From positions 1-37,390 of the IMG/VR virus record IMGVR_UViG_3300027759_000208: a DNA stretch of 37,390 nt; one strand, given 5' to 3'. The position numbers and the translations under genes are program-made. Of this stretch, positions 1-37,390 are shown in pieces (within the stretch, counting starts at the first letter, position 1; the number at the start of each line of letters is the position of its first letter). The notes below the pieces were generated by a model. That model made no database searches and was not told the origin of the DNA. It saw nothing but the letters and a program-made list of their open reading frames with translations. The DNA is from a virus.

Positions 1-148
1 TATCTAATACTTGTGAAATATCTCATTAAAAGGAGTGTCTCCAATATCGTCAAGTTGTTGTTTAGCAACTTTTTCACGATTTTTTCGTAGACGTGCGTTC
101 AACTCCTCAGTTGTTTCACCCCTAGCGTTACGAATAGGTTCACTAGGT
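1..148. repeat. Left copy of terminal overlap
   Basis: These bases recur at 37242-37390, so the sequence closes on itself. The left copy lacks one T: after ATATC it reads TCATT, where the right copy reads TTCATT. The missing base shifts the frame of the gene read leftward across the junction. This fits a circular assembly with a small end error better than a biological terminal repeat, but a short terminal redundancy cannot be excluded from sequence alone. Confidence 0.93.
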
Positions 149-1347
149 TTACCTGTAGAACCTTGAAAAGATTTCTTGGTTGGGTCTAAAGAGTCTTTTA
201 ATTTTTTGTATTCGGCATCCGATGGCATAGGTTTAACAGCCCTTAATTCTTCTGGAGTCATCTTTAAAGCAGTTCTAGGTATTTCTTTGATACCCGTTCC
301 TTTTGCTTGGTTTGCTTGTTGTGCTGCAACAAGTTTACGTTCAGAAGCCAAAGCAGACAAACGTTTCTCCCTAGCAGCCGCAGACTCAACCTTTGGACCC
401 GTTGACTCTCTAGGTCCACGATTTGTTATAGTCCTACCCAACTTTGCGTCAGCCTTTAATGCTGCCGCAGCCGATTTTTCGTTCTCCAAAATTAAATCTT
501 TAGCCCTATTAATACGTAAATCTCTAGCCCTTTTTGACCTTACTTTTTCTGCCATATAATCAGGCAAAGGACTATTACCTGCTTTACCCATGCGAGTTTG
601 TTGACCATATGCAAGACGTGCAGCAGCATCATCAATTTCTCTTTCGGACAACTTGGCAAGATTTTTCATACGTGTTGACAAACCAGACATATTTGCTCTA
701 AGACCATTTGTTGCTTTATTTAATTCAAAACTCCATGCGTCTTTAACAAGTTCTTTTATTTCAGATTTATCTAATATGTAACCATCTTCTTTAAATTTGG
801 TTATTTCTTGACGTACACGTTTCTCTACAGCAAAATCTAAAGCACCACCTGTATCTTCGGTAATACGTGCGCTTCTGTCAATTATAGCGTTTTTGCCTTC
901 AATTTGTTTAAATAAAGCAGGACGACCATAACCCTTTTTAGATTCAACCGACCATACCTCATTAATGGCTTTATCAACTTGGTCTGTTTTGACTTTCTTA
1001 TTTTTAGCCTTATTGGCAGCATAATCTGCTGCCGCTTTATCGCTTTTAGCCGCTTGTGTTTCTGCGTTTATCTGTCTACGAATAGCAGATTGTTCACGTT
1101 TAGGCAACATTCTAAAATTGTCTGAATTAAAATCAAATTCTACTTGTCCTAATTTAGGACGACCCATTCCTTTTAAAGATGCTATAGCATCTTTGACTGC
1201 ACCAGCAGCACCAGAAGCAACTTCTTCAACTTTAGTAATAGCAGGTTTAAAAGCGTTGGATTCTTTTAATTGTTTCATGATTGATTCAACAAGTTTTGCT
1301 GTGTCGTCGGCTGCGCCTTCTCCACCAACTTTAGGTCTAGGTGCCAT
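4..1347 (-). CDS. Lys/Ala-rich virion-associated protein, N-terminal 441 residues (gene crosses circle junction)
   Basis: Function is not recognised. The protein is long, very rich in Lys, Ala, Arg and Glu, and probably largely helical or disordered. As drawn it ends in EIFHKY and a stop at 4-6, but that end is caused by the one-base deletion near position 23. In the right-hand copy the frame continues through GDTPFNED to a stop at 37195-37197, giving about 464 residues. The N-terminus (GAADD followed by an amphipathic stretch) resembles that of the next gene upstream, which suggests shared targeting. The start ATG at 1347 overlaps the upstream stop as TAATG. Position between the capsid/decoration genes and the tail adaptor suggests a packaged or ejected virion protein (inference). 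Confidence 0.8.
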   Translation of the reverse strand: MAPRPKVGGEGAADDTAKLVESIMKQLKESNAFKPAITKVEEVASGAAGAVKDAIASLKGMGRPKLGQVEFDFNSDNFRMLPKREQSAIRRQINAETQAAKSDKAAADYAANKAKNKKVKTDQVDKAINEVWSVESKKGYGRPALFKQIEGKNAIIDRSARITEDTGGALDFAVEKRVRQEITKFKEDGYILDKSEIKELVKDAWSFELNKATNGLRANMSGLSTRMKNLAKLSEREIDDAAARLAYGQQTRMGKAGNSPLPDYMAEKVRSKRARDLRINRAKDLILENEKSAAAALKADAKLGRTITNRGPRESTGPKVESAAAREKRLSALASERKLVAAQQANQAKGTGIKEIPRTALKMTPEELRAVKPMPSDAEYKKLKDSLDPTKKSFQGSTGKPSEPIRNARGETTEELNARLRKNREKVAKQQLDDIGDTPFNEIFHKY

Positions 1348-2201
1348 TATAACATCTCTGGTGGTGTGTCTAAATACATGTCTAAAATGTCTTGTTCTTT
1401 TTTGGTCAACTTTGCACCATCATTTTTTGCGTCCCGTAAACCTTGCGCAAATTCATCTTTAGTAAAAGTATTTTTATTTGCTCGCATATCAAGCAAATCA
1501 TTTTCTGCTTGCAACCGCATAGAATTAGCAGAACGTGCCCGTTTAGGTTTAACTTCCTCAACCTTAGGTGCCTTAGGTGTTTTAGGTGCTTTAGGAATGT
1601 CAATGTTGTCCCGTTCAGTTGCCCGATTGGAACCTTTACCTTTACCATATTTGGCTTCTTGTGCCGCTGCATGTGCTTCAACATTACGTATTCTACGACT
1701 TGCTCTGTCCATGCCACTTGCTTTGAGTTCTGCAATTCTGGCTTCGTTGGCTGCAGCGTGTAAACGCTGATTTTCAATACTCTTTAATTTTTTGGGGCTA
1801 AGAGTTACCTCATTAGGCATAGCGGAGACAGAGGGTTTGGTATGCAGTTGTGGCAATTTGGCTGATTCAGCATAATGCATAGCATAATACATTTCTTCAG
1901 GACTTAATGAACTTAAACCTTTTTGTGTGCCTCTTTCATAGGCTGATTTTCCCATTCCCAACATTTCTTTTGTTGATGGCGTTGCAGCACTAGCAATAGT
2001 TGGTGTTTTTGGTGGCTTAGGTGGCTTAGGTGGTTTTACACCAGCAACACCTTTAGCATCTTCAACAAGTTTAGTTATGATGTCTCGCAAACCACTCTCG
2101 GCAGCACCAGCAACTTCACCAACTTTGCTTGACGCACGACTTTCCTCTAAGGCTTTTAATATACCTTTTATAATGTCGTCTGCAGCACCTGAACCAGCCA
2201 T
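1347..2201 (-). CDS. Lys/Ala/Pro-rich virion-associated protein, GAADD N-terminus
   Basis: Function is not recognised. The 284-residue product begins MAGSGAADD, followed by an amphipathic helix-like stretch that parallels the start of the next gene downstream. Near residues 65-80 it has a short proline tract of KPPKPP repeats, and the remainder is highly charged and low in hydrophobic core residues. The stop overlaps the downstream start as TAATG, so translation of the pair is probably coupled. It follows the capsid and decoration-like genes in a late structural operon. A minor capsid or internal protein is the likeliest role, but this is position-based inference. The start ATG at 2201 is preceded on the coding strand by an AGGAGA-type ribosome site. 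Confidence 0.8.
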   Translation of the reverse strand: MAGSGAADDIIKGILKALEESRASSKVGEVAGAAESGLRDIITKLVEDAKGVAGVKPPKPPKPPKTPTIASAATPSTKEMLGMGKSAYERGTQKGLSSLSPEEMYYAMHYAESAKLPQLHTKPSVSAMPNEVTLSPKKLKSIENQRLHAAANEARIAELKASGMDRASRRIRNVEAHAAAQEAKYGKGKGSNRATERDNIDIPKAPKTPKAPKVEEVKPKRARSANSMRLQAENDLLDMRANKNTFTKDEFAQGLRDAKNDGAKLTKKEQDILDMYLDTPPEML

Positions 2202-2221
2202 AAATCTCCTATATTATACCA

Positions 2222-2255
2222 ATAATGGTAGAGGGTTTCCGCCCCCTACCATTAT
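2222..2255 (-). other. Intergenic hairpin after the 143-residue gene
   Basis: Ten paired bases, ATAATGGTAG with CTACCATTAT, then an A/C mismatch and GGG/CCC close a short loop. No U-run follows on either strand, so it is not a canonical Rho-independent terminator. Its outer bases match the hairpin at 2745-2770, so the 143-residue gene is bracketed by two related stems. mRNA 3'-end protection or processing are possible roles. Confidence 0.75.
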
Positions 2256-2277
2256 CGGAATTGTTCCTTTTCAGGAA

Positions 2278-2709
2278 TTATTTAACTTGACCACCAGAGT
2301 TTTTGCGGTAAAGTTGAATAGTTGAAGATGATGTTACAACAGCAAGGAATGTTGCTGCAGTGTCATCAAACACTGTCATGTTTCCGCCACCCGTAATTGT
2401 CCAACCAGTTGCAGTTGTTACAACAATTTCGTATGCCGTTGCAAGGTTCACAATAGTGAACTCAAACGAACTACCAACTGCTTCATCTGTGATAGCAGCC
2501 AATGTAAGTGCTGCTGTTGGCAAAGTAAACGTTCGGTCTGCTGTAGGTGTCAAGACAAACAATTTGTCATCAACAAGTTGTGATGCTGACGGCGTAAACG
2601 CTGCTGCACCCGACAAAACTACTGCGGTTACTTTCTCTCGTGCTGTAATGTATGCTGCAAGGCGACTACGTGTAATTGCCCCGTCTGTATCATTTGAAAT
2701 TAATGGCAT
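2278..2709 (-). CDS. Putative capsid decoration or head-fibre protein
   Basis: This 143-residue protein is rich in Thr, Ala, Val and Ser, with alternating beta-type patterning and few charges in the C-terminal two thirds. The repeated Thr-Leu-Thr and Val-Val-Thr stretches are typical of phage beta-structured surface proteins. It lies directly downstream of the major capsid gene, which is where decoration or cement proteins commonly sit. No catalytic motif is visible. Strong hairpins at 2745-2770 and 2222-2255 flank it on both sides, suggesting its transcript segment is handled separately from its neighbours. The start at 2709 has an AGGAGAAA ribosome site. The decoration role is inference from composition and place. 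Confidence 0.75.
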   Translation of the reverse strand: MPLISNDTDGAITRSRLAAYITAREKVTAVVLSGAAAFTPSASQLVDDKLFVLTPTADRTFTLPTAALTLAAITDEAVGSSFEFTIVNLATAYEIVVTTATGWTITGGGNMTVFDDTAATFLAVVTSSSTIQLYRKNSGGQVK

Positions 2710-2744
2710 TTTTTTCTCCTATTTGATTTTGTTTGATTTAGTTT

Positions 2745-2770
2745 ATAATGGGGGTTTTACCCCCCATTAT
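2745..2770 (-). other. Intergenic hairpin after the capsid gene
   Basis: A perfect 10-bp stem, ATAATGGGGG with CCCCCATTAT, closes a six-base loop. On the coding strand it follows the capsid stop and precedes the next ribosome site. There is no U-tract on the minus-strand side. It could attenuate or protect the abundant capsid mRNA, and it shares its ATAATGG ends with the stem at 2222-2255. Confidence 0.8.
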
Positions 2771-2781
2771 GACAACCGCTA

Positions 2782-3720
2782 TTAGGCAGTTACTCCAGTT
2801 AGTTTACCTTGCTTCTTCGCATTGCGACAAGTAAGGTTACCGTAACACATGATAAGTGCATAACGTGCATCCAAGTCCTCAGGACGAACAAAATTCGTCT
2901 GTTGGAACCATTTGCCCGAATGACCGACAAGTGTGAGATACTTGCTGTTCATGAAGAACAAGTTACCTGCAGGACAAGCCGTATCGTAAACAACAGGTGC
3001 AGCCTTGAACAGAAGGTTCTGGAAACCAGAATCGGCTGTCTTAGTGTCTGTGTAACGTAGTTGAGGTTGAAGCAATGCTTCGTACTTCTCAAACACTGTT
3101 TGAGTTGTAAGAATCATGTCAGGATGGTCATTACCAACAGAGACAGTGTTATATCCTGTTGCCAAAGCAGCAAGGGTCAAAGCCCCACCGACAGCAACTT
3201 CGTATGAACGCCAGTACTCGTTACCAGTAGTAGCACGGTTAATGTTACCGACAGTACCAGTTGAGTCAATGATGTTGGCTAATCCGTTCCAGTTTTTACC
3301 GCTATTGCCAGTACCATCAGCAAAAAACATTGCGTTGAAACCTTCACGCATAGACTCTTCAGCCTGCATGATTTTGGCTTCCAACAAGTTAATGATTTCT
3401 TGCTCACCGTTGTTTTTGGCTTCCTCAATACCGCTAATAGCGATAGAAGCAGCGTACTGCTTCCATTCGTACTCAGCAGCAGTGATACCTGTCTGTGCAG
3501 CAAGCGAAATGGAATCATATCCACTGTACGATGCTACTGTTGTGTTTGTTCCGTAGATAAGTGGTTCAACAATCTTTGTTCCACCATTAAGCATACGGAT
3601 ACGACCCTTGGTCATAAGATGGTTGGTTAGAACTCGGTCACTGAATACGTTGTCTGTTAATTGGTCACGATAATTTGCTAACGTAGTTGTAAGCAAAGCA
3701 TCAAAGTTTACGTTTGACAT
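2782..3720 (-). CDS. Major capsid protein (HK97-fold type)
   Basis: The 312-residue product is the shell subunit. Evidence is length, composition and position: it follows portal and scaffold in the standard head order and is the only protein of suitable size in the block. The N-terminus contains an acidic/amide-rich helix-like region up to about residue 50, then the beta-rich region GGTKIVEPLIYG. A long helix near residues 95-130 (EEAKNNGEQEIINLLEAK) resembles the spine helix of HK97-fold subunits. A later segment contains the alanine-rich helix near GGALTLAALATG. The ATG at 3720 has a GGAGAT ribosome site. No prohead protease gene was recognised nearby, which agrees with a separate scaffolding protein. 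Confidence 0.88.
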   Translation of the reverse strand: MSNVNFDALLTTTLANYRDQLTDNVFSDRVLTNHLMTKGRIRMLNGGTKIVEPLIYGTNTTVASYSGYDSISLAAQTGITAAEYEWKQYAASIAISGIEEAKNNGEQEIINLLEAKIMQAEESMREGFNAMFFADGTGNSGKNWNGLANIIDSTGTVGNINRATTGNEYWRSYEVAVGGALTLAALATGYNTVSVGNDHPDMILTTQTVFEKYEALLQPQLRYTDTKTADSGFQNLLFKAAPVVYDTACPAGNLFFMNSKYLTLVGHSGKWFQQTNFVRPEDLDARYALIMCYGNLTCRNAKKQGKLTGVTA

Positions 3721-3752
3721 TTAAATCTCCTAAAATAGTTGTTGTGTATGGT

Positions 3753-4526
3753 TTAACTTGCACCCATTTGACGTTTGGCGGCAGCCCAAGCCTCAGCAAC
3801 TGATTTAACTGGAACAAATGCCTCATTAGTAGTAGAAGCCGCAGACGAACCGCCTGAAACAACACCAGCAGCACGCTTAGCCTCCAACACACCATTATCG
3901 GCGGCTTTCTGCTTTGCAACAACTGCTTTATCTAACTTGGACTTTGAAAGAATTTTATCAAACGCTAATTGTTTGTATGTGCCTTCTAAGTCGGTTGTGT
4001 TCATCCGCAAAGCGGTTGAAACAACTTCTTTAATATCAAAATCTTCATACTTGGATTGCAATACCTTAATCTCTTGCTCAATGCGCTGTTGATTTTGGTA
4101 ATCTTCAAACGAGGATATACGCTTATCTAGGTCACGCATTTTTGATTCTTCTGGAGTCAAAAATTCTTCTGCTGCTTGAACCTCAGGACTGTTAAGCCCA
4201 TAATGTTTAGACAACAAACTCAAAGTCTCTGCAGGGTTAGACTCTAAAGCGGTTTGAATTGCGGTAGCAAATTGAAAATCTTCTTTCTGCTTACTTAACT
4301 CTTGCGTTTTTCGGGTATAATCTGATTGACGTTGATAACCTGCGACAGCCTCGGATAACGGAACATGCAATTCCTCTCCATCTAATTTTATAGGTACCCT
4401 ATAATTAGAGTATTCTTCTAAACTTAAAGAAGGTGTATCTGGGACTTCTGTGATGTCACTTCCAAGTGTGGTTGACTCGTCATTGCCGACTAGTTCCGTT
4501 GACTGTGCTGCGATTTCATCGCTCAT
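3753..4526 (-). CDS. Scaffolding protein
   Basis: This 257-residue protein would direct procapsid assembly and then leave. It is acidic at the N-terminus, strongly charged and helical through the middle, and ends in an Ala/Lys-rich tail. Positions about 60-85 carry the pattern AVAGYQRQSDYTRKTQEL, which I recognise as typical of scaffold-like proteins preceding HK97-fold capsids in podoviruses. A coiled-coil-like stretch follows around residues 125-165. It lies between portal and capsid with short gaps, the usual place for a scaffold. There is no serine-protease signature, so it is not a fused protease-scaffold. The start has an AGGAGAAA ribosome site. Confidence 0.85.
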   Translation of the reverse strand: MSDEIAAQSTELVGNDESTTLGSDITEVPDTPSLSLEEYSNYRVPIKLDGEELHVPLSEAVAGYQRQSDYTRKTQELSKQKEDFQFATAIQTALESNPAETLSLLSKHYGLNSPEVQAAEEFLTPEESKMRDLDKRISSFEDYQNQQRIEQEIKVLQSKYEDFDIKEVVSTALRMNTTDLEGTYKQLAFDKILSKSKLDKAVVAKQKAADNGVLEAKRAAGVVSGGSSAASTTNEAFVPVKSVAEAWAAAKRQMGAS

Positions 4527-4547
4527 CTATTTCTCCTAGAGTCCGTA

Positions 4548-4600
4548 AAGGGTGTTCTATTAATAATATATCCCGTTCCCTAGGTATGCCAGATATTGGT
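4548..4600 (-). promoter_or_regulatory. Candidate promoter ahead of the scaffold/capsid genes
   Basis: On the minus strand CTGGCA is followed after 16 bases by TATATT, a reasonable -35/-10 pair. It also holds TAGGGAACGG (4573-4582), a motif repeated at other late-gene junctions. This would give the abundant head proteins their own start point. It is weak evidence from consensus only. Confidence 0.35.
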
Positions 4601-4606
4601 TCTTAG

Positions 4607-4624
4607 GACGCATTAGGATGCGTC
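4607..4624 (-). other. Short perfect hairpin after the portal gene
   Basis: GACGCAT pairs perfectly with ATGCGTC around a four-base loop, eight bases past the portal stop on the coding strand. No U-run follows, so intrinsic termination is doubtful. It could be a portal mRNA 3' end or an attenuator. Confidence 0.6.
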
Positions 4625-4631
4625 TGGTGGG

Positions 4632-6371
4632 CTATTGGGGTGGTTGTTGTTGTGATTGTTGTTGTAACATAGCCATCATTTCAGGAGTCATTGGTGCATT
4701 ACCATTTCCAGCAGGGACAGGAGGTTGACCGCCTTGTTGAGGTGGCATACCTTGTTGAGGTGGTGGTGCTTGATTAATAAATTCGTCAGGGTTCTTTACA
4801 CCAAATCCCATCTGTAGCACATACGAAGCCAGTTTGCCCATGTCAACAATTCCTGCACCAGCGAATGGTGCCATAGCGTCAACCATTTGTAAAGCCATTT
4901 GACGGCGAAACGATTCGTTGTTAGGTTGAGTTGAACCTGCTGCTACTTCAAAGTCAAAATCTCCGCTAAGGTAATCTCTGTCAAAAGTAACCCACATCGG
5001 CTCACCATCTTTGCTGGTGACCCGTGCCACTTGCTCACCAATCATGTATTGTTGCGCAAGCAACACCATACGGCGACCAATTTCTGCAATACCTTGCTCA
5101 ATGACAGCCAACTTGTCGCTAGTACGTGCGTTTGCTGCATCCTGCATCAAACTAGACTCAGTGGCGGTGCGTCTAATCTCGGACACACCACCACGTTGAA
5201 ACTCAGTAACCCCAGAAATGCGGTCAATGTCACCAATAATCAATGTTGACTGATTATAAAACTCTGGTGGGTTAATAACAGCAGGGAAAGCAGTAACAAC
5301 AGCAGCCAAACCTTCATCAGAAATAACTGGAACCATAACGTTATCTTCATCAGATTCTAAAGCAGTACGACCAAGTTGGTCAAACGCTGATTCTTTATAC
5401 AAATACTTTCGTGCAAACTTTTTACGATGATTCATCATCTGTGTACGAGTTTCATTCAGTTCACGTTGCAACGGTTCAATAGATTCCAAGTCACCCATCG
5501 GATAGAAATGGTCTGGAACATCATAGTTGCGCAACATAACAAACGGCTGCCCAAACGAATAAGGCATCTTAATAGGTTTGATTAGAAAATGTTCACCATT
5601 TTCAGAAAAAACGGACATAAGGTTTGCAGCAATGTCATAGTATTCCCATATTTCTGCGTAACCAATGTTTTTGTCGTAAACCTTTTTTCTACTAGGGTCA
5701 TCAGAGTATCGGCTGACAGCCATAACTGTTACATTGTCTCTGCCAAGTTTGGTGTAACGTTTATCGTCTTTAACATCGTCAATAGGTCTGCGGATTCGTT
5801 GGGCAATCCAACGAATATCTGACATAGAGGTAGCATCGGGGTCAACAAAAATATCGTTAGGTGACACTCGTTCAGCAAACGGGGAATCTTCCAAAATAAC
5901 ACTAGTAGTAGCAATCTCGCCACCACCAATAGGGTCAGACACTTCCGTGTCACCTGTGCTAATTTGTTCTTCTTCAACAAAGCGGTAACCAACTTTAATC
6001 CAACCATGACCGACAGTTAACATGTCTTTAACGGAACGTCTGAACTGTGTACGGATGTCACGATGTTTCCACCAGTAGTTTGTTACCGCTTCAGCAATAA
6101 CAGCCTGCGCTGCTTTTTCAGGGTTTACAGCATTGACAGTAATCTTCGGATAGTTAACCGAAATACTAGGAGAAATAACGTTAATAGTAGAGAAAGCGAT
6201 GTTAACCAACATTCTGTCCTCTGGACGGTAATCGTCAAAGTGTTTGCCTTTATACATGTCAACCATACGTTTCCATGTGCCATCATATCCGTCATCTTTA
6301 CGCCATCTTCGTGACGACTCAATACGCATCTTATATTGTTTAAGACTTTCTGCATTATTTTTAGGCTTCAT
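4632..6371 (-). CDS. Portal protein
   Basis: This 579-residue protein forms the dodecameric ring at the capsid vertex through which DNA enters and leaves. It has the layout of P22-like portals. There is an N-terminal charged helical part, the region around VNIAFSTINVISPSIS (near residues 60-75), a GHGWIKVGY beta segment, and a segment like PFVMLRNYDVPDHFYPMGD that leads into the helical domain. The C-terminus is a Pro/Gln-rich tail (GMPPQQGGQPP...). It lies between the terminase block and scaffold. The ATG at 6371 overlaps the end of the small membrane protein gene upstream. Confidence rests on motif memory, size and order. Confidence 0.9.
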   Translation of the reverse strand: MKPKNNAESLKQYKMRIESSRRWRKDDGYDGTWKRMVDMYKGKHFDDYRPEDRMLVNIAFSTINVISPSISVNYPKITVNAVNPEKAAQAVIAEAVTNYWWKHRDIRTQFRRSVKDMLTVGHGWIKVGYRFVEEEQISTGDTEVSDPIGGGEIATTSVILEDSPFAERVSPNDIFVDPDATSMSDIRWIAQRIRRPIDDVKDDKRYTKLGRDNVTVMAVSRYSDDPSRKKVYDKNIGYAEIWEYYDIAANLMSVFSENGEHFLIKPIKMPYSFGQPFVMLRNYDVPDHFYPMGDLESIEPLQRELNETRTQMMNHRKKFARKYLYKESAFDQLGRTALESDEDNVMVPVISDEGLAAVVTAFPAVINPPEFYNQSTLIIGDIDRISGVTEFQRGGVSEIRRTATESSLMQDAANARTSDKLAVIEQGIAEIGRRMVLLAQQYMIGEQVARVTSKDGEPMWVTFDRDYLSGDFDFEVAAGSTQPNNESFRRQMALQMVDAMAPFAGAGIVDMGKLASYVLQMGFGVKNPDEFINQAPPPQQGMPPQQGGQPPVPAGNGNAPMTPEMMAMLQQQSQQQPPQ

Positions 6372-6570
6372 CTTTGTCCTTTAGTCCATCGTGCCAACCA
6401 ATATGATTATCTATCTTTGTTCCAACCGAATCAACTCTATCAATAACTTGTCTGAGTAGTGTTCTTGCTTCGGCATGTTGGTCAGTGTTTTCTTTACGTA
6501 ATCTGTTTATCACAACCACTATAGGTCCCGATATTATGGCAACAATAATAGGAACAATAATGGTTTCCAT
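6361..6570 (-). CDS. Small membrane protein, DUF2746-like, holin candidate
   Basis: The 69-residue product has one N-terminal transmembrane segment (about residues 4-22) followed by a charged helical tail. The layout resembles the DUF2746 family of actinophages, in which a single helix is followed by a heptad-like soluble segment ending near a GWHDG motif. Some such proteins are suspected second holins. Here it lies between the large terminase and portal, away from the lysis cassette at 8.4-9.6 kb. Its stop overlaps the portal start by 11 bases. The family assignment is from memory and the function is inference. Confidence 0.7.
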   Translation of the reverse strand: METIIVPIIVAIISGPIVVVINRLRKENTDQHAEARTLLRQVIDRVDSVGTKIDNHIGWHDGLKDKDEA

Positions 6571-6573
6571 ACA

Positions 6574-6798
6574 TTACATCCAGTTTGTTACTGGTTGCGC
6601 ATCATAGCCATTGATTTTGGCATCCGAAACAGTTTTTCTTTGAAGTTCAGTAATTGTTGGACCATGAAACACTTCTTTACCGTAAGTAAAACCAAGATTA
6701 ACTGTCTGTATATGGCATTTGAAACATATTTCGCCACGAGGCGGAATCTCGTCCACAACAACTTCTACAGAACAAGTTTGGCAAGTAAATGGCATCAT
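6574..6798 (-). CDS. Small zinc-ribbon-like protein
   Basis: The 74-residue product has CQTC near residue 6 and CFKC near residue 27, the spacing of a zinc ribbon. Its C-terminal half contains KEVFHGPTI and the helical SDAKINGYDAQPV. I recognise this second motif pair from small proteins beside portal or terminase genes in environmental phages, but it has no established function. Two possible starts (ATG-ATG at 6798 and 6795) are adjacent. The stop precedes the next gene by a few bases. It might assist packaging or bind nucleic acid, which is unproven. Confidence 0.75.
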   Translation of the reverse strand: MMPFTCQTCSVEVVVDEIPPRGEICFKCHIQTVNLGFTYGKEVFHGPTITELQRKTVSDAKINGYDAQPVTNWM

Positions 6799-6816
6799 AA
6801 ATACAAAACTTGTTCC

Positions 6817-8421
6817 TTATCTGTTAAAAGGAGTGGTTTCTCTCACATTATGTGAACCCATAAACGTTTTTTTGCTATTTCCCTTACCAAAAATGTGTTG
6901 TTCCCACCATAAAAGGCTATTAGTTGGAGGTTTAGCATTTTGTGTATACTCCGACAGGTACACATACTTCAACATCTGAACAGCAATAGCCAAAGAAATT
7001 ACTCTATCGTCATGAGGGCTACCAGACATCTTGCCGTTTTCTTTGCGAACAAAAGTTCGCAACTCAGCAATAGTCAAACGGTCATAAATTTCTATAGTAC
7101 CCTCACGCATAGCAGCAGCCAACTCATCAATAGCCAAAGGCTTAGACGTAGCAGTAGTTCTCCAACCCAAAACATCCGTAGCCTCAGGACGAATAGAAGC
7201 CAAACGGCGCTGCTTATAAAGATTTTTATAACCATGCTTCTGAGCAGCCTTAAGAGTAGTTAAACCATGATTATTGTTCTCAATACCCAACAAAGCATTA
7301 TTATACCACCAACCAAGTTCACACAACAGTTCACCAAACAAGTCAGGTTCAATACGCCCATGCCAAACAGCAACAATAATACCAGATTTACCATCAATAA
7401 TATGTGCAGAACTATAATCACCATAAGACAAACCTTCAGCAACGTCTGCGCCAATCACATAAACAGATTCTTTTCTAGGGAAATCCCACACATACATCTC
7501 GCCCTCAGGTGTGGAACGAAACTCGCCATTACCATCAGAATACAAATGGTAGTAACCCCTGTCGGGGTCAACAATAACCATATCGTCCAACATTTGTATA
7601 TTAAAAACAGGATTACCTGACTTAATAAATGCTTCTTCAGGAAAAGTAGGGTACTCTTGATGCAACTGCCAAGGATGCATGTTGGCAGCCTTAGAATTGT
7701 ACCAATCTATGTTACGTTCACCGTCAGCACTCCAAGGAAAAAAGATTCCCTTAAATTTGTTTGCACCAGTTTGGGAACCAACCCAAAGTTGGTGATAAAA
7801 GTTACCAGAACCATTGGCAGTAGACAAACCAATGACACGACCACCAACGTCCGTAACAGGTTCAATAGAAGCCCACGCTTCCTCAGCGTTAGGTAAGAAA
7901 GCCCACTCGTCAACAATAACCAAATACACTGACTCACCACGAGCAGGGTCATTGCTACTAGGCAAAGACTCTATGGCAGACTCGTTGGTAAACGCCATCT
8001 TTAATTGATGTTCAGTAATTTGTTGAGGACCACGAACACGCATCCATTTAGGTAGAAAACGGTAACCATATTTTGCTTTAGCCAACAACTTTACAGACTC
8101 ACGTTCAGTACGTGACAACATAACAACAAAACGGTCAGAAAAAAAGTATGTTAACCAAAAACTGTACGCTGCAGCCAAAGTACTAAAACCAATTTGACGT
8201 GCTTTTAACACAATACTGTAACGTTCAGTCATCCAAATCTTTGTTGTCTCAACCTGCGCTGGACGCAATTTAAATAATATACGTCCTTTCTGCGGATGTT
8301 TAACAAACCAATAGTTTTCACAAAAATATTGAAAAGCATCCAAAGATTCTTCCACACTAGGGTTGGCTGGACCACGACATTTGCGGAATTCGGCTTCGTT
8401 TAAAAGTTCATTCAATTCCAT
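6817..8421 (-). CDS. terL: Terminase large subunit
   Basis: This 534-residue packaging motor has an ATPase domain with a Walker-A-like KARQIGFST (residues 73-81) and Walker B VIVDEW (D171, E172). The C-terminal nuclease domain shows VIGADVAEG as the first acidic motif, ENNNHG, and a late DDRVISLA motif. The P-loop has Phe (G-F-S) where GKS is usual, as in several phage terminases in which the catalytic lysine lies at the start of the motif. I chose ATG 8421 because it overlaps the preceding stop as TAATG; the TTG at 8433 is an alternative. It is unusual that lysis and fibre genes separate it from the small subunit. Confidence 0.96.
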   Translation of the reverse strand: MELNELLNEAEFRKCRGPANPSVEESLDAFQYFCENYWFVKHPQKGRILFKLRPAQVETTKIWMTERYSIVLKARQIGFSTLAAAYSFWLTYFFSDRFVVMLSRTERESVKLLAKAKYGYRFLPKWMRVRGPQQITEHQLKMAFTNESAIESLPSSNDPARGESVYLVIVDEWAFLPNAEEAWASIEPVTDVGGRVIGLSTANGSGNFYHQLWVGSQTGANKFKGIFFPWSADGERNIDWYNSKAANMHPWQLHQEYPTFPEEAFIKSGNPVFNIQMLDDMVIVDPDRGYYHLYSDGNGEFRSTPEGEMYVWDFPRKESVYVIGADVAEGLSYGDYSSAHIIDGKSGIIVAVWHGRIEPDLFGELLCELGWWYNNALLGIENNNHGLTTLKAAQKHGYKNLYKQRRLASIRPEATDVLGWRTTATSKPLAIDELAAAMREGTIEIYDRLTIAELRTFVRKENGKMSGSPHDDRVISLAIAVQMLKYVYLSEYTQNAKPPTNSLLWWEQHIFGKGNSKKTFMGSHNVRETTPFNR

Positions 8422-8828
8422 TACAAACCCCAATGCCCTAGACCGCCATCGGACAACAAATATTTGGCAACCTTTAGGTTGCAGTCAAGAACCATCAACA
8501 ACTCTATGGTGCCGCCACAAACATTTTTGGTAACAGTTTTCCATGTTGAATTAATTTGCAACAAACCACTATCCCATGTTCCATTTGTATTTAAACCCCA
8601 CACCATATTACCATTACTATCCCATAAAGCGTTTATAGCCTTTATACGGCACCTAGATTCACGCCAAGCAATATAAGAAAACGTTTCAACAGGAACCAAA
8701 CCATACTCTTTAAACAAAGGTTCAAATTTGGGGCAACGCATTACCTCATCTTCTGGTACACGTGCGTGTACCAAACTACTAGGTAACATAAAAAACACAG
8801 CAATGACAGCAAGAAGCCGTTTAAACAT
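8421..8828 (-). CDS. Secreted lytic transglycosylase / lysozyme-like endolysin
   Basis: The 135-residue enzyme has a signal peptide: KR, a hydrophobic segment of about 13 residues, then VHA as a likely cleavage site near residue 22. A compact lysozyme-fold domain follows. AWRESRC contains the probable catalytic Glu57, and DSGLLQINS matches the active-site wall motif of soluble lytic transglycosylases. Cysteines at 32, 60 and further on may form disulfides, as expected outside the cell. It would cleave peptidoglycan glycan strands. ATG 8828 is preferred to ATG 8837 because AGGATGG sits at the right spacing. Its partners are the M15 peptidase and holin upstream, and its stop overlaps the terL start. 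Confidence 0.87.
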   Translation of the reverse strand: MFKRLLAVIAVFFMLPSSLVHARVPEDEVMRCPKFEPLFKEYGLVPVETFSYIAWRESRCRIKAINALWDSNGNMVWGLNTNGTWDSGLLQINSTWKTVTKNVCGGTIELLMVLDCNLKVAKYLLSDGGLGHWGL

Positions 8829-8846
8829 AGATACCATCCTAACGGA

Positions 8847-9386
8847 TTATAGTTTGATGTTTTTTGTTTCGTAATCTAGCACTGCTTGCGGTAGTTTGTC
8901 TCCGCAAACATAACGAATATGCCAAGGTTCAGATTGGACTTCCCAACTGAAACCATACTTATCACAATTCTGTAACATCCAGTCTAGCCTACCGTTGTTT
9001 GCCCCCGAAACGTCAACAGCCAGCCCCCAACCATGATTACTGGTACCAGCAGCAGCCATAGGTGCCATACCTTTTTTTAACCAATACTTTTTACCTAAAT
9101 AATGTCTAGTTGTTTCGGAACCGTTAGGTTCTCCAACGTAACGTGACATGAAGCCAGCCAACTGTTGTTCAAAAGAACGGTACGCATCAGCGTTAGAACT
9201 TGGTTTAAACGGTTTTACACCTGCAGCAGACATTGCTGCATCGTGCATGGCTTCCCATGCACGTGCGGCAAGATGATGTAACTTTCCACCACCAGAAATA
9301 TTACGCAAAACAGCGACTGTAAGGCGACCGTTTTGCGCTTTTTTTAAATCCTTAGGTAAAACCAGTTCTTTAACTGGTAATTTCAT
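8847..9386 (-). CDS. M15-family D-Ala-D-Ala / L-Ala-D-Glu peptidase (endolysin)
   Basis: This 179-residue zinc peptidase is expected to cut peptidoglycan stem peptides at lysis. The VanY/M15 signature is complete: SNHGWGLAVD supplies H118 and D125, and EPWHIRY supplies E153 and H156. That gives the two His and one Asp zinc ligands plus the catalytic acid. The N-terminal 60 residues (basic, with HHLAARAWEAM) resemble the substrate-positioning part of phage peptidases. No signal peptide is evident, so it probably needs the holin gene just upstream for release. ATG 9386 is preferred; TTG 9404 is an in-frame alternative. The start overlaps the holin end. Confidence 0.92.
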   Translation of the reverse strand: MKLPVKELVLPKDLKKAQNGRLTVAVLRNISGGGKLHHLAARAWEAMHDAAMSAAGVKPFKPSSNADAYRSFEQQLAGFMSRYVGEPNGSETTRHYLGKKYWLKKGMAPMAAAGTSNHGWGLAVDVSGANNGRLDWMLQNCDKYGFSWEVQSEPWHIRYVCGDKLPQAVLDYETKNIKL

Positions 9387-9576
9387 CGTTTTTTGGTAAC
9401 CCAAAGCCTGTATCAGACTTATCTAAATAGCGTGTAGTAACAGCAATAAACGCTGCAAATACTGCTATCGCATAAGTTTTCGGGTCAGCATTATTAACAG
9501 CAAGTAGAGGACTACAAGCCACAAGGAGACTCCGTACATAAGATTTTACCATTGCCTTTACTTGATTGTTTTTCAT
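9370..9576 (-). CDS. Holin-like membrane protein
   Basis: The 68-residue product begins MKNNQVK, with a basic N-terminus. It then has two hydrophobic segments, about residues 14-27 and 34-48, separated by a short polar turn (NNADPK), and a charged C-terminus with KSDTGFG. Two short helices, tiny size and a position immediately before the peptidase support a holin that opens the membrane to the endolysin. ATG 9576 is preferred because GGAAAG lies at ribosome-site distance; a longer reading from 9642 lacks such support. The gene overlaps the downstream peptidase start by 17 bases. Confidence 0.72.
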   Translation of the reverse strand: MKNNQVKAMVKSYVRSLLVACSPLLAVNNADPKTYAIAVFAAFIAVTTRYLDKSDTGFGLPKNDEITS

Positions 9577-9725
9577 ATTTCTCTTTCCTTCCGTTTTCGG
9601 AACGCTAGTGTTATTAGTGTATCTATAATATCGTATAATCATATTTTAAGTACGCAACAAACGCTACTGTTCGTCCTATTTAGGGGTATAATACCGCAAC
9701 TTAGGCAACATTTATACCGCAACTT
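9577..9725 (-). promoter_or_regulatory. Lysis-cassette upstream region with direct repeats and candidate promoter
   Basis: No gene was found here. AAGTTGCGGTAT occurs twice in direct orientation on the minus strand (9690-9701 and 9713-9724). Nearer the holin, TTGCGT is followed after 16 bases by TACGAT, a candidate promoter, and a small CCG-AAAA-CGG stem precedes the ribosome site. Separate transcription of the lysis genes would explain these signals, but the promoter is only a consensus match. Confidence 0.45.
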
Positions 9726-10067
9726 TTAGACTAGTTCTATCCATTGCTTGTTTGGTTCAAACCACGCATACATCTTGTCATCCGTAGGTTTCTGGATTGG
9801 TGGTTGCCAGTCATGGTTGCTGTCCAATACCCAAGAATTATAAGGCTGAGGTTGAATAAAGATATCTAAGTCAGCGTTATATTTAAAACCTTTACCAGCG
9901 TACTGTTTGCGAATCTTGTGGTTGTAACTTGTGCGTTTGCAAACTTGATTACGAAAATTGCCGTACCAAACCTCAGGTGACAAACCTTCAATCAGTTCAG
10001 TCTCATCAATACCCGTAATTACTTCTGTAACAATATTGTTTGAATCTAAAAAAGCGTAGTGTGCCAT
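9726..10067 (-). CDS. Fibre-associated protein (chaperone/assembly type, unproven)
   Basis: The 113-residue product starts MAHYAFLDSNNIVTEVI. This opening is familiar from a family common in marine and freshwater phages, usually lying next to tail-fibre genes. It contains RTSYNHKIRKQYAGKG and then an aromatic, proline-rich C-terminal part (QPYNSWVLD). No enzymatic motif is evident. ATG 10067 overlaps the stop of the glycine-rich fibre gene as TAATG, so the two are translated together; this favours it over an upstream in-frame codon. The usual guess for such pairs is a fibre chaperone or fibre tip component; I have no direct evidence. Confidence 0.72.
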   Translation of the reverse strand: MAHYAFLDSNNIVTEVITGIDETELIEGLSPEVWYGNFRNQVCKRTSYNHKIRKQYAGKGFKYNADLDIFIQPQPYNSWVLDSNHDWQPPIQKPTDDKMYAWFEPNKQWIELV

Positions 10068-10927
10068 TATGCCCAACTCACATTCCCTGTACCAGCAGTG
10101 ATGGTTGTTACTTTGTAAGAGCCGTCTGTTGCTGTTGAGCCTGTTAAACCTGCGCCGATAGTAATAGTTCCTGCTGCGGTAAGGTAACGCAAAATGACTA
10201 TGCCACTTCCGCCAGCAACATACTGTCCGTTTGCTTGGCTTCCACCACCACCACCACCAGTATTAACTGTTCCAGCAGTTCCATAACCACTACCACTTCC
10301 AGCACCACCACCACCATTACCGCCTGCACCGCCAGCAAGATTACTGGAACCTCCACCACCGCCACCGCCATAAAAAACAGATGAACCAGTTATGTTATTT
10401 GATACACCTACTCCACCTACACCACCAGCAGGTGCAGTTGCGTTTGAGCCAACAGCACCAGCACCACCGCCACCGCCACCATTATGCGTGTTTGTTGGCT
10501 CATAATAGTTAGAAGTACCACCAGCGTAACCTTGAGTAGCAGAACCCTGTGCAGCGTCACCACCGTTACCACGACTTCTAATTCCGTAACCACCACCAGT
10601 TGAAGTAATAGTGGAAAAAACACTATCAGTACCATTACCTAATGGGTTTACTGATGCAGGACCACCAGCACCAACTGTAACAGTGTAGTTGCTTAATAAA
10701 AGAATATTTGATAATGCTGATTCAGTACTACCATTACCACCAGTGCTGGCATTAGAACTTCTAACTCCACCCGCACCGCCACCGCCGCCAAAAGCGTCAC
10801 CGCCACCGCCGCCACCCGCAACAACAAGAAAACTAACTGTAATTGGATATTGGGCAGAGTCGCCTGTTGGCAAACCCCAAGTACTTAATTCTGTACCAAC
10901 TCGTGTGCGAGAACCAAACCTAGTCAT
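10067..10927 (-). CDS. Glycine-rich tail fibre / adhesin-like protein
   Basis: The 286-residue product is dominated by runs of glycine with Ala, Ser, Asn and Thr. It begins with a short basic/polar lead and the beta strand ITVSFLVVAGG, followed by many GGGGG blocks. Such polyglycine domains occur in phage receptor-binding tips, for example the gp38-type adhesins of T-even phages, where they form a polyglycine-II sandwich whose loops contact receptors. The C-terminus returns to ordinary beta-rich sequence (TITAGTGNVSWA). The DNA is correspondingly full of CCACCACC tracts that may allow length variation. Receptor binding is inference from composition and from the assembly-type partner gene downstream. 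Confidence 0.75.
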   Translation of the reverse strand: MTRFGSRTRVGTELSTWGLPTGDSAQYPITVSFLVVAGGGGGGDAFGGGGGAGGVRSSNASTGGNGSTESALSNILLLSNYTVTVGAGGPASVNPLGNGTDSVFSTITSTGGGYGIRSRGNGGDAAQGSATQGYAGGTSNYYEPTNTHNGGGGGGAGAVGSNATAPAGGVGGVGVSNNITGSSVFYGGGGGGGSSNLAGGAGGNGGGGAGSGSGYGTAGTVNTGGGGGGSQANGQYVAGGSGIVILRYLTAAGTITIGAGLTGSTATDGSYKVTTITAGTGNVSWA

Positions 10928-10930
10928 TGG

Positions 10931-11305
10931 TTATACTGTAATTCGGTTTACGTATCCAAATATAGAAACTTTAGACGCTGTACCAGCGAAGGCTCGCACA
11001 ACTTTTGCCGTAGCATTACCCTGAATCACTAGACCAGCACAAACCAAAACAAGTCCCGACTGAGTAGCAAGAGATGATTTAATAACATCCTTAGGTGAAG
11101 TTACCCCACCAAACTCAATAGACAAGTTTACTGCGGAAGAATGGTCGTTGTATGCGTACAACCACAACTCATCAATAGTTGTTGCAGTAGATGACGCTGT
11201 GTGAATTGCTGTGCCTGCCGTAGCAGTAGCAACAACAAGAATACCCAGACCATCGCCTGTGGTGCCTGCTGGTTGTAACGCTAATTTTGTGAAAGTTGTT
11301 GCCAT
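10931..11305 (-). CDS. Putative virion structural protein, beta-rich
   Basis: The family is not recognised. This 124-residue product is rich in Ala, Thr, Val and Gly with alternating hydrophobic residues, consistent with a beta-sandwich. It lacks catalytic signatures and cysteine pairs. It sits directly upstream of the glycine-rich fibre gene with a three-base gap, so it may be a fibre base, neck or decoration component. AGGAGG at 11314-11319 is a strong ribosome site for the ATG at 11305. A TAGGGAACGG motif overlapping the upstream stop, followed by a TA-rich stretch, could start a transcript here. Confidence 0.7.
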   Translation of the reverse strand: MATTFTKLALQPAGTTGDGLGILVVATATAGTAIHTASSTATTIDELWLYAYNDHSSAVNLSIEFGGVTSPKDVIKSSLATQSGLVLVCAGLVIQGNATAKVVRAFAGTASKVSIFGYVNRITV

Positions 11306-11339
11306 GTGGATAGCCTCCTAATAATAGTAAAACCGTTCC

Positions 11340-11645
11340 CTAAGAGAACAGAACTTCTTCCTCAACATCATAGTCACCAAATATCTGCAACTCAAGCCAA
11401 TCCATAATATCGCCCTCATTGAAACCAACAAAAAACGACTCATCATTAAAATAACTATTAAATAAATCCCCTAAGGTGTCACCAGTAGCACCTTGGTCTT
11501 TTAGGTATTGGTAAGCCAACGTACCACGATTCTCTAAACCACGTTCAGACCAAAAAGCATACAACAAGTCGCCAAGCGTCTTGCCAGCATCAGGATATAA
11601 TGCAGATAACTGAACAAACATTGCGTCATTAGTTGTAGTAGTCAT
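11340..11645 (-). CDS. Conserved-type small acidic phage protein
   Basis: Function is unknown. The 101-residue product is acidic and aromatic-rich, with two similar segments: KTLGDLLYAFWSERG near residue 22 and DTLGDLFNSYFND near residue 55. The repeated TLGDL(L/F) suggests an internal duplication. Only fibre and terminase genes are neighbours. Its ATG overlaps the stop of the 44-residue gene upstream as TAATG, and the stop (TAG) runs into the repeated GGAAC motif. A structural or assembly role is possible but unproven. Confidence 0.7.
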   Translation of the reverse strand: MTTTTNDAMFVQLSALYPDAGKTLGDLLYAFWSERGLENRGTLAYQYLKDQGATGDTLGDLFNSYFNDESFFVGFNEGDIMDWLELQIFGDYDVEEEVLFS

Positions 11646-11779
11646 TATGTTTTAGATTTACTTTTTTTGGGTTTAAAAGGTTTTGTAGGTGCTTTTAACA
11701 TTTCTTGACCTTGATAATTAGGAATACCATGACTATTAAAATTATTATTAAGTTTAGGGGGTTTAGGTAACTTAGGCAT
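11645..11779 (-). CDS. 44-residue Lys/Pro/Asn-rich protein
   Basis: This very small gene is tied to both neighbours by TAATG overlaps, which is the main evidence that it is real. The product begins MPKLPKPPKLN, has an Asn-rich middle and ends in a Lys/Ser cluster (KKSKSKT). It is basic and probably disordered. No family is recognised. Its place between terS and a structural gene suggests DNA or assembly contact, but nothing more can be said. Confidence 0.65.
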   Translation of the reverse strand: MPKLPKPPKLNNNFNSHGIPNYQGQEMLKAPTKPFKPKKSKSKT

Positions 11780-12204
11780 TATGCTGTCTTTGCCGTATTC
11801 AAACGAAACTGTTGCTCAGCCACCGCATTAGAAGCAATCAACGCAGCCAAATCCGTGTCCGACAAATCGGACACCTTACCAGAATGTTCAACACTAAGAG
11901 TAACAGGTGCCAACCGACCAGTAGCCTGCAAATACAGTTTAGCACTATTGTTATCGCCATCCATAGCACGGTCAAACAAATTGTCCAACAACTTCTGTGT
12001 CCGTTCAGGAGAGCCTTGCTGTTCGTTTACTCGGCGTTCCCATTCTGCTTTAAATATTGGTTTAAGTTTCCACCGTCTCAAGGTGGCTACGTCCACGTTT
12101 TCTTGTTTGGCGTATGCGTCTTGTGTGGCTGGTATGCGTGCCACCGATGGCGTGCATATCCAATCTAGGAAGGCTTGTTGACGGGCATCCAATAATGTTG
12201 TCAC
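11779..12204 (-). CDS. terS: Terminase small subunit-like HTH protein
   Basis: The 141-residue product resembles the phBC6A51-type homeodomain terminase small subunits that recognise packaging sites. The N-terminal part (DARQQAFLDWICTPS, then VDVATLRRWKLKPIFKAEWERR) is a helix-turn-helix preceded by a helix. The C-terminal part is helical with an LSDTDLAALIAS motif. It is the first gene of the late operon, starting with GTG at 12204 next to the divergent control region, and 3.4 kb from terL. I prefer small terminase over a transcription regulator because of the motif order and because it heads the structural operon. A DNA-binding regulator remains the alternative. Confidence 0.75.
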   Translation of the reverse strand: MTTLLDARQQAFLDWICTPSVARIPATQDAYAKQENVDVATLRRWKLKPIFKAEWERRVNEQQGSPERTQKLLDNLFDRAMDGDNNSAKLYLQATGRLAPVTLSVEHSGKVSDLSDTDLAALIASNAVAEQQFRLNTAKTA

Positions 12205-12486
12205 TACTTAAGATGTAACTGTTCCTTAGATGAACATTAGGTTAACATTGTGTTTCGGGAATGTTAACAACATGGTTTACTGGCAGTTAACCCCATGTGC
12301 TGTCTACGCTGTAGCACAATAATGAGAATGATTCCCATTAGGGAACAGACCCTCAATTAGTAGGGGGGACTGAGGGGGGTAATGAATACCTATACTTGTG
12401 TTTCTGGTGATAGCCGCTTTAGCGGCGTATCTAGTGAAATGGTTTAAGGATAGTACTATTTACAGCAAAGACAGGATTAAACAAAT
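12205..12486. promoter_or_regulatory. Divergent control region between late and early arms
   Basis: There is no gene between the GTG of terS and the first plus-strand ATG. It contains a 9-bp dyad, GTTAACATT/AATGTTAAC (12241-12268), TAAGGAACAG on the minus strand at 12219-12228, paired G6 runs (12362-12380), and a GCCGC-TTTA-GCGGC stem at 12413-12426. TACTAT (12454-12459) lies ahead of a TACAGCAAAGACA leader that recurs at 13426. It should hold promoters for both arms; the dyad is a natural operator candidate. Confidence 0.6.
12241..12268. promoter_or_regulatory. 9-bp inverted repeat, candidate operator
   Basis: GTTAACATT and AATGTTAAC form a perfect inverted repeat with a 10-base spacer, centred about 50 bases upstream of terS. 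As DNA it could bind a dimeric regulator; as RNA it would form a stem in a terS leader. No regulator gene is assigned to it. Confidence 0.5.
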
Positions 12487-12717
12487 ATGAGATACGGTTA
12501 CACTCCAGATGGCAAAATGCGTTATGAGGCTGCAAAGAAAATGACTGGTCTACAGCCACCAATGCCACCAAATCCAGACCCAAAACCTACAAAGCCTAAG
12601 AGTAATAACTTTGGAAAGAAAAAAGGTACACCTGCCCCACCTTATCGTCGTCCTAAAAAGGGTGCGATGACAGAAAAAGATATGGCTGCAAAATTAAGAA
12701 AAATGAGCGACTACTAA
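12487..12717 (+). CDS. Small basic proline-rich protein
   Basis: Function is unknown. The 76-residue product is strongly basic (runs such as KPTKPKS and GKKKG) and proline-rich in its middle, with a C-terminal amphipathic stretch (MTEKDMAAKLRKMSD). It is probably disordered. It is the first gene of the plus-strand arm and follows a candidate promoter with a leader (TACAGCAAAGACAGGA) that supplies AGGA as a ribosome site. A nucleic-acid-binding or host-takeover role would fit an early first gene, but this is inference only. Confidence 0.7.
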   Translation: MRYGYTPDGKMRYEAAKKMTGLQPPMPPNPDPKPTKPKSNNFGKKKGTPAPPYRRPKKGAMTEKDMAAKLRKMSDY

Positions 12718-12743
12718 CATTTCAAAAACATCTAAACACTACA

Positions 12744-13124
12744 ATGCCAGAAACAATTAATGGTTGCCCATCGGCAACACAAGATATTACAATTAACATA
12801 GCCAATAGGCAAACCGCTATAGATAAAGCAAAATATGGTCCAATGCTACCAAATTTGCCATCCACCAAATTTTGGAAAGAAAAATCTGAAATTTTTCATG
12901 TCACTATAGAAGAAGCAAAAAAGGCTAGATGTGGTAACTGTGCAGCGTTTATACAAACACCAGAAATAATGTCATGTATTACCAAAGGACTTGGTGATGA
13001 AAAAGGTTCATATTCTGCTATTGTTATAGATACAGCAAATCTAGGATTTTGTGAAATATTTGATTTTAAATGCGCTGGAGATAGAACCTGTGACGCATGG
13101 GTTACAGGAGGACCAATCAAATAA
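12744..13124 (+). CDS. Cysteine-rich phage protein, possible metal or Fe-S cluster binder
   Basis: The 126-residue product has an ordered set of cysteines in its C-terminal half: CGNC near residue 72, then MSC, GFC, KC and TCDAW. The CxxCxxF start and the final C-x-A-W resemble the spacing of high-potential iron-sulfur proteins, although the fold cannot be proven. I recognise similar proteins in marine phages beside DUF6321-like genes, as here. The stop overlaps the next start as TAATG. The N-terminal half is polar with a KAKYGPMLPNLPSTKFW stretch. A redox, structural-metal or regulatory function are all open. Confidence 0.75.
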   Translation: MPETINGCPSATQDITINIANRQTAIDKAKYGPMLPNLPSTKFWKEKSEIFHVTIEEAKKARCGNCAAFIQTPEIMSCITKGLGDEKGSYSAIVIDTANLGFCEIFDFKCAGDRTCDAWVTGGPIK

Positions 13125-13387
13125 TGGCAAAGACAGCAGCGTGGCAACGCAAAGAAGGACAAAACCCTAAAGGCGGATTAAACGCAATAGGACGAGCAGC
13201 CTACAAGGCGCAAACAGGCGGCACCTTAAAGCCGCCCGTCTCTGCAAAACAAGCAGCAAAATCACCAGCCAGTGCAGCCAGACGCAAATCTTTTTGTGCA
13301 CGAATGGGCGGTTCTAAAGGACCTATGAAAGACAGCAAGGGACGACCAACACGTAAAGCATTGGCTTTACGTAAATGGGACTGCTAA
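13124..13387 (+). CDS. DUF6321-like phage protein
   Basis: This 87-residue basic protein matches, by memory, the DUF6321 family widespread in aquatic phages. Recognisable blocks are WQRKEGQNPKGGLN, GGTLKPPVS, RRKSFCARM and the C-terminal ALRKWDC. The function of the family is unknown; its conserved basic and Cys residues suggest nucleic-acid or virion contact. ATG 13124 overlaps the stop of the cysteine-rich gene as TAATG. It is preferred over an upstream in-frame ATG (13097), which would add nine residues lying inside the previous gene. The final Cys occurs immediately before the stop. Confidence 0.85.
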   Translation: MAKTAAWQRKEGQNPKGGLNAIGRAAYKAQTGGTLKPPVSAKQAAKSPASAARRKSFCARMGGSKGPMKDSKGRPTRKALALRKWDC

Positions 13388-13400
13388 CAAAAAATAATAC

Positions 13401-13426
13401 ATAATATTATTTTTATATAATATTAT
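13401..13426. promoter_or_regulatory. AT-rich inverted repeat and candidate promoter
   Basis: ATAATATTA and TAATATTAT pair over nine bases of pure A/T. TATTAT (13421-13426) runs directly into TACAGCAAAGACA, as TACTAT does at 12454-12473, so the two sites look like related promoter start regions. It may also act as a DNA-unwinding element. Confidence 0.4.
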
Positions 13427-13664
13427 ACAGCAAAGACAAAACACGGTTTAGAGGTATCCCTCTCGCCTTGTACCCATTCATATAGAAAAAAGTTGGCGGC
13501 GTACCCCCCCCATGCCCCCCTCCCGCACGTGTGTGCGCATGCGTCGCACATTATGTGTGTGCGTTCGCCCATGTGTCACAAGACTTTTGCGACATTATAC
13601 CCCAAAAACTTTTTACGTGCGTGTGTGCGTGCATACAAGGTTTGTGTCATGTCGTGTCATCCAC

Positions 13665-13688
13665 GTGTGTGTGCGTGTGTGACGAAAG
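13665..13688 (+). promoter_or_regulatory. GTGTGTGT-GTGTGAC element, copy 1
   Basis: The copy reads GTGTGTGT-GCGT-GTGTGAC-G-AAAG. It is one base shorter than the other four before AAAG, so it may be degenerate. A hairpin follows at 13702-13721 and copy 2 begins 65 bases downstream; no gene lies between them. Confidence 0.6.
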
Positions 13689-13701
13689 GTTTAAGTAATT
13701 G

Positions 13702-13721
13702 TTCAGTGATTAGTTACTGAG
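13702..13721 (+). other. Hairpin after element copy 1
   Basis: TTCAGTGA pairs with TTACTGAG around a TTAG tetraloop, using two G-U pairs. It occupies the same place, relative to its repeat element, as the hexaloop hairpins further right but has a different loop and no gene behind it. Confidence 0.5.
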
Positions 13722-13752
13722 CAGTGTTGATGATGTCAAGCGTACATACATC

Positions 13753-13777
13753 GTGTGTGTGCATGTGTGACAGAAAG
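13753..13777 (+). promoter_or_regulatory. GTGTGTGT-GTGTGAC element, copy 2
   Basis: The copy reads GTGTGTGT-GCAT-GTGTGAC-AG-AAAG. It lies 57 bases before the start of the 57-residue gene, with a hexaloop hairpin between. The two fixed blocks start 12 bases apart, as in all copies. Confidence 0.7.
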
Positions 13778-13787
13778 TCATCAATAA

Positions 13788-13811
13788 GCAGTTAGCAATT
13801 CCGCTGACTGC
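13788..13811 (+). ncRNA. Leader hairpin with AATTCC loop, copy 1
   Basis: GCAGTTAGC pairs with GCTGACTGC (one G-U) around AATTCC. It ends 23 bases before the ATG at 13835, leaving the GGAGGTG ribosome site free. Stem sequence differs from the other copies while loop and closing GC pairs are kept. Confidence 0.75.
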
Positions 13812-13834
13812 ATTGACGTTATGGAGGTGCGTGT

Positions 13835-14008
13835 ATGGGTGGCAAGATTATTTCTAGTGGTGCTTTGCATCACTCGCAATGGCAAGTAGGGCTAGTTGCC
13901 GATAGGGACGATAGCCTTGAGAGTGCGATTGCTCGTGGTACGGTAGAGCAGTGGGAAGTGTTGAACGACATGGCGTATGATGCGTACATGGAGTTAATGA
14001 ACGCCTAG
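13835..14008 (+). CDS. 57-residue hypothetical protein
   Basis: The product begins MGGKIISSGALHHSQW and ends in an acidic, aromatic helix (EQWEVLNDMAYDAYMELMNA). It is too short for a recognised family. Support for the gene comes from the strong GGAGGTG site six bases from the ATG, and from the repeat element and leader hairpin ahead of it that are shared with other genes of this arm. The tRNA-like element at 14015 begins just after its stop. Early host-directed function is a guess from position. Confidence 0.7.
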   Translation: MGGKIISSGALHHSQWQVGLVADRDDSLESAIARGTVEQWEVLNDMAYDAYMELMNA

Positions 14009-14014
14009 TGCGTG

Positions 14015-14064
14015 TGTTCGGGCTGGTGCCATCCCCTTGAGAAGTTCAATTCTTCTCCGAACAA
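14015..14064 (+). ncRNA. tRNA-like minihelix A (acceptor plus T-arm geometry)
   Basis: TGTTCGG (14015-14021) pairs perfectly with CCGAACA (14057-14063), a 7-bp acceptor-like stem. AGAAG pairs with CTTCT around TTCAATT, a 7-base loop that fits the T-loop pattern TTCRANY. Stems of 7 and 5 bp with no bases between them give the 12-bp coaxial stack of a tRNA. Only 18 bases replace the D and anticodon arms, and no CCA is encoded. It cannot be a working tRNA; processing signal, RNA stabiliser or mimic are possibilities. Confidence 0.55.
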
Positions 14065-14090
14065 CAATGTTTCGCTAATACATATACCTC

Positions 14091-14115
14091 GTGTGTGTAT
14101 GAGTGTGACAGAAAG
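14091..14115 (+). promoter_or_regulatory. GTGTGTGT-GTGTGAC element, copy 3
   Basis: The copy reads GTGTGTGT-ATGA-GTGTGAC-AG-AAAG. It follows tRNA-like minihelix A and precedes a hexaloop hairpin and the 85-residue gene. Confidence 0.7.
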
Positions 14116-14121
14116 TAAGTT

Positions 14122-14145
14122 TGTTGTTGCAATTCGGCAACAACA
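14122..14145 (+). ncRNA. Leader hairpin with AATTCG loop, copy 2
   Basis: TGTTGTTGC pairs perfectly with GCAACAACA (9 bp) around AATTCG. It starts six bases after repeat element 3 and ends 34 bases before the ATG at 14180. Confidence 0.78.
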
Positions 14146-14179
14146 TCAACCGCCTTCGGGCAGAAAATGGTAGGGAATC

Positions 14180-14437
14180 ATGGCTAAGAAAACAACTAAG
14201 ACAGCAACACCAATCGTCAATGGTCGCTTTGCGAAACTTGACCGTGAGTGGACGGTAGCGTTCCCGAGTGATGTTTCACTCAGTGTGGGTTCGGTTGTTA
14301 ATGTTGTCACTGCTGACGGTGCGCCGAAAGTTGTGAAGATTAGTTCGGCACCTTTCGTGGTGTTCAATGTGACTACTCAGGCGATTAGTGCAGAAATGTT
14401 CTACACGTTTGACCGTATCGCAAAGGCAAGCAAGTAA
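14180..14437 (+). CDS. 85-residue hypothetical protein
   Basis: Function is unknown. A basic N-terminus (MAKKTTKTA) is followed by a compact beta-patterned body: REWTVAFP, SVGSVVNVVTADG and VVKISSAPFVVFNV. The SVGSVVNVVTADG stretch looks like a small barrel, as in SH3-like or OB-like single-strand or RNA-binding proteins, but no signature residues allow a family call. It has a repeat element, a leader hairpin and a GTAGGGA ribosome site. The gap behind it carries a heavily structured RNA. Confidence 0.72.
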   Translation: MAKKTTKTATPIVNGRFAKLDREWTVAFPSDVSLSVGSVVNVVTADGAPKVVKISSAPFVVFNVTTQAISAEMFYTFDRIAKASK

Positions 14438-14465
14438 TACACACTCACTAGTGAGTGTTTGGTTC

Positions 14466-14507
14466 GGGTAGGCACGTAGGTGCTTGTGGTGCAAGTCCAC
14501 ACTACCC
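14466..14507 (+). ncRNA. Compact three-way junction B with T-loop-like arm
   Basis: GGGTAG pairs with CTACCC and encloses two hairpins with a single unpaired base. The first is GCAC-GTAG-GTGC. The second is TGTGG-TGCAAGT-CCACA, whose 7-base loop matches the T-loop pattern except for G at the second position. It has the acceptor, D and T geometry of a tRNA without an anticodon arm. A GGTGCAAGTCC string also resembles part of cobalamin riboswitches, but the other conserved parts are missing. Confidence 0.5.
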
Positions 14508-14648
14508 ACTAGTGTTTAGTGTGCGTTTGCTATAAACGCTCGGATAGTATGCGTACCCGTTGGGGTTGTGAGACACAACGGCATTACGTCTATGCTAAGT
14601 CTGAGGTTTATAGATTAGACTTGCGCACATTAAACGCTTCATTTTGTT

Positions 14649-14662
14649 ACACAATCCCGTGT
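14649..14662 (+). ncRNA. Leader hairpin with AATCCC loop, variant copy
   Basis: ACAC pairs with GTGT around AATCCC, and flanking T-G wobbles may extend it. Loop and distance to the ATG at 14686 (23 bases) follow the hexaloop family with one loop change, so it may be a diverged member. Confidence 0.45.
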
Positions 14663-14685
14663 GGCATAGACAAGAAAGGTAACGT

Positions 14686-14850
14686 ATGATAGCAGAAAAT
14701 TCTAGTGTGCGTAAGGAATATGTTAAGTGTCGTGTTCATAACGATAAAATGTGGGATTTTATTACTCGCCCACAGCAAGACCCTCGTGATGTGTCAGTAT
14801 ACGAGGATGAGGTAGTGTATGATGAGTTGGTTGCGTTAATGTCAGTGTAA
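14686..14850 (+). CDS. 54-residue hypothetical protein
   Basis: The product, MIAENSSVRKEYV to ALMSV, is moderately acidic in its C-terminal half (VYEDEVVYDELV) and has one Cys and one Trp. No family is recognised. GAAAGG lies seven bases before the ATG. A long structured leader and a further hexaloop hairpin behind the stop bracket the gene. Small size leaves moderate doubt, but the ribosome site and clear end within a dense gene string support it. Confidence 0.65.
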   Translation: MIAENSSVRKEYVKCRVHNDKMWDFITRPQQDPRDVSVYEDEVVYDELVALMSV

Positions 14851-14866
14851 TGTTAGGGTTGTGGTT

Positions 14867-14892
14867 TACCGATAGCAATTCCGCTATCGGTA
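14867..14892 (+). ncRNA. Leader hairpin with AATTCC loop, copy 3
   Basis: TACCGATAGC pairs perfectly with GCTATCGGTA (10 bp) around AATTCC, 20 bases before the ATG at 14913. Here no GTGTGTGT element precedes it, which shows that the hairpin is an independent module. Confidence 0.8.
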
Positions 14893-14912
14893 TGATGCTA
14901 TAAAGGAGAATT

Positions 14913-15104
14913 ATGTTGTATTTGTATACGTTAGCGTTTGTTATGTCTGTTAGTGTTATGGGTGTTGTGGTTATTTGTTGGTTGGATTTTAAACGTGCTA
15001 ATGACCGTAAATGTCATTGCAGTGTGTGTAGTGTTAAACCTGTAGTGAAATCGGCTAGACATGAGGCTATTCGTAAGCGTCATGGGTTGAAAGGAGGTAA
15101 GTAA
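14913..15104 (+). CDS. Small membrane protein with Cys cluster
   Basis: The 63-residue product has an N-terminal transmembrane segment (about residues 3-23). A basic cytoplasmic-type tail follows with CHCSVC (near residues 34-39), then more Lys/Arg. The two or three cysteines plus His could bind a metal ion. AGGAG lies at ribosome distance and a hexaloop hairpin precedes it. Its stop overlaps the next start as TAATG, beginning a chain of five tightly packed mini-genes. Function is unknown; membrane location is the only firm inference. Confidence 0.72.
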   Translation: MLYLYTLAFVMSVSVMGVVVICWLDFKRANDRKCHCSVCSVKPVVKSARHEAIRKRHGLKGGK

Positions 15105-15229
15105 TGAAACGTACAAACATATATCGGATTAACCGTATGATGGGTGACTCAATTATTGTAGCGTTGTGGTATGCAATAAACTGGAAATGTTGGGATATTT
15201 CAAAATGTTGGGAGGATTATAATGACTAG
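15104..15229 (+). CDS. 41-residue hypothetical protein
   Basis: The product starts MKRTNIYRINRMMGD and is rich in Trp and Ile (ALWYAINWKCWDISKCW). It may be a short amphipathic membrane-associated peptide. Overlaps with the genes on both sides (TAATG upstream, eight bases downstream) and a strong AGGAGGT site support it. No family is recognised. Confidence 0.6.
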   Translation: MKRTNIYRINRMMGDSIIVALWYAINWKCWDISKCWEDYND

Positions 15230-15323
15230 GGAAATGATTATATTTATGGTTGGTTGTATTGTGGGTACTGTTAGTGCTAGGGTTGTGGCTTATCAAATTA
15301 AACGAGAGAAAGAGGGTAGATAA
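15222..15323 (+). CDS. 33-residue membrane peptide
   Basis: The product starts MTREMIIFMVGCIVG and has a single hydrophobic helix (about residues 5-22) and a charged tail (KREKEGR). GGGAGG sits just upstream. It overlaps the previous stop and joins the next gene as TAATG. A holin-like or anti-host membrane peptide is possible; no family is recognised. Confidence 0.6.
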   Translation: MTREMIIFMVGCIVGTVSARVVAYQIKREKEGR

Positions 15324-15526
15324 TGGCTAGTAGAAAAGATTATCAACAGATAGCACATGCGTTCACTCAGGCTAATAATTGTTTGATTGATTATCAGGAT
15401 ATTCCAGAAATTTATAATTTCTGGCAGGATTTCACGTCAGTGTTGATGATGGAATTGTGCGCATATTTTGAGGAAGATAATTCGTTGTTTAAGTCTGAGA
15501 AATTTGTTGAGGCGTGTGGGTTATGA
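15323..15526 (+). CDS. 67-residue hypothetical protein of an actinophage-like small family
   Basis: The product begins MASRKDYQQIAHAFTQAN and continues as an acidic, aromatic helical protein (ELCAYFEEDNSLFKSEKF). Short proteins with this KDYxxIAxA opening are common in actinophage early regions, recalled without a database check; none has a known function. GAGGGTAG provides the ribosome site, and overlaps on both sides tie it to its neighbours. Confidence 0.7.
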   Translation: MASRKDYQQIAHAFTQANNCLIDYQDIPEIYNFWQDFTSVLMMELCAYFEEDNSLFKSEKFVEACGL

Positions 15527-15588
15527 TATATGGGTTGTTAGCGATAGGAATTGTTCGTTTTATCCGTTACATTATGAAAGGTAGGTAG
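15523..15588 (+). CDS. Possible 21-residue membrane peptide
   Basis: ATG overlaps the preceding stop as ATGA. The peptide, MIYGLLAIGIVRFIRYIMKGR, is one short hydrophobic/basic helix. It would fill an otherwise empty gap in a string of overlapping mini-genes. Length is too small for a firm call, and no strong ribosome site is visible. Confidence 0.35.
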   Translation: MIYGLLAIGIVRFIRYIMKGR

Positions 15589-15591
15589 GTT

Positions 15592-15801
15592 ATGAAGGCT
15601 AGTAAATTGGTTGAAATCTTTTCAGCGTATGACGCTGATGAGGAGATTATTGTTGATTGGTTAGGTAAGGAAGAATTTGAGGATGAGGAAGATATTTCGG
15701 ATGATGAGTGGTTGCGTGTTGTTAATCGTGTTAGTGGTAAAGTAGCGTTAGATACAGAATACATTGCGTTAGCACTATACGAGGAACATCAGAAATCGTA
15801 A
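15592..15801 (+). CDS. Acidic 69-residue hypothetical protein
   Basis: The product starts MKASKLVEIFSAYDADEEIIVDW and has a very acidic middle (KEEFEDEEDISDDEW). The opening pattern KLVEIF-Y-DADEEIIVDW is familiar from small proteins of many phages, of unknown function; a similar module may mimic nucleic acid because of its charge. GGTAGG is its ribosome site. It is the last mini-gene before repeat element 4 and the AAA ATPase. Confidence 0.7.
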   Translation: MKASKLVEIFSAYDADEEIIVDWLGKEEFEDEEDISDDEWLRVVNRVSGKVALDTEYIALALYEEHQKS

Positions 15802-15812
15802 CATGTAGCCCC

Positions 15813-15837
15813 GTGTGTGTACTAGTGTGACAAAAAG
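15813..15837 (+). promoter_or_regulatory. GTGTGTGT-GTGTGAC element, copy 4
   Basis: The copy reads GTGTGTGT-ACTA-GTGTGAC-AA-AAAG. It starts 12 bases after the previous stop and precedes the hexaloop hairpin and AAA ATPase gene. Confidence 0.72.
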
Positions 15838-15851
15838 AAAGTTAGTAAGTT

Positions 15852-15879
15852 TGGTGGCTAGCAATTCGGCTAGTCACCA
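15852..15879 (+). ncRNA. Leader hairpin with AATTCG loop, copy 4
   Basis: TGGTGGCTAGC pairs with GCTAGTCACCA (11 bp, one G-U) around AATTCG. It ends 23 bases before the AAA ATPase ATG at 15903 and leaves AAGGAGA exposed. Confidence 0.8.
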
Positions 15880-15902
15880 TTAAACAAATAAAGGAGAATA
15901 TA

Positions 15903-17186
15903 ATGGCAGGGAAAGCATTAGAAATCGTATCCATAGATACATCGGCAGGCAAATGCTTGGTGAGGTATCCTAACGGACAGGAGTACCACAATTCGTGGGC
16001 TAGTTTGGACAAGAACACTTTGATAGTGTTGTGTGGCAAACTAGGACACAAATTCACTGGTATGACCCCGATGAAATTGGATAGAATTTCGTTGAAAGAT
16101 ATTGCCTACACTTATATGCTTGGCGCACCGAAACCTACTGAGTCGTTTCCGCAAGTACCTACGGTACCTGCTGTCACTGCTAGTAATACGGATAAGGTCG
16201 CTGATGCTGTTCGTAACGTTATCGCTGATGCGTTGCGTAATGGTGGCATAGACGAGGAGGCTGTTCAATCGTTGATTAGTGCACGATTGGCTGAGAGTGA
16301 GGTTATATTTAGTTCACGTTTGGATTATTTAACCCGTGATTTGCAGGCACAAATCAAGGACAATCGCCCACAAGTGACACAAGTGGTATTAACTGACGGT
16401 AAGGTTGTAACGCCTAAAGGCGTTCAACATCAATCGTTCCCTAAGGTTCTCAAGGCGATTAGTCGTGGGCAACATATATGGATGACTGGTTCTGCAGGTG
16501 CAGGTAAGACTACGATTGCCGAGCAGGTAGCAGAAGCGTTAGGGTTAGAGTATGATAGCGACTCATACAATTCGCAATCATCTAAATCCGATATCAAGGG
16601 TTACAAGTCAATTAGTACAGACTTGTATCAATCAACAGGTTTCCGTAATCGCTTTGAACATGGTGGAGTATATTTGTTGGATGAGATTGACGCATCTAAT
16701 CCGAATATTCTCACTACGCTCAATAGTGCGTTATCTAATTCGGTTATGGGGTTCCCTGACGGTATGGTGAAACGTCATCCTAAGTTCGTTGCTATCGCTG
16801 CAGCGAACACGTGGGGTAATGGTGCTACTGCCGAACATGTGGGTCGTGTTGCGATTGATGGTGCTACGATAGACCGTTTCGCTATGATGCACATACCGAT
16901 TGATGAGAACCTTGAGAGTACGCTAGTTATTAATACTGGTGTTAATCTGCAAGTCGGGCAACAGTGGGTTAATATTGTGCGACAAGCACGAGCCAACGTT
17001 GATAAGCACGGACTCAAGGTGATAGTATCACCACGTGCTAGTATCGGTGGTGCTATACTGTTGGATTGTGGGTTCTCATGGCAGGAGGCAGTGGAAATGC
17101 GTATACTCAAGGGTTCTAAACCTGAGGTTGTCGCTAAGATTATGGATAACATACAGGTTCCGAAAGGCGTACCCGTTACGGTATAA
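15903..17186 (+). CDS. MoxR/CobS-like AAA+ ATPase
   Basis: The 427-residue protein couples ATP hydrolysis to remodelling of a partner. Residues 1-150 are a variable N-terminal region; the AAA core follows. Walker A is GSAGAGKTT (196-204), Walker B YLLDEIDAS (D260, E261), the sensor-1-like motif is AANTWGNG, and TIDRFAMM holds the likely arginine finger. The layout is close to CobS/MoxR ATPases, which typically work with VWA-domain partners. Repeat element 4 and a hexaloop hairpin precede it, and the next gene has its own repeat element. Absence of helicase motifs argues against a replicative role. The real substrate is unknown. Confidence 0.9.
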   Translation: MAGKALEIVSIDTSAGKCLVRYPNGQEYHNSWASLDKNTLIVLCGKLGHKFTGMTPMKLDRISLKDIAYTYMLGAPKPTESFPQVPTVPAVTASNTDKVADAVRNVIADALRNGGIDEEAVQSLISARLAESEVIFSSRLDYLTRDLQAQIKDNRPQVTQVVLTDGKVVTPKGVQHQSFPKVLKAISRGQHIWMTGSAGAGKTTIAEQVAEALGLEYDSDSYNSQSSKSDIKGYKSISTDLYQSTGFRNRFEHGGVYLLDEIDASNPNILTTLNSALSNSVMGFPDGMVKRHPKFVAIAAANTWGNGATAEHVGRVAIDGATIDRFAMMHIPIDENLESTLVINTGVNLQVGQQWVNIVRQARANVDKHGLKVIVSPRASIGGAILLDCGFSWQEAVEMRILKGSKPEVVAKIMDNIQVPKGVPVTV

Positions 17187-17201
17187 CACACTAGGCTTGG
17201 C

Positions 17202-17241
17202 TACCAACTCTAGTGAGTTTCCCTGCCTACTAGGGTTGGTA
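17202..17241 (+). other. 13-bp hairpin after the AAA ATPase gene
   Basis: TACCAACTCTAGT pairs with ACTAGGGTTGGTA (one T-G) around a 14-base loop. It lies between the ATPase stop and repeat element 5. No U-run follows, so it is not a standard terminator. Its stem is close in length to the 12-bp stacks of tRNA-like element A, which occupies the equivalent place before repeat element 3. Confidence 0.65.
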
Positions 17242-17247
17242 TGCTAT

Positions 17248-17272
17248 GTGTGTGTAGGTGTGTGACATAAAG
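17248..17272 (+). promoter_or_regulatory. GTGTGTGT-GTGTGAC element, copy 5
   Basis: The copy reads GTGTGTGT-AGGT-GTGTGAC-AT-AAAG, 34 bases before the next ATG. It is the only gene-proximal copy without a following hairpin. Confidence 0.72.
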
Positions 17273-17306
17273 TAAATTCAACAACAACTATAGAAAGTAG
17301 GTTATT

Positions 17307-18137
17307 ATGAGACAGTTTATGCAAAGTGATTCGTGGGTTGAGTCGTTTGATAGTATGTCAGAAATTTTGGCTTACGCATCAGATAACTCTAATCGTAAGT
17401 CATCCGATAATCGTGATGCGTTTGATTTCACTCAAACGAAATCACTTGACGAGGCAATCACGCTAGGTGTGTCGGGTTGGCATGATATTCGTGCTGAGGT
17501 TGATTCACTGTTCGCTAGGGTTGAACCTAGTTGCGGTATCGCTATGGGCGATATGTTTGAGACTAAGTTTGATGTGTGCGGTGACAGCGGAGACATTGAC
17601 CGTTATCTATCGGGAGAACCTGAGTGTATGATAGATTATGTTAATGTGCCACAAGCACGTATGGGTAGGATTGTGCGGATATTGATTAATGGTTCAGTCA
17701 ATGCTCACGTTTCTGCTGATGCTATTAAGAAACGTGGTGTGACTGTTACGGTGTTGATTAGCATACTTAATCGTTTAGGTGTGGGTGTTGAGGTTTATCT
17801 AGAGAATTGCACACGTTCTGCAGGCAAGTATCATTCGTTATTGGTGAAGTTGCATGATAGTGCCGAGTTACTTGACATAGATAACCTGATGTTCGCTATC
17901 GCCCATCCGTCTATGTTGCGTAGAGTATCGTTTAGTAACATGGAGAAATCAAAATGGGGTGAGGCTAAGAAAATTATTCAGGGAGGTTACGGTTCATCCA
18001 ACACTGTTATGCTTGCAAATTACTTACAAGCAGATGTGGTTGTAGACAGGATGGAAGATGCTACAGGGAATTATGAGGATGATGCTTACAAGTACGTTAT
18101 GAGTACTGTACGAGGTTTGGGGTTAGTTGAGTGCTAG
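17307..18137 (+). CDS. Probable partner of the AAA ATPase (VWA-like/DUF7192-like)
   Basis: The 276-residue product lies immediately after the MoxR/CobS-like ATPase. The central part has a VWA-like alternation of strands and helices: RIVRILINGSVN, then VTVTVLISILNRLGVGVEVYLEN. The MIDAS motif DxSxS that binds metal in true VWA domains is not visible. I recall similar phage proteins paired with CobS-like ATPases under the name DUF7192, unverified. The N-terminal part carries an SWVESFDSMSEIL helix and a cysteine-containing acidic segment. By analogy with MoxR-VWA pairs it may recruit the substrate. It has its own repeat element and an AAGTAGG site. Confidence 0.7.
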   Translation: MRQFMQSDSWVESFDSMSEILAYASDNSNRKSSDNRDAFDFTQTKSLDEAITLGVSGWHDIRAEVDSLFARVEPSCGIAMGDMFETKFDVCGDSGDIDRYLSGEPECMIDYVNVPQARMGRIVRILINGSVNAHVSADAIKKRGVTVTVLISILNRLGVGVEVYLENCTRSAGKYHSLLVKLHDSAELLDIDNLMFAIAHPSMLRRVSFSNMEKSKWGEAKKIIQGGYGSSNTVMLANYLQADVVVDRMEDATGNYEDDAYKYVMSTVRGLGLVEC

Positions 18138-18165
18138 AATAATACCAAGTAACAATAACCCCGAA

Positions 18166-18197
18166 ACGGTGGTGGGGCAACAAACCCCCACCACCGT
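18166..18197. other. Strong GC-rich intergenic hairpin
   Basis: ACGGTGGTGGGG pairs perfectly with CCCCACCACCGT (12 bp) around an eight-base loop. It lies in the 99-base gap between the ATPase partner and the 74-residue gene. No T-run follows on either strand. The stem is strong enough to halt polymerase or block exonuclease, separating the ATPase block from the next operon. Confidence 0.8.
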
Positions 18198-18236
18198 CAC
18201 TGGATATCAAAACAACAACAGAAAGAAATTATAATT

Positions 18237-18461
18237 ATGGCTAAGAAAACTAAGAATAGAATGTTTGAAATAAAAATGATTGTAGAAGCACCAATGGATG
18301 ATAGCGAAATCGTAAACGAAACAGTATTACAAGCAGTCCTAGACACTGGATGTAAAGTACAGTTCATGTCTTTGGGTTCTAGTTTTACTAACGATTTGCT
18401 AACAGAATACTGGGGTCACGAAATACAGCAAATGATTATACCAACAGATGAGGAGAAATAA
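18237..18461 (+). CDS. 74-residue hypothetical protein
   Basis: Function is unknown. The product begins MAKKTKNRMFEIKMIVEAPMDD, with a basic start followed by beta strands, then a helix and an acidic tail (IIPTDEEK). It directly abuts the DUF3846 gene, whose ATG follows the stop, and GAGGAG near the end provides that gene's ribosome site. The pair is therefore probably co-regulated. No signature is visible. Confidence 0.7.
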   Translation: MAKKTKNRMFEIKMIVEAPMDDSEIVNETVLQAVLDTGCKVQFMSLGSSFTNDLLTEYWGHEIQQMIIPTDEEK

Positions 18462-19121
18462 ATGAGTACAGTATCAGCAGTGTTATTAAAGTCAGGCGTA
18501 GGAGTAGAACCTGAAGCCGTTATGATTGACGGGTTAGAATCTATACAGAAACTTGTCGGTGGGGTAATTGATGCGGTGCGTATTGATACGCAACAAGTTA
18601 ATCAAGCAACTGGCGAAGAAGAACCTAGATTCACTATTGTGGGTTATGTTCACGATGAAGGTATAATGTTAGATTTAGAAATCAACTGGATTGCTAGCGC
18701 ATTGTTTCAACAACGAATCGTTGGTAACGTTGTGCTAGTGAGTGGTAACAGTCCTACAGGTGAGTATGATGGTGAAAACTATGATATACCTGATACACTA
18801 TTCAGATGGTTGTCTACATCTTTTGTTAAACATGTTGCCAAAACCTATAATGAATCTGTTATGGTAGCAGAGATATTGGATTACGTAAAAAATGATGGCG
18901 GGTTCACACCCGCAGAAGTTGCTTTGTTTACCGAAACGATGCAAAATATTATGGACACAGGCAAAGATGACGGCACCGATGGTGCAGAACTCATAGACAC
19001 AATGTTAAAAAAAGCAAAGCAACACATGATGGATAAAGTTATTGCGAAAACAGCAGAAAAAGAATCAAGCACACTAATTGACGAAATAAATACGTTCCTA
19101 GAAGGAGAGGCAAACAAGTAA
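18462..19121 (+). CDS. DUF3846-domain protein
   Basis: The 219-residue protein opens with a DUF3846-like domain. The pattern PEAVMIDGLESIQKLVGG, then a GIMLDLEINW strand and IVGNVVLVSG, agrees with that family, which is common in phages and plasmids and has no known function. Residues from about 115 onward add a helical extension (LSTSFVKHVAKTY, FTETMQNIMD, DTMLKKAKQHMMDK) not expected in the short family form. No catalytic residues are evident. The stop overlaps the next start as TAATG. Confidence 0.8.
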   Translation: MSTVSAVLLKSGVGVEPEAVMIDGLESIQKLVGGVIDAVRIDTQQVNQATGEEEPRFTIVGYVHDEGIMLDLEINWIASALFQQRIVGNVVLVSGNSPTGEYDGENYDIPDTLFRWLSTSFVKHVAKTYNESVMVAEILDYVKNDGGFTPAEVALFTETMQNIMDTGKDDGTDGAELIDTMLKKAKQHMMDKVIAKTAEKESSTLIDEINTFLEGEANK

Positions 19122-19306
19122 TGGCATTAAACACATACACAGGTACGTTCAGTATCTCATTCAGAGTACAAGCAATAGATGAAGAAGCGGCTGCAGATGA
19201 ACTTTATGAGGTTTTAAATGACCGCATATTGAACGGTATTAGTGCTGCAGCGTTTGCGTTACATGATGAAATAACCCTAATCCATAAAGGAGAAAACAAT
19301 GAGTGA
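19121..19306 (+). CDS. 61-residue hypothetical protein
   Basis: The product MALNTYTGTFSISFRVQAIDEEAAADELYEV resembles the small beta-alpha proteins that often accompany DUF3846 genes: a strand, an acidic helix, a short strand and a charged end. The start overlaps the DUF3846 stop as TAATG and the end overlaps the following gene by eight bases. No function can be assigned. Confidence 0.68.
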   Translation: MALNTYTGTFSISFRVQAIDEEAAADELYEVLNDRILNGISAAAFALHDEITLIHKGENNE

Positions 19307-19502
19307 AATAAAATATCCAAACGTTAAAGTACGTCTAACAGGGCGTGATGGTAATGCGTTCGCTATTATGGGTGCCGTTAGCATGGCACTCAGATTAGCG
19401 GATGTAAGCAAAGAAGAAATTGCAGAATATCGCAAAGAATCAACAGCAGGAGATTACGACAATCTGTTACGAGTAGCAGATAGATGGGTGGTGGTATTGT
19501 GA
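19299..19502 (+). CDS. Small conserved-type phage protein (DGNAFAI family)
   Basis: The 67-residue product carries the opening PNVKVRLTGRDGNAFAIMG, the helix SMALRLADVSKEEI and the end DYDNLLRVADRWVVV. I recognise this combination as a small family found across phages, plasmids and some bacteria, without known activity. AAGGAGAA is the ribosome site. It overlaps neighbours on both sides. The pattern suggests a compact alpha/beta fold. Confidence 0.78.
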   Translation: MSEIKYPNVKVRLTGRDGNAFAIMGAVSMALRLADVSKEEIAEYRKESTAGDYDNLLRVADRWVVVL

Positions 19503-20086
19503 ATTGTGGAACCATAGAACATGATACAGAATGTTTATGCGATGTCAAACCATTAGGTAAACTAATGGTTAATCGTGACAGTGTATACGACATGTGGCAA
19601 GGAGAACGCATAGCAGAAATCTTAGGCTACATGAACGATGAACACGAATGGAACAAAGAAACAATGCTACATTACCTAGAAACGTTAGTTAATGTTCATG
19701 ATATATGGATTGAAAGCAACGGACATTATTATAAAACGTTTGATGATGTTAAGCCCCTAGAGTTTCCTAGTGGGTGGTCAAAGTTACAGCAATGGAAACT
19801 CGTAAGAGATAGCGTTATGGCAGTATGCAACCAACATCCCGAAGTAGCAGTTTTGGATGTATTAAACAAACTTGACATAACATTAAAAGAATTCATTTGT
19901 GCAGTAACTGTCAATAAAAGCCACTATTATATGAACGAAACAGAGTTCCGTTCATTCAGTGACGAAATGATAAACACAGCCAAACCAAATTATGCTCATA
20001 TCGGTAGAACATACAAAACTGGTAAAGGTACTGGAAGTTATTGGAAAAGATTATTCCAATCTAGCAGAGACAAAAAGGTGAAATAA
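19499..20086 (+). CDS. 195-residue hypothetical protein
   Basis: No family is recognised. Cysteines cluster at the N-terminus (NCGTIEHDTECLCD), possibly for metal binding. The middle is acidic and aromatic-rich (MNDEHEWNKETMLHYLETLVNVHD), and the end is basic and aromatic (KGTGSYWKRLFQSSRDKKVK), a possible nucleic-acid contact. GTG at 19499 overlaps the preceding stop as GTGA; an ATG at 19484, 15 bases upstream in frame, is the alternative. A 96-base gap with a hairpin follows before the nuclease gene. Confidence 0.68.
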   Translation: MNCGTIEHDTECLCDVKPLGKLMVNRDSVYDMWQGERIAEILGYMNDEHEWNKETMLHYLETLVNVHDIWIESNGHYYKTFDDVKPLEFPSGWSKLQQWKLVRDSVMAVCNQHPEVAVLDVLNKLDITLKEFICAVTVNKSHYYMNETEFRSFSDEMINTAKPNYAHIGRTYKTGKGTGSYWKRLFQSSRDKKVK

Positions 20087-20113
20087 CAAAATGGTATACT
20101 GTTTTTACTGGTA

Positions 20114-20141
20114 ACTTATAGTCCTTATCAGTCCTATAAGT
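20114..20141 (+). other. Hairpin before the RecB-like nuclease gene
   Basis: ACTTATAG pairs perfectly with CTATAAGT around a 12-base loop. TATACT stands close to both this gap's start (20095-20100) and the next gap (20987-20992), each in the context AATGRTATACT, so each may be a promoter -10. TTGAAC lies just after this hairpin. Evidence is moderate for the hairpin and weak for promoters. Confidence 0.5.
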
Positions 20142-20182
20142 CTTTGAACTGTCTATGCTGTACTACTTATTAAAGGAGATAT

Positions 20183-20977
20183 ATGAGAATAGATAGTAAT
20201 AATAAAGTAATATATATTAGACAATCATGGCTTGGGGACATAGGTATATGTCCCGAAAGGTCTAGATTGGGTTTAGTTAGACCCGAATTTCGTACTGGTT
20301 CCGATGCTACCATTATAGGTACTGCCGTGCATACTGGTATTGAAGCAGTGTTGAACGGTAAATGTAAAGAATTTGCTGACATGTTGGAGTTTGTTTGCAA
20401 CGATTATGAATCGTTGGAGACAACAGATTACAAGAAAACTAACATCAATCAGGAAGCAATCCCACAATATTTGGAGTCTATGTCGTTAGCGTTTTATGAG
20501 GACATTCTTCCTAAGGTTACTTTGGGTGGTACTGCTGAACAATATTTTAAGGTTCCTTTAAATATTGATGTTGATGGTTACGCTATTTGGCTTGAAGGTA
20601 CGATGGATTATATTGACCCTAATGGTGTTGTATGGGATTGGAAAACCTCTAGCAGACCGTATTATGGTAAAGAGAAACAGAAATCGGCTATTCAACCAAC
20701 GGTGTATACTTACGCTGCAAGTATAATTCAGCAGGCGGTACCATCGTTTAATTATGGTGTTATGGTTAGGCAACTAGAACCTAAAGCACAAATTGTGCCA
20801 ATCATTAGAGATGCTAGCCATTGGAATTGGTTAAAACATCATGTTCGTGGTGCGGTAACAACCGCATTGCGTACAGGATTAAATAATCAATGGATAACAA
20901 ATGATAGTAGTGCGTTATGTTCAGCGTCATGGTGCAGTTTTTGGAGTATCTGTAAGGGTGCTTATAACTGCGAATAA
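20183..20977 (+). CDS. RecB/Cas4-like PD-(D/E)XK exonuclease
   Basis: The 264-residue nuclease probably resects DNA ends for recombination-dependent replication. The motifs are in order: GTAVH (H50), GTMDYID (D142), VWDWKTS (D152, K154) and QPTVYTYA (Q171). Cysteines at 23, 246, 251 and 257 are placed like the four ligands of the AddB/Cas4 4Fe-4S cluster, with three grouped in the C-terminal CSASWCSFWSIC. It lies upstream of the helicase and primase, and AAGGAGAT is an excellent ribosome site. The Cas4-like cluster is inferred from cysteine order only. No CRISPR genes are present. Confidence 0.9.
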   Translation: MRIDSNNKVIYIRQSWLGDIGICPERSRLGLVRPEFRTGSDATIIGTAVHTGIEAVLNGKCKEFADMLEFVCNDYESLETTDYKKTNINQEAIPQYLESMSLAFYEDILPKVTLGGTAEQYFKVPLNIDVDGYAIWLEGTMDYIDPNGVVWDWKTSSRPYYGKEKQKSAIQPTVYTYAASIIQQAVPSFNYGVMVRQLEPKAQIVPIIRDASHWNWLKHHVRGAVTTALRTGLNNQWITNDSSALCSASWCSFWSICKGAYNCE

Positions 20978-21019
20978 TAGAATGATATACTAATAACAAC
21001 ACACAACGATAGGAGAAAT

Positions 21020-21469
21020 ATGCAAGTATCAAAAGACCATTCCATTATAATGCAGGTTGCAGGTAAAATCGCTGCCGACATTGTACCAAAATCGGATGAT
21101 GTAAACAGGACTTCATCTGATTGGTTAGTTGCGTTTGACGTAATTTGTGAAGCGTTGTTTGAAAAAATGGGCATTGACACGACAGCAGATACGTCAGTGC
21201 CTACAGAAGTAGCGGTAGCAAACGCTTTTCCTACAGCAACAGTTATACACACAGCACAACAGTATGCACAACCAGCGCAAGGTGGGACAGTCAGAATCAA
21301 AGGTACACAACACGGTCCAGTGCCAGCATGGTTAGCAGGAGAATGTGCTAAGAAAGGTGTTACCGAAGTGTGGGATAACCGTGATGGGCTGACAGTAAAC
21401 CCAAAGCGTCCTTGGTTTAAATCAACCACAGGTACGGATGCGTTTTGGGAACCTAGAGCAAGGCGGTAA
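21020..21469 (+). CDS. ssDNA-binding-type protein with degenerate C-terminal zinc-ribbon motif
   Basis: The 149-residue product has a helical N-terminal half (SDWLVAFDVICEALFEKMG) and an Ala/Thr/Pro linker. Its C-terminal part contains CAKKGVTEVWDNRDGL and NPKRPWFK, ending in DAFWEP. The same WDNR...NPK-PxF pattern closes many phage ssDNA-binding and recombination proteins as a zinc ribbon. Here most ribbon cysteines are lost, leaving one. The position just before the helicase and primase agrees with a replication accessory role. GGAGAA is its ribosome site. The assignment is by motif only. Confidence 0.6.
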   Translation: MQVSKDHSIIMQVAGKIAADIVPKSDDVNRTSSDWLVAFDVICEALFEKMGIDTTADTSVPTEVAVANAFPTATVIHTAQQYAQPAQGGTVRIKGTQHGPVPAWLAGECAKKGVTEVWDNRDGLTVNPKRPWFKSTTGTDAFWEPRARR

Positions 21470-21471
21470 CT

Positions 21472-22548
21472 ATGACCGTCCCTGATTATGAGGGACGTTG
21501 GGCTAAGTTGGGACGGGGAGAGAATATCTCCCCGTCCGATTTGCCTATACATCCACTAGCGTATTATACGCCGTTAGTTAAAGCCGCCGATGATTATGTT
21601 CATTGGGCGCAAACACCAAACGAAAGAATCTATTTAGGTTTTGCCGACATAGATTCCGAAATGCGTGGCATTGCACCATCAGAACTATGTGTCATAAACG
21701 GTTATAGTCATAGCGGTAAAACTTTGGCGTTACTACAAATATTGGTAGCGAACAGAGATAAACGTGTAATCTATTTCTGCCCAGACGAACCCAGAACATT
21801 GACGTTAATCAAATTGGCTTGCGTAACTCATGGTATAGAAGCGAATTTACTTGAACAAAGAATCGCAGACCATGACCAAGAGTCTATAAAGTTGTTACGA
21901 GAAACAGCGTCAGTTCATTTCCCACACTTAGCAGTATTTGACCAAACAGTATCTCTAGTAGATATGGAACGTGCGCTATCGGAAACGATAGATGTCATGG
22001 GCGAACCACAACTAATCGTTGTGGACTATTTGGATTTGATTACAGGCGGTGGAGAAGATGTACCATCCAAAGCAAACGCTATAAAAGCGTTCGGTAAAAG
22101 ACATAATGTACCTTTGCTTGTGTTGCATCAATCTAGCCGTACAGCAGGTGCAGATGGTAGGAAAATGACTATCAGTTCAGGTGCCTATGGTGGAGAACAA
22201 CAAGCAACACACATTATAGGTGTGCGACGGAAACGGTTTGAAATAGAAGGACACATCCGTGAACTGCAAGAGAAACTAGACAGAGCAGCGAATACAGAAA
22301 AGATTATGTCCAAGATAGAAGAACTGCAATACGATTTACGTATCCACATGGATACATTAACGTTAAACTTAGTTAAATGTAAACGTCCAGCAGGTAAACT
22401 ATTAGACGACATGGACTTTGTAATTGAATCAGGAACAGGAAGATTAAAACGTTTAGAGAACGGTGTGTTACCATACCGAATGGACGACCCAATACCTGTT
22501 CCTAGCGAAGTGCCACAAACAGTACAAGACGTATTAGCCGATTGGTGA
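21472..22548 (+). CDS. DnaB-like replicative helicase (RecA-fold ATPase)
   Basis: The 358-residue enzyme would unwind the fork. Walker A is GYSHSGKT (77-84), Walker B IVVDYLDL (D185), and the later H-motif-like VLHQSS followed by GAYGGEQQATHIIGVRRKR is typical of DnaB/Gp4 helicase C-terminal domains. A coiled-coil-like stretch (IRELQEKLDRAANTEKIMSKI) lies between residues 255 and 285. The N-terminal domain of cellular DnaB is missing, as expected of compact phage helicases. AAGGCGG precedes ATG 21472 and the primase gene follows after 11 bases. Confidence 0.88.
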   Translation: MTVPDYEGRWAKLGRGENISPSDLPIHPLAYYTPLVKAADDYVHWAQTPNERIYLGFADIDSEMRGIAPSELCVINGYSHSGKTLALLQILVANRDKRVIYFCPDEPRTLTLIKLACVTHGIEANLLEQRIADHDQESIKLLRETASVHFPHLAVFDQTVSLVDMERALSETIDVMGEPQLIVVDYLDLITGGGEDVPSKANAIKAFGKRHNVPLLVLHQSSRTAGADGRKMTISSGAYGGEQQATHIIGVRRKRFEIEGHIRELQEKLDRAANTEKIMSKIEELQYDLRIHMDTLTLNLVKCKRPAGKLLDDMDFVIESGTGRLKRLENGVLPYRMDDPIPVPSEVPQTVQDVLADW

Positions 22549-22559
22549 GAGGAGAATGT

Positions 22560-23492
22560 ATGTTTCTAAACGAAGAACTAGTAACGCAATACCTAACACT
22601 ATTCAGAGGACGAGGAGATGTGTACGGCAGTGACGATGGGGGATGTGTAAAAGCACCCCTCACAAGAGAAGTGTTCCTCAGACATTTAGCAGGAGAAGAA
22701 AAAATTGGTGTATACCCTATGGTGCCGTTCGGTGACGTGCATAAAGTTGTTTGGGGTTGCTCAGATTTTGACTTAGGTATAGAAAAGTCTGCAGAGTCTG
22801 CTATAAAGTTATTTGACGCATTAGAGGCTGCAGGTGTCACAGCATGGATAGAACGTTCACGTTCCAAAGGTTACCATGTTTGGGTATTCGCAGAAGAACC
22901 AGTATCAGCAGAAGTTATGCGCAACATGTTCCTAGTAGCCCACCAAGTAGCAGGAGTACCAGCAACAGAAGTAAATCCGAAACAGACAACATTAAAAAGT
23001 GGACAATACGGAAACTATGTACGCCTACCATACGCTGACTGCAAAAATGTTTATACAGAAAACCAACGAGTGTTCTATCGTGGCACCATGTTGGCAGGCG
23101 TGTATAAAACACCAGTAACACTCATAGACTTTACACGTGCTGCAATGGCGTGTCGGACACCAGTAGAACTATTGGAATCTATTGCAGAGATGTATGTACC
23201 GCCAGCGAAACCAGCGAACGCACCAGCAACAGCAGAGTACGATGCTACACTAGATGAGGCTATGTCTGTTCTGTCTCCGCTAGGTAAAGTTATATGGCGT
23301 GACGGTCCTTTGCCCAACAAAGACCGTTCATCCACGTTAGCAAAACTAGGTTACGAATCTGCCAAGTCAGGTCTTAACCCTAGCCAAACTAAAACTATAC
23401 TCAAAACTGCCGACAGGCGTTGGGGTAAATATTATATGCGTGCAGACGGTGACATGGAAATAGACAAACTAGTTGTCCGAGTACACGCATGA
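22560..23492 (+). CDS. Archaeo-eukaryotic-type primase (AEP/TOTE-like)
   Basis: The 310-residue enzyme would make replication primers. The three AEP motifs are present: SDFDLG (D69, D71) for metal, RSKGYHVWVF (with H106) for nucleotide binding, and SGQYGNYVRLPY for the third site, in the order seen in TOTE-like primases. The C-terminal half has a PriCT-like helical region (NPSQTKTILKTAD). ATG 22560 is chosen because AGGAG lies six bases upstream, although reading can begin earlier at 22542. It is unlike DnaG, and no phage DNA polymerase is present, so it must work with host polymerase or also prime-extend. The stop overlaps the next ATG. Confidence 0.87.
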   Translation: MFLNEELVTQYLTLFRGRGDVYGSDDGGCVKAPLTREVFLRHLAGEEKIGVYPMVPFGDVHKVVWGCSDFDLGIEKSAESAIKLFDALEAAGVTAWIERSRSKGYHVWVFAEEPVSAEVMRNMFLVAHQVAGVPATEVNPKQTTLKSGQYGNYVRLPYADCKNVYTENQRVFYRGTMLAGVYKTPVTLIDFTRAAMACRTPVELLESIAEMYVPPAKPANAPATAEYDATLDEAMSVLSPLGKVIWRDGPLPNKDRSSTLAKLGYESAKSGLNPSQTKTILKTADRRWGKYYMRADGDMEIDKLVVRVHA

Positions 23493-24070
23493 CCAGCATC
23501 CTAGCAGTACAAGGTGAAAACTTTTGTGCCATAGGTTCAGACTCGCAATGGACAGACGATTATGGTCGTGTGGGCAAAATGTTACAACCCAAAGTAATAA
23601 CTTTGGGTAAATACTTTATAGGCGTTGCAGGTGACACTCGTGGCGCAAACATCATACAACACGTATTCGCCGCACCGCAACTTCCGCCAAAACTAACAGG
23701 CATAAAACTGACAAAGTTTATGGTATCACAATTCGTGCCAGCATACCGTTTATGCCTAGAAGAACACGGATTAGGGTTACCCCAATACGAATCCAACCCT
23801 GCAGAATCCTCCATAGAAACATTGGTGTGCGCTAACGGTGTAATCTATCAAATTGATGGCGACTACGGCACGGAAACAGATGGGAACGCATTATATGCTA
23901 TTGGTTCTGGTGCGCATTATGGTTTGGGTGCAATGCAAGCATATACGAATGGTAAGAAGGTTATGGTATCTTCTGTCAAACAGTTGCTACTTAAGTCATT
24001 AACGATAAGTGCCAAGTTTGATAGCGGTTCAAGTTCGCCGTTTCATACCTTTATACAGAATGGAATATAA
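23489..24070 (+). CDS. HslV/proteasome beta-like Ntn hydrolase
   Basis: The 193-residue product looks like a self-compartmentalising threonine protease subunit. Translation begins Met-Thr-Ser, so Met removal exposes Thr1. Counting from Thr1, Asp17 sits exactly where the family acid is, and Lys34 (PKV) is one residue from the expected Lys33. The family markers FIGVAGDTRGAN and AIGSGAHYGLGAMQAY match the glycine turn and the final GSG helix of HslV. No HslU or PAN-like ATPase is adjacent; the AAA ATPase at 15.9 kb is a distant alternative. ATGA overlap links it to the primase. The substrate is unknown. Confidence 0.85.
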   Translation: MTSILAVQGENFCAIGSDSQWTDDYGRVGKMLQPKVITLGKYFIGVAGDTRGANIIQHVFAAPQLPPKLTGIKLTKFMVSQFVPAYRLCLEEHGLGLPQYESNPAESSIETLVCANGVIYQIDGDYGTETDGNALYAIGSGAHYGLGAMQAYTNGKKVMVSSVKQLLLKSLTISAKFDSGSSSPFHTFIQNGI

Positions 24071-24411
24071 TGTACCACAAAGTATTCGTAGCCACAAAAC
24101 CAGTACCTAAAGGTCGTCCAAGAATGACACGCAGAGGACGTGTTTACACACCAGCAACAACATTGGAGTCGGAAGATATAATCCGTGCAGCATGGGACGG
24201 ACCAATGTTTGAAGGCGAAGTTATGCTACAATGCACATTTAGTAAAGAAGGAATTGCCATACACGTTCAAGACATTAGCGACAAACTAGTGCCATTAACA
24301 AAACTACGAGGCGACTTAGATAACTATGTCAAACTGTTGATGGACGGTTTGAACGGTGTTGCATGGAAAGATGACAAGCAAGTAACAGTGCTTGTGGCGG
24401 ATAAACGATGA
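24070..24411 (+). CDS. rusA: RusA-like Holliday junction resolvase
   Basis: The 113-residue enzyme cleaves four-way junctions and branched replication products. It has PKGRPRMTRRGRVYTPA at the N-terminus and DLDNYVKLLMDGLNG followed by WKDDKQV at the C-terminus, which supply the aspartates of the RusA active site. Length and motif order are normal for the family. It starts by overlapping the proteasome-like gene end (TAATG) and stops by overlapping the following nuclease gene (ATGA). It would clear junctions before packaging. Confidence 0.93.
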   Translation: MYHKVFVATKPVPKGRPRMTRRGRVYTPATTLESEDIIRAAWDGPMFEGEVMLQCTFSKEGIAIHVQDISDKLVPLTKLRGDLDNYVKLLMDGLNGVAWKDDKQVTVLVADKR

Positions 24412-24869
24412 ACAAATCTGATTATGATATTGGACCAATGCCAAATGATTGGCAAACAGATTTAACGTTCGGACATAAAGGCGAAAAACTTGTATCAGAG
24501 TTCCTAGAAAAAATAGGGGCAGGTGCATTTGAAGTCAAAACAGACCGATACCGCAACGGACGCATGGTACTAGAAATGAAACAGAACCCACGCAGACGCA
24601 TGAACGATGACGGTACCGCAGTATGGATACCATCAGGGTTAGCGATAACGAAAGCGGAATGGTGGGTTTATGTTTATGCGTTAGATGGTTCGTTTGTGAT
24701 TCTGTCTGTGCCACGCATTAAACGTTACCTGAAAGCAAACAAGTCACGTTTCTGTCCAACGAAGATGCACAAGTTTGCGTGGAGAAGCGGTAACCCATCT
24801 ATGGGTTACCTATTGGAACCTGAAGATGTGATGGATATGATGATTAATGAGAAATATGATTTATCCTGA
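24408..24869 (+). CDS. PD-(D/E)XK-type nuclease
   Basis: The 153-residue protein shows GEKLVSEFLEKIG as a helix, then FEVKTDRYRNGRMVLEMKQNP. The EVK motif with a later Glu-Met-Lys, E..K spacing resembles PD-(D/E)XK folds, and W-Y-A (AEWWVYVYAL) forms the usual follow-on strand. It is compact, like the phage restriction-type or VRR/Holliday-type nucleases. Its place between RusA and a sigma-like gene suggests recombination or host-DNA attack. The exact catalytic set cannot be settled by eye. Confidence 0.68.
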   Translation: MNKSDYDIGPMPNDWQTDLTFGHKGEKLVSEFLEKIGAGAFEVKTDRYRNGRMVLEMKQNPRRRMNDDGTAVWIPSGLAITKAEWWVYVYALDGSFVILSVPRIKRYLKANKSRFCPTKMHKFAWRSGNPSMGYLLEPEDVMDMMINEKYDLS

Positions 24870-25221
24870 AACAGCAAGCAAAAAACGATTCTTTCATCCC
24901 GATGAAATAGAATGGTTAATGCAACCAGACGAGCCAGAACATAACATGGCTAACGATTGGCAGATGATAGACGCAATAGGAGAAATAGTTGCATCACTAG
25001 ATGCAACAGACCAGCGTATGATACACTTGATATATTATGAAAGGAAAACCTTTCAAGAAGCCGCTAAAGAAATAGGTATCCTAGCAAAGTCACATGCGTG
25101 GCGTAAAACTAAATCGGCGTTAAAAAAGTTTGAAACAGCGTTAAGAAACAATAAAGAATTAATGGAATTATTGGAAACCAAATACGGAATCGTAGGAGAA
25201 ACAAATGAAATCAAGCCATAG
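24847..25221 (+). CDS. Sigma-factor region-4-like HTH protein
   Basis: The 124-residue product has a sigma-70 region-4-like helix-turn-helix at about residues 50-90: LDATDQRMIHLIYYERKTFQEAAKEIGI, then AWRKTKSALKKFE. This pattern (EVALIDLRY...SLQEIA...) binds -35 DNA in sigma factors. No region 2 is seen, so it cannot melt a promoter alone; it may be an appropriator or anti-sigma-like regulator. ATG 24847 overlaps the nuclease gene by 23 bases, and ATG 24856 is an alternative start. It is a candidate partner for the repeat elements of this phage, which is speculation. Confidence 0.7.
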   Translation: MRNMIYPETASKKRFFHPDEIEWLMQPDEPEHNMANDWQMIDAIGEIVASLDATDQRMIHLIYYERKTFQEAAKEIGILAKSHAWRKTKSALKKFETALRNNKELMELLETKYGIVGETNEIKP

Positions 25222-25708
25222 AACATTTAACCAAGCAGCAGATTCAGCGTTGACAAAACTAGAACAAGCAGCATCAACTACGCTTACAGACCCGAACATG
25301 TTTAAACCGATAGAAACATATATCAGCAAATGGATTACAGGACTACAAGAAGGTAAAACAAACGACAACGACATAGAACTGGCAACAATGGTATTGGAAC
25401 GTGCAGGTGTGCAAGCGTTACAATGGTTGAGTGAAAACCATGCACCGTTTAGCCATAAAGAAATGGTGGACTTGTTATGTCGCAAACAATACGATTACGG
25501 ACATAACAACATTACTAACTTCGGTATCGTCGGGGTAGCAATCCGTATGTGTGACAAGATTGCCCGCATAGAAAACTTACAGAAACGTGCAACACCATCA
25601 AACGAATCCATCATAGACTCGTACCTAGATTTGGTTGGTTACTCTATGATAGTTGTTATGCTGTCAACAAACAGTTTTCTGTTGCCATTGGCGGTAGATA
25701 AAAAGTGA
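25205..25708 (+). CDS. DUF1599/Nmad1-like nucleotide-modification-associated protein
   Basis: The 167-residue product contains KQYDYGHNNITNFGIVGVAIRMCDKIARIENL near residues 95-125. I recognise the (Q/H)DYG...FG..G...R...K..R...L pattern as that of DUF1599 (Nmad1), a helical fold linked by gene context to DNA base modification, and MazG-like in appearance. A following acidic helix (SIIDSYLDLVGYSMIV) fits the family. No thymidylate-synthase-like or glycosyltransferase gene is recognised in this genome, so a modification pathway is not established. GTAGGAG is the ribosome site. Confidence 0.78.
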   Translation: MKSSHRTFNQAADSALTKLEQAASTTLTDPNMFKPIETYISKWITGLQEGKTNDNDIELATMVLERAGVQALQWLSENHAPFSHKEMVDLLCRKQYDYGHNNITNFGIVGVAIRMCDKIARIENLQKRATPSNESIIDSYLDLVGYSMIVVMLSTNSFLLPLAVDKK

Positions 25709-25989
25709 ACGGAGAATACGAATATGACCCCGAAGATTTAAACAAATTACAATGGATGTTCAACTCTGAGGACATATCAGAATTAGACGGCATATTTACT
25801 AACATCATAGAAGATGACAGTAAAGGGTTCGTTATGGAATTTATTATAAGTATACTCGCAGCAAAAGAACTCACACAACTATATGTAGAAGCCTCGCTAG
25901 GTAATGAGGTTGCTCAACAAAAATGTTGGCACGAGTACTCTAAGATTATTGCCGAACTAACAAAAGCGTTGGGCGATAAATTACTTTGA
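25705..25989 (+). CDS. 94-residue acidic protein at the end of the early arm
   Basis: Function is unknown. The product begins with GTG (overlapping the preceding stop as GTGA) and is acidic throughout (YEYDPEDLNKLQWMFNSEDISELD), with an amphipathic C-terminal helix (EYSKIIAELTKALGDKLL). It is the final gene of the plus-strand arm. Its stop, 25987-25989, overlaps the end of the opposing large virion gene by nine bases, so no space for a separate terminator exists. No family is recognised. Confidence 0.7.
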   Translation: MNGEYEYDPEDLNKLQWMFNSEDISELDGIFTNIIEDDSKGFVMEFIISILAAKELTQLYVEASLGNEVAQQKCWHEYSKIIAELTKALGDKLL

Positions 25990-28900
25990 TTTTTTGCCCT
26001 TGATTTCATTATTAAGAATATCTCGTTTGTTGATTTGTGTTTGCAAATCCTGCAAAGCATAATTACGTCTAGTAAGTTCGCTTGATTGCTGTTTCTCACC
26101 GATACCTTTATAAGGAACACCTAACCAGCCCAAGACTGACGACAACCAACGTTCGTTCAATGTGTCTTTGCCACCAGTGAAACCACCAGTTAAACGATTC
26201 AACTGCGCTAACGTAGGTAGTGCAGTTTCTAAAATGTAGTTAATTTTTGCGTCCATCATAATGTTGCCATCTTTATCGTAGGTAACATATTTGGTTCCTT
26301 CCAATGCTTTCATCAATTCAGCAACTACAGGCATATAACCATTGGTTGCTTTATCGTAACCAAACTTACCGACATCTATACCTTGTTGGCGACCAGTCAT
26401 GAGTTCTATTGGAAGTTTAATCAACGGGTTTGCTTGACCAGCCAAACCCGAAAATGATGTAATACTGTTAATCTTTTGCGCCAACTGCAAATGAGGCAAA
26501 TCTATAGTCAATACACCGCCTAAACCAACACCTAAAGGACTTTTATCTTGAACCCATTTAGGTAAAATCAAATCAGCATTAACAGGATTTTCTTTCTTCA
26601 ACCGTTCATATTCATAATATGCTTTAGGATTAGTAGCCATCTGTGTAAGTTGTAACGGAATGTTACGGCTAGTCCAAATCCAGAACGGAACATAACGTTT
26701 CATGTTTTCATCCATTTTAGACAAATCACTATAATCAAAATGCACTCGCCCGATACGTGCTACCGCTTCGTCAAGTGATTGATTACGGGCATACGAATCC
26801 AATGCCATAGGCATACGTAAAGCGGTTTCTATAAAAGAATTCTTTCTTTGAAAGAATTGTAAATAAGCGTTTGTTACCACTTGCACACGATTACCTACAA
26901 CAGGTGCAGCCAAATCGTCATTCACGCCATGACCAGTAGCAGCAACGGCAGCCATAACATATTCTGCTTTAGCAATTTCTTCTTCCGTGTTTATACCAGC
27001 ACGTGCCATCCAATCATTAAGGTTATGACCAGCCTTAAGTTTACCTTTTGTATCATTAAAATGTCCAGCCCATTGTAAACCTTTTATAATATTTTCAGAA
27101 GTTACACCATCAGCATAATTCATAAAAGTACCCGACAAACCATTACGGGTAACAAACCCAACAGATGCCGTAACATACTTTTTCCAATAATTATTTGTTG
27201 CATCAAGGGCTTTTTCAAACATAGTTAACTGTCGTCTGTCATTAAGTTTCCTAAAGTTTGGTCGCCACTTATCTAAAAGGTCTTGAGGAACTTGCACACC
27301 CATACCTTTAAGTTCTTCCCAACCTTTGTCAGCCGTTTTGTTTACAACTTCACCAATAATACCCATACTAGCCATACTCGTCATAAAAAGATTATCGTTC
27401 ATATCCGAAGTTACTTTAGCCAAAGCAACTTCGTCAGCATGTAACATAGTAGTAACACGCAAATAGGCTTCACGTGCAGCAGGGTCAGCAATCATTTCAC
27501 TAGAAGTCAGCGTAGACACAACAGACTTAGACCAAGCAGCATTACTTGCACCAGTAGAACCCTTAGCAGGTTTATTAGCAAGCAACAACATCATATCCTG
27601 AACTTCCTGAATTAAACCATTAGCATAATTGTCGTTCCAGTTTTGTAACACCTTAGACTGGTCCAGCAACATAGGTAAACGTTCCTCATAAGACAAACGT
27701 AAAGTATCCAACTCTTGAACACCAAACGTTGCCTCAATTTCGGCGGCAACCTGTTTATCAATTTCTTTATAACCAGCCGCAATCTTTTCCTCCGCCATAG
27801 CAATTTTATCCAACACCTGCTGTCTAGGGACAGCGACACCTTTAACAATAACCTCATCGTTGTTGCGCATTACCTGCAAGGCACGTGCTGCTGTAGATTC
27901 TTTCTCCAACTTAGCCAACTCCGCTGTCTTTGCCGCACGTTCAACCAAATTCGGTCCACCGACATTTGGTAACTCTTTAAGCAAAGCATCCTTCTCAGCC
28001 ATTAAACCCAAATGATGAGATTCCAAAACATCATCCAACGCAGACTTAACCATAGGGTTATCTTTAACCATCTGCCAAGGAGACGCAGGGAAATCACCAA
28101 TCTTAGGTGTAGCCATATCGTGAGGCAACAACACAGCCCACTCAGCACCAACACTCTCACCCTGCTCAAGAACATTAGACAAAGGCATCAAAGCACCCTT
28201 AAAGCCGTACTGTTCTGCCCCGTCAACTAAACCTTTCATCCACCATTGAGAGACAGTACGACCAACAACATCAGAGTTATCGCCAGCATAACTGTGCATA
28301 ATGCGTGCTTGCATATCTTGGAACCAGTTAAAAAACTGTTGTATTTCTGCATGAGTTAAATCTTCCATATTGCCAGCATTATAACGTTGCAAAATATCTT
28401 GCGAATGGTCCCACATACCCATAAGCCATTCGGCTTTTTCTGGATTAACTTTAATATAATCTGGGTCAAGAACACCATTGTTCTTGACCATGTTAACAAC
28501 TTCAGATTCCAAAGTAGGGTCAACAATACCAACGGTATTCCAAGCCTTATTAATATCTTCAGCCCAATACTCAGGATTTAACATATTTAAATATGTTTCA
28601 GGATTACGCAAATCCAACAATTCTTTTTCGGGAATAGCATGACCAGCAATAGCATCATCCATTTGAGAATAAACACCAAACTCATCATCAATAGGTTTTG
28701 TAGTAAACAACTGAAACGGTTGAGGTTCTCCACCTGCGGTGGGAACAAAACCGTAAATCAAACCGCTATCAGAATATGATGCAACAGTTTTTACGTTACT
28801 TAACTTACGGAAACCTTCAATTTCTTTTTCAATACTATCTATCTGCTCACGCATCACTTGACGTTCCTGATTATAACTAGCATCAGCAGGTAAAGCATCT

Positions 28901-31206
28901 AAATGTTCCCGCAAAAACTGTACCTTAGTTACACGTTCAGCCTCAGCAGCAACAACAACATCGGCACCACCAGCACGGCGAACAATACGTTCAGCAAACC
29001 ATTCAGCAGATTTGCCAGTAATATCATCGGCACCATCACCATGAGTTAACAAATACTCTGCTCTAAGTTCCTTCAAAGCAATAAAACGGTCACCAGAACC
29101 CGAAGCCAAAGCAGCCTTCATATCTTCGGCTTCATTAATTAAACCAGCCCAAATATCTGTAAACTCGCCACGTTGCTCACTGGTTTTAGCCAACGAAGCA
29201 ACACGTGCTTCTTCCAACATAGACAAAAGTTGGTCTATGGACTCACCCATAAGTTTTGCTTCAGCATCAACCTCAACTTTTTCACCCAACTTACCAGCCA
29301 AAGTACGTATAGCCAAGTCAGATACTTCTTCTAACCCTGTACCCAATCCCTCCCTTGTCGCTGCTGCCTGATATTTATTTGCAATTCTATTGGCTAATTT
29401 TTGTTGCAACGCTGAAAGCGTTGTATGCACATCAACCAACCGAGTAACTAAATCTTTATCAAAAACAACATGCTGAACCAAAGGTCTAATAGTTTCTGGA
29501 CCAAATTCCATAGCCCTATTGACATGGGCAATACGCCCATACATTTTACCGTAAGACGAAATGCTGTCCTGAACAATTTGAATTGGGTCAGTTTTAAACC
29601 ATTCAAATTTAAGTTTATCCATAGAAATTCTATTCATTTCTTCAATGGTGCCATGTTCAACATCTACACCCAAAAATTTTGATTGTGTTTCTGGTATAAT
29701 ATTACCAGCATCATCAAAAGATGGTTTACGATATTTACGAAAACTTGAAATACCCCGACCATTACGCAAATCTGATTCAGATATTTGATAGTCAACAAAA
29801 TATCCACTCCTACCAGCCTCAGGTGAATTCATATATTTTCTAGCATCATCGGTAAGACTATGATACAAATGGTCGTCAACAAAACCCATTTTGTTGATTA
29901 AAACACCCCACTTGTCGGCAAACTTAGTTTTCACAGCAAAGACATCTACATGTTGTTTATCATCCCACAAACGAAACTCGTTAGCCGCATCACGTACCGC
30001 TTGAGATACATTATACGGACCCGTAGGGTCCTCAACAACTTTATAAAAATCTACAAAAGTTTTATCATCTTTTGCCAATCCACGCAATTTTTCTATCATA
30101 GGATACGCTTCGCCAAAAATTCTTTGCACAGCCAATTTTTCTGCACCACGTGCAGCAATATCGGAACTCAAAGCCTGCATACCACCAACAAATGCTTTAC
30201 TTGTAGCGTTCATTGCGGCGGAACGACCAAAACCTGCAGTGACAAGAGGACGCAAACTTTTTCTAGTAAAAACTTTCATTAACGTTTTACCTGCCGCAGT
30301 TTTGGCAACTTGGTCACCAACATTAGCACGAACAGCACCCAATGAATAACGCCAAGCCTTAGCAAGTCCACTAGTTGCAGGAATTTCTACTTTCATATAT
30401 TTTACACCAGAAAAAATGTTTTCTGCCACTCTGATACTGTTAGGAATTTCTGCTGCACCATAACGAGCAATGTTGCCAATCAAAGGTGCCAACTCAGGGT
30501 ACTTAGGAATTAACAATTCCATACGAGTAGCCAAAGCAAACCGAGTAGCAGTACTTGACGCAGAACCACCAAGAGTCAAATATGTTGTCGGGTCAAACAC
30601 CGTATTGGTAGTAAACCTAGCAAGAGGACCAGTAACTTTGCCAATACCTTTATTGGGAATATTGTATTGAGATTTGTCCCCAAAAGTATTATAACTTTCA
30701 GTGTTGGCTTGATTAACAAAATCATCCCAACTGGCTTTGTCTGTGCTATAAGGGTTAAATATTTCTCTAGCAAAATCTATTCCTTCAGTTAAAGCAGAAT
30801 TGCCAGACCTAATAAAAGGTGTAACATATTTGTTGTAACCTTTTACAACATAACCTAAATCCTGTTTTACGCCTTCTTTGACTAAACCTATAGTATTATT
30901 ATAAATACCACCATGACTGAACTGTGGACCAGCACCAGTTTCACGCAACGCCAAAGCATCCTTTAGAGTATTAATTTTTTCATTTTCGCTAAGAGTAGAT
31001 TTTTTAATTGTTTTTACTGTTTTTGCTAAAGTGCCATCAAGTTTTATATTAGATAAATCAATCGGGTTTTTACTACTTTTACTACCACCACTCATCATTG
31101 TGGTTATACCGTTAGCGTCAGTATATGTTACATTGCCATCGGGGTCAGTATTGTAACCGTAATCTATTGTTTGTTTTTTTATAAACGGTGAACGTGTTAT
31201 GACCAT
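25981..31206 (-). CDS. Large internal virion / ejection protein
   Basis: The 1741-residue product is by far the largest and ends the late operon, the usual place for podoviral internal proteins that form the DNA-ejection channel. The N-terminal part has GLVKEGVKQDLGYVVKGY and VTGPLARFTTNTVFDPTTYLTLGG, familiar from such proteins in environmental phages. Long helical, charged and coiled-coil-like stretches fill the middle (for example near residues 600-700 and 1100-1200). A C-terminal segment carries IWTSRNIPLQLTQMATNP. I see no certain transglycosylase motif. ATG overlaps the preceding stop as TAATG. The internal/ejection function is inference from length, order and composition. Confidence 0.78.
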   Translation of the reverse strand: MVITRSPFIKKQTIDYGYNTDPDGNVTYTDANGITTMMSGGSKSSKNPIDLSNIKLDGTLAKTVKTIKKSTLSENEKINTLKDALALRETGAGPQFSHGGIYNNTIGLVKEGVKQDLGYVVKGYNKYVTPFIRSGNSALTEGIDFAREIFNPYSTDKASWDDFVNQANTESYNTFGDKSQYNIPNKGIGKVTGPLARFTTNTVFDPTTYLTLGGSASSTATRFALATRMELLIPKYPELAPLIGNIARYGAAEIPNSIRVAENIFSGVKYMKVEIPATSGLAKAWRYSLGAVRANVGDQVAKTAAGKTLMKVFTRKSLRPLVTAGFGRSAAMNATSKAFVGGMQALSSDIAARGAEKLAVQRIFGEAYPMIEKLRGLAKDDKTFVDFYKVVEDPTGPYNVSQAVRDAANEFRLWDDKQHVDVFAVKTKFADKWGVLINKMGFVDDHLYHSLTDDARKYMNSPEAGRSGYFVDYQISESDLRNGRGISSFRKYRKPSFDDAGNIIPETQSKFLGVDVEHGTIEEMNRISMDKLKFEWFKTDPIQIVQDSISSYGKMYGRIAHVNRAMEFGPETIRPLVQHVVFDKDLVTRLVDVHTTLSALQQKLANRIANKYQAAATREGLGTGLEEVSDLAIRTLAGKLGEKVEVDAEAKLMGESIDQLLSMLEEARVASLAKTSEQRGEFTDIWAGLINEAEDMKAALASGSGDRFIALKELRAEYLLTHGDGADDITGKSAEWFAERIVRRAGGADVVVAAEAERVTKVQFLREHLDALPADASYNQERQVMREQIDSIEKEIEGFRKLSNVKTVASYSDSGLIYGFVPTAGGEPQPFQLFTTKPIDDEFGVYSQMDDAIAGHAIPEKELLDLRNPETYLNMLNPEYWAEDINKAWNTVGIVDPTLESEVVNMVKNNGVLDPDYIKVNPEKAEWLMGMWDHSQDILQRYNAGNMEDLTHAEIQQFFNWFQDMQARIMHSYAGDNSDVVGRTVSQWWMKGLVDGAEQYGFKGALMPLSNVLEQGESVGAEWAVLLPHDMATPKIGDFPASPWQMVKDNPMVKSALDDVLESHHLGLMAEKDALLKELPNVGGPNLVERAAKTAELAKLEKESTAARALQVMRNNDEVIVKGVAVPRQQVLDKIAMAEEKIAAGYKEIDKQVAAEIEATFGVQELDTLRLSYEERLPMLLDQSKVLQNWNDNYANGLIQEVQDMMLLLANKPAKGSTGASNAAWSKSVVSTLTSSEMIADPAAREAYLRVTTMLHADEVALAKVTSDMNDNLFMTSMASMGIIGEVVNKTADKGWEELKGMGVQVPQDLLDKWRPNFRKLNDRRQLTMFEKALDATNNYWKKYVTASVGFVTRNGLSGTFMNYADGVTSENIIKGLQWAGHFNDTKGKLKAGHNLNDWMARAGINTEEEIAKAEYVMAAVAATGHGVNDDLAAPVVGNRVQVVTNAYLQFFQRKNSFIETALRMPMALDSYARNQSLDEAVARIGRVHFDYSDLSKMDENMKRYVPFWIWTSRNIPLQLTQMATNPKAYYEYERLKKENPVNADLILPKWVQDKSPLGVGLGGVLTIDLPHLQLAQKINSITSFSGLAGQANPLIKLPIELMTGRQQGIDVGKFGYDKATNGYMPVVAELMKALEGTKYVTYDKDGNIMMDAKINYILETALPTLAQLNRLTGGFTGGKDTLNERWLSSVLGWLGVPYKGIGEKQQSSELTRRNYALQDLQTQINKRDILNNEIKGKKSK

Positions 31207-32942
31207 TAGTAACCTCGGCGTGCATTGAGTTCATCTAATAGTTGTTGGGCATTTAATCCACTGTTTTTGTTAAGATTTGCTAACTGAATAGCAGTATTTT
31301 GTTCTTTTGTTGGCATAGGTATTTCGGGTTGTGTAGGCATTTCAGGTGTTTGAACAACATCTGGTACAGTAGCAGTCGGGGTTCCAGATGTACCATAATT
31401 TGCCATAGTATTAGCACGTATAGCATCAGCCGCATCCTGACCAGCATAACCAGCCTGATTAGCGGAAGCATTAGCCGCAGCACGTTCACGCATCAACGTA
31501 GCCATCAAATCATTATACTTCATAGTCATATTAGCCTGAACTTCAGGTTCTCTAGATGCCAAACCTTGCAACGCTGTTTGCGTTGCGCCACGACTAGCGT
31601 TCATTGCCGCAGAATCCATATTTTGTTGAGTAACATTAAGTTGACTGGTAGCCCACTTAGCCAAATCGCTAGTGCTTTGCGATGTTGCTGTAGCCAAATC
31701 CATAGCGTTCTGCACCTCAACAGTGCTAGCACCCTGTTGACGCAATGCTTCCATCAACGGATTCTGACCTGCACTAAACTGTGTAATAGGAACCTGAGTG
31801 TATGCTAAAGTTTTGGCAAAGTTTTCTAAGAAATCTACACCAGCAACATTTACTTGCCCACGTGCAGCAGCAAAATTAGTTGCTATCTGTCCAAGTTGTT
31901 GACTTAATTCTTCTGTAGTTTTTTGGTCTAAAGGGTCGTACAAATCTTTAACAGCCTGAAGAGCAGTAACAAGTCGTTCACCGCTACGTGATTCCAATAA
32001 ATCTGCGGCAGCCATACCACCATCATAGCCACGTAAACGTGCAACTTCGGCTAAAGCATCCGTTCGTGCGTTAGCACGATTTTCTGCATCAATACGAAAC
32101 TGTTCAGCCCTATTGTCACGTGCAGTAGTAAATTCGTTATCACGTTTTTCTTTATCTGCCGCTACTTTTGCTGCTGCTTTTGCAGCATCGGCAGCACTGA
32201 CACCGCTGCCTTTTCCTGCTGCTGCTTTTGCGGCAGCATCTTTGGCATCTTTAGCATCTTTTAATCGTTGTTCTCGTTCGTTAAACTTTGCAGTTCTGTT
32301 GTCTTGTTCCCATGCAGCATTTGCGTCCATTGCTTGTTTTATTTGCAAAAGCCAAGGTGCAGCAGTAGTGTCATCAACAGCCTCTGATGCTAATTTTGCC
32401 CAAGCCGCTATAACATCATCAGTAAAAGGTTTTGGTCCAAGATTTGCTGATGGTATAACAGGTGCAACTACGGCTGATGGACCCCCTACAGGTTTATTGT
32501 TAGTGGGTGGTACAGTTGTAGGTGGTACAGTTGTGGTGGGTGGTACAGTTGTAGGAGGTACAGTAGTAGGAGGCGTTGTTGCTTTAGGTGCTATAGTTGT
32601 AGTAGGTGACATGCTAGTTGTAGGGGACATTGTAGTCGTAGGTGCCATTGTCGTGGTTGTCGGTCGTACCGTAGTTGTGGGTGCTACTGTAGTAGTAGGT
32701 GCCATTGTAGTAGTCGTAGGACGCACTGTAGTTGTTGTTGCAGGTGCCATAGTGGTAGTAGTCGGTCTAGGTGCTGCTGTGGTTGTTGTAGTGGGTCTAG
32801 GGGCACCTGTAGTAGTGGTGGTTTTGTTAGTAACTAAATCAAAGCCGTTAACTACACCATCACCATTAGTATCATTAGGGTCTTTTTGGGCTGGCTGTAC
32901 TAGTTCAAATTTTCCTGTACTGTTATTAAATCTAAATGCCAT
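31206..32942 (-). CDS. Virion protein with dockerin-like calcium loop and Thr-rich stalk
   Basis: The 578-residue protein has three parts. Residues 21-36 contain DTNGDGVVNGFD, an exact DxNxDGxxNxxD calcium-loop pattern as in dockerins and other EF-hand-like loops. Residues about 41-142 are nearly only Thr, Pro, Val and Ala (TTTT-MAPT, PPTTV repeats), a mucin-like stalk. The remaining part is helical and Ala/Gln-rich, with a coiled coil (KEKRDNEFTTARDN) and conserved-looking phage-virion sequence. This could be a fibre-like appendage or an internal protein whose stalk is exposed. The function is not established. ATG at 32942 has GGAGG. Confidence 0.75.
   Translation of the reverse strand: MAFRFNNSTGKFELVQPAQKDPNDTNGDGVVNGFDLVTNKTTTTTGAPRPTTTTTAAPRPTTTTMAPATTTTVRPTTTTMAPTTTVAPTTTVRPTTTTMAPTTTMSPTTSMSPTTTIAPKATTPPTTVPPTTVPPTTTVPPTTVPPTNNKPVGGPSAVVAPVIPSANLGPKPFTDDVIAAWAKLASEAVDDTTAAPWLLQIKQAMDANAAWEQDNRTAKFNEREQRLKDAKDAKDAAAKAAAGKGSGVSAADAAKAAAKVAADKEKRDNEFTTARDNRAEQFRIDAENRANARTDALAEVARLRGYDGGMAAADLLESRSGERLVTALQAVKDLYDPLDQKTTEELSQQLGQIATNFAAARGQVNVAGVDFLENFAKTLAYTQVPITQFSAGQNPLMEALRQQGASTVEVQNAMDLATATSQSTSDLAKWATSQLNVTQQNMDSAAMNASRGATQTALQGLASREPEVQANMTMKYNDLMATLMRERAAANASANQAGYAGQDAADAIRANTMANYGTSGTPTATVPDVVQTPEMPTQPEIPMPTKEQNTAIQLANLNKNSGLNAQQLLDELNARRGY
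32499..32835 (-). repeat. Degenerate tandem repeats encoding the Thr/Pro stalk
   Basis: Short units (ACAACTGT-type triplets; GTAGTAGTAGG-type on the plus strand) recur with small changes for about 330 bases. They encode TTTT-xAP and PPTTV motifs. Such arrays change length by slippage or recombination, so isolates may differ in stalk length. Confidence 0.75.
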
Positions 32943-32950
32943 AAAACCTC

Positions 32951-33385
32951 CTAATAAGCCGCATACTGACGTAATTGGGTAGCCGAATTAATGATGTTCT
33001 GTTGCTTCTGCAACCGCAACTGCGCAATATAATCTTCTAAATCGGCTTGCGAAGCCGCCTCAGTCATAGCAAACTGGTTTTGATTATCTTGCAAATCTTG
33101 TGTTGCTTCACCAACTTGTGTAGAGAAATCTGCCGCATAACGTTCCAAACCTTTACGTTGAATACCGCTAGCAACATTAGCGCCAGCCAACCCACGCCCA
33201 CCATAAGCAGCCATCTTAGGACGAAAACCTTCAGTCAACTGACGTGACAAGTTTGCTATATTACGGGTACCACGCTGCTGTCCAAGTGTTGCTGCCTGTT
33301 GGTTAGCAATACTTGCCTTGGCACGGCGGTTACGTGCGGCTGCTTCCGCATAACCAAAATCAGAAAACGACTCTATGTTACTCAT
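32951..33385 (-). CDS. Small internal virion protein, Ala/Gln-rich
   Basis: The 144-residue product is rich in Ala, Gln, Asn and Arg with long helical stretches: YAEAAARNRRAKASIANQQAATLGQQ, and a C-terminal ENQNQFAMTEAASQADLEDYIAQLRLQKQQ-type segment. The composition and place, directly upstream of the large virion proteins, fit a small podoviral internal or ejection-apparatus protein. No enzymatic motif is visible. The ATG overlaps the preceding stop as TAATG. Confidence 0.75.
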   Translation of the reverse strand: MSNIESFSDFGYAEAAARNRRAKASIANQQAATLGQQRGTRNIANLSRQLTEGFRPKMAAYGGRGLAGANVASGIQRKGLERYAADFSTQVGEATQDLQDNQNQFAMTEAASQADLEDYIAQLRLQKQQNIINSATQLRQYAAY

Positions 33386-33540
33386 TAGTTATACTTTACT
33401 GGTTGTTGCATACTGGACTGTAAGGCATCTAGTTGTTGTTGCATCTGTTGAATTTCTTGTTGTAATGAAACAAAAATATTTTGTAAAATATTTTTATCCA
33501 CACTTGATAGCAGAGACAAAGAGGGAATCTGAAAAGCCAT
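33385..33540 (-). CDS. 51-residue Gln-rich protein
   Basis: The small gene is placed between two others by TAATG overlap at its end and by abutting the preceding stop at its start. The product begins MAFQIPSLSLLSSVDKNIL and continues as a Gln-rich coiled coil (QQEIQQMQQQLDALQSSMQQ). A trimeric or other coiled-coil adaptor within the virion is plausible. No known family is recognised. Confidence 0.68.
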   Translation of the reverse strand: MAFQIPSLSLLSSVDKNILQNIFVSLQQEIQQMQQQLDALQSSMQQPVKYN

Positions 33541-33836
33541 CAGCCAAACACCTGCGAACCTATAACCATCTGGTCGCTATCACCCGAAACACTAGTACCA
33601 CTAGAAGCAGCAGTAATACGCCCCTGAGAGTCTACTGTAATGTTTGCTGTAGTGTACGCCCCTGCTGTCACTGCTGTATTTGCCAATGATGCGGCAACAA
33701 TAGCGCCAGCATCAATGTTTAACCCTGCAGCCAACTGTTCAACAAATGTTTTAACATTTGTAAAGTTGGCGTTAACTTCCGAAGCAATAGCACTAGTTCC
33801 GTTAACGAACGTATTTGTATAAGTAAGTGTAGCCAT
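33540..33836 (-). CDS. Small tail-fibre-like structural protein
   Basis: The 98-residue product starts MATLTYTNTFVNGTSAIASEVNANFTNV and continues with Ala, Thr and Asn-rich beta repeats (NIDAGAIVAASLANTAVTAG, then ITVDSQGRITAASSG). The NFTNV-type opening and DSQGRI-type ending are typical of phage tail-fibre and structural proteins. It lies just after the tail nozzle gene. A fibre base or neck appendage is the likeliest role. ATG 33836 is two bases beyond the nozzle stop. Confidence 0.75.
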   Translation of the reverse strand: MATLTYTNTFVNGTSAIASEVNANFTNVKTFVEQLAAGLNIDAGAIVAASLANTAVTAGAYTTANITVDSQGRITAASSGTSVSGDSDQMVIGSQVFG

Positions 33837-33838
33837 AA

Positions 33839-35455
33839 TTAACCTTTAACTCGCCTTCTCTGATATTTGTATCCAATACTATTTAAACCCCACGATTGCC
33901 CAATAGGACCATTAAATTCTAGTTGAACAGTTTTTGCTAAACCCAAATTGGAACCAGTTAACAACTTTGAAGAAGTTGCACCACCACTCCAAGGGTCACC
34001 CCAAACACCAGAACCCCAAATAAGCCCCATATCGTCAGGTATCTGAGTCAAAACAAAAGTACGCCGTTCATTACCATCAGATTCATTAAAGTCATGATAA
34101 ACATTTATGTTAATGTTTTGTAACACAGACGACTCTTTAACAACAAAATCTGGTCTACGGAACATCTTTTTCTGCGCATACGAACCAGCATCAAACCATT
34201 TAGTACGATAATATGTAGGAAAACTAACATCAGTTCCACTAATGTTATCAAACTCTTGGTCATACATATCAACCTTCATAACATAACCCAAAGTAGGATG
34301 ACATGCTAAACGGTACTGTGTACCAGAAGAATTAGTCCAATCACAACCACCAACCAACCCTTTAGAGTCCGAAGTAGAAAACTGCATCCAAGAACCAGAA
34401 CTATTGATAGCAGGGTCAAACACAAAATTTACAGTAGGGGTAGTAGCGGTACCAACTTTATTATACTTTGCTGAACACCACAAACGTTTGCCAACCCAAG
34501 CCAACCTAAAAGGGCTAATAGTTGTTGGATAAACATAACCTAAATCTATAATGGGTTGAAGGTTATCAAAGATGTCAACCAAACTAGAACCATTATAAAA
34601 ATATAGACCATCAGGATAAGAAAAAAAGTATACACCAACATCAGATTGTGCAATAGAGTAATGTGAATCTACACCCAAATTGTTTGTTAACTCCACAACC
34701 TGAAACGTCGCACTGTCATAGCCAAACAAAACGTATACTGCTTTACGTTTAAAAATAACTAACTGACCTTGAACAACAGCAAACCCAGTAATACCATTAC
34801 CACCACCGCTAACCTCAATATAGTCATCCTCATCCCAATCTTCGGGAGAGTTTTCAATAGACCAATAAAACCGATTAGGATACTTTACTCCAGCAATGTC
34901 AACATTGCCTGCAAACAATTTGTTTGCATGTACCTGCAAATGTTCACAACTAGGCATTTTGGCATGTCCACTAGGATTAGTTTGCCACGCATAAGGTGCT
35001 GAACCGCTAGCGGTTAGAACAGTTGCAAGTGCGTTTGCTGTGTCCCACACATAGCCACCAGAACCTGCAGCACCATTAGAGATGTAAAGTTTTTTACCCC
35101 ACTGAGCCAAAGGCGCACCATAAACAGCAGCAGACGTAATATCTATAGAACCAGTATATTGCAAATTAGTAAACGTAGTACTAGTAGCACGTTTAACTTT
35201 AGTGTCGGACACAAGCATCAAAGTATTTGTAGCACCAGAAAAAGGATACAATTTGTGCGGATTCCAAGTACCAGCAATAGCAGTAGCGTTTAATGCTTTC
35301 TGCCCACCACGACTAAAAATGCCGCCCCTAGGGTCAATTTCAACGTTAAACATGTCAGGTGATTCGTTATCTGCTAACTGGAATTGGTCTGCACGGAAAT
35401 TTAAACCGCCAGTAAAATCTTTGATTTCAGAAATCTTTATAGTGGACGCAGCCAT
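33839..35455 (-). CDS. Tail nozzle/stabilisation protein (P22 gp10-like)
   Basis: The 538-residue product resembles the podoviral tail hub or nozzle protein that closes the portal. It begins SEIKDFTGGLNFRADQFQLADNESPDMFNVEIDPRGG, a characteristic opening of this group, followed by beta-propeller-like repeats with GYVWDTANA, KRFYWSIENSPEDWD and a GGCDWTNSSG segment. It lies next to the adaptor gene, as in P22-type order. It would lie at the tail tip. ATG overlaps the preceding adaptor stop. The identification is by motif order and context, not alignment. Confidence 0.85.
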   Translation of the reverse strand: MAASTIKISEIKDFTGGLNFRADQFQLADNESPDMFNVEIDPRGGIFSRGGQKALNATAIAGTWNPHKLYPFSGATNTLMLVSDTKVKRATSTTFTNLQYTGSIDITSAAVYGAPLAQWGKKLYISNGAAGSGGYVWDTANALATVLTASGSAPYAWQTNPSGHAKMPSCEHLQVHANKLFAGNVDIAGVKYPNRFYWSIENSPEDWDEDDYIEVSGGGNGITGFAVVQGQLVIFKRKAVYVLFGYDSATFQVVELTNNLGVDSHYSIAQSDVGVYFFSYPDGLYFYNGSSLVDIFDNLQPIIDLGYVYPTTISPFRLAWVGKRLWCSAKYNKVGTATTPTVNFVFDPAINSSGSWMQFSTSDSKGLVGGCDWTNSSGTQYRLACHPTLGYVMKVDMYDQEFDNISGTDVSFPTYYRTKWFDAGSYAQKKMFRRPDFVVKESSVLQNININVYHDFNESDGNERRTFVLTQIPDDMGLIWGSGVWGDPWSGGATSSKLLTGSNLGLAKTVQLEFNGPIGQSWGLNSIGYKYQRRRVKG

Positions 35456-36168
35456 CAGTTATTTCCTAGGTCTTGACCCATCTTCAACATCCAACCTTGA
35501 AACGTTGGACGACCAGAAGTTTGTCCTTGGGACAAACGCAAATGTGCATGACTATTAGGTTTCAACAAATTTTCTTTAGCCAAGACAACACCTTCAGTGA
35601 AAGCAGCCTTATATTCGGCAGCCATAGTGCTATCTTCTAAACGTTGATAAACTCGGCTACACACATAATACACCAAAGGGAAATGTAAATTAACTGAAGC
35701 ATCAACATTAGCACCAGTAGTGACCCAATCCACAGGTTCACGATAAGCACGAACAGCCAAAGAACGAACATTATTTGGTTTGGGATACAAATGAATTTTC
35801 CCTTGCCAAAACGAATAAAACAGAGGATTACCAGAAGTATCATAGGCACCCAAATAAGTTTGCTCAGCCATATCATGACCAACCATTTCCAATCTCATAC
35901 CAATACCAGAAACATCAATAACAGACACAATCTGCCCAATAGGGTCAGCAGTAAAAGCACTAATAGTATATGCACGCTGCTCACTGACAGTGTTAAAACT
36001 AAACGATGTTTCTAAAAAGTCCCAACGTTTCTCCAAATCCAAAATACGGTAATACCCGTCACGAATATAAAGATTCAGTAAACTATCAGGAATATCGGTA
36101 GTATCAAGGTCAGTTATAGACCGAACAGTACTACGAATAGTACTCGCTGTCATCGCTAGATAAGCCAC
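35455..36168 (-). CDS. Head-tail adaptor (P22 gp4/T7 gp11-like)
   Basis: The 237-residue product joins the portal to the tail nozzle. It shows the family opening: TIRSTVRSITDLDTTDIPDSLLNLYIRDGYYRILDLEKRW, in which a helix-rich N-terminal domain and the LEKRW motif are typical. The C-terminal helices (YYVCSRVYQRLEDSTMAAEYKAAFTEGVVLAKENL) also fit. It lies directly ahead of the nozzle gene. GTG 36168 is supported by GAAGGA at ribosome distance; ATG 36153 is a later alternative. The stop overlaps the nozzle ATG. Confidence 0.87.
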   Translation of the reverse strand: MAYLAMTASTIRSTVRSITDLDTTDIPDSLLNLYIRDGYYRILDLEKRWDFLETSFSFNTVSEQRAYTISAFTADPIGQIVSVIDVSGIGMRLEMVGHDMAEQTYLGAYDTSGNPLFYSFWQGKIHLYPKPNNVRSLAVRAYREPVDWVTTGANVDASVNLHFPLVYYVCSRVYQRLEDSTMAAEYKAAFTEGVVLAKENLLKPNSHAHLRLSQGQTSGRPTFQGWMLKMGQDLGNN

Positions 36169-36170
36169 AA

Positions 36171-36419
36171 TTATCCTTCAGATTCAAGCACGGCTGCCAC
36201 ATCAGCCAGATTGTTTGCTTGCCTAAGGTGACCAAAACACAAACTTTCGCCTTTAACTTTGTTAGCACCACATGTGTCGTCTTTGCCTTCACATTTGTTG
36301 CCACGACCAATATAGTCGCCACTTGCGGCAGCAAGTTGTGCGCCAGCCACTGGAGATAAACGGTAATTGTCCACTGCATGACCATACAAAGCGTAGGTAG
36401 GTACAGAATCAGCCATCAT
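36171..36419 (-). CDS. Small zinc-binding-like protein
   Basis: The 82-residue product has a Cys/His set in its central part: NKCEGKDDTCGANKVKGESLCFGHLR, that is C, C, C and H in a zinc-finger-like spacing. Small proteins with KC...DDTC...K...CxGHLR occur beside adaptor or fibre genes of environmental phages, but have no defined role. The start is at ATG-ATG (36419 and 36416), and TAAGGAACAG with a TACTATAAT stretch just upstream may be a promoter. The stop precedes the adaptor GTG. Confidence 0.8.
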   Translation of the reverse strand: MMADSVPTYALYGHAVDNYRLSPVAGAQLAAASGDYIGRGNKCEGKDDTCGANKVKGESLCFGHLRQANNLADVAAVLESEG

Positions 36420-36437
36420 TATAGTACTATCTGTTCC

Positions 36438-37061
36438 TTAACGCTTTTTGGTCAATAAATCTATGAACTTGTTTATGGCTGCAGAACCAAGTTTTTCAGT
36501 CTCAATAAAACCCCTAATAGCAGGAGTATTCTTTACCGATTTTGGTAAATACTCATTTGCTAACCGTGTAACATCGGATGCTACAAGTCCATGAGCAACC
36601 TTGCCGCCACCCAACCAGTAAGCCAAAGATTTTACATCATCACGACTACCCTTACCAGTAGCAATATTTTCTATAGCGTTTAACCCAGATTCGCTAACAA
36701 CACTACGACTCTGACCAACCTTATCTTTAGCACCAATCAAATTCTTTTGAGTTGCCAACTTATTAAAATCAGTATACCCAACCATAGGTGAAGTAGTTAC
36801 CGCATTAGTTACGGTATTAGAAACATTCTCATTTAACCAACGCAACAAAGCATTAAAGTTAATTTCGTCGTTTAAAAACCCTTTACCCTTTTTTTTGGTA
36901 ACAATCTTTTGAGTTTTATTCTCATACATTTGGTCTTTGCTAGCCTGATTACCAACAGCAGTATTAACGTTAGCGTTGTTGTCTCTGTTGTTAGCGGCAA
37001 TATCAAATGGTATTGGTACTGGTCTGCCGTTTGGATTTGGGCGATAACGTCCTGCACCCAC
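36438..37061 (-). CDS. 207-residue hypothetical virion protein
   Basis: Function is unknown. The product starts (with GTG 37061) GAGRYRPNPNGRPVPIPFD, then an Asn-rich stretch, a Lys-rich cluster (TQKIVTKKKGKG) and helical parts with alternate Asn/Thr/Val. The end is an Ile/Leu-containing helix (INKFIDLLTKKR). A GGGGGAA ribosome site lies within a hairpin loop and 3' arm (37063-37085), so translation may depend on reading of the small gene ahead. It lies between the circle-crossing gene and the adaptor and is therefore probably virion-associated. Confidence 0.72.
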   Translation of the reverse strand: MGAGRYRPNPNGRPVPIPFDIAANNRDNNANVNTAVGNQASKDQMYENKTQKIVTKKKGKGFLNDEINFNALLRWLNENVSNTVTNAVTTSPMVGYTDFNKLATQKNLIGAKDKVGQSRSVVSESGLNAIENIATGKGSRDDVKSLAYWLGGGKVAHGLVASDVTRLANEYLPKSVKNTPAIRGFIETEKLGSAAINKFIDLLTKKR

Positions 37062-37062
37062 A

Positions 37063-37085
37063 ATTATTCCCCCTTAGGGAATAAT
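37063..37085 (-). promoter_or_regulatory. Hairpin covering the ribosome site of the 207-residue gene
   Basis: On the coding strand ATTATTCCC pairs with GGGAATAAT around TAAGG. The loop and 3' arm contain the AAGGGGGAA ribosome site, and GTG follows two bases after the stem. Ribosomes finishing the 43-residue gene would open it, a classic coupling layout. Confidence 0.6.
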
Positions 37086-37195
37086 TTCTTATACAACTCT
37101 TGTGCCAAAACCGATTTATCCTCACGGATTTCAGCAATGACAGAATCACGATGCAGACGGATGCGTTCATTTAGTTGTGCAGTTGATTCAATCAT
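37064..37195 (-). CDS. 43-residue helical protein
   Basis: The product MIESTAQLNERIRLHRDSVIAEIRED ends in KLFPKGE. It is charged and helical, probably a short coiled coil. The start overlaps the stop of the circle-crossing gene as TAATG and the stop lies in the hairpin ahead of the next GTG. Tight coupling on both sides supports it. No family is recognised. Confidence 0.65.
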   Translation of the reverse strand: MIESTAQLNERIRLHRDSVIAEIREDKSVLAQELYKKLFPKGE

Positions 37196-37390
37196 TAACG
37201 CCTACCTTTGTTTTGTTTTGCCCGTTCAGCACGAGTTCGTCTATCTAATACTTGTGAAATATCTTCATTAAAAGGAGTGTCTCCAATATCGTCAAGTTGT
37301 TGTTTAGCAACTTTTTCACGATTTTTTCGTAGACGTGCGTTCAACTCCTCAGTTGTTTCACCCCTAGCGTTACGAATAGGTTCACTAGGT
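37195..37390 (-). CDS. C-terminal part of the circle-crossing Lys/Ala-rich protein
   Basis: In this copy the frame that begins at 1347 reads on past PFNE as DISQVLDRRTRAERAKQNKGRR and ends in a stop at 37195-37197, which overlaps the next ATG as TAATG. This is the natural end of the protein. The other copy ends early because of a missing T. The residues shared by the two copies run through the overlap. Confidence 0.85.
   Translation of the reverse strand, partial: PSEPIRNARGETTEELNARLRKNREKVAKQQLDDIGDTPFNEDISQVLDRRTRAERAKQNKGRR
37242..37390. repeat. Right copy of terminal overlap
   Basis: The 149 bases match 1-148 with one extra T (near 37264-37265). Reading frame continuity and the TAATG junction with the next gene show this is the correct version. 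Confidence 0.93.

Follow-up and report, generated by a model that had tools for sequence, protein, structure and literature searches.

Some bacterial mRNAs, ompA among them, carry a 5'-terminal stabilising hairpin in the leader, which does not cover the ribosome site and is not known to depend on any one loop. Leader hairpins with a fixed loop are also a known kind of element (PMC3014915; PMC2864571): in the gp43 operators of T4 and RB69 the loop and the upper stem are kept and the hairpin lies about 40 bases before the start codon (PMC3014915). Furthermore, hammerheads flank prophage genes, and it has been proposed that with such ribozymes phages cleave their long transcripts into mRNAs of gene length (PMC3088659).

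The locus compared here with these systems lies in the uncultured IMG/VR record of a virus of aquatic bacteria, a phage record of 37,390 b and 41% GC, which was analysed over its whole length and is called the window below. Packaging, head and other late genes are found on its minus strand and replication genes on its plus strand, and the hairpins sit in the first part of the rightward region, at 13.4-17.3 kb (Table 1), where long non-coding leaders separate short ORFs and which we infer to be early. The roughly 440 nt of 13400-13834 lack a convincing ORF and contain many GTGTG strings and dyads, together with a 12-bp hairpin of loop TTAG (13698-13725) located after a promoter-like repeat. At both contig ends (1-160 and 37195-37344) the minus strand encodes a near-identical peptide (RKNREKVAKQQLDDIGDTPFNE), with no exact terminal overlap between the ends of the window; these peptides reflect either a terminal repeat that is not exact or an error of assembly. 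A megablast of 12500-26000 against GenBank phages was empty and the best capsid identity among GenBank phages was 41% or less; by these comparisons no cultured phage is close to the window. The capsid was not found in bacterial genomes, and therefore no host is named. A peptide-pattern search with the AAA protein alone retrieved no relatives. These were retrieved first via the capsid gene (80 loci, 82-89% identity); an orthologous AAA ATPase was present in 8 of the longer capsid-matched records, and alignment of the AAA protein led to 80 loci with 80 leaders.

Table 1. Positions of the leader elements and reference genes in the window, and of the tRNA-like elements in its relatives
Feature	Position	Strand	Remarks
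Promoter-like repeat, GTGTGTGTnnnnGTGTGACA (GACG version)	13665..13690	+	Followed by a 12-bp hairpin with another loop (TTAG)
Promoter-like repeat	13753..13778	+	Upstream of hairpin 1
Hairpin 1	13788..13811	+	GCAGTTAGC-AATTCC-GCTGACTGC, 9 bp, one wobble; precedes ORF 13835 (57 aa)
tRNA-like elements, window	14015-14063 and 14465-14508	+	
Promoter-like repeat	14091..14116	+	Upstream of hairpin 2
Hairpin 2	14122..14145	+	TGTTGTTGC-AATTCG-GCAACAACA, 9 bp; precedes ORF 14180 (85 aa)
ORF 14180, 85-aa protein family	14180..14437	+	Leader with AATTC hairpin in the window and L159, with CATTAG motif in L156
Fifth hairpin, weak	14645..14666	+	8 pairs, two of them G-U, around the loop AATCCC; upstream of ORF 14686 (54 aa)
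Hairpin 3	14867..14892	+	TACCGATAGC-AATTCC-GCTATCGGTA, 10 bp; lacks an upstream GTGTG element; followed by ORF 14913 (63 aa)
Promoter-like repeat	15813..15838	+	Upstream of hairpin 4
Hairpin 4	15852..15879	+	TGGTGGCTAGC-AATTCG-GCTAGTCACCA, 11 bp, one wobble; precedes MoxR-type AAA ATPase
MoxR/CbbQ-type AAA ATPase gene	15903..17186	+	Anchor for locating orthologous leaders
Promoter-like repeat	17248..17273	+	Upstream of ORF 17307 (DUF7192); no hairpin after it
tRNA-like elements, relatives	L156 3932, L159 2971 and 3406, L165 3515, L196 4869, L200 4864, others	+	

The string GCAATTCSGC occurs exactly four times in the window, always on the plus strand (13795, 14129, 14875 and 15861), against 0.1 expected per window in dinucleotide shuffles. 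The four hairpins built on it have perfect stems of 9, 9, 10 and 11 bp with energies of -11.4 to -18.1 kcal/mol, and they account for the GC-AATTC top common to four of the window's 20 hexaloop hairpins with stems of 9 bp or more; in 60 shuffles there were never two hexaloop hairpins with a common 7-mer top. The description given by the first-pass annotation, namely four hairpins with different 9- to 11-bp stems and one GC-AATTC(C/G)-GC top, is thus confirmed, and the spacing of 20-34 bases before an ATG that it had reported agrees with the distance of about 20-34 nt measured from the 3' end of the hairpins. The fifth, weaker hairpin which it had listed is present as well; at about -9 kcal/mol it is weak taken alone, and it becomes credible because relatives have strong AATCCT leader hairpins (CCGTTGGC-AATCCT-GCCAACGG in L172, with variants also in L187 and L190), being a plausible variant of the AATTC hairpin. 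For hairpin 1 a lower helix is predicted between TCAAT (13781-13785) and ATTGA (13812-13816). A further leader hairpin of 12 bp with a different loop, ACGGTGGTGGGG-CAACAAAC-CCCCACCACCGT, is located at 18166-18197, about 39 nt upstream of ORF 18237.

The AATTC hairpin is real, and selection acts on it at the RNA level, in the transcribed strand. It is kept at the orthologous place before the AAA gene in related IMG/VR phages, and in a closer group, with AAA proteins about 45-60% identical to that of the window, nearly every AAA leader carries an AATTC(C/G/T) hairpin closed by C-G; L178 and some others at a similar AAA distance have an AAA leader without it. In L159 an AATTCC hairpin also stands ahead of the ORF 14180 ortholog. 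The analysis of ten distinct orthologous AAA-leader stems, chosen by position and with pairing ignored, gave 95.6% standard pairs and 24 two-sided changes against a shuffled mean of 8.0 (0 of 500 shuffles were as high), the pairing falling to 14-52% in slid controls. All 17 distinct hairpins together are 96.7% paired, with 55 two-sided changes versus 16.5, in a set which includes several found by pairing, the test on the ten orthologs being the fairer one. Wobbles in the hairpins, some of which were found by pairing, amount to 19 G-T and 0 A-C on the transcribed strand, and the ten orthologs by themselves contain 14 G-U; since the wobbles are all G-U on that strand, the hairpin acts as RNA. 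The data therefore support the earlier proposal that the changing stems reflect an RNA structure under selection whose loop is recognised, as the orthologous leaders keep their pairing by compensatory changes and the loop is retained even at this protein distance. A covariance model retrieves more copies in relatives, e.g. L172 4402, L185 and L187, and both additional copies and excess covariation in homologous leaders are thus present.

In a scan of all IMG/VR with an upstream element and the loop, in which pairing was ignored, these phages gave 8-9 of 9 pairs and unrelated contigs 3-6 of 9, the latter thus serving as an internal negative control. The scan of viral contigs with the window's own promoter element and loop yielded only chance matches devoid of a stem. 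The loop is enriched in leader hairpins (11/156 vs 5/2476), the relatives not being mutually independent. At least eight gene families are found downstream of the hairpin: the AAA ATPase, the 85-aa family of ORF 14180, a 134-aa family, a gene of L217 which resembles the DUF7192 gene of the window, ORFs 13835, 14913 and 14686 (the last with the weak hairpin), and a 110-aa gene of L222. Its general form is a free stem of about 9 bp with the fixed top G-C-A-A-U-(U/C)-C-N-G-Y; about 20-42 nt separate its end from the start codon, and for the most part the Shine-Dalgarno sequence remains free.

Most copies of the hairpin have a promoter-like repeat directly upstream, which in the window (13665, 13753, 14091, 15813 and 17248) is GTGTGTGTnnnnGTGTGACAnAAAG. 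The GTGTGTGT...GTGTGACA-AAAG element has its own version in each phage group (GTGTGACAnAAAG in the window, GTGTTGAAGTA in the L118 group, GTGTCAAAGATA in the L166 group and GTGTCAAAAAAGAT in the L178 group) and lies on the early strand, where any one of the stretches examined has at most about five copies; in these respects it behaves as a phage-specific promoter would. It may pair with a phage sigma-like protein encoded at 24847-25221, a short protein with a weak match to sigma region 4. The hairpin at 14867 has no GTGTGTGT element and the element at 17248 has no hairpin; since each occurs alone they are separate modules, as the first-pass annotation had deduced from the former copy. The GTGTG element was also considered as the 3' arm of an upstream hairpin, with which it pairs in many leaders, yet it recurs unpaired at 17248 and therefore a promoter-like repeat fits better.

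The AAA-leader slot of other relatives is occupied by a type II hammerhead motif, a D-armless tRNA-like element or a motif that we call CATTAG, and some AAA leaders carry none of the four elements. The hammerhead core consists of stem II GGAC/GTCC, GAA, a stem III ending in GTC, stem I and CTGATGA. There are 32 distinct motifs of this type in the relatives retrieved and 0 in the reversed control, and nearly all of them are closely followed by a Shine-Dalgarno sequence and a start codon (L104, L115, L128, L133, L166, L168, L176, L180, L182, L192-L195, L204, L206, L207, L211, L213, L217, L219, L226, L228 and L233), and their cleavage activity is inferred from this core. In G008, L166 and L168 the AATTC hairpin stands at the AAA gene and a hammerhead motif ahead of another gene; the window itself contains none, as searched with stem II around GAA(A)/CTGATGA, a stem III ending in NTH and stem I.

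The tRNA-like elements (28 distinct, all on the plus strand; the reversed control has 3 and the mono-shuffled one 0) are about 44-54 nt long and comprise an acceptor-like helix of 6-7 bp, then either a spacer or a small hairpin, and a T-arm of canonical form (5 bp, with the loop TTCAATT, TGCAATT or TGCAAGT), without a D-arm. They are placed in leaders and after stop codons, were missed by ARAGORN and Rfam, and may possibly be RNase P or RNase Z processing sites. All 42 bases of the segment 14466-14507 recur unchanged in L159, proteins of both phages being only about 55% identical. Regarding true tRNA genes, there is none in the window, and many distant relatives have a genuine tRNA-Asn(GTT) gene some 1-2 kb ahead of their AAA gene (L176 3735, L188 3847, L193 2509, L195 3524, L196 3400 and L205 1460, among others). 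The CATTAG motif, GGTGG-hairpin-CATTAGRTGTNCGTGAACGNACAGCC, is conserved in 31 leader copies in relatives (e.g. L156/L108, L166, L171, L177, L188, L200, L204 and L207) and absent from the window; in the sixteen loci scanned with Rfam it matched no family, and it can be read as a three-way junction whose first arm varies and whose TGAA-loop arm is fixed. In L156 it precedes the gene before which the window and L159 have an AATTC hairpin. All these modules occupy the same kind of place: they follow a promoter-like repeat or the end of a gene and precede the ribosome site, leaving it free. On this comparative evidence, the AATTC hairpin is one of several leader RNA modules that can replace one another.

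We propose, with a little less than even confidence, that the hairpin is a cis-acting leader module near the 5' end of the mRNA, whose loop would be read by a putative factor in order to tune lifetime or translation. The hairpins would be copies of one RNA module in the 5' leaders of the rightward, putatively early genes; transcription, assumed to start just after the promoter-like repeat, would bring the hairpin close to the 5' end, and a putative host or phage factor reading the loop would define or protect this end in each early message. Hammerhead cleavage in the relatives would perform the same task, also leaving a hairpin (stem I) at the 5' end, and it is by analogy with such a hairpin-first message that we place the AATTC hairpin there. 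Such a loop, which does not vary, asks for a factor able to read it, and where a leader hairpin has a fixed loop a recognition event is usually involved. The position just after promoter-like repeats is suggestive of a 5'-terminal stabilising hairpin. Against a 5'-end location, the copy at 14867 has no such repeat, so that either the hairpin is internal there or the start signal differs; moreover, plain 5' protection would need no fixed loop. A bolder reading, possible but rather unlikely, is that the AAUYCN hairpin is the site of a putative RNA-binding factor acting over the whole early regulon and at the same time one of several interchangeable leader cassettes (loop hairpin, hammerhead, tRNA-like element and three-way junction) which individualise messages.

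The invariant loop, the free stems and the occurrence before several genes of one phage could also be explained by a translational operator, the main alternative, in which a phage RNA-binding protein on the loop blocks or recruits ribosomes and the genes form one regulon, in the manner of T4 gp43, where loop and upper stem are likewise kept about 40 bases before the start (PMC3014915). We consider this explanation rather unlikely: the ribosome site is not covered by the hairpin, a swap with hammerhead motifs before orthologous genes would alter the regulation radically, and no candidate protein emerged, ORF 14180, examined as a possible RNA-binding protein, being predicted as all-beta with no informative match in a fold search. 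By eye, complementarity for a pseudoknot between loop and Shine-Dalgarno sequence is found in only some leaders. The location after promoter-like repeats and the tandem hairpins of several folded leaders would agree with a nut- or put-like element for antitermination or modification of the RNA polymerase after early promoters; such an element would nevertheless be redundant for copies before single genes within 2 kb, one copy has no promoter-like repeat, and a boxA-like element common to all was not seen by eye, which makes this reading improbable. The slot shared with the type II hammerhead motifs of relatives might suggest a self-cleaving ribozyme of a new class in place of the hammerhead, although nothing beyond the hairpin top is invariant in all leaders and so small a core would be unprecedented; its probability is very low. 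Both antitermination and self-cleavage are thus less likely. A protein-binding palindrome at the DNA level or chance inverted repeats, for which one could invoke the adjoining promoter-like repeats, are disfavoured and have hardly any probability left, considering the excess of G-T over A-C pairs, the stems that diverge freely around an asymmetric loop that stays, and the shuffles that never produced such a set.

Returning to our proposal of a cis-acting leader module and its relation to known classes, Rfam 15 reported no family at gathering thresholds in the window, and none that matched this motif in 16 relatives, although the hammerhead motif of L176 was also not reported by Rfam, and a relaxed Rfam search of 13400-17400 gave chance-level matches only. 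None of these hairpins qualifies on the plus strand as an intrinsic terminator (GC-rich hairpin with a T run after it on the same strand). A literature search did not find the AATTC(C/G) loop or the set of exchangeable modules. The T-arm of tRNA, a 5-bp stem with a seven-base loop of TTCRANN type, was rejected as an identity: the CAATTC string is common to the T-loops of the nearby tRNA-like elements, but the hairpin has a six-base loop AATTCN closed by C-G, no U54-A58 arrangement and no acceptor helix. With the T4/RB69 gene 43 operator (PMC3014915) it shares the nature of a phage leader hairpin with a conserved loop tens of bases before the start codon; that operator differs in its UAAC loop and in serving one gene, with autoregulation of DNA polymerase, whereas AAUYCN precedes many genes with different products, an AAA ATPase and small unknown ORFs among them, and the gp43 type was therefore rejected. 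As in the type II hammerheads (PMC3088659), the leader slot of orthologous genes in relatives is used, yet neither a CUGAUGA nor a GAAA core is present in the hairpins of the window. These natural swaps of the hairpin for motifs of a known activity, hammerhead cleavage, before orthologous genes render the role of leader RNAs in early phage messages directly testable, and two further kinds of uncatalogued RNA structure, the tRNA-like elements and the CATTAG motif, belong to the same system. The hairpin resembles those of the ompA type in leaving the ribosome site uncovered and differs from them in that the loop is here the most conserved part. A leader hairpin with a fixed loop is already known as a kind; here the relatives either keep it or have other structured RNAs in its place, which suggests a modular RNA control of phage messages.
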